Source of the DNA: Solimicrobium silvestre | Lineage (GTDB): Bacteria; Pseudomonadota; Gammaproteobacteria; Burkholderiales; Burkholderiaceae_D | Assembly (NCBI RefSeq): GCF_002976435.1 | Contig: NZ_PUGF01000028.1 | Coordinates: 1 to 62,184 of the forward strand | DNA length: 62,184 nt | Direction of reading: 5' to 3' | Shown here: one piece after another, positions 1-62,184 of the stretch | Position numbering within the stretch: the stretch's first letter is position 1 | Layout of the letters: the number at the start of each line of letters is the position of its first letter | Notes under the pieces: generated by a model | Databases searched by the model: none | Told to the model about the DNA's origin: nothing | The model's input: the letters and a program-made list of their open reading frames with translations, nothing else | Made by a program: the position numbers and the translations under genes

Positions 1-32
1 TCCAAACCAATCATTTTTACGGTAGTATCCAT
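1..32 (-). CDS. 5' end of an unidentified gene running off the window
   Basis: Reading leftwards off the window edge, an ATG at 32 starts MDTTVKMIGL and stays open to base 1. An AAGGAG-type ribosome binding site lies a few bases upstream (about 40-46), which supports a real start. It follows the truncated luciferase-like gene at 102 by about 70 bp on the same strand, so they may be co-transcribed. Ten residues are too few to name a family. Confidence 0.4.
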   Translation of the reverse strand, partial: MDTTVKMIGL

Positions 33-101
33 TTCGGACTCCTTCTCTTGATTGTCGCTTGCCAGCCCACCTGGCTCGCTAGGCACATTATGATGCCGTT
101 T

Positions 102-881
102 TCAGGAGGGTGGAGTCCATTTCATTAAGGTAGACGGCCTGCCACTGCGTAAATTTACAAACGCCTGCTGCATGGAGGTGGCTCTATAGTTGGCTTCTTC
201 GTCGCTATCTGCTGCAACCACATTCATCCCCAGCATTACATATGGTTTGGCAAGTTGTGCTGACGGCTTGAACGTGGCGCGATATAGCTCAATAGCTTGC
301 ATCATTTGTGCCGGTGCAAAATGTGAGGCAAACGCATACGGCCGCCCCAATTCTGCAGCTAGTTGCGCGCCATATAAGCTGGAACCGAGTATCCAGATTG
401 GAATGTTTAAGCCAGTGCCGGGAACCGCGCGTACCGAACGTTTTGGCTCTGCTGAAAAGTAATCCAGTAATTCCACTACATCTTGCGGGAATTCGTCCGC
501 GTCGGAAGCCAGATTGCGCCGCAATGCTCGCGCCGTTACCTGATCCGAACCGGGAGCTCGTCCCAGTCCCAAATCAATCCGACCGGGGAACAGCGATTCC
601 AGCGTGCCGAACTGTTCGGCAATCACCAGCGGTGAGTGGTTAGGCAACATAATTCCGCCTGCTCCGACTCGTATCCGTGTAGTGCCGCCCGCCACATGGC
701 CAATTAGTACCGCAGTTGCTGCACTGGCAATGCCCGGCATGCCGTGATGTTCCGCAAGCCAATAGCGGTGGTAGCCCCAGCGCTCGCCATGTTGGGCAAG
801 ATCAAGGCTGTTGCGAAACGACTGGGCAGCAGTGCTGCCTTGCGTGATGGGGGAGAGGTCGAGTATGGATAAGGGGATCAT
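102..881 (-). CDS. LLM-class flavin-dependent oxidoreductase, C-terminally truncated
   Basis: Bacterial luciferase-like (LLM) monooxygenase of the group that starts MIPLSxLDLSPI. Such enzymes use FMNH2 and O2 to oxidise small organic substrates; the substrate here is unknown. Visible landmarks are YRYWLAEHH-type (here [14 protein letters not shown]) near residues 40-50, the [14 protein letters not shown] strand near 75-90 and the [14 protein letters not shown] segment near 100. The ATG at 881 is preferred because homologues begin at MIPLS; a GTG at 890 is possible. Relatives are usually about 330-340 residues, whereas this one stops after about 260 (…[12 protein letters not shown] then TGA), so the last barrel elements are missing and the protein may be non-functional. 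No clear continuation was found in the other frames before the window edge. Confidence 0.75.
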
Positions 882-1025
882 TTCAGCCACTTGAGGATTA
901 AAGTTGGAAAGACAAGGGTGTTACGCTTGAATGATAGATTAATTGAGATAATCTGATTTAATTGCATATCCACAAGATAGCTTGTTACAATTTCCAGCAT
1001 CTGATTTCTTTATGAAAGAGTTCCC

Positions 1026-2165
1026 ATGATTATTTCGTCTGCAGCAGATTTTCGCGAAGCGGCACGGCGCAAGCTGCCGCGCTTTTTGTTTGATTATATT
1101 GACGGCGGTAGCTACGTTGAGCACACCTTAAAAGCTAATAGTGCTGATTTGGCTAATATCTGTTTGCGGCAGCGGGTACTTAAAAACATCACCAATTTAA
1201 GCCTTGAAACTGAATTGTTTGGTCAGAAACAGGCCATGCCGATTGTGTTCGGCCCAGTTGGATTAAGCGGTATGTTCGCACGGCGAGGCGAGGTTCAAGT
1301 TGCCAAGGCAGCGGCTAATAAAGGGATTCCATTCACCTTGTCGACGGTTTCAGTTTGCTCAATGGAAGAAGTTGCAGCGCAAAGTTCGCAGCCGATCTGG
1401 TTTCAGTTGTATGTGTTAAAAGATCGTGGTTTTATGAAAAATGCGCTTGAAAGAGCACAAGCCGCTGGCATAAAAAACCTGGTATTTACTGTTGATATGC
1501 CGATTCCCGGCGCACGTTATCGTGACGCGCATTCTGGCATGTCCGGCCGCTATTCCGCACCAAGGCGGATCTTGCAAGCGATGACTAAACCGGCATGGGC
1601 ATTTGATGTCGGCATTAATGGCCGTCCGCATGATCTGGGAAATGTTTCGGCCTACTTAGGGAAAGCGATAACACTGGAAGATTATATCGGCTGGTTAGGG
1701 AAAAATTTTGATGCATCAATTAGCTGGTCGGATCTGGAATGGGTGCGTGAATTTTGGAAAGGGCCGATGATTATTAAAGGTATTCTGGACCCTGACGACG
1801 CGCGCGATGCCGTTAAGTTCGGTGCCGACGGTATCGTCGTATCCAATCACGGTGGGCGACAACTTGACGGCGTTCTTTCTACCGCCAAAGCATTGCCTTC
1901 GATTGCGCAAGCCGTTGGTAGCGACCTGACTGTGTTGGCTGATTCGGGGGTACGTTCTGGGTTAGATGTCGTACGCATGCTGGCTCTTGGTGCCAAAGGG
2001 GTTTTATTGGGAAGAGCGGCAGCCTACGCTTTGGCGACAAACGGGCAGCAAGGGGTTGAACATTTGCTGGATATTTTTGCGCAGGAAATGCGCGTTGCAA
2101 TGACATTGACAGGCGTGACTACTATTGCGCAAATTGACGAAACCATTCTTAATTTAAAAGTGTAA
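1026..2165 (+). CDS. lldD: FMN-dependent L-lactate dehydrogenase
   Basis: Oxidises L-lactate to pyruvate and passes electrons to the respiratory quinone pool at the inner face of the cytoplasmic membrane. The 379-residue length equals the usual LldD length. The start [20 protein letters not shown] is typical. The FMN and active-site signature [11 protein letters not shown] carries the catalytic His at residue 275, the same number as in E. coli LldD; other flavin-binding segments ([30 protein letters not shown]) are intact. A GAAAGAG ribosome binding site precedes the ATG. It is a single-gene unit, convergent with cysK, and ends at a shared hairpin terminator. No lldP permease or lldR regulator adjoins it. 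Confidence 0.95.
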
Positions 2166-2193
2166 ATTGACGCCGCATATGTAGAAACGAAAA

Positions 2194-2224
2194 AATCTCG
2201 TTAATTTAGCAAATTAACGAGATT
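2194..2224. terminator. Bidirectional intrinsic terminator between lldD and cysK
   Basis: A perfect 14-bp inverted repeat (2194-2207 with 2211-2224) closes on a 3-nt loop. An A-run lies on the left (a U-run for minus-strand transcripts) and an AT-rich stretch on the right. It sits between the convergent stop codons of lldD and cysK, so it can serve both. Confidence 0.85.
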
Positions 2225-2244
2225 ATATTGCTACCAGTCGACGA

Positions 2245-3222
2245 TTAAACCTTCAAGCCACTGACATCAAACACGCCATCAAACAACACTGAACTTAAGT
2301 AGCGCTCGCCAGAATCAGGCAAGATCACCACGATCGTTTTGCCTGCATTTTGGGGCAGTTTAGCCAAACGTACCGCCACCGCAGTTGCGGCGCCGCTTGA
2401 TATTCCCGACAAAATACCTTCTTCGCGGGCTAAGCGTAGCGCAAATGCAATCGCATCTTCATTGCTAACGGTTTCAATGTCATCGACCAAACTTAAGTCA
2501 AGCACCTCTGGCACAAAACCAGCGCCGATGCCCTGGATTTTATGCGGGCCTGGTTTGATTGTTTCATGGGCGCGTGCCTGGCTTAATACCGGGCTGGCAA
2601 TCGGTTCGACGGCGACCGACTGCACCTTCGCGCCTTTGATCTTTTTAAGGTAACGCGAAACACCGGTAATGGTGCCGCCCGTGCCAACACCCGCAATAAA
2701 GATATCTACTTTTCCGTCGGTATCGTTCCAAATTTCTGGCCCTGTTGTTGCTTCATGAATGGCCGGATTAGATGGATTTTTAAATTGTTGTAGCAAGACA
2801 TATTTATCGGGATTTGATGCCGCAATTTCTTCCGCTTTGGCGATGGCTCCACTCATCCCTTTTGCGCCTTCGGTCAGGATCAATTTTGCGCCGTAGGCCA
2901 GTAACAATTTGCGCCGTTCAATGCTCATTGTTTCAGGCATGGTTAAGGTAAGCGGAATTCCGCGCGCCGCTGCTACAAATGCTAAAGCAATACCGGTATT
3001 GCCACTGGTGGGTTCGACGAGTTCTTTGCCTGGCCCTAAAACGCCGCGCTTTTCTGCATCGTCGATCATGGCGGCACCGATGCGGCATTTCACTGAATAA
3101 GCTGGGTTGCGACCTTCAATTTTTGCCAGAATCGTGGCACCAGCGCCATCGCTGACGTGGTTTAAGCGTACTAGCGGAGTGCGCCCGATCGATAGCGAAT
3201 TATCTTTAAACCAGTTTGACAT
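2245..3222 (-). CDS. cysK: Cysteine synthase A (O-acetylserine sulfhydrylase)
   Basis: PLP enzyme that makes L-cysteine from O-acetylserine and sulfide in the cytoplasm. The PLP lysine is Lys45 in [12 protein letters not shown], the substrate-binding loop is [10 protein letters not shown] (about 70-80), the phosphate-binding loop is [10 protein letters not shown] (about 180) and the PLP ring contact is near the C-terminal [10 protein letters not shown]. The 325-residue length fits CysK. The presence of KIQGIGAGF and a full C-terminus argues for CysK rather than CysM or cystathionine beta-synthase. An AAGGGG site lies 5 nt before the ATG. It could supply a sink for sulfide made from sulfate released by the sulfatases in this window, but no regulatory link was seen. 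Confidence 0.93.
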
Positions 3223-3496
3223 GACAGCCCCTTTGGAAATGGTGAGTAAGTTTAAATAAGTATGAATAAAGCCACTTTTCTAATGAGTTCTATGAGCATA
3301 CCTAACTCTTTTTATAAGGACAACGAATAAAAAAATATTACTATATGCAAAAATGTTAAGTTTGGATGGCTCTGCACAAGAGCTAAATTTCTGCGTATTT
3401 AATCCCCGTTTTAAGCAGGTTTTATGTGGTTCATTTATTTTTTCTGCTATTGTGAATATGCAACATGTACTTGTCTGAGGTCATCGCGGGGATAAA

Positions 3497-4609
3497 ATGC
3501 GTACGCTGATATTGTGGTTCCACCGACTGTTTAATCCTGGCTATATACCTAAAAGTAGCCGTGCCGGTACGCAGTCAGCGAGCGATTCAATGTCAACCGC
3601 TTCAAGCAGGGCAGCGGCCAAATTGGCTAAGTTAGCCAAATCACTCGCGTCCAGCAAACATGCTGCACCCAAGAATGAGTTTTTAGGAAATTATAAACAA
3701 TTACCAAGCTATGTTGATGCGCGCTATTTTGATTGGATGGCGGGTAAATCGACTGGAAACGTAGTCGAAGACAGTTCGTTTGAACGAAAATTAATTGAAT
3801 ATCTGGCCGCTTTGGCCGCTTCTGAGTTTGCCGGTTCTAATTTGATTCCACGAGTTCCCAGCGTGATGGTGCAGTTGCTGAAACGTATGCACGAAGAGAA
3901 TGTTTCCGGCTCAGAATTGTCGCGCATTATTACCAAAGACGTAGTGCTGGTGGCCGCTATTCTCAGTGAAGTGAATAGCTCTTTTTATAATTTGTCGGAT
4001 CGCATCAACGATCTTAGTCAAGCCATTCTCCTGCTAGGACATAACCGCTTGCGCATGGTGTTAGCCAAAATCTCATTTACGCCTATTTATAATGCACAGC
4101 TTGGTGCTTACACCAAATTAACTGCCGCCAAAATTTGGGAAGAGTCGCAAAAGCGCGCATTTGTATGTTATTTGCTGGCAAAGCATCAAAAGGTCGATCC
4201 ATTTATGGCTTTTTTGGCCGGTTTAATGCAAGACGTGGGCTTAATGGTGGCGTTGCGGGTGTTTGATCGCAGTAGCGGCAGTGGGCAATTGCCGACCTCA
4301 CCGACTTTTCGTGATGAGTTTCAGCAGCAGTCTATGGTGCTGTCAGCACGTATCGGCCACATATGGTCGTTGCCGGAAGTGGTGATTAAAGCGATTGAAG
4401 GGCAGGGTATGGATAAAACCGCTTTAGCCAAGATACCACTTGCCAAAGTATTGCAAAAAGGAGATTTCTTAAGCAAAACCTGTGTTCTGATTGACTCTGG
4501 GCAACTTAATGTCGACATGGAACGGGTTCGTGGTGTGCTCACCGAAGCAGAAATGGATTGTTTGTTTACGCTGCTTGAGGGTAATAAGAACGTTTCCAAT
4601 ATTTTGTGA
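3497..4609 (+). CDS. HDOD-domain protein
   Basis: HDOD proteins are HD-superfamily relatives lacking most metal ligands. They act as signalling scaffolds, often with c-di-GMP or stress circuits. The HDOD domain spans about residues 100-310, from IPRVPSVMVQLLKRM through the LSQAILLLGHNRLRMVLAK helix to the FLAGLMQDVGLMVALRVF segment. The roughly 100 residues before it are low-complexity and Ser/Ala-rich with no recognised fold. A GGGG site lies just before the ATG at 3497. The next gene, 182 bp downstream on the same strand, is an exported S9 peptidase; a second HDOD plus S9 pair occurs at 29-32 kb. The exact role is unknown. Confidence 0.8.
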   Translation: MRTLILWFHRLFNPGYIPKSSRAGTQSASDSMSTASSRAAAKLAKLAKSLASSKHAAPKNEFLGNYKQLPSYVDARYFDWMAGKSTGNVVEDSSFERKLIEYLAALAASEFAGSNLIPRVPSVMVQLLKRMHEENVSGSELSRIITKDVVLVAAILSEVNSSFYNLSDRINDLSQAILLLGHNRLRMVLAKISFTPIYNAQLGAYTKLTAAKIWEESQKRAFVCYLLAKHQKVDPFMAFLAGLMQDVGLMVALRVFDRSSGSGQLPTSPTFRDEFQQQSMVLSARIGHIWSLPEVVIKAIEGQGMDKTALAKIPLAKVLQKGDFLSKTCVLIDSGQLNVDMERVRGVLTEAEMDCLFTLLEGNKNVSNIL

Positions 4610-4791
4610 ATTCATCGATTACAGCTAACTCAATCAACGCCAATAACATCATTCCCGTGCACTAGGTTGTTATTAGGGAACACTTCTGCTATCTTCTTGC
4701 GAGCAATGCAACATCGCTTACATCATTCCCTACACGCGTTATTCCAGAACTTCAGGTTTCTTGAGGTTGACGCATAACAATTAAAGACAAC

Positions 4792-7032
4792 ATGATGCGC
4801 TTATTACGGCTAACTCTATTCGCTATGACCTTATCTCTTGCCAGTATCCCTTCCTTTGCCGACCGCCTGACACTTGAACGTATTCACGCCGATCCGTCGC
4901 TGTCGGGCCCTACCGTTAGTGCTCTTAAAATGTCGCCGGATGGCAGTCGGGTCACTTTTTTGCGTGGACGTAGTGATGATCGGTTTCAGCTTGATTTGTG
5001 GGAATTCAATTTAAAAGACAACTCGACCAAGTTATTGGTCGATTCAAAAATATTGCTGCCTGAAGAGAAGTTATCTGATGCAGAAAAAGCGCGTCGCGAA
5101 CGTGAACGTACTGCTAGTTTTCATGGGATTTCGGACTACAGCTGGTCGCCGGATGGCAAGCAATTACTAGTGACGTTGGCGGGCAATTTATATTTGGCCG
5201 ACGTGGCACATCCAGACCAGGCGCGACGGATTGTTTCTGGTGATGTGATTGATCCAAAAATTTCACCTAAGGGACATTATGTGTCGTTTGTGCGTGCGCA
5301 AAATTTATTTACGATTGATTTAGCCACCAACAAGGAGCAGCAATTAACCACGGACGGTGGCGGTGCAATTCATAACGCCGAAGCCGAGTTTGTAGCGCAG
5401 GAAGAAATGTCGCAGACCAGCGGCTATTGGTGGGCGCCGGATGACTCGGCAATTGCCTTCAAGCATTTTGATGAAACGCCAGTACCGAATGCACGTCGCT
5501 TTGAAATTTATGCTGATCATACCGAAATTATTGAACAGCGTTATCCAGCGGCGGGTGATCCGAACGTATTAGTTTCGTTGGCGCTGGTAGCACCGACCGG
5601 CGGAAAAATCCACACTGTGGATTTAGGTAAAGAAACGGATATTTATCTGGTGCGCGCCGACTGGAGTTCCGACGCGCAGCACTTGGTGTATCAACGCGAA
5701 ACGCGTGATCAAAAGCGTCTGGATTTGGTGGCAGTGGATGCGTCCACATTGGCGCAGCATACCTTGCTGTCAGAAACATCGCCTAGCTGGGTCAGCGTTG
5801 GCGTTGCGCGTCCACACTTTCTGGAAAAAACTAAGCAATTCATTTGGGCCTCAGAACGTAGCGGCCGCAATCATGTGTATTTGTACGACATGAATGGACA
5901 GATGCTGCATGCAATTTCAAGCGGCGAATGGGGTATTGATGATGTGCTGGCCGTCGATGAAAAAGCCGGGCGTGTGTATGTTGCCGCTAACCGCGACGCG
6001 GTGATTGATAAGCAGGTGTATGCGTTAGCGATAGACGGCAGCATGGCAGACCATCCGGCACGTGTCACCAAAGCCGATGGCTGGCATGAGGCTAATTTCT
6101 CCAAGCATGGCAGTGCGTTTATTGATACCTGGTCAGACAACGACACGCCACCGCAAGTCAGTGTCCGGCATGCCGATGGCAGCTTAATCACCTGGCTGGA
6201 ACACAATGAACTCAACAGCACGCATCCGTATGCGCCGTATAAACCTTCGCATGTGCCAACCGAATTTGGCACGCTGAAGTCAGCGGACGGGCAAGTGCTG
6301 CATTATTCAATATTGAAACCACCCGGCTTTGATCCGGCCAAGCACTATCCGGTATTTTTAAGTGTCTATGGTGGCCCACACGCGCAAACGGTGCAACGAC
6401 GCTGGGGTGATTTATTTGGGCAAGTGATGGCGCAGCAAGGTTACGTGGTGTTTAAGTTGGATAACCGCGGATCCTTCCGCCGTGAACGCCGTTTTACCGA
6501 TGTGATTTATAAAAATTTAGGTAAAAATGAAGTGGCAGATCAGTTGGTCGGTATTGATTGGCTGGCACAACAACCGTATGTCGATGCTAAACGGATCGGT
6601 GTATTTGGCTGGAGTTATGGCGGCTTTATGACTTTGCGTTTATTGGAAGCAGCATCCGATCGTATCGCGTTGGGCGTTGCCGTTGCACCGGTTACCGAGT
6701 GGGATTTATACGATACGCATTACACAGAACAATTTTTAACTCGCCCTAAAGACAATCCGGAAGGCTATCAACAAAGCGGCGTAATTGCACATCTGGATGG
6801 ATTAAAGTCACCGTTATTACTGATCCACGGCATGGCGGATGACAATGTGTTGTTTGTGAATTCGACCCGCTTAATCGACGAAATGCAAAACCGCGGCATC
6901 CTGTTTAACATGATGACTTACCCTGGCGGCAAACACGGCATATCTAAGAAATCCAGCAATTTGCATGTGTTCAAGACGATTAATAATTTCTTTAACCAGC
7001 ATTTTGGTGTGAGTGGCATTGATCAAAAATAA
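4792..7032 (+). CDS. Exported dipeptidyl peptidase IV (family S9B)
   Basis: Serine peptidase expected to release N-terminal X-Pro or X-Ala dipeptides, probably in the periplasm. A signal peptide spans about residues 1-23 (hydrophobic, ending SIPSFA). A beta-propeller domain runs to about residue 480, including the AEFVAQEEM stretch whose Glu pair matches the DPP-IV amino-terminus anchor. The alpha/beta-hydrolase domain follows, with the nucleophile Ser608 in GWSYGG, an Asp in GMADDNVLF and a His in GGKHGIS. The 746 residues are full length for the family. No strong ribosome binding site is evident; a second ATG follows immediately. Upstream is an HDOD gene. Confidence 0.92.
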   Translation: MMRLLRLTLFAMTLSLASIPSFADRLTLERIHADPSLSGPTVSALKMSPDGSRVTFLRGRSDDRFQLDLWEFNLKDNSTKLLVDSKILLPEEKLSDAEKARRERERTASFHGISDYSWSPDGKQLLVTLAGNLYLADVAHPDQARRIVSGDVIDPKISPKGHYVSFVRAQNLFTIDLATNKEQQLTTDGGGAIHNAEAEFVAQEEMSQTSGYWWAPDDSAIAFKHFDETPVPNARRFEIYADHTEIIEQRYPAAGDPNVLVSLALVAPTGGKIHTVDLGKETDIYLVRADWSSDAQHLVYQRETRDQKRLDLVAVDASTLAQHTLLSETSPSWVSVGVARPHFLEKTKQFIWASERSGRNHVYLYDMNGQMLHAISSGEWGIDDVLAVDEKAGRVYVAANRDAVIDKQVYALAIDGSMADHPARVTKADGWHEANFSKHGSAFIDTWSDNDTPPQVSVRHADGSLITWLEHNELNSTHPYAPYKPSHVPTEFGTLKSADGQVLHYSILKPPGFDPAKHYPVFLSVYGGPHAQTVQRRWGDLFGQVMAQQGYVVFKLDNRGSFRRERRFTDVIYKNLGKNEVADQLVGIDWLAQQPYVDAKRIGVFGWSYGGFMTLRLLEAASDRIALGVAVAPVTEWDLYDTHYTEQFLTRPKDNPEGYQQSGVIAHLDGLKSPLLLIHGMADDNVLFVNSTRLIDEMQNRGILFNMMTYPGGKHGISKKSSNLHVFKTINNFFNQHFGVSGIDQK

Positions 7033-7209
7033 GTTGGATATGGAGATTGGCAAAGTGGGCGCACGTGTCTAGTGCCCACCAAAATGTTGCTGGTGATATT
7101 GGGCATGCGCGCGGCGAACTCGGCGTTATACGCTAAATGCTGACCGATTTTTTTGCGGATTATCAGGTGCTGGACGTAGTAGGCATATCGACTTAAGGGC
7201 GCATCAACA

Positions 7210-8613
7210 TTGAAAACAATTGCAATTATCGGCGCAGGATTTAGCGGAACCGTTACCGCATTAAACCTGTTGCGCCAGGCTGAAGCTTTAAAAGCACAAA
7301 TCAATGTGGTCTTGATTGATAAGGCGGCCTCGTTTGGCAAAGGCTTAGCCTACGCAACAGAAGATGACAATCTTGTGCTGAATGTGCCGATCGGTAATAT
7401 GAGTGCATTTGCCGATTTGCCGGATGATTTTTTAGAGTTCTGCCATGGAATGGATTCCTCTTTAAATCACGGTTCTTTTGTATTTAGGCGCATTTATGGT
7501 GAATATCTACAGTTAAGATTGCGTGAAGCAAAATCGGCGTATACCGACAGATTAATTGAAATGCGGGATTTCGTAACAGGGATGCGACCAAGCCAAGGCG
7601 GCCTCATCCTCAATTTGCAAACTGGCGCGCAAGTGGCCGCCGATTGTGTGGTATTGGCATTCGGTCATTTTGCACCGCGGGCTTTATCTGAAATCTTAGG
7701 TGAAGCAACATTTCATCAACGCATCGATCAACAAACTTATTTAGATAACCCCTGGGATGTTGCAGCGCTTGACCGTTTGCCAGCAGACAAGGATGTGTTG
7801 ATAGTCGGCACCGGACACACCGCTATGGACACCTTGTTTCGTCTGGTTTCTTCTTCATTAGCACGTAAAATTTATATTGTTTCCAGACATGGACACACAC
7901 CGAATGGACATCGAAAAGCAGGTGAATTTGTCAAGCTGGCGCAGTTGACCAAGTCGGTAGAAAGTACGATGAGAAGTTTGCTTTCTGACCGGCCAACAAT
8001 CAGGATGCTATTTTCAACAATCCGTAAATTAAGCAAGCAGCATAGTGAGCAGCAGGGTAACTGGCGTGATGTGATTAACAGTCTTCGACAACTTACTCCG
8101 GAAATTTGGCGGGCGCTGCCAGGCAGCGAGCGGGCGCGATTTTTACGCCATGTCGTTTATCACTGGGATGTGTTGCGACACCGACTTGCACCGGTCGCTA
8201 TTCGACGCTTTGAAGACTTGCTCTCTGCAGGGCGGGTTGAAATTATTGCCGGACGTATTGCGCAATTTGACTCAATTGCGGGCGATAGCACTATCTGCGC
8301 AAGCATCCGCCTGCGAGGGTCAAATCGCTGCCGAGAATTCATGGTTGGCTCCGTTATTAATTGTACTGGCCCAAACTATGATATTCACCGCATTAGCAAC
8401 CCCTTGGTGCGGCAACTGACCGATGCGGGGATTTTGCAGCAAGATGAGTTGAAGACGGGTTTTACCGTCGATGAAAATTATCGTTGCAGTGATTTGCCTA
8501 ATCTCCATTACATCGGCCCTATGTTAAAAGCCAGTTACTGGGAAGCGATTGCGGTTCCGGAGTTGCGAGTGCATTCGCAAAACCTAGCGAAAATAATACT
8601 CGTGAGCGCCTGA
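7210..8613 (+). CDS. FAD/NAD(P)-binding oxidoreductase (NAD_binding_9 type)
   Basis: Cytoplasmic flavoprotein of the group with PF13454-like N-termini. The Rossmann fingerprint GAGFSG lies at residues 8-13, followed by a long insert typical of this family (GKGLAYATEDDNLVLNVP). A second dinucleotide motif is VLIVGTGHTAMD near residue 197, and NCTGPNYDI plus a C-terminal YIGPMLKASYWEAIAVPELR segment complete it. The start is a TTG at 7210; an ATG start that keeps the Rossmann strand was not found. The reaction is unknown; related proteins are annotated only as FAD-dependent oxidoreductases. It is likely a single-gene unit between the peptidase and the porin. Confidence 0.75.
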   Translation: MKTIAIIGAGFSGTVTALNLLRQAEALKAQINVVLIDKAASFGKGLAYATEDDNLVLNVPIGNMSAFADLPDDFLEFCHGMDSSLNHGSFVFRRIYGEYLQLRLREAKSAYTDRLIEMRDFVTGMRPSQGGLILNLQTGAQVAADCVVLAFGHFAPRALSEILGEATFHQRIDQQTYLDNPWDVAALDRLPADKDVLIVGTGHTAMDTLFRLVSSSLARKIYIVSRHGHTPNGHRKAGEFVKLAQLTKSVESTMRSLLSDRPTIRMLFSTIRKLSKQHSEQQGNWRDVINSLRQLTPEIWRALPGSERARFLRHVVYHWDVLRHRLAPVAIRRFEDLLSAGRVEIIAGRIAQFDSIAGDSTICASIRLRGSNRCREFMVGSVINCTGPNYDIHRISNPLVRQLTDAGILQQDELKTGFTVDENYRCSDLPNLHYIGPMLKASYWEAIAVPELRVHSQNLAKIILVSA

Positions 8614-8843
8614 TAAATTTGTGGATCCGGTTGGGAGAATCGCATTAATTCGCTGATTCACCGGCCATCGCATTTTTATTGACATTTCCTTACAGCTAAT
8701 TCCCTTATGCGATTTCCGCATATCAAAACTTAAAATCATTCGTTCTGTAAAGAAACTGTGAATGCTAATCTGCGTTTTCCAGTGATAGCCAACGTGTTTG
8801 CTCACTCAAACGCTGTCAACTTTACATTTTTACGAAAGAAATA

Positions 8844-9992
8844 ATGAACTACAAACATTTTGCAATCGGCTTGGTTTCTTTAGCTTCAGGCGTAGCACAT
8901 GCACAATCCAGCACCACAATTTATGGCGTTATTGACGCTGGCACGCGTTACTCTTCCGGTCTGGGTTTGTCGGCGACTTCCTCGCCATCCGCAAGCAACG
9001 CGAGCACAACTGGCTTGGCTAGCGGGGTAGACAGGTCAGGACGTTTTGGTTTTACCGGAACGGAAGATCTCGGCGGTGGTTATCAGGCATTATTTAAATT
9101 GGAAAGCGATCTATATACAAATACCGGCAGTACCAACGCCAACACTGGTACCGGTAAAGATGCTGCGGCGGCAACGACCGATAAATTTTTTGAACGTGAA
9201 GCCAGTGTGGGTATTGCCACGCCATTTGGAAAAGTATTATTTGGACGTCAGCAAAGCGTGATACGTGACATTATTGATGAAATTGATGCCATTGATGGAC
9301 GCTTCACCGGATTCAACCCAAATTTACAATTCACCTCTCTTAATTCAGCTTCTTTAGTCACTTCGTCGGGTACTTACTATGGCACAGGCGACCCTGGTAA
9401 TGGCTCCATGATGAGACAAGATAACGCGGTTAAATACATCGCGCAATCGGGCCCGGTTACCGGTACGTTGTTGTATTCATTTGGCGGTGTGGCTGGCTCG
9501 ACACCATCTGGCTCAAGTGCCCAGGCAGGATTAAGCTATCGCGATGGTGGATTAGTGTTATCTGCTGCGTATGAAAATTTAAACAATAATAACGATACTC
9601 TTAAATTGACTGCGTACACAGCTGGTGGCCGCTACACATTCGGTGATTGGCAAATTGCTGCCAACTATGGAAGTAATAGCGCCGACAATACGCCGACTAC
9701 ACAAATTAAAACGGATATTTATTCAATCGGTACCACGTACGCAGCTACCTCGGCAATTGATCTGACATTGGGCTATTACAATGTAAATCGGACCTGGACT
9801 AATGATGTAAAACCAGATGCAACGATTAACCGTGTGATTGGTTTCGCAGAATATAAATTCTCGAAAAGCACGCTGGTTTATTTGGAACTTGACCATAACA
9901 AATGGGGTGGCGATGTAACGCAATTCCAGGGCGGTGCTGCCAATAAATCAACAACAACGGGATTCACCATCGGGATTAATCATCAAATTTAA
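8844..9992 (+). CDS. Gram-negative trimeric outer-membrane porin
   Basis: General diffusion porin of the betaproteobacterial type. The signal peptide is MNYKHFAIGLVSLASGVAHA, and the mature protein begins AQSSTTIYGVIDAGTRYSS, the standard first strand. Repeated strand signatures follow, including SRFGFTGTEDLGGGYQALFKLE (here with GRFGF) and REASVGIATPFGKVLFGRQ. At 382 residues it has the usual size. The last residue is Ile (…GINHQI) rather than the Phe that outer-membrane porins normally use as a BAM-recognition end, which is unusual. An AAAGAAATA sequence precedes the ATG. It converges on the EAL gene with only about 30 bp between stops. Confidence 0.92.
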   Translation: MNYKHFAIGLVSLASGVAHAQSSTTIYGVIDAGTRYSSGLGLSATSSPSASNASTTGLASGVDRSGRFGFTGTEDLGGGYQALFKLESDLYTNTGSTNANTGTGKDAAAATTDKFFEREASVGIATPFGKVLFGRQQSVIRDIIDEIDAIDGRFTGFNPNLQFTSLNSASLVTSSGTYYGTGDPGNGSMMRQDNAVKYIAQSGPVTGTLLYSFGGVAGSTPSGSSAQAGLSYRDGGLVLSAAYENLNNNNDTLKLTAYTAGGRYTFGDWQIAANYGSNSADNTPTTQIKTDIYSIGTTYAATSAIDLTLGYYNVNRTWTNDVKPDATINRVIGFAEYKFSKSTLVYLELDHNKWGGDVTQFQGGAANKSTTTGFTIGINHQI

Positions 9993-10022
9993 TGACGTTG
10001 ATGCTATTTTTTTATCGTTGCC

Positions 10023-11270
10023 TTAAACGGAATTCTTTACAGAAGCCCGTTTAGCAAGGCTTTGCAGGCGGACTCGGTTGGTGTCAATCCAATCGAGAAG
10101 CTCGGATGCCTGCATCGGTTTGGCAATCAGGTAGCCTTGTGCGATGTCGCAACCCAGTTCTTGTAATAACCCCCAGTCAGCTAGCGCCTCGACACCTTCC
10201 GCAACAGTAACAACGCCCAGCCGATGCCCCATGTCGATAGAGCTTTCTAAAATCACCAGCCGGTTTGGGCGCTCCGACGCGCCGTCAACGAAGGCGCGAT
10301 CAATTTTGAGTTCGGTGAACGGGCAGCGGGACAACTGCTGCATGGACGAATAGCCGATACCGTAGTCATCCATCGCCAACCCAAATCCCTTCAGCCGTAG
10401 TCGTACCAGATTGGCGAGGCATTGCGACAGGTTGCTCATCACCATCGTTTCAGTGACTTCCCATATGACGGATTCAGGTTCTACACCGTAGGCGTTGGTG
10501 ATGCTGACTAGCCGTTCAATGAAGCCTAAATTTGCCAGGTTTTCTGCTGATAAATTGATCGACACTTTGATCGAAGTTAGTCCTGCGTGATGCCAGTTGA
10601 CGAGTTCGCGCAATGACTGGCCGACGATCGCTAGCGTGAAGGGTTCCATTAAGGGAGAGCCTTCGATACGCGGGATAAAGTGTAGCGGCGACAAAATCCC
10701 ATGCTCAGGATGTCGCCAGCGGGCGAGTGCTTCAACACCTTTGATTATTCCTGTGGCGACTTCAATTTTCGGTTGAAAAAAGGCGATGAATTGCCCTTGT
10801 TCCAGCGCTGTTTCGAGTTCTGCTAAATCGAATCGCGAAGGGTCTAGTATGGCAGGGGAGTGACTAATGATGTGGTCGGCACGTTGCAACGTAGTCAGTA
10901 AATCGGTTATTTTTACAGGCTTAACTACGGTGCCGAGCAAGTGCATTCCCGCATCATCTAATCCCATGCTCTCAACAACTTCGAGCATGCGCGGGTCGCG
11001 CGCGCTGGTGACGATTAAGTGCTTGGTGAGCTGGCGGTCGGATAAATGATTAATGAGCTCAATACCATCCATGTGCGGCATATCCAGATCCGTTATCACC
11101 AGATCGACCATTCCTATGCCGTGGGTTGAGAGTACCCGCAAGGCATCAACACCGTTGCACGCTTCCAGTACGGTGCCAAAATTAAGTGACTTGAACAAGC
11201 CCGCCAAATGGGTGCGTTGTACCGAGCTATCCTCTACGATGAGAACGCTTTTATTTGTCCAGTTATTCAT
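10023..11270 (-). CDS. Response regulator with EAL c-di-GMP phosphodiesterase domain
   Basis: Receiver domain (about residues 8-125) joined to an EAL domain (about 150-400). The receiver has the acidic pair in VEDSS, the phosphoacceptor Asp in VITDLDMPHMDG, the Thr/Ser in VTSARD and the Lys in VVKPVK. The EAL domain keeps the catalytic landmarks: EAL in GVEALARW, Asn in SINLSAEN, WEVTET, the DD of MDDYGIGYSS, the Lys of LKIDRAF, AEGVEA and the Gln of AQGYLI. It should therefore hydrolyse c-di-GMP under phosphorelay control. The ATG at 11270 is chosen because AAAGGAG lies just upstream; an upstream in-frame extension lacks one. It ends a four-gene signalling cluster on the minus strand. Confidence 0.9.
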   Translation of the reverse strand: MNNWTNKSVLIVEDSSVQRTHLAGLFKSLNFGTVLEACNGVDALRVLSTHGIGMVDLVITDLDMPHMDGIELINHLSDRQLTKHLIVTSARDPRMLEVVESMGLDDAGMHLLGTVVKPVKITDLLTTLQRADHIISHSPAILDPSRFDLAELETALEQGQFIAFFQPKIEVATGIIKGVEALARWRHPEHGILSPLHFIPRIEGSPLMEPFTLAIVGQSLRELVNWHHAGLTSIKVSINLSAENLANLGFIERLVSITNAYGVEPESVIWEVTETMVMSNLSQCLANLVRLRLKGFGLAMDDYGIGYSSMQQLSRCPFTELKIDRAFVDGASERPNRLVILESSIDMGHRLGVVTVAEGVEALADWGLLQELGCDIAQGYLIAKPMQASELLDWIDTNRVRLQSLAKRASVKNSV

Positions 11271-11351
11271 CTTAACTCCTTTAACTGATCCACAAATCAA
11301 TTGTCGATGACGCTTGGTTTGATCAGTAAATGTCCAACATCTGTTACTTTT

Positions 11352-12248
11352 TTACAATAGCTCATGAGTGACGTGAAGCGCGCCAGTTAGTTCTTGCCGG
11401 GTAATTATGCCGCAACGGATCAAGATTGTTCCCAGACGTTCTGCTTGTTCCGGCATGCGTTGGATGAGCTGAATATAGTCTGAAACATGGCTTTGCGGTG
11501 TCAGCAGTTGAATGCTGCAATCATCGCGTAAAAATTCAAATACGTTTTCTATTGTGGCTTGATCAGCAGCACTACTTAAGGTAATTTCGAATCCCAGGTA
11601 ACACGACTCAGGGTTCATTTTTTCGCTATCCGGTACCGCATCGATTAGCGTAACGATGCCGGCGATGGTGCCAAGTTTGGCAAGGTAACGAATAAACGAA
11701 AGTGGCTCCATTCCGTTGCGCAGTACGTCGGGGCCGAAACGTAAGGAGATCTGCCAGTAGCCGCTTTCTTTATCTGCGTTGCCGCTAGGTTTCCGAATTG
11801 CGCCAGATGGCCGAGGCTGAGCTGTGGTAAGCGCTGGAGTTGATGTTGAAATCGATGCGCCTAAATAGAGTTGTAATTGCTCCGACAATAGCAAGCCGCG
11901 CTGCGACATGGCTTGATCCGGTTCCAGTTGGCCAGCTTCAGCTGCATCAACCATTGTGCCGATATAGTTACTGCATGAGGAAAGCAGAGTGACCATGCGA
12001 TCGGCAATGCCAATTTTGTCTTCCCGTACCAGTTCAAGTACGTTCTCAATCAGTTGGCTAAAGGCGGCGATATGATCGAGACCAAACAAACTGGCTGAAC
12101 CTTTAATGATATGCGCGGTACGAAATATCGTTTTCACCATATCGGTTTGATTTTTTGCATGCTCGACCGTAAGCAATGCCGTGTCCATCGCTGCCAGTAA
12201 CTCACGACTTTCAATAATAAATGTCTGTAATGGTTGATCGCGATTCAT
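11352..12248 (-). CDS. CheA-like protein with Hpt domain but no kinase domains
   Basis: The N-terminus is a CheA-type phosphotransfer domain: FRTAHIIKGSASLFG carries the phosphoacceptor His46. A second region (about 165-245) resembles the intermediate domain of betaproteobacterial CheA, and the end (LGTILIRCGIITRQELTGAL) resembles the linker that normally precedes dimerisation, ATPase and CheW-like domains. The protein stops there at 298 residues, whereas CheA is usually about 650-750. No kinase sequence follows in the remaining 80 bp before the EAL gene. The likely explanations are a deletion, or a phosphotransfer-only partner that shuttles phosphate between a distant kinase and the two receivers beside it. 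The ATG at 12248 follows a weak ribosome binding site. Confidence 0.75.
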   Translation of the reverse strand: MNRDQPLQTFIIESRELLAAMDTALLTVEHAKNQTDMVKTIFRTAHIIKGSASLFGLDHIAAFSQLIENVLELVREDKIGIADRMVTLLSSCSNYIGTMVDAAEAGQLEPDQAMSQRGLLLSEQLQLYLGASISTSTPALTTAQPRPSGAIRKPSGNADKESGYWQISLRFGPDVLRNGMEPLSFIRYLAKLGTIAGIVTLIDAVPDSEKMNPESCYLGFEITLSSAADQATIENVFEFLRDDCSIQLLTPQSHVSDYIQLIQRMPEQAERLGTILIRCGIITRQELTGALHVTHELL

Positions 12249-12275
12249 TTGAGTGTCTCTTTACTGGAAAATCGC

Positions 12276-12605
12276 CTAACGGCGGCCAGTTGCCGGTGAT
12301 GCTGAAATTAATGGGGAATCGTCAAAATAGGTGATCAGGTTGAACAGCTTCAGCACCTCTATCACCGCGCGACTATGTGCAATCAATCGTAGTGTTCGCC
12401 CGTTTGCCAACGCCTGTTTTTTGATCATGATAAGAACTTGTACGCCTGCCGTATCCAGCTCACTGACTGAGGCAAGATCGAGTTCCAGTTGCTTGGTCTG
12501 ATCCAGTGCGGCCAATAGCGTGTTCTTCAGTTCGGCGGCGCGATAAATATCCATCTCGCCTTCGATACGCAGGGTAGCTGTTGCGGTGATTGTCTCGGCT
12601 GTCAT
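12276..12605 (-). CDS. STAS-domain protein (anti-sigma-factor antagonist type)
   Basis: Single STAS domain of about 109 residues, of the kind found in some chemotaxis operons. The phosphorylation loop reads ELDTAGVQVL, so the usual Ser is replaced by Thr, as in other chemotaxis-linked STAS proteins. The ATG at 12605 is chosen because GGAG lies 6 nt upstream; a longer reading would overlap cheY. It lies between cheY and the CheA-like gene with short gaps, which indicates an operon. The partner is unknown; a kinase/phosphatase switch is the family role. Confidence 0.82.
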   Translation of the reverse strand: MTAETITATATLRIEGEMDIYRAAELKNTLLAALDQTKQLELDLASVSELDTAGVQVLIMIKKQALANGRTLRLIAHSRAVIEVLKLFNLITYFDDSPLISASPATGRR

Positions 12606-12616
12606 GTGATCTCCGC

Positions 12617-12985
12617 TCAAGGTATTGCCAGCATCTGCACTGCACCTAGTAATACGTCCAGCTTGAATGGTTTTACCACCCATGCCTTGGCGCCTGCAGC
12701 CTGACCTTCGCGTTTTTTCACTTCCTGCGACTCAGAGGTCAGCATGATGATGGGTGTAAAGCGATAGTGCGGCAGCAGTTTTATCGCTTTAATAAAGCTG
12801 ATGCCATCCATATTGGGCATGTTGACATCGCTGATGATGAGATGGATTTTTTGACCGGAAAGCTTGCTGAGCGCATCATTGCCGTCACAGCCTTCAATGA
12901 CGTCGTAACCGGCATCTTTCAATGCAAGGCCGACAACCTCTCTTAACGAGATCGAATCGTCTACAACCATAATGGTTTTGCTCAT
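12617..12985 (-). CDS. CheY-like single-domain response regulator
   Basis: Stand-alone receiver of 122 residues. The acidic pair is Asp9-Asp10 (MVVDDSIS), the phosphoacceptor is Asp53 in IISDVNMPNMDG, the switch Thr is in IMLTSES and the conserved Lys is in WVVKPF. The second of two adjacent ATGs (12985) is preferred since AGGGGG then lies 6 nt away. It is first in the minus-strand cluster cheY-STAS-CheA-like-receiver/EAL. No flagellar or CheW/CheR/CheB genes adjoin, so a role outside classical chemotaxis is possible. Confidence 0.88.
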   Translation of the reverse strand: MSKTIMVVDDSISLREVVGLALKDAGYDVIEGCDGNDALSKLSGQKIHLIISDVNMPNMDGISFIKAIKLLPHYRFTPIIMLTSESQEVKKREGQAAGAKAWVVKPFKLDVLLGAVQMLAIP

Positions 12986-13103
12986 CATATTCCCCCTAAA
13001 ATCTTTACCCTGACTATGTATATTAGGTAGATTTTTTGTACATTCCAGTTATAAGAAGCTTTTTTTATTTCCTAAAGCATATATTGCCCAGCGGCATATA
13101 GCT

Positions 13104-13121
13104 ATGCCCTAAATAGGGCAT
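13104..13121. other. 18-bp near-perfect palindrome upstream of cheY cluster
   Basis: ATGCCCTA and TAGGGCAT are separated by AA, about 120 bp upstream of cheY. It is not followed by a U-run on either strand, so an operator is as plausible as a hairpin. The surrounding 330-bp gap (12989-13318) otherwise holds only this palindrome and the terminator at 13240-13287. Confidence 0.4.
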
Positions 13122-13235
13122 TTACATCGCTATTTTTTTGGTATATGGAGGGTTTTGCTAGCAATTAGTCACTAAAGCTTATGCTATGACTAATTAAGGT
13201 TAAATAATTGCTACGGTTGGTTTATATCGTGAGGT

Positions 13236-13287
13236 AGAAAAGTTGCCTAACTTGACATTGGGTAGGCAGTGTCAGTCGCGGCAACTT
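13236..13287 (-). terminator. Two-tier hairpin terminator of the minus-strand catabolic operon
   Basis: Two nested stems form one hairpin: AAGTTGCC (13240-13247) pairs with GGCAACTT (13280-13287), and TGACATTG (13253-13260) pairs with CAGTGTCA (13267-13274) with one G-T pair. They are separated by a symmetric 5x5 internal loop. On the minus strand the hairpin runs straight into a TTTTCT tract and lies about 30 nt past the GMC oxidoreductase stop, as expected of an intrinsic terminator. Confidence 0.65.
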
Positions 13288-13318
13288 GGGGGAAGTGGAT
13301 GGGTGATAATTTTCCTAT

Positions 13319-14977
13319 TTATTTACAGTGTGCAAACTCTGGCAATTTACTCATGGTTCTTAGTTCCAAAATCATGTCGGATGCTTTTTCTGCAATCATA
13401 ATGGTGGGCGCATTGGTATTGCCACTCACCACATTCGGCATGATGGACGCATCAACCACCCGCAAGTTATCAAGACCATGTACTTTGAGATCGGGCCCGA
13501 CTACGGCCATTTCATCAATCCCCATTTTGCAAGTACCAACCGGATGAAAACCATTCCCAAGGTGGTTGCGGCAAGCCTCCAAAATCTCTTCATCGCTGAC
13601 ACGTTCTGCGCCCGGCACCAGTTCTTTTTTACGTGATGCAGAAAAAATTGGCGCGGCTAGCCAGCGACGTGCCAGCCGGATACCGTTCAATAAGGATTTG
13701 ATGTCATCAGGATGTTCCAGCAAGCATTGGTCAACAACCGGCTCTGCATAGGGATCATTGCTGGCAAGGCGTACAGAACCTCGTGATTTAGGGCGGACCA
13801 CATAAACATGAACCGAATAGCCGGTTTTTGCGAGAAGGGCAATGTCGCGTCCTGAGTCGTCGAACAGCACCGGGATGATGTGATACTGCACGTCGGGAAT
13901 CACATGCTCGGGACTGGAGCAAAGGTAAGCTCCGATTTCGGTTGCGGATGCTCTGAGCAAGCCTTTTTTATGTCGGTAATATTGCCAGATTGCTTTGCAC
14001 ATTCTGGCGATGCCTGTCGGCGTCAGGCTAGTTCCACCGTGGTCATGACTGGAGGTTAACACACAGGAATCGACATGTTCTTGCAGATTTTGACCTACGC
14101 CGGGCAGCACATGTTTGCACGCAATCTTGTGGCGCTTTAATTCGAACGGATCACCAATGCCAGACAGCATCAGAAGTTGCGGGCTGCCGTAAGCACCGGC
14201 AGACAATATCACTTCACATTTCGCGGCAACAAAGCATGGCTGTCCATTGACTTCATAATTCACTCCGCTGACACGTTTTCCGATCAGATTGAGTTGGGTT
14301 ACATGGGCATGGGTAATCACGGTCAAGTTGCTACGCCGACGTGCAGGATCAAGAAACGCAGCCGCCACGCCACAACGTTGACCGTCGCGGATAGTGAACT
14401 GGTAGATGCCGACGCCTTCTGGTTTTGCACCGTTAAAGTCGTCGGTTAATGGCAAGCCAGTCTGCTTGGCAGCCTCAAGAAATTGCTGGCTGATTGGGTA
14501 ATGCATTTCTGCATCCGAAACATGCAGCGGCCCACCTGAACCATGATGAGAGGAAGCGCCGCGCGCATTGTCTTCAGAGCGTTTGAAGTAAGGCAGTACT
14601 TCGTCAAAGCTCCAGCCGGTATTACCTAACGCAGCCCATTCGTCGTAATCGCGGCGAAACCCGCGAATGTAGACCATGCCGTTAATAGCCGAACTGCCGC
14701 CCAGCCCTTTGCCACGTGGCAGAAACATGCGCCGACCTTTGCAAACCGTTGGGTCCGCCTTGGCGCGATACGCCCAATTGTATTTGCGGCTAAACATGAA
14801 GTAGCCGAATGCGCCGGGAGTGCGAATTAATGCCGATTGATTGTCACCACCGGCTTCCAGCAAACAAACGCTAATTGCCGGGTCGGCGGAAAGTCGGTTC
14901 GCCAATACACAACCGGCCGAACCGCCTCCGATTATCACGTAATCAAACATGGTATTTTCAGTTGTTGGTGTGTTCAT
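13319..14977 (-). CDS. GMC-family FAD alcohol oxidase/dehydrogenase
   Basis: Glucose-methanol-choline oxidoreductase of 552 residues. The ADP-binding fingerprint is GGGSAGCVLANRLS near residue 17, the FAD attachment region is GKGLGGSSAINGMVYIRG near 90 and the second GMC signature is GAYGSPQLLMLSGIG. The active-site His pair lies in the C-terminal segment NGFHPVGTCKMG and near the final SGNTNAPTIMIAEKASDMI. The best match in style is aliphatic alcohol or choline-type dehydrogenases. The ATG at 14977 overlaps the alkylsulfatase stop by 4 bp (ATGA), which indicates translational coupling. This suggests the enzyme oxidises the alcohol freed by that sulfatase. Confidence 0.9.
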   Translation of the reverse strand: MNTPTTENTMFDYVIIGGGSAGCVLANRLSADPAISVCLLEAGGDNQSALIRTPGAFGYFMFSRKYNWAYRAKADPTVCKGRRMFLPRGKGLGGSSAINGMVYIRGFRRDYDEWAALGNTGWSFDEVLPYFKRSEDNARGASSHHGSGGPLHVSDAEMHYPISQQFLEAAKQTGLPLTDDFNGAKPEGVGIYQFTIRDGQRCGVAAAFLDPARRRSNLTVITHAHVTQLNLIGKRVSGVNYEVNGQPCFVAAKCEVILSAGAYGSPQLLMLSGIGDPFELKRHKIACKHVLPGVGQNLQEHVDSCVLTSSHDHGGTSLTPTGIARMCKAIWQYYRHKKGLLRASATEIGAYLCSSPEHVIPDVQYHIIPVLFDDSGRDIALLAKTGYSVHVYVVRPKSRGSVRLASNDPYAEPVVDQCLLEHPDDIKSLLNGIRLARRWLAAPIFSASRKKELVPGAERVSDEEILEACRNHLGNGFHPVGTCKMGIDEMAVVGPDLKVHGLDNLRVVDASIMPNVVSGNTNAPTIMIAEKASDMILELRTMSKLPEFAHCK

Positions 14978-16992
14978 GGCAGCACTGGATTTGGTGTGAC
15001 GATGTTAAAGGTCGGTGAAAAAGTATCCATCAGGCTGAGCAGCATTCCAAAGGCCTGCGGATTACCGTCGATCTTGATTAAGCCCGTGGCAATGGCTTGT
15101 TTAGGCGATAATTTCTGCAGCAAAATAGCGTCTAGCGTTGCTCTGCTTAATGTGAGCGTAGCGTCGGCGGTTGTCGATTGTTTTCCTACCAAATAAGTTA
15201 GCGCTGAATTTTCCAGATTGAGAACGTAGTGCAAGTCGTTTTTACCAGCAGCGTCGCCGTCACTGAAATTCCAGTTAATGACGATGTGTTTGCCTTCTGC
15301 TTTTGGCGCATTCAAGCGCACGCCCAGATAATCAAAAATATTGTCGATGCTGAGTGCTTTTACCGTGTCGGCGCTGTCAGTGCGGAGCTCACCTGCAACA
15401 GGTGTTTTTTTACCGTTGCGCAGTTCCATCGCACCATATAAATAGGCATTACGCTCAACCGCCGATTGGGCTTGGTAGCCTAATTGTTCCAATGCATCGG
15501 CACCCAGATTACGTGCTTCCTGATTGCTTGGATCCGCAAAAACTAAGTGACTCATCGCTTGTGCTACCCAGCGATATTCACCCTGAACATAATCGGCATG
15601 CGCTCGTTTTAAAATTGCTTCGGCACCGCCGCCATAGGCCACAAATTTACGTCCATAATCGGCATCACTCAGCGCATCCAGATTGGCCGGATTGCCGTCA
15701 TACCATCCGATATATTCTTGATATACCGCCTTGGCATTACGCTGCACGGAACCGTAATAACCCTGCGTTTCCCATTCATTGGCCAGACTTGCAGGCACAT
15801 TTTTACTCATGAATTCGGCGACTTCGACTGGTTTGTAGCCGAGATTAATTAATCGTAAGGACTGGTCATTAAGCCATTTATACATATCGCGTTGTTTAGA
15901 TAAGTAGTTGATTACGCGGGTATGACCAATCACAGGCCAAGTGTGCTGGCCGACTAACATCGTCGTGTCGTCGCCAAAACGGGCTAACGCCTGATTTAAA
16001 TAGTTTGACCAGGCTTGTGCATCACGAATCGATGCGCCGCGTAAGGTCAGTAATTGATGTTGGGTTTGGCAGGCTAATTCACCGGTATCGAGTACTTTAA
16101 ATTGTGGAAAAAAATGAATCATTTCAGCCGGTGCTTCGGTGCCCGGCGTCAGCATGTTAATAATTTCTACGCCATCAATCACCATTTTTTCAACGGCTTG
16201 AGTAACGTAACGGGTCGGTTCAATCAGGGTAATAGTTCCTTTGGAAAGCGCTTTAGCACCGCCAATATCAAGCTGCCCCCGATCACTGCGCGGCAGGCTG
16301 GTGCCGAACTGGTATTCAGCACGTCGGCTCATGGCGTTACCCGCCAAAACGTTTTCACTAATGGCGTGCTCCATAAATCCGGTTGGCGCAATAATTTGTA
16401 CTTTGCCGCTCTTCACATCTTCTTCACTGACCAGGCCTTTAACGCCGCCGTAATGGTCGACATGGCTGTGGTTGTAGAGGATGGCAACGATGGGTTTTTT
16501 AGGGCGGTGGCTATAGTACAAATTTAATGCGCTGCGAGCCGTCTCAGTACTGAGCATGGCATCGATGATGATAATGCCGGTTTTACCCTCAACAATCGTC
16601 ATATTGGTCAGGTCGATGCCGCGCACCTGATAAAAGCCGTCAGTGACTTTATATAAACCATTACCCATGCCTTTGCGGGCTTGAATCCATAGGCTTGGAT
16701 TAACTGTAGCGGGCGCTTTCTCCGCTTGAAGAAACTCATACCCTTTAAGTGTGTACACGACGTTGCCTTGCGCACCGATTGTTGCTGCGTCAGGAATGCT
16801 GCCGATAAAACCATGCGCAATATCTGCGTCGATTTGTGGATCTGCAGGCGGTAAATGGCGAGCTGTTTCGGCGTTTTTTGCGATGGTTGCCGGCTCTGCG
16901 TCTTTAGGCGCGTTTAGTAACTGCGCTTGCGCTGTGCTCATGATGAACAGCAGGGATGCCGTTATTGCGTTAATTTTCATGATTTTTTTCAT
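14974..16992 (-). CDS. Periplasmic alkylsulfatase, SdsA1/BDS1-type metallo-beta-lactamase fold
   Basis: Hydrolyses alkyl sulfate esters to alcohol and sulfate. The signal peptide is about 24 residues (MKKIMKINAITASLLF…AQA). The metallo-beta-lactamase zinc motif is NHSHVDHYGG, with further ligands expected near ELACQTQHQL and VGQHTWPV. An alpha-helical dimerisation region follows and the C-terminal ~120 residues look like the SCP2-type lipid-binding domain usual in this family. The 672-residue length matches SdsA1-type enzymes. AGAGG precedes the ATG at 16992. It is coupled to the GMC alcohol dehydrogenase and follows an acyl-CoA synthetase, so the three could convert an alkyl sulfate to acyl-CoA through alcohol and acid. 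Confidence 0.92.
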   Translation of the reverse strand: MKKIMKINAITASLLFIMSTAQAQLLNAPKDAEPATIAKNAETARHLPPADPQIDADIAHGFIGSIPDAATIGAQGNVVYTLKGYEFLQAEKAPATVNPSLWIQARKGMGNGLYKVTDGFYQVRGIDLTNMTIVEGKTGIIIIDAMLSTETARSALNLYYSHRPKKPIVAILYNHSHVDHYGGVKGLVSEEDVKSGKVQIIAPTGFMEHAISENVLAGNAMSRRAEYQFGTSLPRSDRGQLDIGGAKALSKGTITLIEPTRYVTQAVEKMVIDGVEIINMLTPGTEAPAEMIHFFPQFKVLDTGELACQTQHQLLTLRGASIRDAQAWSNYLNQALARFGDDTTMLVGQHTWPVIGHTRVINYLSKQRDMYKWLNDQSLRLINLGYKPVEVAEFMSKNVPASLANEWETQGYYGSVQRNAKAVYQEYIGWYDGNPANLDALSDADYGRKFVAYGGGAEAILKRAHADYVQGEYRWVAQAMSHLVFADPSNQEARNLGADALEQLGYQAQSAVERNAYLYGAMELRNGKKTPVAGELRTDSADTVKALSIDNIFDYLGVRLNAPKAEGKHIVINWNFSDGDAAGKNDLHYVLNLENSALTYLVGKQSTTADATLTLSRATLDAILLQKLSPKQAIATGLIKIDGNPQAFGMLLSLMDTFSPTFNIVTPNPVLP

Positions 16993-17085
16993 GTGATGAC
17001 CTCTTTTAGGTTCGTCTTGTTATGGTGAGATAGCTGTGGGTTTACGTTGATTTAGCTGATCTCTGTCTCCGTAGTTGAATACCAG

Positions 17086-18669
17086 CTAGCTGATCTTCCT
17101 GTCCATGTGTTGCCAGTACTTTTCTTTCACCTTACGTCGCAATACTTTGCCGACTACCGACAGCGGCAGTTCTTCAACAAAAATTAATGTTTTAGGTGCC
17201 TTGTAAGCGCCTAGCCTATTTTTTGAATGTGCAATTAACTCTTCTGCCGCGACAGAAACACCTTGGCGCAACACCACTTCCGCGTGCAGCGATTCACCCC
17301 ATTCGGGATGGGGAATGCCGACTACGGCGGCCATTAAAACGGCAGGGTGAGCTTGCAAAGCTGCTTCAACTTCAATCGCATAAATGTTAAAACCGCCGCT
17401 GATAATCATGTCTTTGACGCGATCGACGATGTAGATATAGCCGTTGGCATCGATATAACCAAGGTCGCCGGATTTCCATGCGCCATCTTCAAATTCGGCA
17501 GCGGTAGCTTCTGGATTATCGTAATAGCCTTTGATGATCGCTTTGCAGCGTATTCGAATTTCTCCGGTTTCCCCGAACGGTAAGGGCTTGCCTTGCTTGT
17601 CCGTGATGAATATTTCTACCCCGGGTGTAGCGCGCCCGGCTGACGACAGGTGTTTAATTGCCGCGTCATCATTACTCCGATGCTCGGCTTTATCCAGTAT
17701 CGAGATGAACATGGCGGCTTCGGTGGCAGCATAGCCTTGCGCAAAAATCTGGCCGAAGCATTGCACCAATTCATCGAGCTTGACCGGACTGATTGGCGCA
17801 GCACCATAAATCAGCGTCTTCAAAGAAGAGAAGTCACGCGGCAGTGCACGTTGTAACTCCAGCAGGCGATACAACACGGTCGGCACCAGGAAGGAATGCG
17901 TCACCCGCTCTGTTTCAACCACTTCGCGCCAGTGATCCAGATTGAGTTGATTCATGGTGAGATTGGTACCACCGGCAAAGAAGGTCGGGAAAAACGTAAT
18001 CAACGTGCCGTGCGATAACGGTGTTACGTGTACTAGTCGGGTTGCATCGGTAAAGTTGAGATCAAAATTAATAAATCCGCCATCCCGGCTCGCCAGAATA
18101 TTGTCGATGGAATACATCGCACATTTACCTTTGCCGGTTGTACCACCGGTAAAACGCAGCATAAAAATGTGCTCGTCGGTATCCAGCTCAACATCGTTGT
18201 CTAGCTCGGAAGCAGCTTCAACCAAATCCCAGAATGCACGTACTTCAGGATATTTTTGTGGCTCTGGAATTTCATCCATCGCGACTACTGTGCAGCCCTT
18301 GCTGTGCAACAGTGCAGAGTAGGTTTCCAATAAGCGGGTTTCGATAAAAACCACCTTGGGCTGTACCAAGTCCAGCTGCCGTTCGTGCTCTTCAATCGAG
18401 TCACGCAAATTCGTCATGACGACCGTTCCTTCTTGTTTGAAGACTACCGGAAACAGCATCAAACTAAGATTGTCATTTTCTAAAATGAGCATGAATTTAT
18501 CGCCGCATCCCACTTGCAACTCAGTGCGCAAGGCATTGGCGATGCGGTTGGTCAGCCGGTGATATTCATCATAGTTGTAGCGCCGCTGTCGCTCGACGTT
18601 GACAATCGCTTCCTGCTCGCCAAAACGTAATGCCATGAGTCGCATAACACGACAAAAATTCATTTTCAT
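17086..18669 (-). CDS. Acyl-CoA synthetase (AMP-forming ligase)
   Basis: Activates a carboxylic acid to its CoA thioester using ATP. The adenylation P-loop is FTGGTTGKGKCAM near residue 175, the A5-type motif is QGYAATEAA, the A7/A8 motifs are WKSGDLGYIDANGYIYIVDRVKDMIISGG near 420 and the catalytic Lys is in the C-terminal VGKVLRRKVKE. The 527 residues are full length. AGGTGG lies 7 nt before the first ATG. It is upstream of the alkylsulfatase with a 93-bp gap and downstream of the SDR with a 343-bp gap that holds a repeat, so it may have its own promoter. The substrate is probably a branched or cyclic acid, judging by the racemase nearby. Confidence 0.9.
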   Translation of the reverse strand: MKMNFCRVMRLMALRFGEQEAIVNVERQRRYNYDEYHRLTNRIANALRTELQVGCGDKFMLILENDNLSLMLFPVVFKQEGTVVMTNLRDSIEEHERQLDLVQPKVVFIETRLLETYSALLHSKGCTVVAMDEIPEPQKYPEVRAFWDLVEAASELDNDVELDTDEHIFMLRFTGGTTGKGKCAMYSIDNILASRDGGFINFDLNFTDATRLVHVTPLSHGTLITFFPTFFAGGTNLTMNQLNLDHWREVVETERVTHSFLVPTVLYRLLELQRALPRDFSSLKTLIYGAAPISPVKLDELVQCFGQIFAQGYAATEAAMFISILDKAEHRSNDDAAIKHLSSAGRATPGVEIFITDKQGKPLPFGETGEIRIRCKAIIKGYYDNPEATAAEFEDGAWKSGDLGYIDANGYIYIVDRVKDMIISGGFNIYAIEVEAALQAHPAVLMAAVVGIPHPEWGESLHAEVVLRQGVSVAAEELIAHSKNRLGAYKAPKTLIFVEELPLSVVGKVLRRKVKEKYWQHMDRKIS

Positions 18670-18762
18670 TTTTTTACCACCTGATAATTTTGGAAAGTCG
18701 TTTAATTTTTACTGTTCAGTTACTAGTTTCAGAAATCAGTGGCAATGTGGATTCTATTAGCC

Positions 18763-18922
18763 GTCATTCCCGCGGTGGAACTGGGAATTCAGACGATACA
18801 TCGTCTGCCAGTGGAACGGCTCGTGCCTGCAGGCACGGGCTCCTGCTTAGGAATCCAGGAGCTCGCAAATTTACCGATGAAGGCACTTTGTGCCACTGGA
18901 TCCCCGCCTGCGCGAGGATGAC
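18763..18922. repeat. Composite palindromic intergenic repeat with GTCATTCCCGCG ends
   Basis: A 160-bp block bounded by GTCATTCCCGCG on the left and CGCGAGGATGAC on the right, i.e. imperfect inverted ends. Inside are perfect small palindromes at 18790-18807, 18822-18837 and 18882-18894. The same end sequence occurs at 50851-50870 and at both ends of the IS element at 54147-55496. It fills the 343-bp gap between the SDR and acyl-CoA synthetase genes; nothing else was seen there. Confidence 0.7.
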
Positions 18923-19012
18923 ATTATTTATTACTGGGATATATTTCTATAACCAACTCCGATGATCTTCTCTGAGTTTAAAAACTTAACTGGTTGTTTT
19001 TGAAACTTACTA

Positions 19013-19789
19013 TCAACGCGACCGCAAACGCGCCGCGCCATCCAGACGAATCGTCTCGGCGTTGACGTAAGCGTTTTCAATAATGAAGGCGCAGCAATGT
19101 GAAAATTCACGCATATCGCCTAAGCGTGGTGGCGCTTCGACCTGTTCTTTCAGGGAATTCAGAATTTTTTCATCCAGTGCGGCAGCCATCGGCGTTAAAA
19201 ACAAGCCCGGTGCAATCGCATTAACGCGCACGCCGATAGAACCCAGTTCACGCGCGGCAGGCATGTTCATGCCGATGATGGCGGCTTTGGATGAGGCATA
19301 AGCACATTGCCCGACTTGCCCTTCATAGGCAGCACCGGAAGAGACGTTGATAACGACGCCGCGTTCTTCGCCGGCTTCGGGCTCATTTTTCGCCATTTGC
19401 TCCACGCATTTGGACATGACGTTGAACACGCCATTAATGTTGATGGCCGTGGTTTGTGCAAACTTGGCCAGCGGCGCGGCTTTACCTTCGCGGTTGAGTA
19501 CTTTAAAGCCAGCTGGCGTGGCGGCACCGTTGATACAAACGTGAATGGCACTAAATTTGGTCATTACCGCATCAACTGCCTGCTGTACAGAGGCTTCATC
19601 GCTGACATCGGTTTGTACAAAGAGTGCGCGATCGGCGCCGATTTCTTCCACTACTTTATTGCCAGCTTCCTGGTTGAGGTCAAAAATAGCGATTTTTGCG
19701 CCTTTTTCTTCGGCCAGATAATGTGCCGTTGCCAGCCCCAAGCCAGACGCGCCGCCAGTGATAACAATAACTTTGTCTAATATACGCAT
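19013..19789 (-). CDS. SDR-family 3-hydroxyacyl-CoA dehydrogenase (type II, HSD10-like)
   Basis: NAD-dependent short-chain dehydrogenase of 258 residues. The cofactor motif is TGGASGLG near residue 11, the catalytic triad is Ser in VINVSSGAAYEGQVGQ and Tyr-Lys in YASSK, and the end DGAARLRSR is typical of the type II 3-hydroxyacyl-CoA dehydrogenase group, which also takes methyl-branched and steroid substrates. It likely catalyses the third beta-oxidation step here, because the adjacent genes encode the dehydrogenase, hydratase and thiolase steps. Only 27 bp separate it from the acyl-CoA dehydrogenase upstream, so it belongs to the same operon. Confidence 0.9.
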   Translation of the reverse strand: MRILDKVIVITGGASGLGLATAHYLAEEKGAKIAIFDLNQEAGNKVVEEIGADRALFVQTDVSDEASVQQAVDAVMTKFSAIHVCINGAATPAGFKVLNREGKAAPLAKFAQTTAININGVFNVMSKCVEQMAKNEPEAGEERGVVINVSSGAAYEGQVGQCAYASSKAAIIGMNMPAARELGSIGVRVNAIAPGLFLTPMAAALDEKILNSLKEQVEAPPRLGDMREFSHCCAFIIENAYVNAETIRLDGAARLRSR

Positions 19790-19816
19790 GATGTTTTCTC
19801 GATGTTTTAGTCGGGT

Positions 19817-20974
19817 TTAGAATGCATTAATACCAGTGAGAGCACGTCCAATAATCAACTGCTGAATTTGCGTGGTGCCTTCTGGAATCGGTGCAACGAT
19901 GGCTTCACGCGCCAATTTTTCCACCAGAAAATCCGTAGTTAAACCGTTGGCACCATGAATCTGCACTGCCTGTCGGGCTATTTTTACGGCCGCTTCGCAG
20001 GCAAAATATTTCGCCATCGCCGCTTCCATTTCGGCCGGTACGCCAGCTTCTATCATCGAAGCGGCGCGGTAGGTGAGCAAGCGCGCTGCGTCAACATTGG
20101 TCGCCATTTCAGCCAGCATGGCTGAAATTAATTGGTGGCCCGCGATAGGTTTGCCGTGTTGTTGGCGATCTTTTGAATAACGGATTGCTTCCTCCAGCGC
20201 ACGTCGGGCGATACCCAAACCTTGTCCTGCGACATATACGCGGGAGCGCTCAAAAAAGGACAGAGTGTTTTTAAGCGCCGCGCCTTCGTTGCCGATCATA
20301 TTGCTGGCAGGTACTCGAACGTCGTGTAAAAAGACTTGTGCCGTTGATTGGCTGTTCCAGGCGATTTTGTGGATATTGCGGGTTTCGTAGGGATGTTCTT
20401 TGCGGTCGAGTAAGAAGTGGGTCAGTCCGCGGCGTGGATCTTCCCCTGTGCGGCAAGTGCAAATTAAAAAATCGGAATAGACGCCGTTACTGATCCAGGT
20501 TTTTTCACCGTTAATGATGTAATCATCTCCATCGCGGCGCGCCCGGGTTTTGATTTCAAGCACATTCGAGCCCACATCCGGTTCAGAAATTCCCATGCTG
20601 ACGAAGGACGTGCCGTTGAGTAGTCCGGGTAAATAACGTTCGCGCAAATGTGCCGGTGCCAGCTTTTCTATCATTTGTGCGCCGAATGAATTGATCAATA
20701 CAGGCACGGATAAATCGGCAGAAGTAGCGGCGACTTCTTCAAATAGCATCGTCATCGTGAGCCAGTCTATGCCCATGCCGCCATTGGCTTCACTGACTGT
20801 GCCAGCCACCAAACCGAATTCGGTCAGCTTCTGCATGATCGCAGCCATCTTTTCTTTCGGTACGAACTGATCGCGATATTCCTTGCTAAAAACCTGGTCA
20901 ACTTCGGCGTCCAGATAACGTCGCAAACCATCAATAGCGCCTTGCTGTTCTTCCGTTCTGATTACATGTCCCAT
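19817..20974 (-). CDS. Acyl-CoA dehydrogenase
   Basis: FAD enzyme introducing the alpha-beta double bond in acyl-CoA and passing electrons to ETF. Signatures seen are SMGISEPDVGSNV near residue 125 (FAD/substrate loop), GEKTWISNG near 155, the RVPASNMIG loop and the C-terminal catalytic base Glu365 in PIPEGTTQIQQ. The 385-residue length is standard. AAGGAG lies 6 nt before the ATG at 20974. It sits 17 bp after the thiolase in a minus-strand beta-oxidation operon, which argues for a dedicated rather than housekeeping role. Chain-length specificity cannot be read from the sequence. Confidence 0.92.
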   Translation of the reverse strand: MGHVIRTEEQQGAIDGLRRYLDAEVDQVFSKEYRDQFVPKEKMAAIMQKLTEFGLVAGTVSEANGGMGIDWLTMTMLFEEVAATSADLSVPVLINSFGAQMIEKLAPAHLRERYLPGLLNGTSFVSMGISEPDVGSNVLEIKTRARRDGDDYIINGEKTWISNGVYSDFLICTCRTGEDPRRGLTHFLLDRKEHPYETRNIHKIAWNSQSTAQVFLHDVRVPASNMIGNEGAALKNTLSFFERSRVYVAGQGLGIARRALEEAIRYSKDRQQHGKPIAGHQLISAMLAEMATNVDAARLLTYRAASMIEAGVPAEMEAAMAKYFACEAAVKIARQAVQIHGANGLTTDFLVEKLAREAIVAPIPEGTTQIQQLIIGRALTGINAF

Positions 20975-20991
20975 TACTGCTCCTTGTATGA

Positions 20992-22233
20992 TTATTGTTT
21001 TGCCAGAATATTGACCACGACGACCGCTTCTTCGATGCCGAACAAGCCGCCGCCATTTTCTTGAATTGCGATGCGCGCATTGCTGACCTGACGTTGTTCA
21101 GCCTCGCCACGCAATTGCGTGACCAGTTCGTGAATCTGCCCTAAACCAGTAGCCGCGATTGGATGGCCTTTTGATTCCAGACCGCCAGACGGGTTAATTG
21201 GAATCCGTCCGCCAACAGTAAAATCGCCACGCTCCGCCGCAGGCCCGCCTTCACCAAATGGCACCAGCATTAATGATTCTGCGTTGAGGATTTCGCCGAT
21301 AGCCGAAGCGTCGTGCACTTCCGCGACACTTACGTCGCTCGGCGCGACACCCGCTTGCTCATAGGCTTTTTTAGCCGCCAGATGCGCAACGATTTTGTAA
21401 GGCTCATCCAGACTTCGGTTTGAGCCGGTTTGCACAATCGAAGCAAGAACCCGGATGGCACGATCTTTGGCGTCTTGTAGTTTTTTGAGGCCATCGGCAT
21501 TGCACAACACGACGGCGGCAGCGCCATCGCTGATCGGTGAGCACATTAACGTAGTCAGCGGATAGCAAATCGGCGGGGAAGCCAGTACCTGTTCAATACT
21601 GAATGCTTCACGAAATTGCGATAAGGGATTGTGTACGGAATGCCGGTGATTTTTAGCCGCGACAGCAGCGATCTGACGTTGCGTAGTGCCATAGCGCTGC
21701 ATGTGATTACGACAAATTGCAGCATACACGTCCATAAATACGCTGTAAGGGCGTTCTGAAACAGTGCCCGGCGGAGGGATAATTCCATCACCCATTGCCA
21801 ACAGCGTGGTTTTATTTTCTTCCACCGTACTGACATCCCAACCGCCATCGAAGGCGGAAAACATTTTGGCTTTATCGGGGATATTCATTTTTTCTGCACC
21901 TACCGCCAAGGCAATGTCGCAACTGCCAGCGCGTAGTGCCAAGGTCGCCAGATTGAAGGCGGAAGAGCCTGACGCGCAGGCATTTTCAACGGTAAATACC
22001 GGAATTCCCTCTATGCCGAGGCGGCGCATAGCGATCGGGCCGGGAATGGCAGTTTGCCCTTGAAACAGGCCGTTAGTCATCGTTGCATAGTAGGCCGATC
22101 CGACATCGGCAGCGGCGCAACCAGCGTCGGCTAATGCTAACCTGACGGCAACGTTGACCATGTCGTAGACGGTACGGTCAAGTAAGCGGCCAAACTGCGT
22201 CATGCCTACACCGACGATATAAATTTCATTCAT
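20992..22233 (-). CDS. Thiolase, SCP2/SCPx-thiolase-like
   Basis: Performs the thiolytic cleavage step, releasing acetyl- or propionyl-CoA. The nucleophile Cys86 is in TVENACASGSSAF; the active-site His candidates are in VAEVHDASAIGE and SKGHPIAATG. The overall layout (MNEIYIVGVGMTQFG start, EVHDA and GHPIAATGLGQ motifs) is that of the sterol-carrier-type thiolases that act on methyl-branched and sterol side-chain substrates, rather than FadA or PhaA. At 413 residues it is full length. AAAGGAA precedes the ATG. It is downstream of the enoyl-CoA hydratase by 36 bp in one operon. Confidence 0.9.
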   Translation of the reverse strand: MNEIYIVGVGMTQFGRLLDRTVYDMVNVAVRLALADAGCAAADVGSAYYATMTNGLFQGQTAIPGPIAMRRLGIEGIPVFTVENACASGSSAFNLATLALRAGSCDIALAVGAEKMNIPDKAKMFSAFDGGWDVSTVEENKTTLLAMGDGIIPPPGTVSERPYSVFMDVYAAICRNHMQRYGTTQRQIAAVAAKNHRHSVHNPLSQFREAFSIEQVLASPPICYPLTTLMCSPISDGAAAVVLCNADGLKKLQDAKDRAIRVLASIVQTGSNRSLDEPYKIVAHLAAKKAYEQAGVAPSDVSVAEVHDASAIGEILNAESLMLVPFGEGGPAAERGDFTVGGRIPINPSGGLESKGHPIAATGLGQIHELVTQLRGEAEQRQVSNARIAIQENGGGLFGIEEAVVVVNILAKQ

Positions 22234-22269
22234 GTTGCATTCCTTTGTGTGACGATGGGCGCAATTGCA

Positions 22270-23055
22270 TTAGCGGCCCTGAAAATTCGGTGCGCGTTTT
22301 TCCATAAAGGATTGCAAGCCTTCTTGAAAATCGAATGAGCGCATGTGCTGGCGCAGCATTACTTGTTCGTGCAGCAGGGCATCTTCACGGCTTTTATCTG
22401 CGGAAGCGCGTGCTACCTGTTTCATTCTGAATAGCGCGATAGGGCTCTTTTTGGCGATGTGGGCGGCTAGTTTCAACGTTGCATCAGCCAACTCGTCATC
22501 TGCGTGGACTTCACAAACCAGACCGCAATTGTGCATCTCTGTGGCGGTCAGTGATTTGCCCGTCAGTAGTAAATACATCGCCATGTTTAAAGGGATTAAG
22601 CGCGACAGAACTGCCGCACCGCCAGCACCGGGATACACACCGAAATTGGCGTGCGCATCCGCAATGGTTGCGCTGCTGGCGGCAACGATTACATCGGCGC
22701 ACATTGCCAACTCCAAACCGCCTGCCATCGTAACGCCGTTTAACGCGGCGATGACCGGTTTTGGGAAGTTGCGCAGCAAGCCAAAGACCTGATTGGCGCG
22801 ATCTAAAAAGTCCGCTTCACCGGGTTTGTTTTGCTTGCCTTGCAATACTTCCTTGAGATCTGCTCCGGCGCAGAAGGCGGTGCCAGCACCGGTCAGAATA
22901 ACTGCCCGTAACTCGTCATTGGCAGCGATATTTATTAAATTGCGCTCAAGCTCAGCCAAGATGGCGAAATTAAGTGAGTTCATGGCGCGAGGCCGGTTCA
23001 GCGTAATGCGCGCAACCGAACCGATGGTTTCAACTATCAGCACTTCTTCAGTCAT
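22270..23055 (-). CDS. Enoyl-CoA hydratase/isomerase family protein
   Basis: Crotonase-fold protein. The oxyanion-hole segments are AFCAGADLKE near residue 62 and GVTMAGGLELA near 110. The first catalytic Glu equivalent (rat Glu144) is present as Glu116 in GGLELA, counted from the first ATG. The position matching rat Glu164 appears to be His136 (IADAHANFG), so chemistry may differ from standard hydration. The second of two ATGs (23055) is preferred because AGGAG then lies 5 nt away. It is the first gene of the operon hydratase-thiolase-acyl-CoA dehydrogenase-SDR and has the AraC-type operator and promoter described at 23107-23177. Confidence 0.88.
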   Translation of the reverse strand: MTEEVLIVETIGSVARITLNRPRAMNSLNFAILAELERNLINIAANDELRAVILTGAGTAFCAGADLKEVLQGKQNKPGEADFLDRANQVFGLLRNFPKPVIAALNGVTMAGGLELAMCADVIVAASSATIADAHANFGVYPGAGGAAVLSRLIPLNMAMYLLLTGKSLTATEMHNCGLVCEVHADDELADATLKLAAHIAKKSPIALFRMKQVARASADKSREDALLHEQVMLRQHMRSFDFQEGLQSFMEKRAPNFQGR

Positions 23056-23106
23056 CATGTCTCCTGTTATTTGTGAGTCAGGCCTGTGATGCAGACCTTA
23101 AGCTAA

Positions 23107-23177
23107 TGAGGTGATGATAGGAACGTTGCGGGGTAGGTGCAGGTCATTGCGATTAAAAGAGTGGTCTTGCGGATCGC
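23107..23177 (-). promoter_or_regulatory. AraC-type operator and promoter of the beta-oxidation operon
   Basis: Two half-sites, GGTCATTGCGAT (starting 23142) and GGTCTTGCGGAT (starting 23163), lie exactly 21 bp apart in direct orientation. On the minus strand, 21 nt beyond the inner half-site is a TATCAT -10 box (23114-23119), which places the inner half-site over the -35 region, the usual layout for AraC-family activation. The predicted start is near 23107, about 50 nt before the hydratase start. The same arrangement occurs in front of the sulfatase gene. Confidence 0.7.
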
Positions 23178-23338
23178 TTTGATGGGATTTCAGGGAAGGG
23201 GGAGTGCGGAAGATATGCTGGAGATAAATGTATTGGTGTCGGGGTACCTTGATTGCTAGGAACTGAGTATACGAGCTAGTTTGAGAAGGGTACCCACAAG
23301 GGATACCCCTACAAAACTAAGCTTAGATTTGAATTTGC

Positions 23339-24472
23339 TCAAACCTCCGGAATCAATCGCTTAATTTCCCCCTCAGACAACCCAATAGAACGCAAAATTT
23401 CCACGCTGTGTTCGCCGCATTTTGGCACTGCACCAATAGCGCTAGCCGGCGTTGCTGAAAAACGCGGTGCCGGTGCTGCCTGCAATACGCCATTGTGTTC
23501 AGCATAAATACCGCGTGCCTGACTATGTGGATGCGCCATCGCTTCCCTGGGGTTAAGCACCGGAGCAAAACAGGCATCGCTTCCTTCCAGTAACTCAACC
23601 CAGTGCTGGCGTGGTTGCTGCATAAATAAAGCAGTCAACCGTTCGCGTAGCCGACCCCACAAACGTGGATCGTAGGGGGATTTGAAATCAGCATCTTCAC
23701 CCAGACCTAGCTTGTTAAATAACAGCGCGTTAAATTGCGGTTCCAACGCTCCAATACTAATGCAATGCCCATCTGCACAAACATAACTGCCGTACCAATG
23801 CGGGCCGTCCAGCAGGCCGCGTCCACGCTCGAACGGTTGTTGTCCTGCTGCATGCGCAGACAGCAGTAAATTCATCAAATTGGCACTGCCGTCGACAATC
23901 GCGGCATCCACTATTTGGCCAGTGCCGCTGCGCTTGGCATTTAATATGCCGGCTAAAATTCCCATAGCAAGATATAGCGCGCCGCCACCCAAATCACCCA
24001 CCAACGTCGGTGGTGCCATCGGTGCAGATCCGGGTGTGCCAGAGAACCATAAGGCGCCGGAGAGGGCGATGTAGTTAATGTCGTGTCCTGCCGCTTGCGC
24101 CAGTGGCCCAGATTGCCCCCAGCCTGTCATCCGACCGTAGACCAGACGTGGATTTGCATTAAGGCAGATTTCCGGCCCCAATCCTAAACGCTCCATTACT
24201 CCCGGGCGCATGCCTTCGATCAGTGCATCAGCGTCGCTGATGAGTTGCAGTACTGCGGCGATGGAAGCGGGGTCTTTCAGGTCTAATGCCAGAGATTTTT
24301 TGCCACGATTGACGATGGCGTTTTTACCCAGCGCCAACGGATCGTTTTTATTACTGCTGGGGCGTTCGATCAGAATAACTTCGGCACCCATGTCGGCTAA
24401 TAACATGCCGCAAAATGGCCCCGGCCCTATTCCGGCAATTTCGATAATACGGATTCCGTCTAAAACACCCAT
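23339..24472 (-). CDS. Alpha-methylacyl-CoA racemase (CaiB/BaiF family III)
   Basis: Interconverts the 2R and 2S epimers of 2-methyl-branched acyl-CoAs so that S-specific acyl-CoA dehydrogenases can act. The mycobacterial racemase (MCR) residues His126, Asp156 and Glu241 correspond here to His130 (AGHDINYIALSG), Asp160 (LVGDLGGGALYLAMG) and Glu244 (GALEPQF). This combination favours racemase over CoA-transferase. The 377-residue length is typical. AAGGAAT precedes the ATG. It follows the DUF1145-like gene by 44 bp, so it is probably transcribed with the sulfatase, FGE and DUF1145 genes. Its presence is the best clue that the substrate has a methyl branch, as in isoprenoid or sterol side chains. 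Confidence 0.88.
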   Translation of the reverse strand: MGVLDGIRIIEIAGIGPGPFCGMLLADMGAEVILIERPSSNKNDPLALGKNAIVNRGKKSLALDLKDPASIAAVLQLISDADALIEGMRPGVMERLGLGPEICLNANPRLVYGRMTGWGQSGPLAQAAGHDINYIALSGALWFSGTPGSAPMAPPTLVGDLGGGALYLAMGILAGILNAKRSGTGQIVDAAIVDGSANLMNLLLSAHAAGQQPFERGRGLLDGPHWYGSYVCADGHCISIGALEPQFNALLFNKLGLGEDADFKSPYDPRLWGRLRERLTALFMQQPRQHWVELLEGSDACFAPVLNPREAMAHPHSQARGIYAEHNGVLQAAPAPRFSATPASAIGAVPKCGEHSVEILRSIGLSEGEIKRLIPEV

Positions 24473-24516
24473 GCTATTCCTTGAAAAAGTTTGTTCATTA
24501 TTTGTGGTTCACAGCA

Positions 24517-24786
24517 TCAAATTTTTACATCGCGTTTGCTCGCATCCAGCAGCGGTTTCCAGTGAAATAGGCCAAATATCAGCGTGAGTAAAATACTGGT
24601 GGAAAGTGGCCCTTTATAAAGGCGCAGATGCGGCATAAAAATCATCACTTCGATTACATGGGCAACCAGAAATAGTACCGTAATGCTTTGGCATGCGAGG
24701 GCTAAACCATGCGGTAAATCGACTACTAAACTTAGTGCAGCGCCGAGGTAGATAACTATGCAGGCGATTTTTAATAAAAAATACAT
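24517..24786 (-). CDS. Small DUF1145-like inner-membrane protein
   Basis: An 89-residue protein with three hydrophobic helices, starting MYFLLKIACIVIYLGAAL and containing HVIEVMIFMPHLRLY, which resembles the DUF1145 family. Function unknown. The ATG at 24786 is preferred because GGAGACC lies just upstream; a longer reading adds an Asn-rich, non-membrane extension. It lies 69 bp after the FGE and 44 bp before the racemase, within the same minus-strand transcription unit. Confidence 0.6.
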   Translation of the reverse strand: MYFLLKIACIVIYLGAALSLVVDLPHGLALACQSITVLFLVAHVIEVMIFMPHLRLYKGPLSTSILLTLIFGLFHWKPLLDASKRDVKI

Positions 24787-24854
24787 GTGGTCTCCGTTGA
24801 TGTTGTTGTGATTTTTTTGTGAATTATTAGCATTCGTATTGTCATTCATTCCGC

Positions 24855-25964
24855 TTATTGCGTTGCAATTTTTATGCTTTCCTGTTGGTTTTCTGCGGAC
24901 AAAACCAGACGAAACCCAATGTGCGACATCGGGTTGGCAGGGTCAGCTCCGCGCCGTGCGCTGGGACGATAACTTTGGCAATAACTCTCGTCGCATAAAA
25001 AAGAACCGCCACGGATAACCCGTTTTGGGGCATTCGCGGGCGCATTACTATCTTCAGGATCAAAACTTTCTGCGGGGCCGGGTGGGTTTTGTACTACTCC
25101 GAACTCATTTTTCAACCCCTTTAATTGCTGGAAGCGGTCGGCGCGATAATAATCAGCCGTCCATTGCCAGACATTGCCCGTCATGTCATACAGCCCGTAG
25201 CCATTGGCCGGATAACTTTTAACTGCTTGCGTGCCGATTTGTGTTGTGGTGTGCGCTTCAGTTGCAACGTCAATGACAGGGAATTTACCTTGGTTGGGGA
25301 AAATATTCGTCATGGTTTTTCCTGCAGGTTTGAGCTCATTACCCCAAGCGTAGTCCGCTTGTTCTATGCCGCCTCTTGCCGCGTATTCCCATTCCACTTC
25401 GGTCGCTAATCGTTTGCCTACCCACTTGGCATAAGCTTGCGCGTCTAGCCAGGAGACTTGTACTACCGGGTAATTATTTTTTCCTGTTAAGTCACTGGCA
25501 GGCCCATTTGGGTGTTTCCAATTTGCTCCCGCTACATAAGTCCACCAGGCCGACCAGTCATTCAGTAGAATTGGCTTGGATGTACCGGTGAATACCATCG
25601 CACCTGCCACCAATACCGCATCATCTGGTTTTGGCGTGCCAGCAGGCAGTTGCACCCGCAATGACTCCCAATCTGGCTTGCGTTCCGCCGTTGTGATGTA
25701 ACCCGTGGCGCGCACAAAGGCGGAAAATTGCGCATTCGTCACGTCACAACTATCCATCCAAAATCCAGACACGCGAGCTTTAAATACTGGTTGCTCGTTG
25801 GCTTTGGCGAGTTTGCTGGCGCTGCCCATTAAAAAGTCGCCAGCAGGAATCCAGACCATGCCGGTAGGCGGCGGTTTTCTTCCGTGCGAGAGCGAAGTGA
25901 CTATGATCATGCTGCTTATTGCCAGCAATCCCAGTAAAATTTTTAGCAGTAAAGAGTTTTTCAT
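24855..25964 (-). CDS. Membrane-anchored formylglycine-generating enzyme (SUMF1/FGE)
   Basis: Converts the active-site Cys of a sulfatase to C-alpha-formylglycine. The FGE fold covers about residues 33-355, with GMVWIPAGDFLMGS, EVEWEYAARGG, GLYDMTGNVWQWTADYY and RVIRGGSFLC. Both catalytic Cys are present as Cys324 and Cys329 (GGSFLCDESYC), matching the human FGE Cys336/Cys341 pair, so it should be active and copper-binding. An N-terminal hydrophobic segment (about residues 5-24) suggests export and anchoring in the inner membrane with the enzyme in the periplasm, whereas most bacterial FGEs studied are cytoplasmic. It lies 13 bp after the Cys-type sulfatase, its obvious client. Confidence 0.88.
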   Translation of the reverse strand: MKNSLLLKILLGLLAISSMIIVTSLSHGRKPPPTGMVWIPAGDFLMGSASKLAKANEQPVFKARVSGFWMDSCDVTNAQFSAFVRATGYITTAERKPDWESLRVQLPAGTPKPDDAVLVAGAMVFTGTSKPILLNDWSAWWTYVAGANWKHPNGPASDLTGKNNYPVVQVSWLDAQAYAKWVGKRLATEVEWEYAARGGIEQADYAWGNELKPAGKTMTNIFPNQGKFPVIDVATEAHTTTQIGTQAVKSYPANGYGLYDMTGNVWQWTADYYRADRFQQLKGLKNEFGVVQNPPGPAESFDPEDSNAPANAPKRVIRGGSFLCDESYCQSYRPSARRGADPANPMSHIGFRLVLSAENQQESIKIATQ

Positions 25965-25977
25965 GGATGAAGGCAGC

Positions 25978-27798
25978 TCAGGATTTTTTCGGTATCGTGG
26001 TATTCCGCTTGCGACGCCGGATCAAAAATAGTCCGGAAATTAACACAAACAGGCCGAATAAAATCTTAGGTAATGACGCTTTTAATTTGGGGATTAATAC
26101 ATGATGCACAGCGTATAACTGCCCCTGCGTGATGTAGTTATAACCGGCTGGCATCGGCAACACATGATTCGCCCGTGCGTAATTATCGTAATCGTTCTTC
26201 ATGCTTTGAAATAATTGCGGCATACCTTGTTGCAGGTCATGCACTTCGCCGGGATCATTAGCAATATTGTAGAGATGCCACTGGCTATCGCCGACCGGCC
26301 CGAGGTTTTTTAAGAGTTTATAGTCGCCCTTAAATAAGGCAGCATTGCCAGACAATTCATAGCCTATCGCCTGATCCGCAGAATGAACCCGCATGGACTT
26401 TCCCTGCAACAGCGGTAGCATGCTGTTGCCGACCATGGGCTCGACAGTTTTACCTTGGTAATGGTCATCGTGCGGCTTAATCCCAGCTATATCCAACAAG
26501 GTCGGCACGATGTCGGTAACGTGGGCAAAGGTAGAGGAAATCTGATCCTTTTTCATATTGGGTACGCCACTGATGATGAGCGGCGTGCGTAACCCGCCTT
26601 CGCCAGCAAAAAATTTATAGGTACTTAACGGAGATGCGGCGGCGCTTGCCCAACTTGGGCCTATCGCATCATATGCGCCTTTGTCGCCGAGTCGGTCAAA
26701 GTCATTGGTGTAGTTCATGTACAGCCATAATTTGACTGACAAAATCTTATATGGATCGGTTGGTTCGGCACCGTTGTCGGACAGAAAAACGAACACGGTA
26801 TTATCAAATTCTCCAGTCTGTTTCAGGTGCTCCACAAAGCGCCCAACATGGTAATCCATGGCTTCAGCCATCGCTGCATAGACTTCCATCCGACGTGCAT
26901 CATATTTTTTTTGCTCAGGACTTAGTGTATCCCAATTGGCGGTGCTGGCCATGGTCACCATCTCGGTATCTTTTGGTATCAGGCCCATTTCCGCAGCACG
27001 ATTGCGGCGTGCCGTGCGTAATGCGGTCCACCCGTCTTTATAAACACCTTGGTATTTATCAATAAACGAACGCGGTGCTTGTACCGGAATGTGGTTGGCC
27101 TGAAAACCTAAATAGGCAAAGAACGGTTTTCCGTTTTTTTTATCCGTAGCAATGTAATCAATCGCCTTGTCGACGATGAATTTAGACGAATAATAATCTT
27201 CCGGCAACGTAGCGGGTTTGCCCTGTTCAAACCAATACGCTTTGTCATACAAAAATATGTAAGGTCGGTTTTCCCAATTGTCGGAACCGCTATCGGCTTG
27301 AATAAACGAGCGCTCAAAACCACGTTGCGGCGGTAGTTCGCCCGGTTCTTTGCCCAGATGCCATTTGCCGGTGATATAGGTGTGATAGCCGTTGTCCTTA
27401 AGCATGGTCGCCAAAGTAACTGCGTCATCATTTAATGTGCCCTTATAACCGGGTTTGCCCTGATGTTCGAATGGCATGGTTTCCGGCATATTGCCCATGC
27501 CATTACGGTGATTATCAACCCCCGTTAATAACATGGCACGCGTGGGTGAGCAGGACGCGGCGACATGGAAATTAGAAAACTTAAGCCCTTGTTTTGCCAA
27601 GTTATCTATATTTGGCGTGGCTATTTCACTACCGAAAGCACCGACATCGCTAAAACCCCAGTCGTCAGCCACCAATATGACGATATTCGGCTGTGCTTTT
27701 GTACCAGTTGCATGGCTGAAAGAGAACATTCCTACACTGAAGATGAGTAGCGTAATGCGACAAACGACGGATATTTTGTTTTTCACGCGCTGTTCCAT
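25978..27798 (-). CDS. Secreted Cys-type sulfatase with C-terminal membrane anchor
   Basis: Type I sulfatase hydrolysing a sulfate ester. A signal peptide covers about residues 1-31. The metal site begins ILVADDWGFSD, and the activation signature is Cys83-S-P-T-Arg87 (AASCSPTRAMLLTG), i.e. the Cys form that needs formylglycine conversion. GKWHLG and FLSDNGAE supply further metal and sulfate ligands. A C-terminal hydrophobic helix (about 574-594) followed by RRRKR predicts anchoring to the membrane with the body in the periplasm. Homologues are called arylsulfatases, but the local beta-oxidation genes suggest an aliphatic or steroid sulfate. It is the first gene of the unit and carries the AraC-type promoter at 27815-27885. 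No strong ribosome binding site was seen. Confidence 0.92.
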   Translation of the reverse strand: MEQRVKNKISVVCRITLLIFSVGMFSFSHATGTKAQPNIVILVADDWGFSDVGAFGSEIATPNIDNLAKQGLKFSNFHVAASCSPTRAMLLTGVDNHRNGMGNMPETMPFEHQGKPGYKGTLNDDAVTLATMLKDNGYHTYITGKWHLGKEPGELPPQRGFERSFIQADSGSDNWENRPYIFLYDKAYWFEQGKPATLPEDYYSSKFIVDKAIDYIATDKKNGKPFFAYLGFQANHIPVQAPRSFIDKYQGVYKDGWTALRTARRNRAAEMGLIPKDTEMVTMASTANWDTLSPEQKKYDARRMEVYAAMAEAMDYHVGRFVEHLKQTGEFDNTVFVFLSDNGAEPTDPYKILSVKLWLYMNYTNDFDRLGDKGAYDAIGPSWASAAASPLSTYKFFAGEGGLRTPLIISGVPNMKKDQISSTFAHVTDIVPTLLDIAGIKPHDDHYQGKTVEPMVGNSMLPLLQGKSMRVHSADQAIGYELSGNAALFKGDYKLLKNLGPVGDSQWHLYNIANDPGEVHDLQQGMPQLFQSMKNDYDNYARANHVLPMPAGYNYITQGQLYAVHHVLIPKLKASLPKILFGLFVLISGLFLIRRRKRNTTIPKKS

Positions 27799-27814
27799 TT
27801 ATAGCGATTAATCA

Positions 27815-27885
27815 CAGGTTGATAATAGAAAGATCGGAACACACTCACAGGTCTTTGTAGCTAAAACACTGGTCTTGCGGATTAT
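27815..27885 (-). promoter_or_regulatory. AraC-type operator and promoter of the sulfatase operon
   Basis: Half-sites GGTCTTTGTAGC (starting 27850) and GGTCTTGCGGAT (starting 27871) are 21 bp apart. On the minus strand a TATTAT -10 box (27822-27827) follows the inner half-site after exactly 21 nt. The spacing and most bases match the element at 23107-23177. The predicted start lies about 17 nt before the sulfatase ATG. The site is between the sulfatase and the divergent AraC-type gene and could also autoregulate the latter. Confidence 0.72.
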
Positions 27886-27947
27886 ATTTATTGACCTGAG
27901 GCAATGGTGGTGGAAGAATAGCTTGGTCTATTTAATTCAAGAACCCC

Positions 27948-28991
27948 ATGGCAATCGCAAAACCGGAGGCACAATTACCAGCCAGTGAGACGACCACTAT
28001 TGGTAGCTATTGTCTGGTGATTGCTAAGGCGCTCGAATCTTGTGGTGTAGATAGCGCACGGGTATTTCGTGCGGTAGGCATTCCAATTGAATTGTCGACC
28101 GACCCGCTAAGTCGCTTGCCGACCGAAACACTCACCAAGCTGTATCGGGCTTGTGTGGAGGTGACGAATAACCCGTATTTCGGTTTAATTGTCGCAAAAT
28201 TAATTCAAGCTAATAATCTTCATGCGCTGGGCTATGCCTTGGCATCGAGTTCCACATTAATGGATTTTTGTCAGCGCTTGGAACGTTACTTCCGGCTTGT
28301 TTCGCAAGCGGCCAGGGTGAGCATTAGTACGGTTGATGACAAGGTGTTTCTGCGTTGTGAGTTGTTGACGGAGGTTTGTGGTGAAACCGAAGACGCTTTT
28401 TTTGGGTTTTTGGTCTTAACGATGCGCTCGCTGTATAAGCCCACATTTAACCCGATACGAGTGGAACTGTGTCATGCAATGCCGTTGGAAGGCGCGGGTC
28501 CTTACGAAGCATTATGTTGCTCACCAGTCACTTTTTCAAACAAGGTCGGGCTGTTAGTTTTTAATAAAGCAGACCTTGAGCAGCAGTTGGATGGCTCGTG
28601 TCCGGAGCTGGCGCAAATGAATGACCACATCGCCACTCAATATCTGGCACGCATTGATAAAGGTGACGTTGTCACGCGTGTTATACAAAAAATTATTGAA
28701 TTTTTACCATCCGGGGAATGCAGCCGTGAAAAAGTGGCCGATGCGCTGTGCATGAGCCCGGCCACGATGCAGCGTAAATTATCGCTGCGCGACGCTAAAT
28801 TTCAACAACTGCTGGACGACACACGCAAGGAACTTGCTTGCAGTTATGTACAACAACCTTCGCGCTCCATGACCGAAATCACGTTCTTGCTGGGATTCAC
28901 CGATTCCAGTAATTTTACGCGTGCCTTCAAACGATGGACCGGTACTTCCCCGACGCACTTTAAATCGTCAATGTCAGTAGAAGAAATCTAA
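27948..28991 (+). CDS. AraC-family transcriptional regulator (OruR/PF12625 type)
   Basis: A 347-residue activator. The N-terminal ~200 residues match the ligand-sensing domain of the OruR/Arabinose_bd type (CLVIAKALESCGVDSARVFRAVGI; PYFGLIVAKLIQANNLHALGYALASS). The C-terminal two-HTH DNA-binding domain spans about 240-335, with EKVADALCMSPATMQRKLS and the AraC signature ITFLLGFTDSSNFTRAFKRWTGTSPTHFK. It is divergent from the sulfatase gene, sharing a 149-bp intergenic region that contains a double GGTC half-site. The same site precedes the beta-oxidation operon, so this is the prime candidate regulator of the sulfatase and beta-oxidation genes. The inducer is unknown, perhaps a desulfated lipid or its CoA ester. 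Confidence 0.9.
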   Translation: MAIAKPEAQLPASETTTIGSYCLVIAKALESCGVDSARVFRAVGIPIELSTDPLSRLPTETLTKLYRACVEVTNNPYFGLIVAKLIQANNLHALGYALASSSTLMDFCQRLERYFRLVSQAARVSISTVDDKVFLRCELLTEVCGETEDAFFGFLVLTMRSLYKPTFNPIRVELCHAMPLEGAGPYEALCCSPVTFSNKVGLLVFNKADLEQQLDGSCPELAQMNDHIATQYLARIDKGDVVTRVIQKIIEFLPSGECSREKVADALCMSPATMQRKLSLRDAKFQQLLDDTRKELACSYVQQPSRSMTEITFLLGFTDSSNFTRAFKRWTGTSPTHFKSSMSVEEI

Positions 28992-29166
28992 GCTTAGCTA
29001 TCCCTGTCTTATCGGTAATAGCATTTAATAATTGGAAAAAAAAGATCAAAAAGTAAATGATCTAAATTTCTTCTGTAGGATAATAAGTTACTGGAAAAAG
29101 GCCAGATATTGCTTGATTGGATAGCAGAAAATTGATTAAATAAATGCTCGAAACCGGAGAATGACT

Positions 29167-30003
29167 ATGGACAGACTTGAAGCCTTTCGCAGTATTGCAG
29201 CGCAAGCCAGCCGGGGAGAGATATCGTTCTCGGCTAACATCAATGCCACGTTAAAAATTAAGCAATTACTGGATGACCCAGATGCCCACTTAGCAAGTGC
29301 AACCAAGCTTGTGCTTGCTGATCCCCTTTTCTCTGCCCGCGCAGTGGCCGTCGCTAACTCCGTTGCCTACAATCGCACTGACACCAAAATCACCAATGTC
29401 ACGACGGCTGTGATGCGCTTAGGGTTTGCTACATTACGATCGCTTGCGATGTCGCTCATCGTTCGCCAGATGAATGATGGGTTTTCCAATCCAGTCATTC
29501 GGAAAAAATCAGCCGAACTCTGGGAGCACACCGCACGTGTTGCTGCGTTAGCGCAAGTCATCGCCCGCCGTATGACCAAAGTTGACCCTGATGCAGCACT
29601 GTTCGCCGGTATTGTGCATGAAGTGGGCGGATTCTATTTGTTATCGCGTGCTGAAGAGTTCCCCGGTTTGCTGGATGGTGAGCTCGAAGGTTGGATGGAG
29701 TATGGTGAAAAAATCATCGGACGAGGCGTGCTGAAAGCACTTGAAATACCGGAAACAATTTGCGAAGCAATCGAACAAGTCTGGGTTGGGGTGGGTGCGC
29801 AACCTCCGGTGACCTTAGGTGACGTTCTCACTCTGGCGAATGATCTGGCCGGTACGTTTTCTCCATTGCAATCGCCAACCGAATTGGCAATCCGTGATAC
29901 CGATTCGCAGTTTGATTTCAGAATCGGTGACGAAACATTGACGTCGATCATTGAGGACGCAGCGGAACAGATCGAGTCGTTGAGAGTAGCGCTGCTTGGT
30001 TGA
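29167..30003 (+). CDS. HDOD-domain protein
   Basis: A 278-residue protein that is almost entirely an HDOD domain (about residues 12-215): INATLKIKQLLDDPDA, KLVLADPLFSARAVAVANSVAYNR, TAVMRLGFATLRSLAMSL and DAALFAGIVHEVGGFYLL. It is shorter than the HDOD protein at 3.5 kb and lacks its N-terminal tail. The second ATG (29167) is favoured because GGAG then sits 7 nt away; the first ATG at 29161 has it too close. A prolyl oligopeptidase gene follows 105 bp downstream, repeating the HDOD plus S9 peptidase pairing. It probably acts as a signalling scaffold; its target is unknown. Confidence 0.8.
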   Translation: MDRLEAFRSIAAQASRGEISFSANINATLKIKQLLDDPDAHLASATKLVLADPLFSARAVAVANSVAYNRTDTKITNVTTAVMRLGFATLRSLAMSLIVRQMNDGFSNPVIRKKSAELWEHTARVAALAQVIARRMTKVDPDAALFAGIVHEVGGFYLLSRAEEFPGLLDGELEGWMEYGEKIIGRGVLKALEIPETICEAIEQVWVGVGAQPPVTLGDVLTLANDLAGTFSPLQSPTELAIRDTDSQFDFRIGDETLTSIIEDAAEQIESLRVALLG

Positions 30004-30108
30004 GAGCATTAATTTAGCGTTGATTAGCTGTTGTTGCTCATCATCGATTGATTTTGAAAAAAGTTTTTGTATACCGGTTTTTTACTCATTATTTAAAAAT
30101 TTACCCCA

Positions 30109-32235
30109 ATGAAAAAACAAATTATTCACCGATTTTTTTATATTTTACTTAGCGTTATCAGCGTCACATCATCAGCATCACCTTCCGTAGCACCGTCATC
30201 AAATGATCCTTATTTATGGCTAGAAGACATTGATAGCGTTCGCTCGTTGAAATGGGTTACTCAGCAAAATGACATTACCAAAGACCGTCTATCATCTTTG
30301 CCCGGCTATACTGATCTGTACAACGACGCCCTCAAAATTCTCACCTCAACATCTCGCATTCCACAAGTCGAACAACATGGCGCCTATTTTTATAATCTTT
30401 GGCAGGATCAGTTACATCCACGCGGTTTGTTCCGGCGTACAACCCTTGCTGAATTAAGTAAGCCCGATACGCAATGGGAGTTACTGATTGACATTGATGC
30501 GCTCTCCAAATCCGAAGGCAAACTTTGGGCGTTTGGCGACGCTATTTTCCTTGCGCCTGAAAACAAACGCTGCCTGATTTCTCTGTCGCCAGGTGGAGGC
30601 GACGCTTCTGAAATCAGAGAGTTTGATGTTGAAGCTAAGCAGTTTGTTTCAGACGGATTTACTCTTCCTGCCGCAAAGTCACATGTGAGTTGGCGTGATG
30701 CTGACACCTTGTATGTCGCAACTGATTTTGGCCCTGGCTCACTGACAAAATCGGGCTACCCCCGCATTGTGAAAGTATGGCAGCGTGGCACCGCTCTCGC
30801 GAATGCTCCTACGTTGTACGAAGGAGATGAAAATTCCATGACTGCCAGCGCCGGAGTCGTGAAAATACATGGTGAGAAACAGATAGATGTCCTGACTGAA
30901 AATCTGACTTTTTGGAACAGCAAGGTCAGCCTGATCGTTGATGGAAAACTTCAACCGCTTGCATTACCTGCTACTGCAAGCATCCACGGCGGGTATCATG
31001 GCCGCTTAGTCATTTGGCTCAAAGAAGTCTGGGTAGTGAATGGCCGAACTTACCCTGCCGGTGCTGTTGTGCTGGTTGATCCCCATGCTTCACTTGAAAA
31101 GCCCGGCGCGATCGAGCTGGTTGTGGCTCCTGATGCACACTCGAATGTCATCGGCGTGGTAACGACACCGAATGGCCTGCTGGTTTCCACGCTGGATGAT
31201 GTACGCGGGCGGTTAAATCGCTACACGCTCGGCACAGCCGGTTGGGAGCACGTGAAAGTTCCGTTTCCGGATAATGGTTCACTTGAAGTGAAATCAGTTG
31301 ATGATGACACTGGCGACGCGATCGTACAGTTTCAAACTTTTCTCACCCCGCCATCGTTGTACTTTGTTGCAGCCGATGGTAAATCGATTAATCTGCTCAA
31401 GCAGCAAGCAGCGAGTTTTGATGGAAGCAATTTTGAAGTGACTCAGCACTGGACGAAATCGTTAGATGGCACGCAGATACCGTACTTTGTCGTTGCATCA
31501 AAAAATATCAAGATGGACGGAAAAAATCCAGTCTGGATGTTTTCCTACGGCGGATTTGAAAACTCCCTGACACCCAGCTACTCGGGATCGTATGAAGATT
31601 TACACGGTGCCTACGGCAAATTATGGCTGGAACGCGGCGGGGTTTTTGTGCTGGCCAATATTCGTGGCGGTGGTGAGTTTGGACCGACCTGGCACACTTC
31701 TGCACTGAAAGAAAATCACGTTAAAGCCTTTGAAGATTTTGAAGCGGTAGCCGCCGACCTGTCTAGAAGTAAACTTTCTTCACCGGTGCACATCGGCATT
31801 GAAGGCCGCAGCAACGGTGGACTTCTGGTTTCCGCTACGATGCTGCGACACCCTGAACTTTATGGCGCGGTTGTATGCGGCAATCCACTTATCGACATGC
31901 AGCGCTATAACAAACTTCTCGCTGGTGCGAGCTGGGTAGGCGAATATGGCGACCCTGACGTGCCGGAACAATGGGGCTATATAAGCAAATATTCACCCTA
32001 CCAAAATCTCAAATCCGGTATGAAATTACCGCACGTCATGTTTTATTCAACTACTCGCGACGACCGCGTTCATCCTGGTCACGCAAGGAAAATGGCTGCG
32101 AAAATGGAAGCCATGAACTATCAAATAGAGTATTTTGAAAACGTCGAAGGCGGACATCATGGGCCGGTAGTGACGGAACAATTGGCAACGCGTATTGCGC
32201 GAACTTACTCATTTCTTTGGCAGCATCTTCAATAA
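30109..32235 (+). CDS. Exported prolyl oligopeptidase (family S9A)
   Basis: Serine endopeptidase cleaving short peptides after proline. A probable signal peptide spans residues 1-24. PYLWLEDIDS is the usual S9A start of the mature enzyme; the seven-bladed propeller follows and the hydrolase domain begins near residue 430. The nucleophile is Ser568 in EGRSNGGLL, the Asp lies in TTRDDRVHPGH and the His in VEGGHHGP. The 708 residues equal the family length. It could help turn over peptides in the periplasm. Its 3' end runs into a field of REP palindromes. Confidence 0.92.
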   Translation: MKKQIIHRFFYILLSVISVTSSASPSVAPSSNDPYLWLEDIDSVRSLKWVTQQNDITKDRLSSLPGYTDLYNDALKILTSTSRIPQVEQHGAYFYNLWQDQLHPRGLFRRTTLAELSKPDTQWELLIDIDALSKSEGKLWAFGDAIFLAPENKRCLISLSPGGGDASEIREFDVEAKQFVSDGFTLPAAKSHVSWRDADTLYVATDFGPGSLTKSGYPRIVKVWQRGTALANAPTLYEGDENSMTASAGVVKIHGEKQIDVLTENLTFWNSKVSLIVDGKLQPLALPATASIHGGYHGRLVIWLKEVWVVNGRTYPAGAVVLVDPHASLEKPGAIELVVAPDAHSNVIGVVTTPNGLLVSTLDDVRGRLNRYTLGTAGWEHVKVPFPDNGSLEVKSVDDDTGDAIVQFQTFLTPPSLYFVAADGKSINLLKQQAASFDGSNFEVTQHWTKSLDGTQIPYFVVASKNIKMDGKNPVWMFSYGGFENSLTPSYSGSYEDLHGAYGKLWLERGGVFVLANIRGGGEFGPTWHTSALKENHVKAFEDFEAVAADLSRSKLSSPVHIGIEGRSNGGLLVSATMLRHPELYGAVVCGNPLIDMQRYNKLLAGASWVGEYGDPDVPEQWGYISKYSPYQNLKSGMKLPHVMFYSTTRDDRVHPGHARKMAAKMEAMNYQIEYFENVEGGHHGPVVTEQLATRIARTYSFLWQHLQ

Positions 32236-32238
32236 ATA

Positions 32239-32332
32239 GTTGGGATGCAATCGTAGGTTGGGATGAATCGTAGGCTGGGATGTAATCCCAGCATCTGTGA
32301 ATGTATAAGCTGGGATTGCATCCCAGCCTACC
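32239..32332. repeat. REP cluster upstream of the RAYT gene, including an inverted pair
   Basis: Two complete REP hairpins, GCTGGGAT-GTA-ATCCCAGC (32274-32292) and GCTGGGAT-TGC-ATCCCAGC (32309-32327), face each other as an inverted pair of the BIME/REPIN type, each with the GTAGGCTGGGAT head. Two partial heads (GTTGGGATGCAA, GTAGGTTGGGATG) stand in tandem just before. A further half-unit (CAATCCCAGCATATAA) lies at 32368-32383, directly in front of the transposase start. Confidence 0.88.
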
Positions 32333-32390
32333 ACTGGCGTCCACTGTCGGTTCTTGAGTTTGGTATGCAATCCCAGCATATAATCATCCG

Positions 32391-32918
32391 ATGCGAATTT
32401 ACACACGATCCCGGATACCGGGCGCCACGTATTTTTTCACCGTGAATTTAGCTGAGCGTCAAGGTAATGACCTGCTCGTAAAACATATTGATGCGTTGCG
32501 CGAAGCATTCCGGGTAACGAAGAAAACACATCCTTTTGTGATTGAGGCCATGGTGGTATTGCCTGATCACTTGCATTGTCTATGGCGCTTGCCGCCAGAT
32601 GACAGTGACTACCCGAAGCGCTGGCGTTTAATCAAAGCACATTTCTCTCAAATGCTCGCGTGTGGGGAATTCATTTCTGCTAGCCGAAAGAAGAAAGGTG
32701 AGCGAGGCATATGGCAAAGACGTTATTGGGAGCATGTGATTCGAGATGAACGAGACCTTCACAATCATCTCGATTATATTCACTACAATCCAGTTAAGCA
32801 TGGGCATGTTTTGAGAGCTATTGATTGGCCGTACTCTTCATTTCATATCTATGTGGTGCGAGGTCACTATCCAGCGGATTGGGCTGCCCCATCCAATTTA
32901 GATCGTAGGCTGGGTTGA
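32391..32918 (+). CDS. rayT: REP-associated tyrosine transposase (RAYT)
   Basis: Y1/HUH single-strand transposase of the IS200/IS605-related RAYT group, which acts on REP palindromes and is usually a domesticated single-copy gene. The HUH motif is in VVLPDHLHCLWRLP, the conserved GIWQRRYWEHVIRDE block follows, and the catalytic Tyr is in YIHYNPVKHGHV. The 175 residues are full length. REP hairpins lie immediately on both sides, in inverted orientation. The gene reads into the downstream REP: its last codons and TGA stop are made from the REP head (DRRLG then stop), so the palindrome and the gene end overlap. Confidence 0.93.
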   Translation: MRIYTRSRIPGATYFFTVNLAERQGNDLLVKHIDALREAFRVTKKTHPFVIEAMVVLPDHLHCLWRLPPDDSDYPKRWRLIKAHFSQMLACGEFISASRKKKGERGIWQRRYWEHVIRDERDLHNHLDYIHYNPVKHGHVLRAIDWPYSSFHIYVVRGHYPADWAAPSNLDRRLG

Positions 32919-32966
32919 AAACCCAGCTTATACACATCACAGCCTACGATTGCATCCCAGCTTACC
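32903..32966. repeat. REP units downstream of the RAYT gene
   Basis: GTAGGCTGGGTT-GA-AAACCCAGCTTATA (about 32905-32932) is a REP variant with GGGTT/AACCC in place of GGGAT/ATCCC. It overlaps the end of the RAYT gene and is followed by an opposed REP at about 32940-32966 (AGCCTACGATTGCATCCCAGC). With the upstream cluster this completes a REP-flanked transposase unit. Confidence 0.82.
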
Positions 32967-33079
32967 AACCACGTCCACTTATCCCACCGTCAGAGCCTTA
33001 TTGTTTTTAACACGCCAGCTGTTAAAACCTGTTTAAAAAATAATTCACATGTGTAGTTTTCGGTTGGATGACCAGCGAT

Positions 33080-33164
33080 TGTCTGGAAATGACAAGCGCA
33101 AAGTCGTACACCTGCCGACAATCAGTGTCAGGAAATCGCATAAGAATTTCCAATGTCAGGCACG
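33080..33164. promoter_or_regulatory. Repeated TGTCWGGAAAT motifs upstream of the DUF1302 operon
   Basis: TGTCTGGAAAT (33080-33090) and TGTCAGGAAAT (33126-33136) are followed by a third, partial copy TGTCAGG (33154-33160). They sit 45-125 bp before the DUF1302 ATG, in the right place for regulator binding. They do not match the GGTC-TTG operator of the sulfatase regulon. No convincing -35/-10 pair was picked out. Confidence 0.4.
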
Positions 33165-33204
33165 AAATGATGAATTCATTTTATAAATAATAATAGGGGA
33201 CAAA

Positions 33205-35124
33205 ATGATTGATTTAGGAAAATCAGGCAAGCAACGCCAGTTGTTGCGCTTAAAGCCACGGGTGATGGCGCAGGCATGTAGCGTTGCGTTGATGGCGCTC
33301 AGTGTTGGCGGTATTAGCTATTCATCGACGGCGTTTGCCGATGCATTTACTCTTGATAATGGCGATCAGGGGCAATGGACGGCCGATATGTCGTTAGGGA
33401 ATACCTGGCGCACCATGAACGCTAACCCAGCTCTATATAGCAAGCCTTACGGCGGTACGGCCGGTGACGGCAATCAGGATGGCAATCTTAACTATGGCAA
33501 GGGTGATTCGGTTTCGACGCCATTTACCATTAGCGGTGAGCTTCAATTAAAACACGATACCTTTGGCGTCGTGTTGGGTCTCAAAGCATGGTACGACTAC
33601 ACTCTTGAACACAAAACCGTGCCGATTGGTTCTGCTGCAAACGGTTTCATTGCCAACTCTAAATTAAACGATAGTAATTACGCGCCCCTCTCTAAATTTT
33701 CCGGTGTGGCGGTCAATAACGCCTATCTGTTCAATACTTTCTCTACCTTCGATGACAAGCCACTAACGATCAAATTGGGCGACCAGGTTGTCAATTGGGG
33801 GGAGAGTTTATTCATTCCCGGGATGAATCAGTTCGGCGCTTTTAATCTGGGTGCGACGCACGAACCCGGCGCGACGGTGAAAGATATTTTAATTCCGATT
33901 CCACAAGTCAGTGCCAACTGGGGTTTGGGTGGCGGTTTGAGTGTGGAAGCGTTCTATCAGTTTGTGTGGATTCCGAATGTGGCACCCGGTTGCGGCACAT
34001 TCTTTTCCCCAAGTGATGTGTACAACTGCGGCAATGCTACGACACCTTTATTGGGCGATGCAATCGGTAATCAATATACCCAGCTGACCGGTTCACCACT
34101 GTTACATGGCATTAATTTTGGTGTTTCGTCGTTGCCAGAAAAAGATCCGAAAAGCAGTGGGCAAGCTGGTATCTCATCGCATTATTTTGCATCCAGTATC
34201 AGCACTGATTTCGGTGTGTATTTTGCGCGCTATAACCAACGCACGCCGGACTTGAGTATCTCCAATACGCCTAGCAATAACCCGCTGTCTATTTACTCCG
34301 GGAATTACACGGGTAAGTTAGGCGCTAAGGCTGGTGTCGCTAATTTCTTGTCGCCCTTGACGGCGTATTGGGATTACTCAGCAACCGATATTCAGGTAGC
34401 TGGACTTTCAGCGGCAACTGAAGTGGGTGGTTGGTCATTGGCAGGTGAAGTCAGCTACACCAAAGGCTTGCCCGTGCAAATTAACCCGGCCGATCTGGTA
34501 GTTGGTGAGCAATTGGGTAAATTATTTGGGCCGTTGGCTGGGCCGCTTTACAAAATGGGAAGCTCTCCATCCAATAGTGAAATTCAAGGCTATGACTTGC
34601 ACAATAAGTCGCAGTTGCAAATGAATACCACCAAAGTCTTGTCGCAAGTGATTGGTGCAGAATCGCTGACGTTAGTGGGTGAGGTCGGTATGCAGCACTG
34701 GAGCGGTATTGGCGACCCGAATGATCCTGCATCGATCCGTTATGGTCGTGCCTTTTTGTATGGTTTCGCCACCAACAATGCCGCGGTGTGCGCGAAGTTG
34801 AATCCGAATCCAGCCTACTGTGCCGCCAACGGGTTTGATACGAGTTCGGCGTGGGGCTATCGCATGCAGGCCGAGTTGAGTTACCCGAATGCGCTTGCGG
34901 GTTGGAACCTGAAACCTCGCGTGTTTTGGTCGCAAGACGTACGCGGTACTTCCGGAGATGGTATTTTTTTACAAGACCGGGAAACGCTGGGTTTAGTTTT
35001 ACGTGCTGATTACCTGAATAAATACTATGCGCAGATCGCCTACACCACCTATAACCATCATGCGATCTATGACCCGATGAATGACCGCGACAACATATCC
35101 GCTGTTATTGGCATTCATTTTTAA
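33205..35124 (+). CDS. DUF1302 family outer-membrane channel-like protein
   Basis: A 639-residue exported protein. After a long basic N-region the signal sequence ends near GGISYSSTAFADA. The remainder is rich in aromatic, alternating strands typical of a large outer-membrane beta-barrel; family landmarks are NWGESLFIPGMNQFG and QVSANWGLGGGLSVEAFYQF. DUF1302 proteins co-occur with DUF1329, a Ycf48-like protein and an RND/MMPL transporter in bacteria that use steroids, terpenes or fatty compounds, and are thought to take part in their passage through the envelope. AGGGGAC precedes the ATG. It is the first gene of a four-gene operon. Confidence 0.88.
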   Translation: MIDLGKSGKQRQLLRLKPRVMAQACSVALMALSVGGISYSSTAFADAFTLDNGDQGQWTADMSLGNTWRTMNANPALYSKPYGGTAGDGNQDGNLNYGKGDSVSTPFTISGELQLKHDTFGVVLGLKAWYDYTLEHKTVPIGSAANGFIANSKLNDSNYAPLSKFSGVAVNNAYLFNTFSTFDDKPLTIKLGDQVVNWGESLFIPGMNQFGAFNLGATHEPGATVKDILIPIPQVSANWGLGGGLSVEAFYQFVWIPNVAPGCGTFFSPSDVYNCGNATTPLLGDAIGNQYTQLTGSPLLHGINFGVSSLPEKDPKSSGQAGISSHYFASSISTDFGVYFARYNQRTPDLSISNTPSNNPLSIYSGNYTGKLGAKAGVANFLSPLTAYWDYSATDIQVAGLSAATEVGGWSLAGEVSYTKGLPVQINPADLVVGEQLGKLFGPLAGPLYKMGSSPSNSEIQGYDLHNKSQLQMNTTKVLSQVIGAESLTLVGEVGMQHWSGIGDPNDPASIRYGRAFLYGFATNNAAVCAKLNPNPAYCAANGFDTSSAWGYRMQAELSYPNALAGWNLKPRVFWSQDVRGTSGDGIFLQDRETLGLVLRADYLNKYYAQIAYTTYNHHAIYDPMNDRDNISAVIGIHF

Positions 35125-35143
35125 TTAATCAGGAGACGACATA

Positions 35144-36508
35144 ATGAAAAAAAATCAAACGACCAGCAAAGCACTGGTCACGCTGGCGGTGCTGGCTTGT
35201 TTTTGCAGTGCCTCATTTAATGCTTTGGCCGGTATGGCGGCAGCGGATGCAGATCGTTTAGGTAAAGACCTGACACCGATGGGCTCGGAAAAAGCAGGAA
35301 ACAGTAATGGCAGTATTCCAGTTTGGGATGGCGGCATTGCTAAGGCACCAGCCGGTTTTGATGCTAAAGCAGGTTACCTTGATCCGTTCGCAAATGAAAA
35401 ACCTTTGTTCACTGTTACCGGCGCTAACATGCAGCAGTACAAGGACAAATTAGCGCCCGGTCAAATGGAAATGCTCAAGCGTTTTCCGGATTATAAAATC
35501 AATGTTTACCCTAGTCACCGGACTACTGCCTATCCGCAAAACGTCTATGACAGTATTAAAACCGAAGCCACTAAAATTGAATTAGCCGAAGGTGGCAATG
35601 GCATTAAAAATGTCACGCATTCAACCGTTCCATTCCCGGCACCAAAGAGCGGCATTGAAGTGATCTGGAACCATCTGCTGCGTTATCGCGGCGGTAGCAT
35701 TCAGCGGTTTAGCACGGAATTTCCTGTGCAGGCGAATGGTGCATTTACACCTGTGACGCGCTCTGAAACCTTGGTGCTGGCACAGGCGATGACGAACCCA
35801 GAGCCAAATCGGCTGCTTTATTTTATGGGTTCCATCACCGGGCCGTCGAGCGTTGCGGGTGAGTCGTTATTAGTCATTGACCCGATGGATCAGGTTAAAG
35901 AGTCACGTCAGGCCTGGGTTTATAACCCCGGCCAGCGTCGGGTGCTGCGCGCGCCTGATATTTCTTATGATTCCCCCGGCACAGGTGCTGATGGCTTACG
36001 TACTACCGATGACTATGATGGTTATAACGGTTCACCTGACCGTTATGACTGGAAGTTAATCGGTAAAAAAGAAATGTTCATCTCTTACAATAACTACAAA
36101 CTCACTAGTAAAAATGTGAAGTATGTCGACATCATTCGTCCCGGCCATACCAATCAGGAGATGGTGCGTTACGAGCCGCATCGGGTGTGGGTCGTGGAAG
36201 CAACCCTGAAAAACGGGATGCGCCACATTTATGCCAAGCGTACTTTTTACATAGACGAAGACAGCTGGCAGATTGCACACGCAGATGCTTATGACGGACG
36301 TGGCGAATTGTGGCGTGTGCATGAGTTGGCTGCCGTGCAGTATTACGATGCGCCAGCGCCTTGGTTTGCTTGTGAAACTATTTATGATTTACAGGCGCGC
36401 CGCTATTTGGTGACAGGTTTGTCTAATCAGGAAAAGCCGATCAAGTTCGGTGCCAACATTCAAGCCAGTTATTTTACTGCTGATAATTTGCGTCGTATTA
36501 GCAATTAA
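35144..36508 (+). CDS. DUF1329 family periplasmic/outer-membrane lipid-handling protein
   Basis: A 454-residue exported protein (signal peptide about residues 1-29, ending NALAGMA). The family marker is the AADADRLGKDLTPMGSEKAGN start of the mature protein; the later GQRRVLRAPDISYDSPG and DGRGELWRVHEL segments resemble LolB/LolA-like outer-membrane lipoprotein-sorting folds described for DUF1329. It is always found beside DUF1302 in this context, here 19 bp downstream with an AGGAG site. Proposed role: a periplasmic carrier for a hydrophobic compound between the DUF1302 barrel and the RND pump (inference). Confidence 0.87.
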   Translation: MKKNQTTSKALVTLAVLACFCSASFNALAGMAAADADRLGKDLTPMGSEKAGNSNGSIPVWDGGIAKAPAGFDAKAGYLDPFANEKPLFTVTGANMQQYKDKLAPGQMEMLKRFPDYKINVYPSHRTTAYPQNVYDSIKTEATKIELAEGGNGIKNVTHSTVPFPAPKSGIEVIWNHLLRYRGGSIQRFSTEFPVQANGAFTPVTRSETLVLAQAMTNPEPNRLLYFMGSITGPSSVAGESLLVIDPMDQVKESRQAWVYNPGQRRVLRAPDISYDSPGTGADGLRTTDDYDGYNGSPDRYDWKLIGKKEMFISYNNYKLTSKNVKYVDIIRPGHTNQEMVRYEPHRVWVVEATLKNGMRHIYAKRTFYIDEDSWQIAHADAYDGRGELWRVHELAAVQYYDAPAPWFACETIYDLQARRYLVTGLSNQEKPIKFGANIQASYFTADNLRRISN

Positions 36509-36528
36509 AAAAACGTGTTTGATGATTA

Positions 36529-36580
36529 AGTGCCCTTCGTGTTTGAAGGGCACTGGCACATGCGAGCACTGCATAGTGCT
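36529..36580 (+). promoter_or_regulatory. Two tandem hairpins inside the DUF1302 operon
   Basis: A perfect 10-bp stem (AGTGCCCTTC, 36529-36538, with GAAGGGCACT, 36545-36554) is followed by AGCACT-GCAT-AGTGCT (36565-36580). They fill the 90-bp gap between the DUF1329 stop and the Ycf48-like start. Neither is followed by a U-run, so an RNA-stability or partial-attenuation element that lowers expression of the two downstream genes fits better than a full terminator. Confidence 0.55.
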
Positions 36581-36598
36581 TGCAAATAAGGATGGCAA

Positions 36599-37795
36599 AT
36601 GAATGCAATTATGCGGCGACAGAGCCGGGCAGTATTGCTGGCAGTCGGTATGCTGCTGGCGGTGGAATCAGTAAGTGCGGCACATGCAGCACCTGATCCG
36701 TTGGAGCACCCTGCAGCGACTTCAGACAGAGCAGCAAGAGCCATGTTGTTAAGCGTGACAACGGCGGGTAAAAGGCTGGTTGCGGTCGGTGAGCATGGCG
36801 TCATCGTCTATTCAGATACACAGGGAAAAAACTGGGTTCAGGCCAAGGTTCCCGTTTCAGTAAGTTTGACGGTAGTGTTTTTTAGTGACGCCAAAAACGG
36901 TTGGGCAGTTGGGCACGATGGCGTTGTGTTGCGTAGTCAAGATGCCGGGCAACACTGGGAGAAACGTTTCGATGGTAACCAAGCCAATGCATTGATGCTG
37001 GCTGAGGCAGAAAAAAAATTAACCAGCATTCGCGGTGAACTTGAAAGCAAGCCTGGCGATGCGGATAAGGCGACTTCTCCTGCGCTGGAAGCCGCACAAA
37101 ATACACTCGCCGATATTCAGGCTGGTGCAAAATTCGGACCTTCACGGCCATTATTGGGAGTCTGGTTTAAGAATGCTGACGAAGGTTATGTGGTTGGTGC
37201 ATACGGCCAATTCTTTCATACGCTGGATGGTGGCCTGCATTGGGAATCGCTGGCTAACCGCATCAATAACCCGGACGGCTTGCATTACAACGCGATTTCA
37301 GCAACGCCAAGCGGCGCTTTGCTGATTAGTGGTGAAGGCGGAAAAATTTATCGTTCCGAAAATCAGGGTGAAAGCTGGCAAACACTGGATAGTGGTTATA
37401 AGGGCCAATTGTACGGCGCACTTGGCATCACCCATGCTGGCTCTGAAGAGCAGCTGTTAGCGTTTGGTTTTGGTGGGCATATTTTGCTTTCTAATGCGGA
37501 TAAACCAGCAGGCGGATGGCAAGAATTAGCAATCATCACCAATAAGAATTTGATCGGCGGCTCACAAACATCCGATGGCAGTGTGTGGCTAGTTGCGCAG
37601 GACGGCAGTGTGTTGCGTAGTAATGAGCATGCTCAACATTTTACTATCGTGCAGCAGGGAACTGGGTTGCTGATTGCAGGCTCCGCTGTGTTGAAGGAAG
37701 AAGCAGGGTATGCGGAAGTTGCGGTAGCTGGGATGGGCGGTGTGCACTTAATTAGCATCGATTCGGGCATTAACATGTCAGGGAAATTGAAATAA
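36599..37795 (+). CDS. Ycf48-like beta-propeller exported protein
   Basis: A 398-residue exported protein with repeated propeller signatures: GKRLVAVGEHGVIVYSDTQGKNW, GWAVGHDGVVLRSQDAGQHWEKRF, GYVVGAYGQFFHTLDGGLHWE and GEGGKIYRSENQGESWQTL. These match the photosystem II assembly factor HCF136/Ycf48 type fold found in non-photosynthetic bacteria as a partner of RND/MMPL exporters. A signal peptide is at about residues 1-31. AAGGAT precedes the ATG. The stop is 2 bp from the start of the RND gene, so the two products are probably made together and may form one envelope complex. Confidence 0.85.
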   Translation: MNAIMRRQSRAVLLAVGMLLAVESVSAAHAAPDPLEHPAATSDRAARAMLLSVTTAGKRLVAVGEHGVIVYSDTQGKNWVQAKVPVSVSLTVVFFSDAKNGWAVGHDGVVLRSQDAGQHWEKRFDGNQANALMLAEAEKKLTSIRGELESKPGDADKATSPALEAAQNTLADIQAGAKFGPSRPLLGVWFKNADEGYVVGAYGQFFHTLDGGLHWESLANRINNPDGLHYNAISATPSGALLISGEGGKIYRSENQGESWQTLDSGYKGQLYGALGITHAGSEEQLLAFGFGGHILLSNADKPAGGWQELAIITNKNLIGGSQTSDGSVWLVAQDGSVLRSNEHAQHFTIVQQGTGLLIAGSAVLKEEAGYAEVAVAGMGGVHLISIDSGINMSGKLK

Positions 37796-37797
37796 TC

Positions 37798-40236
37798 ATG
37801 ACAATCAATTTAACTTTACTTGAAGTAGTTAACGGTGAGAATAAAACTCTAACCCAAACTCAAGCTCAAATTAAGCCGCAACCGCAATTGCATCCCAAGC
37901 TCGGTCTGGTGGAACGGTTTATTGAACCTATTTTGTTTAACTTCCGTTTGCCGGTGTTGATTTTCTTTTTATTGGCATCGATTTTATTTGCGTATGAAGC
38001 AGCACAGTTACGACCTGACGCCAGTTTTCAAAAAATGGTGCCGATCTTTCATCCCTACATCGCCAACTACTTAAAATACGAAAATGAATTACGGCCACTC
38101 GGTAATGTGGTGCGGATTGCTGTGGAAAATAAAAACGGGGATATCTACAGCAAAGAATATCTGGACACACTGAAAAAAATTACCGACGAAGTGTTTTATG
38201 TGCCGGGCGTTGATCGGGGTAACCTGAAATCACTGTGGACCCCGAATGTGAACTGGATGGAAGTTACCGAAGCTGGAATGACCGGCGGGCAGATCATCCC
38301 ACAAGGTTTTGACGGTACGCCAGAAAAAATTGAACAGGTACGCACCAACATAGTTCGCTCAGGCCGCATTGGTAGTTTAGTGGCTGCTGACGGACATTCA
38401 ACGATAGTTCTGGTTCCGCTGTTGGAAACGGATCCAGACACGGGCGCCAAGCTGAACTACGGTCAATTTTCTGAACGGCTAGAAACTCTGATTCGGCAAA
38501 AATATGAAACCAAGGATATAAAAATCCACATCACCGGCTTTGCCAAAGTGGTTGGCGATTTGATACACGGGGCTAAAGCAATTGGCGTATTTTTTGCGAT
38601 TGCTTTTGTGTTGACTATTCTGTTGTTACTGGCTTATTCGCGCTGCTGGCGTAGTACGTCAGTCACTATTTTGTGTTGTAGTCTGGCGGTAATCTGGCAG
38701 CTGGGAATTGTGCGAATGCTGGGTTTCGGCCTGGATCCGTATTCTATTCTGGTTCCGTTTCTGACCTTTGCTATCGGCGTCAGTCATGCCGTTCAAAATA
38801 TTAATACCATGGCCGCGGCGCGTCTTACTGGCAGCTCGAATGTGGACACGGCCAAACTCACTTTTCGCCAGTTATTTATTCCCGGTTCGGTGGCCTTGTT
38901 ATGCGATGCAGTCGGATTCTCAACATTATTGGTGATTAAAATCGGTGTTATTCAGGAGTTGGCGATCAGCGCCAGCATCGGTGTGGCCGTCATCATCCTG
39001 ACTAAAATGTTTCTGTTGCCGATATTGATGTCGTATGTCGGCGTCTCGGATGCGTGTTTGCGCCATCAGGCAAAAAAACAGGGTAGCCAGCATCGTGCAG
39101 CGCATTTTTTATCACGCTTTGCCGAACCTCGTTTTGCCTGGGTGGCGGTGCTCGGCGCGGCTTTGTTACTGGGTGTTGCGTGGAATATCAGTCGTGATCT
39201 TAAAATTGGCGACCTGGATGCCGGTGCGCCGGAGTTGCGCCCTGACTCACAATACAACCGCGACAACGCGTATATCAGCGCCCATTACTCAACCAGTCCA
39301 GACGTATTCGTAGTGATGGTCAAAACACCTGCTAATGAATGTGGCAGCTATCCAGTGGCCGAAGTAGTGGATCGGTTTCAATGGGAGATGGAGCAGGTCG
39401 CCGGAGTGGAATCAACTACGTCGCTATTCTCCGGAATGAAGAAAGTGATCGCCGCAACCAATGGTGGCGACTTGCGCTGGCAGGCATTATCGCGCAACCG
39501 GTTTGTGTCGAATGCGGCACACCGGATGCTGCCATCGGAGTTGTACAGCAATGACTGTTCCATGTTGCCAGTGCTGATTTTTTTGACTGATCATAAGGCC
39601 GACACTTTGACGCGGATAGCCAAAGCGGCGGAGAATTTTGCTGCGGCCAATAACGATGCAACGGTTCAATTTTTACTGGCAGCGGGGAATTCCGGTATCG
39701 AAGCGGCCACCAATAAAGTGATCAAACAGGCCGAGCCGCAGATGTTGATGTTGGTCTATGGAATTGTGGCCTTGCTTGTGCTGTGGGAATTCCGCTCTTG
39801 GCGGGTGACGCTGTGCATTATGCTGCCGCTGTATATTACTTCCGTTCTATGTGAGGCGATTATGGCTAAATTAGGGCTTGGGGTGAAAGTGGCGACCTTG
39901 CCGGTGATTGCGCTGGGAATTGGTATCGGTGTTGATTACGGTATTTATATCTACAATCGCATCCAGCACTTTTTAGATCAGGGTTTGTTGTTGAAAGCCG
40001 CCTATTTTGAAACACTGAAAAGCACTGGTGCTGCGGTCGCACTCACGGGCGTCACCTTGTCGCTTGGCGTGTTGACGTGGGTTTGGTCGGATATTAAATT
40101 TCAGGCCGATATGGGATTGCTACTGACCTTTATGTTCTTGTGGAATATGGTCGGGGCGATTGTGATGATACCGGCGTTGGCGGCACTGCTGGTGCCGCAA
40201 CGGCCGGGTTTAATATCGTTAAAGCGAATCACATAA
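37798..40236 (+). CDS. RND/MMPL superfamily transporter
   Basis: An 812-residue inner-membrane protein in two halves. Each half has one leading TM helix, a large periplasmic loop and a five-helix bundle; the bundles begin near AKAIGVFFAIAFVLTILLLL and MLMLVYGIVALLVLWEFRSW. FLTFAIGVSHAVQNIN and ALGIGIGVDYGIYIYNRIQ mark the central TM4/TM10 helices, the latter with the acidic residue typical of proton-driven members. It resembles the MMPL/HpnN-like transporters of hydrophobic lipids. As the last gene after DUF1302, DUF1329 and the Ycf48-like gene, it probably energises movement of a hydrophobic substrate. Confidence 0.9.
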   Translation: MTINLTLLEVVNGENKTLTQTQAQIKPQPQLHPKLGLVERFIEPILFNFRLPVLIFFLLASILFAYEAAQLRPDASFQKMVPIFHPYIANYLKYENELRPLGNVVRIAVENKNGDIYSKEYLDTLKKITDEVFYVPGVDRGNLKSLWTPNVNWMEVTEAGMTGGQIIPQGFDGTPEKIEQVRTNIVRSGRIGSLVAADGHSTIVLVPLLETDPDTGAKLNYGQFSERLETLIRQKYETKDIKIHITGFAKVVGDLIHGAKAIGVFFAIAFVLTILLLLAYSRCWRSTSVTILCCSLAVIWQLGIVRMLGFGLDPYSILVPFLTFAIGVSHAVQNINTMAAARLTGSSNVDTAKLTFRQLFIPGSVALLCDAVGFSTLLVIKIGVIQELAISASIGVAVIILTKMFLLPILMSYVGVSDACLRHQAKKQGSQHRAAHFLSRFAEPRFAWVAVLGAALLLGVAWNISRDLKIGDLDAGAPELRPDSQYNRDNAYISAHYSTSPDVFVVMVKTPANECGSYPVAEVVDRFQWEMEQVAGVESTTSLFSGMKKVIAATNGGDLRWQALSRNRFVSNAAHRMLPSELYSNDCSMLPVLIFLTDHKADTLTRIAKAAENFAAANNDATVQFLLAAGNSGIEAATNKVIKQAEPQMLMLVYGIVALLVLWEFRSWRVTLCIMLPLYITSVLCEAIMAKLGLGVKVATLPVIALGIGIGVDYGIYIYNRIQHFLDQGLLLKAAYFETLKSTGAAVALTGVTLSLGVLTWVWSDIKFQADMGLLLTFMFLWNMVGAIVMIPALAALLVPQRPGLISLKRIT

Positions 40237-40429
40237 GCAGAACAATTTGGTTTGTCTGCCGCGTTAATAGACGAAATTACGATTAAAGGCGGGAAAATTG
40301 AGCGGAAAATTTTAATGTTTATCCTGTACAGCGCGTGGCTTAAACACCATACGTCGATGCGGTGATGGAATTGTAACTGTTATCTGTATTGTTTCTGACG
40401 GACAGCGTAATGGGAAGCGGACATTGATT

Positions 40430-40484
40430 GGCATGGAATCCCAGCATCAACGGTTGTAATGCTGGGTTTTCAACTTAGCCTACC
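40430..40484. repeat. REP pair downstream of the RND gene
   Basis: A half REP (GGAATCCCAGCATCAA, about 40436-40450) faces a REP variant whose reverse strand reads GTAGGCTAAGTTGAAAACCC. It is of the same family as the RAYT-linked REPs at 32.2-33.0 kb and lies in the 278-bp gap between the RND gene and the minus-strand membrane protein, the only structure seen there. Confidence 0.75.
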
Positions 40485-40514
40485 GCGCTCGGATGAATTA
40501 GATCAACATCATTA

Positions 40515-40925
40515 TTACTTCACGTTGCGCCACGGGTTACTCTGATTTTTTACATAATGATTGTAAACATAGGACCAAGGCATAGCGATATAGACGAGCA
40601 CTACGCAGCTGACATTAATAACATTAGGTATTAGCGAGTCGTCCAGAGTTCCAGATAACCATAGCGGCAGGGGTATGAGGATGAGCCACACGGTTTTCCA
40701 GATCAATTCCCACATAAGTATTGGTAGTAACTGCAAGGGGTATCGTAGCCCAAGTATGCAAAGCAACCAAAATGCAACCAACATACAGGTCGTCACTCCG
40801 TGAAAAAACTCCCAGGGCTTTGTATGGGTAAAAATTTGTGGCACTACCAGCATTCCCAGTCCGATAACAACAAATAAATACAAGGCGCGTAATACGTAGA
40901 GGCGAAATAGAGAAACTTCATTCAT
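40515..40925 (-). CDS. Hypothetical four-helix membrane protein
   Basis: A 136-residue protein of unknown family. Four hydrophobic segments are visible: ALYLFVVIGLGMLVVPQIF, FHGVTTCMLVAFWLLCILGL, LPILMWELIWKTVWLILIPL and VINVSCVVLVYIAMPW. The ends are hydrophilic. No recognisable ribosome binding site stands directly before the ATG at 40925, where the upstream region is AT-rich. Its neighbours on the same strand are a truncated exported ORF at 41.0 kb and the LytS/LytR pair; no functional link is evident. Confidence 0.7.
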   Translation of the reverse strand: MNEVSLFRLYVLRALYLFVVIGLGMLVVPQIFTHTKPWEFFHGVTTCMLVAFWLLCILGLRYPLQLLPILMWELIWKTVWLILIPLPLWLSGTLDDSLIPNVINVSCVVLVYIAMPWSYVYNHYVKNQSNPWRNVK

Positions 40926-40999
40926 TTTATTTACTCTTTCAATTTTTTTGCGATACGGTTTCGGTAGATTACCTAGGTGTTTTCAATTGTTCTTCAGCG

Positions 41000-41149
41000 T
41001 CAGTGTGTGACTTCGGCATATTTCTTTGCTTTGATAAGCGCAGTGTATTCGTGCCCGTATGCTGATTGCATGCCAAACGCTGGTAGCAACAGCAGCACTG
41101 CAACAGCAGATCCTTCAACGATGGTTTGGTGATCAGAAAAGATATTCAT
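41000..41149 (-). pseudogene. Truncated exported-protein gene (N-terminal fragment)
   Basis: A 49-residue open frame with a good AGGAAA site 8 nt upstream. It begins MNIFSDHQTIVEGSAVAVLL, has a signal-peptide-like core ending near QSAYG, then EYTALIKAKKYAEVTH and a stop. The end looks like the start of a helical, TPR-type mature domain that has been cut short. It could be a remnant of an exported helical-repeat protein or a genuine small exported protein. Confidence 0.4.
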
Positions 41150-41688
41150 AGAAAATTTCCTAAATAAATGAATGGTGAAAAGGAAGCCCAAGCGATGTAA
41201 AGAAGTTCAAACTATCAGCAAAACACTAAATCTATTAATGAGGATTTCTCTTCAACTTACAATCGATAATGGAGTGTGCCTTTTTGCGGATGGCGCTATC
41301 AATCAAAAAGCGATGGCTTACGGTCTGATACCCATGAGTTACAGGAAAACTGGCTTGAAATACAAGGGGCTTGTTCAAAGAAACCTGCCCTTAGATAATT
41401 TTCAACTATCGCTAGACAGTAGTCATGAGCAATAATGCCGGCAACTTCGCTTTCATTTGGTCGAGTGATGTCAGGCGATGATGAACCGGGTTGAGTATGG
41501 GGAGTTGTGAAGGAGGTTTAGCGATTTAACGCGTCGCCTGTACGTAATCGATTTTTGGAGACCTATTATCGAATTTTTTGAGCTGACAGGCTGAGCGGAA
41601 TGTTAAAGAATAGCGCACTGAGAATGCGCCAAAGCTGGATAGATCAATGACGGCGTCAGTCGCCATTGAATTCAAAATAGAGAGGAAT
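41150..41688. other. Gene-poor stretch between truncated ORF and LytTR regulator
   Basis: About 540 bp with no convincing gene. A short plus-strand open frame (41172-41435) has no family resemblance and no good start. An imperfect hairpin (TCAAT…GGCG with CGCC-ATTGA, about 41644-41670) sits just past the 3' end of the minus-strand LytTR gene and could be its terminator, though no U-run follows. Confidence 0.4.
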
Positions 41689-42474
41689 TTACATCTGCTT
41701 GAAGTGGTGCAAATAGCTACGGCTAACTGACAATTTCTCTGAACGCCCTTTCATGTAAACAGATGCCGTCTCGTTCTCACCGCGCGTAACATGGCTGACC
41801 ATATTCATATTCACAACCACTGAGCGATGCACTTGAATAAAATGCGTGCCATCGAGTTGGTCTAGCAGTTCCTTAAGTGAAGTGCGTATCAGTGCTTCAC
41901 CCGCTTTGCCATCAGCTCCACGCCAGGCGATTAATGTGTACTTTTCGTCCGAACGCAAATAGTCAATATCCGCAACCGAAATCATTCGCAGCGACTGCCC
42001 GACTAACGCTTTAATCCAACGCAAGGGTTCTGGAGCTGCCTTTTTTTGCAGGCGAGCCTCCAATTTGTCGAGTAAGACCTCGATGTCCGGTGCTTCCTGT
42101 GTCGTGCCGAGGCGTTCACGCACTCGCATTACGGTGTCGGCCAGCCGCGCCGGATCAACTGGTTTCACTAAATAATCCAAGGCACCTTGCGCAAATGCTT
42201 CCACCGCATAGTCGTTATAGGCCGTGACAAATACTATGTGCACACCTCGACCAATCTGGCGCGCCGCTTCCACACCCGAAATGCCCGGCATATGAACATC
42301 GAGAAAACAAACGGTTGGCTTGTGTGCCTGGTATTGTTCAACCGCTTCTCGTCCGTTACGAGCCTGCGCCACGATTTCTAATTCAGGCCAGGCTTGGGCA
42401 AGCATGCGCGTCAAGGAGCTGCGCAGCAAAGGTTCGTCGTCAGCGATTAATGCGGTAGGACGTGCTGAAGTCAT
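41689..42474 (-). CDS. LytTR-family response regulator
   Basis: A 261-residue DNA-binding regulator. The receiver domain (about 1-120) has the acidic pair in LIADDEPL, the phosphoacceptor Asp in VCFLDVHMPG, the Thr in VTAYND and the Lys in LVKPVD. The LytTR DNA-binding domain (about 158-258) contains IDYLRSDEKYTLI and FIQVHRSVVVNM. It overlaps the sensor kinase gene by 4 bp (ATGA), so the two are translationally coupled. It resembles the AlgR/LytR group. Target genes cannot be told from the sequence. Confidence 0.92.
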   Translation of the reverse strand: MTSARPTALIADDEPLLRSSLTRMLAQAWPELEIVAQARNGREAVEQYQAHKPTVCFLDVHMPGISGVEAARQIGRGVHIVFVTAYNDYAVEAFAQGALDYLVKPVDPARLADTVMRVRERLGTTQEAPDIEVLLDKLEARLQKKAAPEPLRWIKALVGQSLRMISVADIDYLRSDEKYTLIAWRGADGKAGEALIRTSLKELLDQLDGTHFIQVHRSVVVNMNMVSHVTRGENETASVYMKGRSEKLSVSRSYLHHFKQM

Positions 42475-43601
42475 GATTTACTTCCCGATACTAGAGATTC
42501 AAATTGAGCCGGAAAATTGAGTTCGGCGTTAAAGCCGTGAGGGACGCGCGCAGTCAGGCTAAGCTGTGCGTCACCGGAAAATACTAACTGCATACGTTCA
42601 CGCAGATTTGTCAATCCAGTACCTAATCCCTTGCTCCCTTGATTGCCGTGGGCATCTTGTGCAAGTCCAATACCTGTGTCACTGACTTGAGCTAGACAGC
42701 GTCCGTCTTTCAGTCGTACAGTGACGTCAATCTGCCCGCCGTCTTCACTGGGATCAATGCCGTGACGCACTGAGTTTTCCACCAGAGTGAGCAAAGACAT
42801 TGACGGACATTGAATCTTTAACGCTGCTTCGTCAACATCAATTGAAAACTGCATTCGATCTGGCATACGCATATGCATCAGTTCGAGATAGGCCCGCACA
42901 AGCTCCAACTCTCGCCCCAGAGTGCTGGACGCGTTATTCAAATTCGGAACGGCAGCGCGCAGGTAGGCGATCAGGCTATTCAGAACCGCTGAAGCCTGCG
43001 GTGAACCAGAATCAACCAATTCACGCACATTTGCCAACGTATTGAACAGGAAATGTGGCTCCACTTGTGTCTGCAACAAACGCAGACGCGAATCGAGCGC
43101 GTCGCGTGCGAACTCACTCCGCTCCAGTTCAAACGACAGCGCCTGTCTCTGTGCATGGCCATTAATATGGCGATACAGCGCAGACATCGCGATCCATGGA
43201 GAGACTAACAGGCCTACAGCAGTCAAGAGACCAAAACCAAGCATCTTTTTGTCATCAAGAGACCAAACGGCAGGGGTGGAAAACGTGGTTAACGAATAGA
43301 TAAATACCGTCGCGAATGGCACAACGATCGCGACTGCGGCAACTTGTAACACCCATCGTGCCAACCAGAGCGGCAAACGTTGTGGCCACCGTTCAAACAA
43401 ACCATAAATCAACAATTGGACTAAACCAACGAACAGCAGCCGAAACAGAAGCAAGACCCATGACGATTGGAAAATTGGCAACCAGATCAGGCCGACAACT
43501 ACGCTAACAATCAATACGACACGCACACGGCGCCAACCCATTAGAGGTTGTGGCTTTGGAAATGAAGGGGCTGACACTGAGCTATTCATGATCGGGATCA
43601 T
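42471..43601 (-). CDS. LytS-like sensor histidine kinase (His_kinase/PF06580)
   Basis: A 376-residue membrane kinase. Four hydrophobic helices lie in the first ~150 residues (for example VRVVLIVSVVVGLIWLPIF and LLFRLLFVGLVQLLIYGLF). The phosphoacceptor His is in the signature QTQVEPHFLFNTLANV near residue 200. The ATP-binding domain has LLTLVENSVRHGI (N-box) and VSDTGIG plus GLGTGLTNLRERM (G-boxes). It pairs with the LytTR regulator downstream. An alternative ATG is at 43589; neither start has a strong ribosome binding site. Confidence 0.9.
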   Translation of the reverse strand: MIPIMNSSVSAPSFPKPQPLMGWRRVRVVLIVSVVVGLIWLPIFQSSWVLLLFRLLFVGLVQLLIYGLFERWPQRLPLWLARWVLQVAAVAIVVPFATVFIYSLTTFSTPAVWSLDDKKMLGFGLLTAVGLLVSPWIAMSALYRHINGHAQRQALSFELERSEFARDALDSRLRLLQTQVEPHFLFNTLANVRELVDSGSPQASAVLNSLIAYLRAAVPNLNNASSTLGRELELVRAYLELMHMRMPDRMQFSIDVDEAALKIQCPSMSLLTLVENSVRHGIDPSEDGGQIDVTVRLKDGRCLAQVSDTGIGLAQDAHGNQGSKGLGTGLTNLRERMQLVFSGDAQLSLTARVPHGFNAELNFPAQFESLVSGSKS

Positions 43602-44141
43602 TTCAATATATTAAGGAATTGGCGCTCAGAATGGGGCTTCAAAGCGATAAAAAAAGCAAGGAATGAGGCAAGTTACACTGCTTATAAGACCTTAGGTGCT
43701 TCCAGTAGACGGGCAACGCTCTGATCTACCTGGCACACGCTATACAGCGATGAAATGCAGTGGCAAGGAGATTAAACGAACGACTTAGAAAGACATTAAG
43801 CTATAAAACACCGGCCGAAATATTTTATCAATCTGTTACATCGATCATTTGAATCTGCCGCCGTTTTGCGTCAGTCACCAACGCACAAGGGCCGAAAAAT
43901 CTTGTAAGTATCTCAGCTAATTATTTCTTAAAGACAATAATTTATAAATTGAAAAATAGCAATTATATTTTTTGAAAATTAAGATGAGCTGCAATTAACG
44001 CCGGGCGCGAGTAGGGAGGGCTGTAAATTTAATCGGTCATTGATAAGTGCTTCAGTATTGCACTTGGTGTGAGGGTGTTATGGCGCTAATGGTCAACGAA
44101 AAAACACCGCAGACCATAGCGCCAATTGATGCCGAACTTAG
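43602..44141. other. 540-bp intergenic region, mostly featureless
   Basis: No open frame with family resemblance. The left part holds the LytS promoter region and the centre is AT-rich. At the right edge, 44081-44094 and 44112-44124 form an imperfect stem (TGGCGCTA-a-TGGTC with GACCATAGCGCCA, 17-nt loop) about 18 nt beyond the stop of the minus-strand permease. It may end that transcript, but no U-run follows. Confidence 0.35.
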
Positions 44142-45611
44142 TTAACTCGCTTGTAATTCACTGCCTTCAAAAACGGCTTCATCAACACAAACAGCATCCG
44201 GCAGAATGAGTTTTTCAGGAATCTCATAAGGCCATTTCTTCATGGCGAAGTAATACAAAATTCCAGGAATGACTAATCCAATAATCCATGAAATATCGGT
44301 ATCACCTAAATGCGCGACCATCGGCCCGGTATAAAATCCGGTTGCCAAAAACGGCATTTGAATCACAACACCGATCACGTATGTGCTGATGCCGATTTTA
44401 TTCCATGCACCATAGCGGCCATTGGGATCTGATAAGGCTTTTAGGTCATAGCGGCCTTTGGTGACCCAATAATAATCCACCAAATTGATCGCGCTCCAAG
44501 GGGTGAAGAACGCGAGTAAAAACAAGATGAATGATTTGAAAATGGTTAGGAATGAGTATTGCCCCGCTAGTGCTAATCCGGTTGCTAGTCCGACCATGGA
44601 GAAAATATAGATAAAACGTACAACGGGGGAGATCTGTCTGTTGCCCCTAAATCCGCTCACAATCGTCGCTATCGACATAAAGCTGCCGTAAGAGTTGAGT
44701 GTGGTGGCAATAATTTTTCCGAAAATAATGCTGAAATATAAAAAACTGGCAATGATACCGGTGCCTCCTAAGCTGACGATGTAATTCAGTTCGTTGCCGG
44801 CGAATTGTTTACCTGCTAAAGCAGCTGCAAATACGCCTAGAGTCATTGATATTTGTGTGCCAAGAACTGAGCCGCCACCCACTGCCAAAAATGTTTTTAT
44901 TGGTGAAATAGTGCTTGGCAAATAACGCGAATAATCAGCCACGTAAGGGCCATAAGCAATTTGCCACGAAGCCGATAAGGAAATCGCCAGTAAAAAATGT
45001 GCGAGCGTGAAGTGGCGGTTATTCATCAGCAGTTCAGTTAAATTAAATTGCATTACTAAAGAGCTGAATAAATAGACGAAGGCAATAATGCCGATGACGC
45101 TGGCCGCGCGGCCGATTAGGTGAATTAAACGGTAGCCAAATAAAGTCAGCACCACGATTAACGCGCCGAATAATAAAATGCCGGTGCTGTTCGTTGTATC
45201 GAGTAACTTGGCGATTGATTGGCCGGCTAATACCGTCCCGGTAGCAGAAAATCCGACATACAGAACGCAGACTAAAACAATCGGTATGACCGCGCCATAT
45301 ACGCCGAATTGAACGCGGCTGGAAATCATTTGCGGCAAGCCCAAATGCGGTCCTTGCGCGGCGTGTAGCGCCATGACGCTGCCGCCAAGTATCTGCCCGA
45401 TCAATAATCCAAATAAAGACCAAAATACATCACCACCAAGTACAACCGCCAAAGCGCCGGTGACGATGGCGGTGATTTGTAAATTGGTGCCAAACCACAG
45501 TGTGAATTGGCTCAGTAAGTGCCCGTGTCGTTCCGATTCAGGGATGTAATCAATAGATCGGGTTTCGATCAGTGATTTTTTTTGCGTGTTGCCGCTGCTG
45601 TCTAGTGCCAT
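44142..45611 (-). CDS. NCS1-family nucleobase/cation symporter
   Basis: A 489-residue inner-membrane permease with about 12 TM helices. The ETRSIDYIPESERHG start and WFGTNLQ motif (TM1) are characteristic of the NCS1 cytosine/hydantoin/allantoin family, as are SSRVQFGVYGAVIP, PYVADYSRYLP and FFTPWSAINLVDYYW. It probably imports a small nitrogenous ring compound with a cation. GGAGACATGTT precedes the ATG at 45611. It lies downstream of the glycosyltransferase and GntR genes, separated by 188 bp that contain a MITE-like repeat. Confidence 0.9.
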   Translation of the reverse strand: MALDSSGNTQKKSLIETRSIDYIPESERHGHLLSQFTLWFGTNLQITAIVTGALAVVLGGDVFWSLFGLLIGQILGGSVMALHAAQGPHLGLPQMISSRVQFGVYGAVIPIVLVCVLYVGFSATGTVLAGQSIAKLLDTTNSTGILLFGALIVVLTLFGYRLIHLIGRAASVIGIIAFVYLFSSLVMQFNLTELLMNNRHFTLAHFLLAISLSASWQIAYGPYVADYSRYLPSTISPIKTFLAVGGGSVLGTQISMTLGVFAAALAGKQFAGNELNYIVSLGGTGIIASFLYFSIIFGKIIATTLNSYGSFMSIATIVSGFRGNRQISPVVRFIYIFSMVGLATGLALAGQYSFLTIFKSFILFLLAFFTPWSAINLVDYYWVTKGRYDLKALSDPNGRYGAWNKIGISTYVIGVVIQMPFLATGFYTGPMVAHLGDTDISWIIGLVIPGILYYFAMKKWPYEIPEKLILPDAVCVDEAVFEGSELQAS

Positions 45612-45644
45612 AACATGTCTCCGTTTTGTTGGTAATTATTTTAT

Positions 45645-45742
45645 GACTTACGCAAAACCGCCCCAGCGGCGTTGTGCTTTCCTTGCCGTACTAAAGTACT
45701 GTCTGCGTCGGCACTCCTTGCTGGAACAATTTTGCGTAAGTC
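45645..45742. repeat. 98-bp MITE-like element with GACTTACGCAAAA ends
   Basis: The left end GACTTACGCAAAA and the right end (reverse strand) GACTTACGCAAAA are perfect 13-bp inverted repeats. The similarity continues inwards to a shared CCAGC. The 98 bp encode nothing and contain an inner GTAC-TAAA-GTAC hairpin. This fits a miniature inverted-repeat transposable element. It lies between the NCS1 permease and the glycosyltransferase. Confidence 0.7.
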
Positions 45743-45799
45743 CTTTAATTTTGATTGGCAAGAATCTGCGATAAATGTGCTGAGTTTGATTAATACATC

Positions 45800-47086
45800 C
45801 TATTCTTTAATTGCATGCAGAATCGCGGCGGCGGCCACCTGGGCACCATTAGACGCTTGCATGTGTTTGGCATTTAATTGCAGGCGTTTGTGCATAGCCT
45901 GATCGTCGATCAATGCAGTGATTGTTGCCCGCAATTGTTCGTCACTCCATTCATAGCGCGGCAGGTGTTTTCCAACGCCGGTTTCTTGCGCTCGTTGTGC
46001 GTTGTCATGGCCGTCCCAGCAGTAGGGCATGATGAGCGACGGCACGCCGAAGTAGAGCGCTTCGCAAAAACTGTTGTTGCCGCCATGGTGTATGAATAGC
46101 TGCGTTTCACGTACCACGGAAGGTTGTGGGAACCAGCTATCCAGATAGACATTGTCTGGCGTGGTTTGATAATGCTCGCGCCAGCTGCCGACATTGATGA
46201 TGAAGCGGTATGGCAGCGTGGCAAAGACCTGGATCATGCGTTCGAATAGTTCAATGTCCATCGCGCCTAAACTACCAAAACTGGTGTACACCAAAGGCTT
46301 GTCATTGTGTGATGCGAAGCGTGGTGCGTGCCATGGAACTTCTGTGCGAACACAGCCTTCCAGGAAGATAAATTTGTCAGGCATTAATGGGTTCTGGCGC
46401 TGATGGCGTAGAATTTTTGGCGCCAGCAGTAAATTAAGCCACGGCGAAGTTTCCATGAATTCATCGTTTTGAAACGGTGCTAAATCGCAGGAGCGCAGAA
46501 ACGTCATATAACGTTCATGGATAGGTGCGATTGCGCTGGCGTAGTGCTCGCTAAACTGTTCCCAGTCAGCGCGGTCTTTGCTTGCACATCCTGATAAATA
46601 AGGTGGAATATCCGGGTCGGTTATTTCTGTTTCGGCGCAGGAGACTACCCGCACCCAAGGTATGCCGGAATTTATTACTGCAGGAAATGCGATGACGTTA
46701 TCAACCACAATGGCAGCAGGTTTTAAGCGGCTTAGCAATTGGCGTAACGGCACCTCAATACGAATGACGGACGCAACCACCGCTTCCCAGGTTGGCGCTA
46801 TGTAGCTATCGATCTGCTCGAAAGCAGAAGTGCGAAAGGCCTCGCGATGTTGTTGTACAAATTTGGTCCAGTCTATATTGCCCGCATCATCCGACTCTTG
46901 CTCCGTAAATAAGCGATATTCCGGAAAGCCATATTCTGCGAAGACGCCATGAAAACCCGGGTGGCAGATGAAGACCGGGCGGGCACCTTGTTTGAGTAAT
47001 TCTTGAGCTATGCCTAAACAGTTTAAGGCAGCGCCGTAGCTGGCTTCAGGGAAGAGGGCGATGGTTTTTTCAGTCATTTTGTTCAA
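45800..47086 (-). CDS. UGT/MGT-type glycosyltransferase (GT-B fold)
   Basis: A 428-residue GT1-like enzyme transferring a sugar from a nucleotide sugar to a small acceptor. The N-terminal acceptor domain starts TIALFPEASYGAALNCLGIAQELL. The C-terminal donor domain has YTSFGSLGAMD, DSWFPQPSVV and the donor-binding HHGGNNSFCEALYFGVP followed by WDGHDNAQRAQETGVGKHL. Macrolide-type glycosyltransferases that inactivate antibiotics are one comparison, but the acceptor is unknown. A TTG at 47086 has AAGG at good spacing; the ATG at 47077 is the alternative. It is downstream of the GntR gene by 51 bp on the same strand. Confidence 0.85.
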   Translation of the reverse strand: MNKMTEKTIALFPEASYGAALNCLGIAQELLKQGARPVFICHPGFHGVFAEYGFPEYRLFTEQESDDAGNIDWTKFVQQHREAFRTSAFEQIDSYIAPTWEAVVASVIRIEVPLRQLLSRLKPAAIVVDNVIAFPAVINSGIPWVRVVSCAETEITDPDIPPYLSGCASKDRADWEQFSEHYASAIAPIHERYMTFLRSCDLAPFQNDEFMETSPWLNLLLAPKILRHQRQNPLMPDKFIFLEGCVRTEVPWHAPRFASHNDKPLVYTSFGSLGAMDIELFERMIQVFATLPYRFIINVGSWREHYQTTPDNVYLDSWFPQPSVVRETQLFIHHGGNNSFCEALYFGVPSLIMPYCWDGHDNAQRAQETGVGKHLPRYEWSDEQLRATITALIDDQAMHKRLQLNAKHMQASNGAQVAAAAILHAIKE

Positions 47087-47137
47087 TTTGGCCTTTTGGG
47101 GTTTATTGGTAGCTAATGTGGCTTATGCAGCTTATGT

Positions 47138-48142
47138 TTAGGCGCTCATCGTTTGCGGCATCGGAGGAATACTGCGTCCAACTACCCGAGGCCGGCCAAA
47201 ACTTAGTAGACGTAAATGCGCGCGCATCAAGTCAGCTGCAAGCTCCATTTGATTGCGCTCGATTTGTTCAATGATGTGCAAAAGTTCACGTACCGACTGA
47301 CGCATTCTGAAAATATTGGTCCCACCGCCAGCAGTGACATTACGACGGCGTAGGTGATGATTAAGCAGCGCATCCTGGAAAAAAGGGTTGCTGCAAGCGC
47401 GTGCGATCATGATGTGAAACTCGTAATCCAAACGCTCTGCCAACTGAATATCAAAATTTTCCTCGGCTATCTGCTCCAGAGCTTCAAGCGATTGGCGCAT
47501 ACCAGCCAGCGTAACGGGATCTGCTTTGAATCCAGGCGAAAGCAGCGCCGCAGGTTCCATCAGTATCCTGAATTCATAGCTTTGGGCGGTTGCCTCACTC
47601 CCTACAACCATCGGTTTAAAAAGCCAGCGCTGACCCGCTGCGCGTTCAACAAACTGTTCTTCAAGCAGTCTTTGTAACGTATTTTGTACCGTTAGTCTAC
47701 TTGCCTCGTATCTGCGTTGAAGAGCTGCCAGGGTTTGCGAGGTCGGGATTCTACGAGCCGCAAGGTCATCAAGTATTGCTTTGAATAACTCGTCTTCTTC
47801 GGTCTGTGGAAGGTCGCTGATCTGGCCGGTTGATGTGTCTGAAATATTGCTCATTCGGTAGCCACCGTCTGGGTCAATGGTGGCAATCCCTTGTTCTGCA
47901 AGTAGTTGCAAAGCCCGTCGAATCGGCGTTCTTGAAACATTGCACTGAATAGCTAGCAGCTGTTCCGGCATCCGGTCGCCCGCATTAAGTCCCGCGTTAA
48001 TCGCTACCTCATAAACGCGCTGCGCCAACTCAACATGGCGTTGACGAAGTGGTTTTGCGGTGTTGGGACGTGCTTCGGTTGGTGTGTCTGACTTTGGCAA
48101 AAGAGCTGGTTTTTCTTTCATGATGTGTATTTTTTGCCTCAA
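47138..48142 (-). CDS. GntR/FCD-type regulator with two winged-helix domains
   Basis: A 334-residue repressor-like protein. The first GntR winged helix (about 36-98) includes RMPEQLLAIQCNVSRTPIRRALQLL. A second, less typical winged helix (about 115-175) includes RRYEASRLTVQNTLQRLLEE. A helical FCD ligand domain (about 180-310) carries EFRILMEPAALL, LDYEFHIMIARACSNPFF and the final AHLRLL. Most FCD regulators have one HTH, so the tandem arrangement is unusual. The start is a TTG at 48142; the ATG at 48121 gives a slightly shorter protein. It is divergent from the TonB receptor and probably controls both arms of the locus. Confidence 0.85.
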   Translation of the reverse strand: MRQKIHIMKEKPALLPKSDTPTEARPNTAKPLRQRHVELAQRVYEVAINAGLNAGDRMPEQLLAIQCNVSRTPIRRALQLLAEQGIATIDPDGGYRMSNISDTSTGQISDLPQTEEDELFKAILDDLAARRIPTSQTLAALQRRYEASRLTVQNTLQRLLEEQFVERAAGQRWLFKPMVVGSEATAQSYEFRILMEPAALLSPGFKADPVTLAGMRQSLEALEQIAEENFDIQLAERLDYEFHIMIARACSNPFFQDALLNHHLRRRNVTAGGGTNIFRMRQSVRELLHIIEQIERNQMELAADLMRAHLRLLSFGRPRVVGRSIPPMPQTMSA

Positions 48143-48199
48143 TAAGTGTGTTCATGTAGCAACAATAATAAATTACTGTTGGAGTTTTTTTAAAAAATA

Positions 48200-48247
48200 G
48201 TACAATCAAAAAAAGTAAATTGATGGTTTTAATATTGGTAATTGTAC
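48200..48247. promoter_or_regulatory. GTACAAT/ATTGTAC inverted half-sites in the GntR-TonB intergenic region
   Basis: GTACAAT (48200-48206) and ATTGTAC (48241-48247) are exact inverted repeats about 40 bp apart centre to centre. They lie in the 221-bp divergent region between the GntR gene and the TonB receptor gene. GntR/FCD operators are commonly short TTGTACAA-like palindromes, so they are candidate half-operators. The rest of the region is AT-rich promoter-like DNA. Confidence 0.45.
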
Positions 48248-48363
48248 CGCAATCTGTTTTGTTGAGTCCACGGTAGTGTAGCGAAATTAGGGAATCTTGG
48301 TGCGTTGAAGAGACGCCTTCTTTGAAGTATTAAAAACATAAATAGTAAAAGAGAGATAAAAAT

Positions 48364-50805
48364 ATGAGACATCATTCAGGACGTTCTGTAAGCATCATTG
48401 CAGCTTCTTTGAGCCTGGCATTCAGCACAGCCGGCGCGCAGCAAACACCGGCAATGCCAGCCATGGCAGTTACGGCAGCAACAGCGCCGGAGCCAGTGGT
48501 AACGGAGGTGCCAAGTGCAGATCAACATGCCACTAAGGACACAGGGCAAATTAAAACAGTGGTTATTACCGCGCAAAAGCGTACCGAAGATGCCAGCAAG
48601 GTGCCGCTCAGTATTTCGGTCATTAGCGGTGACGACCTGGTTGCGCAGCATATTGTGGATTTTGCCGATATCACCCGTTCGATCCCCAATGTTTCTTTTT
48701 CCGGCGGAGGCGGTAGCGGTAATGCGGGTAATGGGCCCGGCTTGTCCAGTATTGAGATGCGCGGTATTAGTTCTACATCCGGTTCTGCAACCGTCGGCGT
48801 TTATCTGGATGATGTTTCCATGACCGTCGGAAATATCTACAGCATGGGTCAGGCTGAGCCGAAATTTTTCGATCTGGATCGCGTGGAAGTATTGCGTGGC
48901 CCGCAAGGTACGCTGTATGGTTCCAGCTCTATGGGCGGTACCGTCAAATTCCTCAGCAATCAACCGAATCTGAAGGAACAGGAAGCCACGATTTATTCCG
49001 AGGTATCTTCCACCAAAGGTGGCGGTACCAATTACACCGCCAACGGTGTTTTTAATGCGGTGCTAACTCCAAATGAATTGGCGTTTCGGATCGGTGTTGA
49101 GGATATCCATAAGAGCGGATTTATTAATCAGGTATCGCAGACCACGGGCGCGCTAGTGGCTCCCAATATTAACTGGGAGGCTGATCAGGTGGTGCGTATG
49201 GCGATGAAATGGGCGCCGACTAAAGATTTAACGATTACACCTTCTGTGTTTTATCAGCAGGTGCAAAGCGGCGATATCGATGTTTCTTACACACAAACAC
49301 AAAATGGCACGCCGTTGCCGATGAACCAGACTAGCAAGCTAGTGCGGGAGCCTGGCGTAGACCGCTTGCTGGTGCCGAGCCTGACGGTGAATTACGGTAC
49401 CGACTATGGCGACCTGACTTTTGTTTCCAGCTACTTCCAGCGCAAATTTAACCGCACCCAAGATGCTACTGCGGTTGATAGTGTGTTACTTGGTTCTCTC
49501 ATTTCGATTCCCTCGCTGGCGGCCAAGGTCTCTGTTTTACCGGCGGCAGTCTGGTTTAATAATGATATTCGTCAGTCTTCGGAAGAATTGCGTTTTGCTT
49601 CCAAACCTTACGATCCAAGTGTCTCGCCAATTACCTGGGTTGCCGGGGTCTATATCGCCGACATGCATACCAACATTACCGACAATGAACCTATCTTCGG
49701 CGTGAATGCGGCTTTTGCGGCGGCTGGTGCCAGCACTACTGATCCAACTGTCCTGGCGAATCCGGTGAGTGCCGGTTTTCCGAATGATAATTCCTACTTT
49801 GGTCAACTGCATTACCACGATACGCAACAGGCAATTTTTGGTGAAGCTAATTATTACTTCATGCCGAACTTGCACGCTACGTTCGGTCTGCGCTATTTGG
49901 AGGCGAAAGAAGAATTTGAACGTGAGGGCGGGCTTTATTTTAATAATGACGGCACCAACGACGGTAATTCGCATACCTTCGCCAATACCAGCGGCAGTAA
50001 AGCGACGCCAAAAATCGCGCTGACCTGGGAAGTGGATCATACCGATACCTTATATGCGTTGGCAGGTGAAGGATTCCGTCTGGGCGGTGCAAATTTACAG
50101 ATACCGCAAACACTTTGTGGCTTGAGTACGCCTAATCCGGCTAGCTATGCGTCGGATACTTTATGGAGTTATGAGGTCGGTGATAAATCACGCTTTTTGG
50201 ATAATCACTTATCAGTCAATAGCTCACTTTTTTACGTAGACTGGAAAAATATGCAGCAGCAAATTTTTCTGGGCTGCGGTTATGACTACAACACCAATGT
50301 CGGTAGTGCCACCAGTTATGGCGCGGAGGTCGAAGTCAAGGCCAGACCTATTTCAAGCCTGCTCATCGATTTTTCAGCAGGCATAACGCATGCAACGCTG
50401 TCCGATAACGGCGGTGAAAATGCTGGCGTTCCTGGTGCGGTAGCTGGAGCCTTGATTCCTGGCGTACCTAAATTTAATGCCGCGTTGACTGGTCAATATA
50501 ATTTCAATATAAGTGACGATAATTTCGGTTTTGCGCGTGCAGGAGTTCATTGGACAGGCACTAGCAATGGAGGATTTCCTACGCTGACTAACGGATCAAT
50601 CGATCCGGATTACCGCCGTCCGGCTTATGCAACGGCAGATTTTAGCACTGGTATTTCTTGGGAAAAATGGGAGTTGTCGTTTTTTGTGAAGAATCTGGCC
50701 AATAACGAAAAAATTATCCAGCATCCAATAGTTCAAACCAATACCAGTGAGGCTTATCGTATCGATCCGCGCATTATTGGGATTAGCGTATCGGGCAAGC
50801 TATAA
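48364..50805 (+). CDS. TonB-dependent outer-membrane receptor
   Basis: An 813-residue active importer. A signal peptide covers about residues 1-25 (ending STAGAQ). A TonB-box-like stretch IKTVVITAQKR (about 64-74) is followed by the plug domain (EDASKVPLSISVISGDDL to RVEVLRGPQGTLYGSSSMGGTVKFLS, about 75-200) and the 22-strand barrel. The C-terminus ends ISVSGKL and lacks the usual final Phe. GAGAGATAAAAAT precedes the ATG. With the lipoprotein amidohydrolase downstream and the NCS1 permease opposite, it probably takes up a compound too large or scarce for porins; the ligand is unknown. Confidence 0.93.
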   Translation: MRHHSGRSVSIIAASLSLAFSTAGAQQTPAMPAMAVTAATAPEPVVTEVPSADQHATKDTGQIKTVVITAQKRTEDASKVPLSISVISGDDLVAQHIVDFADITRSIPNVSFSGGGGSGNAGNGPGLSSIEMRGISSTSGSATVGVYLDDVSMTVGNIYSMGQAEPKFFDLDRVEVLRGPQGTLYGSSSMGGTVKFLSNQPNLKEQEATIYSEVSSTKGGGTNYTANGVFNAVLTPNELAFRIGVEDIHKSGFINQVSQTTGALVAPNINWEADQVVRMAMKWAPTKDLTITPSVFYQQVQSGDIDVSYTQTQNGTPLPMNQTSKLVREPGVDRLLVPSLTVNYGTDYGDLTFVSSYFQRKFNRTQDATAVDSVLLGSLISIPSLAAKVSVLPAAVWFNNDIRQSSEELRFASKPYDPSVSPITWVAGVYIADMHTNITDNEPIFGVNAAFAAAGASTTDPTVLANPVSAGFPNDNSYFGQLHYHDTQQAIFGEANYYFMPNLHATFGLRYLEAKEEFEREGGLYFNNDGTNDGNSHTFANTSGSKATPKIALTWEVDHTDTLYALAGEGFRLGGANLQIPQTLCGLSTPNPASYASDTLWSYEVGDKSRFLDNHLSVNSSLFYVDWKNMQQQIFLGCGYDYNTNVGSATSYGAEVEVKARPISSLLIDFSAGITHATLSDNGGENAGVPGAVAGALIPGVPKFNAALTGQYNFNISDDNFGFARAGVHWTGTSNGGFPTLTNGSIDPDYRRPAYATADFSTGISWEKWELSFFVKNLANNEKIIQHPIVQTNTSEAYRIDPRIIGISVSGKL

Positions 50806-50850
50806 ACGTCGTCAGGTACGCGTAGACAACACTTACGGTGTAGTCTCTGA

Positions 50851-50870
50851 ATTCCCGCTTGCGCGGGAAT
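50851..50870. repeat. Small ATTCCCGC-TTGC-GCGGGAAT palindromic repeat
   Basis: An 8-bp perfect stem with a 4-nt loop between the TonB receptor and amidohydrolase genes. It is of the same GTCATTCCCGCG-type family as the repeat at 18763-18922 and the ends of the IS at 54147-55496. It may act as a weak transcript-end or stabilising hairpin. Confidence 0.65.
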
Positions 50871-50923
50871 GAGGTTAATGCAAGTGTGACTGTGGCAGTA
50901 AAACAAGTTGAATTTGACTAGTA

Positions 50924-52750
50924 ATGGATCAAAACATGACGTTAAAACCTATTTTTTCTTCGCTGACAATCGGAACTATTGCCGTTGCGGTGCTTACATT
51001 GACTGGATGCGCGAATTCACCCAACACAAAACAGGCACTTCAAGCCGATACGGTATACCGCAACGGCTATATCTACACCGTTGATGCCAGCGATTCTGTG
51101 CAACAGGCCTTGGCCGTGCGTGACGGCCGCATTATGTACGTTGGGAGCAATGACGGGGCTGAAAAATTAATCGCTAACACCACCAAAGTCATTGATCTTA
51201 AAGGTCGGATGCTAATGCCGGGTTTAATCGATGCGCATATGCATCCCATGGATGGTGGTGATGGGCTGCGCGGTTGTAATCTTAATTACGAAGCGCTCAC
51301 CATTACCCAGTTCCAGGCCCGTATTCAGGCATGTCTGGATGCTGATGCGGGCAACGAGCCCGATGGCTGGCTTGAAGTGACCAACTGGTATCGGCAAGCG
51401 ATGTTGCCGAAGGGCGCGGATGCTGTGCGCGCAACGCTGGACGTATTGCGCACCAAGCGACCTATACAGGTTCAATCGAGTGATTATCATAGCGTGCTGG
51501 CCAACTCGCGGGCTATCCAGTTGGCGGGCATTAATGCCGCATCCAAGAATCCGGAGGGAGGAAGTATTGCGCGTGACGCGGCCGGAATTCCAACCGGGAT
51601 TTTTGAAGATGAAGCGAGCAGCCTGATTGCTGCAGTCAAACCACCGCATCCTGCCAGTGACGCGATTATTAGCGCCAATCTGGCGCTGGGCGTATTGCGT
51701 ACGCAGGGTGTTACTACATTTTTTGATGCTCTGGCAGATGAACCTCAATTGACCGCTTTTGCTGCGCTACAAAATAGTGGCAAGCTCACTGCTCGGGCTT
51801 ATTTTGCGCCGCTAATCACGACCGATATGGCAAGCAAACCGGCTGATGCGGTAGCCATGCTGCAGGACCTGGCAAAGCGCTTTGATCAAGGATCGGTCAA
51901 CGTGAACCCGACCATCAGCGTGCATCACGCCAAATTGTTTATGGATGGTGTCGTGCAAACGCCCGCTTTTACGGCGGCTTTGCTCAAGCCCTATTTTGTT
52001 AATCAGGGCAGTGAAACACATCCTAATTTTGTTCCCGGAACGCTTAGCGGACAAATCTACTTACCGTCGGATGTGTTGAATCCGATGATGGTTGCGCTAG
52101 CAAAGGCCGGATTTAATCCTCATATTCATGCAATTGGCGACCGGGCGGTGCGCGAAGCGCTGGATGCTGTAGCTGAAATGCGCAAACAAGTTCCCGACCC
52201 GTCTATTCGCCCCGGTATCGCACATGTTGAGGTGACTGATCCTGCCGATTATTCACGCTTTGCCCAGTTGAATGTGACGCCAGTGATGTCTTTTCAGTGG
52301 GCCAAACCTGCGCCGGACATGACTGATGCCACTAAAGATTTTTTAGGGCCGGTGCGTTTCGCACGGATGGAGCCGGAAGGAAGTTTGCACGCTGCCGGAG
52401 CGCGAATCGCTTTTGGTAGCGACTGGCCTTGCGATCCGTTCAATGAATGGTTTGCACTGAAAGTCGGTGTTACGCGCACCAATAATCCGGCCTTGTGGGG
52501 TAAATATCCAGGCCGTCTTAATGCGGATGTCGGATTGTCACGCAAGGAAGTTTTGCGTGCCGCAACCATGAATTCGGCCTATACGCTGCATCTGGAGAAA
52601 GATGCAGGTTCGTTGGAAGTCGGTAAATTAGCTGATCTGATTATTTTGGATCGTAATTTTTTCAGCATAGACGAAGAGCAGATAGCCAACATCAAAGTTC
52701 AAGCGACTATTGTTGGCGGCAAAGTGGTGTATCAGGCGGATGGATTTTAA
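50924..52750 (+). CDS. Lipoprotein amidohydrolase (YtcJ-like)
   Basis: A 608-residue metal-dependent amidohydrolase of the YtcJ / N-substituted formamide deformylase-like group. The N-terminus is a lipoprotein signal with lipobox LTGC near residue 28, so it is membrane-anchored and outside the cytoplasm, which is uncommon for this family. Metal and catalytic landmarks are GLIDAHMHPMD (HxH near 105), SVHHAKLFMDG, HIHAIGDRAVREALD, GIAHVEVTD and FGSDWPCDP. The C-terminal AGSLEVGKLADLIILDRN is family-typical. It lies 118 bp after the TonB receptor, with a small REP-like hairpin between. Likely role: hydrolysing an amide or ring compound after uptake. Confidence 0.9.
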   Translation: MDQNMTLKPIFSSLTIGTIAVAVLTLTGCANSPNTKQALQADTVYRNGYIYTVDASDSVQQALAVRDGRIMYVGSNDGAEKLIANTTKVIDLKGRMLMPGLIDAHMHPMDGGDGLRGCNLNYEALTITQFQARIQACLDADAGNEPDGWLEVTNWYRQAMLPKGADAVRATLDVLRTKRPIQVQSSDYHSVLANSRAIQLAGINAASKNPEGGSIARDAAGIPTGIFEDEASSLIAAVKPPHPASDAIISANLALGVLRTQGVTTFFDALADEPQLTAFAALQNSGKLTARAYFAPLITTDMASKPADAVAMLQDLAKRFDQGSVNVNPTISVHHAKLFMDGVVQTPAFTAALLKPYFVNQGSETHPNFVPGTLSGQIYLPSDVLNPMMVALAKAGFNPHIHAIGDRAVREALDAVAEMRKQVPDPSIRPGIAHVEVTDPADYSRFAQLNVTPVMSFQWAKPAPDMTDATKDFLGPVRFARMEPEGSLHAAGARIAFGSDWPCDPFNEWFALKVGVTRTNNPALWGKYPGRLNADVGLSRKEVLRAATMNSAYTLHLEKDAGSLEVGKLADLIILDRNFFSIDEEQIANIKVQATIVGGKVVYQADGF

Positions 52751-52910
52751 TAATAAAGTTGAAACAAGTTAGGCTGATTTGAAGGCGAGTCTGCTAAGGC
52801 AGACTCCGTCGAAATTCCACGTCATGCTTGCTATACAGTGCTCTTATGTGGCAGTCAAAGCCCTATATTGCCTCCGTTGAAGATTTTGATGCTATTACAT
52901 AAAATTGCCA

Positions 52911-53528
52911 TTATTTTAGTTCATACGTTGCTTTGTATTCCGCGGGAATCTCGACCGGGTGTAGAACTCCCGCAAGAGACAGGACGATAAACAGCGAAAT
53001 TACTAGACCGCATCCAGCGGGAATCAACACAGTAAGGGCGCGAACTAAAGTTGGGCGAGCTTGAACCTGCCAATATGCGGCACAGCCGAGATGTGTAAAA
53101 AGCGCGAATATTGCAAAGAAATAATAAGGTGCAAAGAAGAATTTGTATGGCGTCTCGTAGAATCCGGCCGCCGCAAAATAGAAATTTGTGTCGAGTTTCA
53201 ATACTGCACGACCTAACAAAACAGCGCTCACATGAACCACTAGGAAGAAGGCGAGGTACATACCGGAAGCTGCCTGAACCCACGGGATTAGGCCGTGTCG
53301 CTGTTTCCAGCCACGGATAGCCAAAAACAAGCCGCTTCCCACTTGAAACATTACGCAAAACAGAAGTACCGCTTCTATCACGGGTTGCCGGTAGATCGGC
53401 CGGATCGCTTCCATGAAGTTGATATGAGAAACGGCACCACCAATGCCTACGATGTGATTCGTAACATGCAGAGCCGCATATGCTGCGATCATCAACGCTG
53501 AAATACGATGTAAATCTCGAATTGCCAT
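52911..53528 (-). CDS. Cytochrome-b-like five-helix membrane protein
   Basis: A 205-residue protein with about five TM helices. His residues suitable as haem b ligands occur in ALHVTNHIVG (helix 1), LVVHVSAVLLG (helix 3) and LFTHLGCAAYW (helix 4), giving an architecture like the membrane subunits of succinate dehydrogenase or related haem-anchor proteins. GAGG lies 8 nt before the ATG at 53528. No catalytic flavoprotein or iron-sulfur gene adjoins it, so its redox partner is unknown. Confidence 0.65.
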   Translation of the reverse strand: MAIRDLHRISALMIAAYAALHVTNHIVGIGGAVSHINFMEAIRPIYRQPVIEAVLLFCVMFQVGSGLFLAIRGWKQRHGLIPWVQAASGMYLAFFLVVHVSAVLLGRAVLKLDTNFYFAAAGFYETPYKFFFAPYYFFAIFALFTHLGCAAYWQVQARPTLVRALTVLIPAGCGLVISLFIVLSLAGVLHPVEIPAEYKATYELK

Positions 53529-53598
53529 TTAAGACCTCAGATTTTAAAATTTGGCTGGCGAATATAGGGCGTGCGTCTACTTTGGAGCGCGATACTAA

Positions 53599-53886
53599 AT
53601 GGCGGGTACCGGATTTCGATATCTACCATTTCGGTGGACACTACCGTTGCGTATGTTGCTCTGGCCGCTGACGAAACTGCGTGCGCCATTTTCTGGGTTG
53701 ATGCGAGAACTGATGAAGATACCTTACTTGTGGCAAAAGCCACTGCGGCTTGAAAACAGTAAGCTGCTGCACTTGTTGGGTAGAGAGCCATATACACCCT
53801 TAGATGAAGCAATGCGTCTGACGTTAATAGGTTTGGGTTGCGTGGGGCATCAGCGATTAACGTGTAACACATATGTCGTCATTTAA
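53599..53886 (+). pseudogene. 3' fragment of an NAD-dependent epimerase/dehydratase gene
   Basis: The frame reads LMRELMKIPYLWQKPLRLEN, then KLLHLLGREPYTPLDEAM and LTLIGLGCV, which is the typical C-terminal tail of extended SDR nucleoside-diphosphate-sugar epimerases. The cofactor-binding N-terminal ~240 residues are absent, and upstream lies the start region of the cytochrome-b-like gene. It is therefore a remnant left by deletion or rearrangement at the edge of a disturbed region. Confidence 0.65.
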
Positions 53887-54041
53887 TTCACACCAAATCT
53901 TACTTTCATTTTCAGACATTGGAAAGTAAGAACATGGGGATTGAGCATCAAAAATCGGGATGCGGATTTTTTAATGATGTTCAAATGACTGATTAACGAC
54001 AGGTAGCGGGCTGATGGGAAAATGGGATGGATGCCGTGATC

Positions 54042-54091
54042 GATCGGATTGCAGTCGTTGAGGCTTTTCAGTGGTTGCCAGGACGGTGCCC
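54042..54091 (+). repeat. 50-bp direct repeat, copy 1 (matches 58449-58498)
   Basis: GATCGGATTGCAGTCGTTGA… through …GGACGGTGCCC is identical to 58449-58498 except for one base (A/T after GGTTGCC). Similarity continues weakly beyond, to CTACATTGC(A/G)GTCA. The two copies stand in the same orientation about 4.4 kb apart and bracket the IS element, the integron remnant and five small genes. Confidence 0.85.
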
Positions 54092-54146
54092 TGAAGAGAC
54101 AGTCGGCGATCTACATTGCAGTCATTCAAATCGACGATCCTATGAT

Positions 54147-55496
54147 TCGTCATTCCCGCGCAGGCGCACTGCTGTCTGGAATAATTTAGGAAGAAATGAT
54201 TGAAAGTGTTGCGGGTATTGATTTAAAGGGTTAAAACCCTGTTTGCCGACTTAAAAATCAAACCCACAACATGTTTAGAATAACCAATTTTCAAGAAATA
54301 ATGAAGGGGGGTGCCGCGAGGTTCCTTCGATGCGATTGTAGAAAAACACAAGGCAAACAAATATACGAAGCAATTTGGCTATTGGCAGCATGCGGTGGCG
54401 ATGATTTATGCGCAATTGAGTGGCGCATCCAGTTTGCGGGAATTACAGGCGGGATTTAATGGACATGCTGCACATCACTATCATCTTGGCGCTTGTGCGA
54501 TTAAGAAATCGACGCTCGCTGATGCGAATAGCCGACGTAAAGATGCCGTGTTTATCGATGTTGTGCAATTGCTGATGCAAAAGGCGTCCCGATCGGTTCG
54601 TCAACAAACGAAAGAATGGCTGTGCTTGCTTGATTCGACGCCGATTATGTTGAAAGGCAGAGAGTTTGATCGCTGGACCGACGAATCAAAAACACATCGT
54701 ACACAAGGATTGAAATTGCACGTGCTGTACGACACCCAGACAGAAGTGCCGACGTGGCAAAGCATCACGGCACCGAATGTCAATGATGTGAGCAAAGCCT
54801 GGGATGTGCCTCTGCAAAAGGGAGTAACTTACGTGTTTGATAAAGGTTATTGTGACGATGGTTGGTGGCGAGAAATTGACTTGGCAGGCGCGCAGTTTGT
54901 AACGCGGTTTAAGAATAATGCGGGCATTGGTATTGAAGAAGAACTACCGATTGCAGAAGCCGATAAAGGCATCGTAATCAGCGATCAGCTAGTACGCTTC
55001 AAACATAGGCGCACGCGAGGGCAACGCAAATCATACTATGAGCGCACGCTGCGTCGCATCACCATTGTGAGGGAAGACAAAGCCACGCCGTTGGTATTGG
55101 CAACAAACGATTTAACAAGAAGTGCGAAAGAGATTGCGCAGAATTACAAAGAGCGCTGGGGCATAGAGTTATTCTTTAAATGGATTAAGCAGCATCTCAA
55201 AATAAAGAGTTTCTATGGTCGTACAGAAAACGCCGTACGGATACAGTTGTTGACCGCACTGATCGGTTATTTATTGGTGGCATTGCATAAGCAAACCCAT
55301 CAAATAAAAGCGACTTTATGGGAATGCTTATGTTTACTCCGTGCAACGCTGTTTCAGCGTAAAGAATTAGATGAACATCGAGAACGAAAACGACGACAGA
55401 GGGAACAAAAAATGAATCAATATCAGATCGGTCTATTTGCATGAAGCTGTTAAGAATAATATTCCGGACAGCAGTGCGCCTGCGCGGGAATGACGA
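54147..55496 (+). mobile_element. IS4-family insertion sequence
   Basis: About 1.35 kb with long terminal inverted repeats: both ends read TCGTCATTCCCGCGCAGGCG inwards and continue CACTGCTGTC(T/C)GGAATA. The inner part (54167-55476) may be the true element and the outer 18 bp a GTCATTCCCGCG palindrome into which it inserted; the sequence allows both. It contains one transposase gene. No clear target-site duplication was found in the flanks. The right end abuts the last codons of the SUKH-domain gene. Confidence 0.85.
54271..55444 (+). pseudogene. IS4-family DDE transposase split by a +1 frameshift at a G-run
   Basis: Cut-and-paste DDE transposase. The core frame starts at a GTG (54311). The catalytic residues are Asp in LCLLDSTPIM, Asp in YVFDKGYCDD and Glu in the Y-x2-R-x3-E-x6-K signature YKERWGIELFFKWIK. 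The true N-terminus lies in another frame from the ATG at 54271 (MFRITNFQEIMKG). Removing one base from the six-G tract at 54306-54311 would join them as …EIMKGVPRGSFDAIVEKHK, which matches the usual start of this family. It could be an inactivating indel, a homopolymer sequencing error or, less likely, programmed slippage. Apart from the frameshift the protein appears complete. Confidence 0.85.
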
Positions 55497-55994
55497 CTAA
55501 TTGCGACCGGCCGGAACGTGCCGGGTGCATGTAGTCATCGAAGCAGAAACATACGTTTGCAACCACTTTTCCATTGATGGCGCTACAAGCTCCACAGTGC
55601 CGAAATCATGGTCAAACAGATAAACAGGCGCGTCCAACGGTCTAGGCGACGAGCGTGGGATGCGGTGGAAACAAAACATATTTCCCATGCAGTCGTTTGC
55701 GAACCCTACGTTTTGAGTTGGCATGCCAGCTTCCCAATATGCTTTTGTACCTACAACGGCTTTTCTTGGAAGAACGATGTTTTGAATATCGAAAAGATCG
55801 ATATTGTTGTCAGTTACGAGGGATAGCAGCGACGGTGTGAACGCTTCGCCGAATTGGATGACAAATGCTCGATACGATTCCGGCACCATGGTATCGAGTT
55901 CATTTTCCATTTCGGTAATTTCAGCATCTGTGGCACAAACCATGGAGTGACTTCGGTCGAATAGACCCATAAAGCGGCTGTAGACTTGATGCAT
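55497..55994 (-). CDS. SUKH (SMI1/KNR4) domain protein, possible immunity protein
   Basis: A 165-residue protein with a SUKH-type core: TDAEITEMENELDTMVPESYRAFVIQFG near the start, VGFANDCMGNMFCFHR and the end VYLFDHDFGTVELVAPSMEKWL. SUKH proteins often neutralise polymorphic toxins, but many are of unknown function. The ATG at 55994 is chosen because GGGAG lies 5 nt upstream; a longer frame to 56099 lacks such a site. It is probably an integron cassette gene, since it reads away from the decayed intI. The stop abuts the IS right end, so the last residues may have been altered by the insertion. No toxin gene is adjacent. Confidence 0.75.
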   Translation of the reverse strand: MHQVYSRFMGLFDRSHSMVCATDAEITEMENELDTMVPESYRAFVIQFGEAFTPSLLSLVTDNNIDLFDIQNIVLPRKAVVGTKAYWEAGMPTQNVGFANDCMGNMFCFHRIPRSSPRPLDAPVYLFDHDFGTVELVAPSMEKWLQTYVSASMTTCTRHVPAGRN

Positions 55995-56189
55995 GGAGCT
56001 CCCGAGATTTGCAATCGTAATTGCGGTGTATATTAGCATGTTAAATTGCCGTGGCTGTCGACCGTCCCATTTGTGCACCGTCTGCTGTCCTTTGCACATT
56101 CTTTATTGTGCAGGTTTACCCGGAACTGCGCACAATACACACAAACCGAAAAGCTAATGATTGATGAAGTACTGAACGTTGAAACGGCT

Positions 56190-56225
56190 ATCTGAGCAGT
56201 TTCCGAGTTGAGCGTCCTGTTAGAC
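56190..56225 (-). other. Half of an integron attC site
   Basis: On the minus strand GTCTAAC (56225-56219, R'' core of type RYYYAAC) is followed by AGGACGCTCAACTCGGA, which resembles the conserved first half of many attC sites. It begins 10 nt past the stop of the cassette-like gene at 56236. No matching GTTRRRY second half was found before the SUKH gene, so the site appears truncated. Confidence 0.5.
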
Positions 56226-56235
56226 TCGATTGACC

Positions 56236-56622
56236 TCACAAGCCGATCCAATCCTCAAAAAAACCGGGAGTCTTCTCGTCAATAGGCCCAATGTGTGTGG
56301 CTAGGACGTCGCCATGTGATCCTATCTCTAGACTACAGTATACCCTTTTGTAATGTGGTCCATTCCAAATTACATGCCTTGGCCATGTGGGTTGGCCTTC
56401 TCGTTGTTCGTAAATAGTGTTGAACTGCACGCCACTTTCTCCATGCCCCACCTTCTTCATGATGAAAGAGACGTCGTCTCCCGGCTTCACGCTCTGGCAG
56501 AATTCGGTCGTATTTTGGGCGGCCTCGCTGACAACGTTCAATCGGTGCGCTATCGATGCGACGATAAGTCCAAAAAGACCGACTGCCCCATAAGTAACAA
56601 TCTTCGGTACCGTTGCGCGCAT
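56236..56622 (-). CDS. Hypothetical exported or anchored protein, integron-cassette-like
   Basis: A 128-residue protein with an N-terminal hydrophobic helix (ATVPKIVTYGAVGLFGLIVASIA), then a soluble part with no recognised family. AGGA lies 8 nt before the ATG. The gene fills a compact unit bounded by GTTAGAC just before its start (56643-56637, minus strand) and GTCTAAC just after its stop (56225-56219), which is how an integron gene cassette is framed. It reads away from the truncated integrase gene, as first cassettes do. Confidence 0.6.
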   Translation of the reverse strand: MRATVPKIVTYGAVGLFGLIVASIAHRLNVVSEAAQNTTEFCQSVKPGDDVSFIMKKVGHGESGVQFNTIYEQREGQPTWPRHVIWNGPHYKRVYCSLEIGSHGDVLATHIGPIDEKTPGFFEDWIGL

Positions 56623-56636
56623 TCGATGTGTCCTAA

Positions 56637-56643
56637 GTCTAAC
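56637..56643 (-). other. Integron attI-like core site
   Basis: GTTAGAC on the minus strand fits the GTTRRRY crossover core. It lies between the integrase gene (starting 56757, other strand) and the first cassette-like gene (start 56622), the expected place for the attI/cassette junction. The DNA towards intI includes an AATTAGG…CCTAATT inverted repeat (about 56646-56680). Confidence 0.5.
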
Positions 56644-56728
56644 TTTAATTAGGCGGACACATGCCGCCCACCTAATTCAACCAATCAAATCCATGGACAG
56701 GTTTGTCACACCGTCATTTGAACAATAT

Positions 56729-56746
56729 ACTGCATAAAAAACAGTG
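56729..56746 (+). promoter_or_regulatory. Degenerate LexA-like box in front of intI
   Basis: ACTGCATAAAAAACAGTG resembles the LexA boxes found in many integrase promoters (CTG-N10-CAG with an A-rich centre), but only 9 bases separate CTG and CAG here, as if one A were lost. It lies about 10 bp before the intI start. LexA control of intI is established in other integrons; whether this copy still binds is doubtful. Confidence 0.45.
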
Positions 56747-56756
56747 CTAAATAACC

Positions 56757-57029
56757 ATGAAAAACGTTATTCCCAATGTACAGGCTTCAGACGCAGTTTT
56801 AAAACCAAAATTGCTCGATCAACTTAAACGCTGCATTCGGGATAAATATTATAGCTTACGCACTGAAGAGGCCTATGTCTATTGGGCGCGTTGGTTTATT
56901 CGTTTATTTTCTCAATTGCTGGTGACGCCGAAAGGCGGCTTTGTGCCGTCTGCTCTCAAATCCCGAGATACGGCACTGTCTCCTGTCTTGCGCATTGCCA
57001 CCATTCACAGCCGTCAAACTATAAATTAA
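56757..57029 (+). pseudogene. intI: Truncated integron integrase (intI) gene
   Basis: Only the N-terminal core-binding start of an IntI tyrosine recombinase remains: LLDQLKRCIRDKYYSLRTEE and AYVYWARWFIRLF, the block that opens integron integrases. After about residue 53 the frame runs into unrelated repeat DNA (the copy at 56964-57090) and ends at 90 residues. The catalytic domain with the R-H-R-Y residues and the IntI-specific insert are missing, so it cannot recombine. The orientation, with cassette-like genes diverging to the left, fits an integron platform. Confidence 0.8.
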
Positions 57030-57090
57030 AAAATTCAAAATAGCGATTCTTCTGTTCTATGGCGGCTCCGATCAGGTTGCAGCCGTTTAG
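56964..57090 (+). repeat. 127-bp direct repeat, copy A (matches 58343-58469)
   Basis: Both copies are 127 bp and share CGA(G/C)ATACGGCACTGTCT, CTATAAATTAAAAAA/CAATAAATTAAAAAA, TTCTATG and the GATC-GG-TTGCAG segment, with scattered substitutions. This copy truncates intI on its left. Together they flank three small minus-strand genes (57219-58291). The stretch from 57091 to 57218 holds no other feature. Confidence 0.8.
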
Positions 57091-57218
57091 TTTAGCCTTT
57101 CCAGCGATTGCCAACAGCGTGACCTGAGCCGACAAATAATGTCCTCTGAACCAGTCATTCAAAAGACGCAATTACGGGAAAACAATAGGCTCTTGCATGG
57201 GTTTAGCGGTAGCGCATA

Positions 57219-57416
57219 CTAAGAGTTTATTTGATTGTTTTCTATTGCCGCTTCAAATTCAGATTTACACTTCGCCATATTGGCAATCAACCACTCTCGG
57301 TCGAAATTCTCGGACGGAACACCATTTGAAATGCTTTCAATTGCATCCTGAAATGCATTTTCGGCATTCTTCTTCGCAGTATAAGCGTCAATTACTCTTT
57401 GCCATTTTTGATCCAT
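57219..57416 (-). CDS. Hypothetical 65-residue soluble protein
   Basis: A short, charged, probably all-helical protein (MDQKWQRVIDAYTAKKNAEN…). AAAGGAAA lies at good spacing before the ATG, which makes it a credible gene despite its size. No family was recognised. It is the last of three small minus-strand genes between the 127-bp repeats, and may be a cassette-derived gene. Confidence 0.55.
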   Translation of the reverse strand: MDQKWQRVIDAYTAKKNAENAFQDAIESISNGVPSENFDREWLIANMAKCKSEFEAAIENNQINS

Positions 57417-57491
57417 ACATTTCCTTTAAAATTTTAACCTACCGAAACTAAAAAAGGCTAACAATTGGACACCTAAAAGCTGACTGGACTT

Positions 57492-57893
57492 CTATTTGTC
57501 GGATCGAGATTTCGAATCTCGAAACCCTACGGCGATCCAACGTACTACCACAGCAGAAATCTCAACAAAAAGCCACAGAAGAAAAGGAAAAAAAATACCG
57601 ATAATTAGGAAGCGAGGCCAACGTATTTCAGGTAATTTTGGAACGCCTACTTGCTTTGACCAATCGACCTCCCAGGGCTTGGTGTCTGGTTCAATCGGTA
57701 GTCTCACTTTTCGACCATCCTGAAAGGTAACAACGTTACCTTCGATCTTGGAGCCCATCGGCATACTTTGATATACAAAATAGCCGTCGCTTCCACCAAA
57801 GTAATTCGCGGCAGCGAAGCTGGCCGTAACGGTTATCCACGAAACCGAGAGGACCAAGGCGATCCTACGCCAACCATGCAATTTAATTGCCAT
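57492..57893 (-). CDS. Hypothetical two-helix membrane protein
   Basis: About 133 residues from the ATG at 57893 (MAIKLHGWRRIALVLSVSWI). An N-terminal TM helix or uncleaved signal is followed by a periplasmic loop of about 65 residues (YFVYQSMPMGSKIEGNVVTF, DGRKVRLP), then a second TM helix (FLIIGIFFPFLLWLFVEISA) and a basic tail. A longer frame from 57947 lacks a ribosome binding site. Family unknown. It is flanked by the 127-bp repeats, with small genes on the same strand on both sides. Confidence 0.6.
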   Translation of the reverse strand: MAIKLHGWRRIALVLSVSWITVTASFAAANYFGGSDGYFVYQSMPMGSKIEGNVVTFQDGRKVRLPIEPDTKPWEVDWSKQVGVPKLPEIRWPRFLIIGIFFPFLLWLFVEISAVVVRWIAVGFRDSKSRSDK

Positions 57894-58012
57894 CTCAGTG
57901 ACTCCCGCTTGCCGTGTTTTGGAAAGCAATGGTTGAACGGCCTCCATGCTTCATTTTAGAGTTTGCAATGAGTGGCAGCTCCGTGCCGCGACCTGCCTCT
58001 GATTAAATCGCG

Positions 58013-58291
58013 CTATTCTCTTGGAGTCAATTTGCTGTAGAACTTTGCAGTAAATATAGTTAATGGGGCTAGTGAAACAAGTGCTGCAATTCCCATAGTT
58101 ACTACCAAAAAAATCCCAATTCCTGGAGGTCCCGATCCGTCGTCATCAGGATAAATTCTGCTCAAAAAAAATCCAGGAACAATAAAACCGAAAAATATGG
58201 TTGTTATAAACGAAATCAGTGATGCGCCCAAAAATGCACCTGTCCCCCGAAGGAATTTATTTCTGATTACCATTATTCGAAAAACCCTCAT
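58013..58291 (-). CDS. Hypothetical small two-helix membrane protein
   Basis: About 92 residues from the ATG at 58291 (MRVFRIMVIRNKFLRGTGAF). Two strong TM helices (GASLISFITTIFFGFIVPGF and GIFLVVTMGIAALVSLAPL) are joined by an acidic, Gly-Pro-rich loop (YPDDDGSGPPG). A longer frame to 58417 crosses the repeat and is unlikely to be real. A hairpin GTCGGCA-AAG-TGCCGAC lies just upstream (about 58313-58329). No family recognised. Confidence 0.5.
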   Translation of the reverse strand: MRVFRIMVIRNKFLRGTGAFLGASLISFITTIFFGFIVPGFFLSRIYPDDDGSGPPGIGIFLVVTMGIAALVSLAPLTIFTAKFYSKLTPRE

Positions 58292-58342
58292 TAATCTGGC
58301 CGTTCCCAATCGGTCGGCAAAGTGCCGACACCGAGCGGATGC

Positions 58343-58498
58343 CGACATACGGCACTGTCTTCTGTCCTGCGCATAGCGGGCACACACGGCCGGCAAACAA
58401 TAAATTAAAAAAATCAAATTAGCAATTTTATTATTCTATGACTGCTGGGATCGGATTGCAGTCGTTGAGGCTTTTCAGTGGTTGCCTGGACGGTGCCC
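58343..58498 (+). repeat. Direct repeat, copy B of the 127-bp unit plus the 50-bp unit
   Basis: Bases 58343-58469 match 56964-57090, and 58449-58498 match 54042-54091 (49 of 50 bases). This copy therefore joins sequences found separately at the other two sites, suggesting it is the more complete version of a longer dispersed repeat. The remaining gap to 58948 shows no gene; it is AT-rich and probably holds the promoter of the SH3-domain gene. Confidence 0.8.
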
Positions 58499-58948
58499 AT
58501 TGCTGCCCGTCGCGGCTCTACATTGCGGTCAGTCGCTGGACCTGATATTAGGAAACTTAGCGGCCAAAATAATCAAAAACCAACATGCACGTTAGCATAA
58601 CGATTGGTTGCCAATTGCGCGACGTTTAGAATTCACCCGCAATAAAGTTGCTTTTATTTAAATTCTAAATTACTGTTCTTTCTTATCAATGACGCTAATA
58701 GACTGGTACCAGTTGCGATAGTGACAGACACAATCGTTCGAACTCTTTCTGAAGATAAATTGTCGCAGGTGGAAAAGTTGGACCCAGCGTTAGGAATTAC
58801 TTATTACTTCAACACTCCAAGTCTCGTATTAACCAGCTAGTTGAGCAAATTCGTTTTGCTGGGCCGATTGCGACAAGTGATTCGTGGTATTGAATTCAGT
58901 TTCCAGTACAATCCGCATTTCAACTCATCCAACCGGAGCCTGCTGCCT

Positions 58949-60340
58949 ATGCAATATGCGACTGTAACGATTGGCCTTGGTATCGCTGTCGGACTGAGTA
59001 TTCTGCCACCGTCAAGTCTCGCATCCGAGATGCAACCCGGACCCATGTGGGTAGTCGGCTCCTACGTCAATATTCGTCAAGCCGCAGACGACAAAGCCAA
59101 AGTCATCGAGCATCTGACTGCCAACACCCCGATTCATCTCGTCGGCGAAAAGGGACGCTATTGCGAAATCAGTTGGGCGCAGTCACGCAGCGGATTTGTC
59201 GCATGCCAATTCCTTGGCGCCAAGCCCTTGCAACTCAGCGATGTCGAGCGCTCTCCTGCCAACGACAATGATGAACACTTTGAAGCGTCGCCACTCAGAG
59301 CATTCTGGATTGAACCCAGCTTTTCGCGCTTGAGGGCAGCTGGCGCGTATTTTGAGAAGAAAATGCTGACCGAGGCTGCAGCAAAGAAAGAGGCGGATCA
59401 ATTGAAGGCGTGGCTTGAGGTGCCCGCTGTTTCTCCCAACGTGGCCAAGTCAATCACAATTTCCCGTTTTTCTGTGCCTGAGTTTGATGCGATGAAAGCG
59501 TTGGCGAAAGCCGGCATGCAACCGCCGCCACTATTGAATTCAATTTATCCGGATGTGGCGAGCCTGCAGGCCAAACCGGATTCGGCGACGATGCCAGCAG
59601 AACATTTGCCGCTGCTTGCATTCCTGCCAGCCTTAGGCGCCTCCCGCTTTAGTGCGCAAGCGCAAGTCGGTGCCATGCAAACCACGACGGATCAACTCAG
59701 TGCCTTGTTCCAGATTCCCTACCAAGTCGAACCGCTGAACAAGCCCTACACGGTCAGCCCGCAATACGAAGACCCTTATATCTTCGGGAGTTGGGATATC
59801 GGCGACGTTAACCTCTCGTTGGTCAGGCCGGTGCATGACGTTGGCATTTATACGAATGGACATGTCAAGGATTTGGAAACCAGTCTGAATCAATGGGATG
59901 GTTTTTATATCGACTATGAAGCAACGCAAGAGTGCGGCAGTTTTGTCATCGATGCGCATTTGCACGATCATGCGAGCGGCGACTACATTGTTTCCAAATT
60001 GCCGATTGACGGTTTGCTGATGTTTTTTCGTTCACCCGTTGCCGTGAATACGTCGACAGCACGTGTGGAAATGCAAAGGCACGAGCTTTCGGCTTTTCAA
60101 AAGAAAGCGCGCCGGGAACTGCAAAAAAACATGATCCATCAAGTGGTCCAATACACGGTGACCTTGGCGGGCGATTTTGCGCCAGACTTTACCGTGTTCG
60201 AGCTGCGCGGCTACTCAGATGTGCCGGGCGCTGAATCTGGCACAACAGGCCCCTACGAAGCAATCATGCGCTACTACTTTGTTAATATCGGTGGCAGTTG
60301 GAAGTTGTTGGATGTGGATGGATTGTCAGGATGTTCGTAA
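58949..60340 (+). CDS. Exported SH3-domain protein
   Basis: A 463-residue protein from the ATG at 58949 (a TTG at 58841 would add an unlikely basic leader). The signal peptide is MQYATVTIGLGIAVGLSILP with cleavage near SSLASE. A bacterial SH3 domain (about 30-95) reads MWVVGSYVNIRQAADDKAKV and ANTPIHLVGEKGRYCEISW. The remaining 350 residues have no recognised family but include a C-terminal segment ending RYYFVNIGGSWKLLDVDGLSG, reminiscent of DUF4348- or NTF2-type folds (weak). GGAG lies about 12 nt upstream. It is followed 45 bp later by an FGE-like gene and may act in the same envelope process. Confidence 0.72.
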   Translation: MQYATVTIGLGIAVGLSILPPSSLASEMQPGPMWVVGSYVNIRQAADDKAKVIEHLTANTPIHLVGEKGRYCEISWAQSRSGFVACQFLGAKPLQLSDVERSPANDNDEHFEASPLRAFWIEPSFSRLRAAGAYFEKKMLTEAAAKKEADQLKAWLEVPAVSPNVAKSITISRFSVPEFDAMKALAKAGMQPPPLLNSIYPDVASLQAKPDSATMPAEHLPLLAFLPALGASRFSAQAQVGAMQTTTDQLSALFQIPYQVEPLNKPYTVSPQYEDPYIFGSWDIGDVNLSLVRPVHDVGIYTNGHVKDLETSLNQWDGFYIDYEATQECGSFVIDAHLHDHASGDYIVSKLPIDGLLMFFRSPVAVNTSTARVEMQRHELSAFQKKARRELQKNMIHQVVQYTVTLAGDFAPDFTVFELRGYSDVPGAESGTTGPYEAIMRYYFVNIGGSWKLLDVDGLSGCS

Positions 60341-60385
60341 GCGTCCCACCCTGCCGTTGCTGTGCTCACCTGAATCAGGATAAAT

Positions 60386-61246
60386 ATGAAGTTAATAGTC
60401 AGTGTTATTGCATTACTTTTGTTGGGTGTTGCCGGTTTCCTGGGATATCGGGCCTTGATGTGGCAACTGTCAACGACGCCGGTCGATCTTCACGCGGGCA
60501 CGGTCTTTCGAGACTGTCGGATTTGCCCTGAAATGGTGGTTATTCCCCAAACTGATCGCTTTATGATGGGGCAGTCGGATACGGGCAGAAAAGATCCGGT
60601 CGAGGGATTCATGTTTGGAGAAGATACGACGCGCGCGCCTGAGCATCCGGTGCGCATTGCGCAATTCGCACTGGGTCGCATGGAAATCACGCAGCGTCAG
60701 TGGGAGAGTTTGATGGACAGCGATCCGAGTATGGAAAAAAAGTGCGGATTGGATTGTCCGGTGGAGCATGTAAGCTGGTTGGACGTGCAGGAATTTTTGA
60801 GGCGTTTCAACGCCAAAATCGGACAGCATTACCGCCTGCCCAGTGAGGCTGAATGGGAATACGCTGCCACGGCAGGACAGGCGCCGAGTGACGCAACCTT
60901 GCAGGAACAAATCGGCGACGACGCGAGCTGGAACCAGTACAACAGCCAATTTACGACACATCCGGTTGGAAGCAAGAAAGCCAATGGTTTTCAGGTTCAT
61001 GACATGATTGGCAACGTCTGGGAATGGGTCGAAGACTGCGATCACCGCGACTACAATGGCGCCCCCGCAAACGGTCGTGCCTGGATCGATGATCCCAGCC
61101 TGCCCAAACAATGTCGAAGCGGTTATCGCGTGGTGCGAGGTGGCTCATGTATTTCTCCAACGAGGACGCCGCGCGACCGCGGCGCGGCCCCGGAGGATCG
61201 CCACGGCGCTGACCTGGGCTTTCGCGTTGCCAGGGATTTACCGTGA
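60386..61246 (+). CDS. SUMF1/FGE-fold protein lacking the catalytic cysteine pair
   Basis: A 286-residue protein with an N-terminal TM anchor (VSVIALLLLGVAGFLGYRAL) and an FGE-sulfatase domain: CPEMVVIPQTDRFMMG, EITQRQWESLM, YRLPSEAEWEYAA, HDMIGNVWEWVEDC and RVVRGGSC. Where true FGE has GGSxxCxxxxC this one has GGSCISPTRTPRDRG, with Cys at the wrong position and no second Cys, so it should not make formylglycine. The fold then likely binds protein or peptidoglycan, as in other catalytically inert family members. AGGATAAAT precedes the ATG. It probably shares a transcript with the SH3-domain gene. Confidence 0.82.
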   Translation: MKLIVSVIALLLLGVAGFLGYRALMWQLSTTPVDLHAGTVFRDCRICPEMVVIPQTDRFMMGQSDTGRKDPVEGFMFGEDTTRAPEHPVRIAQFALGRMEITQRQWESLMDSDPSMEKKCGLDCPVEHVSWLDVQEFLRRFNAKIGQHYRLPSEAEWEYAATAGQAPSDATLQEQIGDDASWNQYNSQFTTHPVGSKKANGFQVHDMIGNVWEWVEDCDHRDYNGAPANGRAWIDDPSLPKQCRSGYRVVRGGSCISPTRTPRDRGAAPEDRHGADLGFRVARDLP

Positions 61247-61389
61247 GCTGCCTTCAAAATACCCTGTTTGAGGCATATTGGCCACCGTCCGGTTGAATCC
61301 GCCGTCATTTGAGGCAGCCAAGTATTGGTTATTTATCAGGTCACGCATTAGAGGAAAAAATATTTAATTTTGCTCAATGTCCCTAAAAT

Positions 61390-61923
61390 TTATTCAATAT
61401 GTGAAGTTGCAAATTTATAGTCTTTATCAAAATTTAAGATTAGGCTGTCGAGCAGTTTTAGGTTAAGTTTATTTCCCCAAAATTCCTCTTTTCCCTCTGC
61501 AACTATATCCCGATGAAAAATTAATTTTTCCTTATCCCGTTCCAAAAAAGCAATGGTCGCAAGTACATAATCATTCCATCTTAGTGGATCGACTTTAAAA
61601 TCTTCTTTTTTAATTAAAACAGTCATGGCATTTTTTATAGCCGCTGAGTAATCTCCTTGTGTTGCACGAAGTTGGGCTATATGCCATCTTAAGGAAGATT
61701 TCGAAGATTTCGAAGATTTAATATATTCTTCAATCAGATCTGCTGCTTCTTTATCGCATCCAGATTCCGCTAACAATCGAAATCCTTTTTTTTCCGTTTG
61801 ATCGAATTGCTCATATGGCAGTAAAAGATCGGACTTAATATGTGCTCGGTAAACATCTTCGCATTCTGAAGCAAGCAAATTTGCCGAGTAAAAAAATAGC
61901 AAAAGTGAAAATGTAAATTGCAT
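61390..61923 (-). CDS. Hypothetical exported helical (TPR-like) protein, AT-rich
   Basis: A 177-residue protein with a signal peptide (MQFTFSLLLFFYSANLLA, cleavage before SECED). The mature part is predicted helical, with TPR-like spacing in RWHIAQLRATQGDYSAAIKNAM. Base composition is much richer in AT than neighbouring genes, suggesting transfer. A 9-bp tandem repeat (TTCGAAGAT, about 61699-61720) encodes SKSSKSS and could vary by slippage. No clear family. Confidence 0.6.
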   Translation of the reverse strand: MQFTFSLLLFFYSANLLASECEDVYRAHIKSDLLLPYEQFDQTEKKGFRLLAESGCDKEAADLIEEYIKSSKSSKSSLRWHIAQLRATQGDYSAAIKNAMTVLIKKEDFKVDPLRWNDYVLATIAFLERDKEKLIFHRDIVAEGKEEFWGNKLNLKLLDSLILNFDKDYKFATSHIE

Positions 61924-62184
61924 TTAAATACCTATCTAATTTTCATTGATACAATAATTATTGTGAGATTACAGAAAAAATGGGAAATTGATATGCTAAA
62001 TTTTTGGCATTTTGCGAAGAAAATCATGAAAATTGGTGGTCGTCGCGAATGGCGGGAATGTGCCGAGGCCGTGTAAAAACAAGAATTCGCGCTGCGACCT
62101 AATTTTTCCATTCAAACGACTTTTTAAAGCCGCTCAAGACGCGTCAGTTTAATCGGAAATAGTCCTTTTGAGCATCCCATTTTT
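61924..62184. other. Right-end non-coding stretch
   Basis: No gene is apparent. The left part is the AT-rich promoter region of the hypothetical gene at 61923. The right part is compositionally different and contains GAGGCCGTGTAAAAAC (about 62077-62092), a sequence style often seen near insertion-sequence ends, but the window stops before this can be judged. Confidence 0.25.

Follow-up and report, generated by a model that had tools for sequence, protein, structure and literature searches.

The DNA analyzed here is contig NZ_PUGF01000028.1 of Solimicrobium silvestre (assembly GCF_002976435.1), and the whole stretch of 62,184 nt is called the window. It holds three neighboring predicted operons that look able to remove sulfate, transport greasy compounds across the envelope and break down branched fatty acids. 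On the minus strand are a type I sulfatase (PF00884; 25978..27798), with a CSPTR motif and the arylsulfatase 1hdh as its nearest solved structure, and an FGE-sulfatase-domain protein (PF03781; 24855..25964), a probable sulfatase-maturing enzyme. The next gene on this strand (23339..24472) encodes a CoA-transferase family III protein, placed in the alpha-methylacyl-CoA racemase type by its domain and solved relatives. Among solved structures it is nearest to racemases (1x74, E 1e-92; the first transferase follows at 1e-41), it retains the GHDINYI and GD-x-GGG stretches, and its His and Asp presumably have catalytic roles. Judged by these features, the product is closer to racemases than to family III transferases. 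An enoyl-CoA hydratase (22270..23058) is the first gene behind the promoter P_ech. It is followed, all on the minus strand, by an SCP-x-like (lipid-transfer type) thiolase (20992..22233), an acyl-CoA dehydrogenase (19817..20974), a short-chain dehydrogenase (19013..19789), an AMP-binding acyl-CoA ligase (17086..18669), an alkylsulfatase of the metallo-beta-lactamase type with Alkyl_sulf_dimr and Alkyl_sulf_C domains (14974..16992), and a GMC oxidoreductase (13319..14977) that would convert alcohol to aldehyde. No gene for the aldehyde oxidation step was recognized in the window. The plus strand carries an AraC-family regulator (27948..28991) and a DUF1302-DUF1329-YCF48-like-MMPL/RND operon of the AmeABCD type (33205..40236).

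Two predicted operators face the minus-strand genes. That of the beta-oxidation operon (P_ech; 23140..23174, minus strand) has GGTC half-sites at 23142 and 23163, and that of the sulfatase operon (P_sulf; 27848..27882, minus strand), inside the divergent gap toward the araC gene, has them at 27850 and 27871. The exact 21-bp distance between half-sites, as claimed in the original prediction, was borne out at both places. The TATYAT box that it described was also present, as TATCAT at 23114..23119 and TATTAT at 27822..27827 (both minus strand), but the box lies 22 nt from GGTC and not 21 nt; the claimed spacing is obtained only when the preceding A is counted as part of the half-site. The two 35-nt copies agree at 80%. 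In the window, no operator was found immediately ahead of the alkylsulfatase, GMC or ligase genes (gap of 343 bp before the ligase gene) or of the racemase-type gene (gap of 382 bp).

Since the two-site patterns were drawn from these same sites, a matrix built without the window is the fair test of whether their agreement could be due to chance. Training of the operator matrix used only other species, at 25 loci defined by AraC orthologues that are 48-67% identical, with the window sites excluded. With this matrix the two sites took the top two ranks in the window, P_ech scoring 16.8 bits (21.9 with the -10 included) and P_sulf 19.6 bits (25.1 with the -10 included). This ruled out a chance likeness of the two stretches, as had been argued from their agreement alone. 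With 500 column-permuted matrices, the best match reached 16.8 bits in 1 case and the second match in 0, and none of 100 Markov-simulated windows reached that score. The two-site composite was absent from all 100 dinucleotide shuffles of the window; at up to three mismatches, P_ech and P_sulf were its sole places in the 5.24-Mb genome (reversed control, 0).

Conservation was examined in the 25 orthologue loci (503 kb in total), which were gathered via the AraC protein, and in 55 control loci (958 kb) that surround less closely related AraC proteins. Sites of 20 bits or more with the matrix from relatives were called strong. The conservation looked for in relatives was found, with 51 strong sites in the orthologue loci and 0 in the control loci, where the best score was 10.3; site strength inside the 25 loci is partly by construction because the seeds were picked as GGTC-N17-GGTC. 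Two of the 40 seeds (L014:5497 and L027:5507) were left out of the matrix because they lie inside coding sequence. Five shuffles gave 0 sites of 15 bits or more. Strong sites occurred in 18 of the 25 loci, where they precede sulfatase, alcohol-oxidase, transporter or beta-oxidation genes; other soil bacteria have such sites next to genes of these types. The remaining seven loci had no strong site, and four of the variants seen there by eye score low (L015, 0.5; L016, -0.6; L021, 0.4; L029, -8.8). In cross-validation at 15 bits, a matrix from the other taxa recovered 23 of 29 Pseudomonas sites and a Pseudomonas matrix recovered 22 of 22 other sites, each with 0 in the controls. Of the 52 sites that scored at least 15 bits, 42 went into a profile, R1. 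The motif's absence from unrelated genes held for exact core matches, all 29 of which lay inside AraC loci, but less well at one mismatch, where the 38 matches were partly scattered; this count covered the genomes of 20 of the 25 loci. The nearest relatives offer no conservation comparison, because the enoyl-CoA hydratase was found in 0 of 88 at E 1e-85 and the AraC protein in none of 398 further genomes sampled from the order at E 1e-80. The two-site pattern had one match each in 3 of 146 other relatives, all at three mismatches (reversed control, 2), and no relative was found in the viral contigs searched.

The geometry of the sites is that of a promoter. All 51 strong sites of relatives have a -10-like hexamer at 22 nt (34 sites) or 23 nt (17 sites), compared to about 12 of 51 expected from shuffles, and three sites in the window have a -10-like box at 22 nt. 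The best -35 matches only 2-3 of 6 positions in 48 of the 51 strong sites, and none is good. AraC-family operators usually consist of direct half-sites spaced about 21 bp, and here the proximal half-site overlaps the -35 region at a fixed distance from the -10. The fixed distance, together with the lack of a good -35, is as in AraC class II activation and suggests an operator of that form. The E. coli araI1-araI2 pair is alike in having direct half-sites 21 bp apart with the proximal one over the -35, but it has its own half-site sequence and ligand.

The third window site is a weaker predicted operator (33070..33096, plus strand; reported also as 33094(-)) before the DUF1302-DUF1329-YCF48-MMPL operon. 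Its half-sites are TGTC and GGTC when read on the minus strand, its promoter is on the plus strand, and its -10-like box, GACAAT (33117..33122), is 22 nt from the half-site. The site alone is weak. It scored 2.0 bits with one matrix (third in the window) and 10.9 with the matrix of the 25 loci, a score that the best match equaled or exceeded in 5 of 100 simulated windows. It received 4.1 from the non-Pseudomonas matrix and 14.9 from the Pseudomonas one. In a further scan it ranks second in the window. It stands out only when the -10 is counted, at 18.3 and third in the window, with the next position at -2.1.

The profile also indicates a fourth site, on contig C3 of the same genome, before an aldehyde dehydrogenase gene whose product is 72-75% identical to those in the clusters of six relatives. 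It scored 10.9 by operator alone and 16.1 with the -10. This promoter is not an independent case because it duplicates P_ech, with which it is paralogous and alignable over ~160 bp. The own-genome profile scan, which was capped, gave at least 35 places (reversed control, 13); of the 35, 30 were re-scored, 33070 was scored within the window and four were left as they were. By operator score alone, C13 (16.7) and C20 (14.8) exceed the third and fourth sites, and with the -10 counted the C3 site is near C13 (15.5) and C4 (14.2). Gene context was inspected for C3 and C13 only; by eye, C13 is inside a frame resembling peroxiredoxin. Apart from the four sites, the own-genome matches (C1, C4, C5, C20 and the rest of the 35 places) were taken as background. 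The own-genome matrix scan scored 150 of 1204 candidates, and therefore further members may have been missed.

We consider it quite probable, from these sites and their setting, that the AraC protein at 27948 binds the conserved operators and activates at least three promoters in the window, and probably the C3 gene, for a single route. It would bind a pair of direct half-sites, GACC on the promoter strand, separated by two helical turns. The half-site nearer the promoter would substitute for a -35 element 22 nt ahead of the -10, and the protein would recruit RNA polymerase when a pathway compound is present. The promoters served would be those of the sulfatase/FGE, beta-oxidation and DUF1302-MMPL transporter operons, and probably that of the distal aldehyde dehydrogenase gene. 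The regulon is thus probably wider than the two operons of the original prediction, in which induction was read as activation, as we also infer.

Among studied systems, SlfR comes closest in gene content; it is an AraC/XylS-family regulator encoded in the slf module of Psychrobacter plasmid pP62BP1. In the available text of PMC3346939, it has an Arabinose_bd domain and is divergent from genes for an aldehyde dehydrogenase, GMC oxidoreductase, alkylsulfatase and acyl-CoA ligase, which take alkyl sulfate to acyl-CoA. All four kinds are in this genome, the aldehyde dehydrogenase on contig C3, but the alkylsulfatase, GMC and ligase genes in the window have no operator immediately ahead of them; both regulators are near genes of these kinds. 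SlfR represses PslfC in E. coli, with lauryl aldehyde as the inducer (available text of PMC10779009), and by analogy the AraC protein could instead be a repressor at the same sites, relieved by a pathway aldehyde. We regard this as unlikely, since PslfC is described there as strong by itself, whereas a good -35 is lacking in the promoters analyzed here and their half-site is located where an activator would touch polymerase. The SlfR repeat, TTGA-N6-AGGACA, is also absent from these sites; at up to one mismatch the window has one match (58674), compared to 3.1 expected, and none near the operators. Furthermore, slf is described in the parts available as a compact four-gene operon without beta-oxidation genes, racemase, type I sulfatase or transporter.

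Position and co-occurrence make the AraC protein the likely binder. It has a C-terminal AraC-type HTH (HTH_18, PF12833, 60.0 bits; PF00165, 34.2; both above cut-off) and an N-terminal Arabinose_bd domain (PF12625, 112.2 bits compared to a cut-off of 27.6), and it falls below the curated cut-off for QhpR (NF049968; 189.2 bits compared to 250). It is very improbable that the sites belong to some other regulator and that the AraC gene is just a neighbor. The 25 loci were gathered through the AraC protein, so its presence there is by design, but the motif also accompanies the gene across 298 Pseudomonas genomes, in 8 of 8 with an orthologue compared to 30 of 290 without (Fisher 3.5e-8). Four of those eight genomes are outside the 25 loci and have their sites within ~2.3 kb of the AraC gene. 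In L015, L016 and L021, where the half-sites are altered, the second recognition helix differs too, reading SNFARAF in place of SNFTRAF. The operators also have the spacing typical of the family. In the available text of PMC3900636, SphR of Pseudomonas aeruginosa is likewise an AraC-family regulator with few promoters and a lipid ligand, and each of its promoters has a pair of direct half-sites with a comparable period, together with a -10 and a poor -35. Its regulon, in contrast, serves sphingosine, and its half-site consensus, TGNCCSNNRNNSNCC, is absent from these operators at one mismatch (64 window matches compared to 70 expected, none at operators). A plasmid protein annotated as SphR shares 28% identity with the AraC protein over 94% of the query. 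Finally, P_ech and the C3 promoter are paralogs, and P_ech and P_sulf can be aligned weakly, with gaps, past the operator, which would allow a common origin. That the sites are functionless relics of promoter duplication nevertheless has a negligible probability, as half-sites and -10 are well preserved and recur before homologous genes in several genera.

Under activation by the AraC protein, a sulfate ester would be converted to an alcohol by the sulfatase, to an aldehyde by the GMC enzyme, to an acid by the aldehyde dehydrogenase and to an acyl-CoA by the ligase, which would enter beta-oxidation with the racemase and the SCP-x-type thiolase. These last two enzymes point to a 2-methyl-branched chain. 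The set parallels the mammalian branched-chain pathway, with its sulfatase, alcohol and aldehyde oxidation, ligase, methylacyl-CoA racemase, dehydrogenase, hydratase and SCP-x thiolase. The transporter operon has the order of AmeABCD in Castellaniella defragrans (DUF1302, DUF1329, YCF48-like (COG4447), HAE3-type RND), which serves monoterpene tolerance there and for which the available text of PMC6394551 describes no sulfatase or AraC operator. No description of the regulon or of this regulator was recognized in a literature search by titles and abstract beginnings, with most subscription journals outside its scope. A tentative and less likely proposal is a regulon, spread by horizontal transfer, that is dedicated to primary alcohols with a methyl branch and a sulfate group and has a lipid-sensing AraC protein, the candidate natural substrate being a sulfated isoprenoid or C27 bile-alcohol-like side chain. 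Such a branched-alcohol regulon would be set apart from systems for straight-chain detergents like SDS.

Joining the sulfatase, the DUF1302/DUF1329/RND transporter and the branched-chain beta-oxidation set in one pathway makes the substrate question testable, and the analysis yields, for an AraC-type regulator, an operator whose sequence can be put to the test. Scanning with this operator can reveal more pathway genes, and it has already led to the aldehyde dehydrogenase.

The original prediction placed pairs of direct GGTC half-sites 21 bp apart at 23142/23163 (P_ech, the candidate operator-promoter before the enoyl-CoA hydratase operon) and at 27850/27871 (P_sulf, before the sulfatase operon), both facing minus-strand genes, and this was confirmed in the sequence. 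The TATYAT boxes it described are also present, as TATCAT and TATTAT, but the gap from the GGTC edge is 22 nt, and is 21 nt only when the A before GGTC is counted. At up to three mismatches, the composite occurs at these two places only in the 5.24-Mb genome.

To build an operator matrix, the named genomes were scanned with the AraC-family protein encoded at 27948..28991 (+), the proposed binder, and the best 80 loci were retained. Of these, 25 (L007-L030 and L056) hold an orthologue of 48-67% identity, and the remaining 55, whose AraC proteins are 29-38% identical, were the controls. GGTC-N17-GGTC stands between genes in many of the 25 orthologue loci; of the 40 seeds chosen, two that fell within coding sequence were removed, leaving 38. 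With the 38-seed matrix, 51 sites of at least 20 bits were spread over 18 of the 25 orthologue loci (503 kb) and none lay in the 55 control loci (958 kb; best 10.3), while five shuffles gave no site of at least 15 bits. Every seed contains GGTC twice by construction, which accounts for part of the site strength in the 25 loci; the fair tests of the operator are the window, cross-validation and new Pseudomonas genomes.

The window contributed nothing to the relatives' matrix, and in it 27850 (19.6 bits) and 23142 (16.8 bits) came out on top, in line with the claim that their agreement is unlikely by chance. Among 500 column-permuted matrices, one gave a best match of at least 16.8 bits and none a second match that high; 16.8 was reached by 0 of 100 simulated windows. 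In cross-validation at 15 bits, a non-Pseudomonas matrix found 23 of the 29 Pseudomonas sites and a Pseudomonas matrix all 22 of the others; neither had a hit in the controls. The top three window scores were 25.3, 15.8 and 4.1 with the former matrix and 16.4, 15.6 and 14.9 with the latter. The earlier observation on the two sites is confirmed, and its reading, in which AraC binding and co-induction are predicted, is supported and widened.

Exact core matches were not scattered among unrelated genes: all 29 in 20 genomes of the 25 loci (found in 15 genomes) were inside AraC loci. One-mismatch core matches numbered 38 in the 20 genomes, some scattered elsewhere, and the reversed control gave 15 in all. 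An AraC orthologue (E 1e-80) was present in 8 of 298 Pseudomonas genomes, and the motif occurred in all eight, with at least two copies in seven. Four of the eight (G540, G622, G671 and G755), outside the 25 loci, each carry two sites no more than about 2.3 kb from the AraC gene. Among the 290 Pseudomonas genomes without the orthologue, 30 had a match, three of them two matches (Fisher tests of motif against orthologue, 3.5e-8 and 2.5e-11). One recurring, perhaps coding, word, CAGGTCWATCTGCTGAAAACCGTGGTC, and its near variants account for fifteen of the 33 matches; together they match the core pattern in 15 Pseudomonas genomes without the regulator. Two Pseudomonas genomes, G480 (C40:282425-283414, 69%) and G478 (C6:658088-659077, 65%), have a second, equally close AraC orthologue on another contig.

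Seven of the 25 orthologue loci lack a 20-bit site with the 38-seed matrix. Variants of the same spacing were found by eye in the gap before their AraC genes: GATC/GATC in L024 (combined operator and -10 score 24.3), TGTC/GGTC in L030 (12.8) and L028 (6.8), GCTC/ATTC in L021 (0.4), L015 (0.5) and L016 (-0.6), and a doubtful variant in L029 (-8.8). The three GCTC/ATTC loci share SNFARAF for SNFTRAF in the second recognition helix. Burkholderia paludis (L021) has two AraC paralogues (L021:1863 and L021:9804) with different second recognition helices; its second AraC gene has SNFTRAF and lies beside a GGTC/GGTC site, while the other lies by the GCTC/ATTC variant. That the helix change tracks the half-site change is suggestive only, because the GCTC/ATTC loci are one clade.

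In 34 of the 51 strong sites, 22 nt separate the proximal half-site from the best TATAAT-like hexamer, and in the other 17 the distance is 23 nt (about 12 of 51 at those distances in shuffles); the hexamer matches TATAAT at four or more of six positions in 46. At spacers of 15-19, TTGACA was matched at best 2/6 in 26 sites, 3/6 in 22 and 4/6 in 3, barely above shuffles (27.8, 14.7 and 2.7). A -35 set at a spacer of about 17 would fall partly on the proximal half-site, as in class II AraC activation. On the plus strand, a promoter-like TTGACC-17-AAGAAT with TG preceding its second hexamer (27891-27919) sits immediately beyond the operator, 28 nt ahead of the araC start. It is a possible araC promoter, and therefore the regulator may control itself; promoter-like matches are not enriched across the araC upstream region.

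Among the relatives, ten loci have a strong site before the enoyl-CoA hydratase operon, seven before a GMC oxidoreductase adjoining the AraC gene, five before an alkylsulfatase and three before a type I sulfatase. In thirteen loci a strong site lies about 2.0-2.1 kb ahead of DUF1329 in the transporter operon. The gene between, identified by length, was seen as a frame of about 600 aa in L009, the one of the thirteen whose frame list showed it, as well as in L017 and L027. The window sites stand before the sulfatase/FGE, hydratase-thiolase-dehydrogenase-SDR and DUF1302-DUF1329-YCF48-MMPL operons. Neither the racemase-type gene (23339-24472) nor the ligase (17086-18669) has a window site immediately in front of it; they may be expressed from promoters farther upstream or from their own.

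The third of these sites, 33094 (minus strand), is a new match of 10.9 bits, or 2.0 with a wider matrix, where it is still third in the window. None of 500 column-permuted matrices gave a third match of at least 10.9, but 5 of 100 simulated windows reached it, and the site therefore needs its -10 and position to convince. The combined scores of the three window sites are 25.1, 21.9 and 18.3, against -2.1 for the next window position and 8.3 for the best control locus. The peptidase gene and the transporter operon are separated by an IS200-like transposase frame (Y1_Tnp; 32391-32918).

A profile built from 42 sites in relatives was run on the whole S. silvestre genome, and the matches listed include eight places: the three window sites, C3:75754-75795 on another contig, and places on C1, C4, C5 and C20. 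Behind the C3 site is an aldehyde dehydrogenase (PF00171). Its step links the GMC oxidase to the ligase, and no gene for that step was recognised in the window. The enzyme is 72-75% identical to those in six relatives' clusters (L014, L018, L019 in part, L023, L025 and L056), compared with 33-44% for those in other relatives' clusters. By operator score alone, C3 (10.9) ranks below C20 (14.8) and C13 (16.7); combined with the -10, the scores are 16.1 for C3, 15.5 for C13, 14.2 for C4 and 9.1 for C20. The C13 place falls inside a frame resembling peroxiredoxin. The case for the C3 site rests on the gene behind it. P_ech and the C3 promoter are alignable over about 160 bp, so the C3 site is a retained duplicate and does not count as an independent origin. 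Between the C3 operator and the aldehyde dehydrogenase is a 60-codon frame (L096:9853-10035; about 75.85 kb on C3) that starts like the hydratase and later resembles the C-terminus of GMC oxidoreductases. It looks as if a deletion brought the aldehyde dehydrogenase under a duplicated P_ech. The results that speak against the third and fourth (C3) sites leave the odds of the main claim unchanged, as its support comes from the first two sites and from the relatives.

The encoded set comprises two kinds of sulfatase, a probable sulfatase-maturing enzyme, a GMC oxidoreductase, a ligase, a racemase-type protein, an acyl-CoA dehydrogenase, a hydratase, an SDR and an SCP-x-like thiolase. The occurrence of the racemase with the SCP-x-type thiolase hints at a 2-methyl-branched chain. 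At its end (25978-26100) the sulfatase has a hydrophobic segment and then basic residues, a likely membrane anchor.

Among the systems found, slf of Psychrobacter is the nearest by gene content (PMC3346939; PMC10779009). Its AraC-type regulator, SlfR, is a repressor that responds to lauryl aldehyde, and its repeats differ from those at the window operators (PMC10779009). By operator form, the nearest studied regulator found is SphR (PMC3900636). Neither the SlfR nor the SphR motif is present at the window operators. The gene order of the window transporter operon is that of AmeABCD, whose deletion lowers monoterpene tolerance (PMC6394551). In a survey of aromatic regulons, the DUF1302-type operon is noted under other regulators (PMC6449761).
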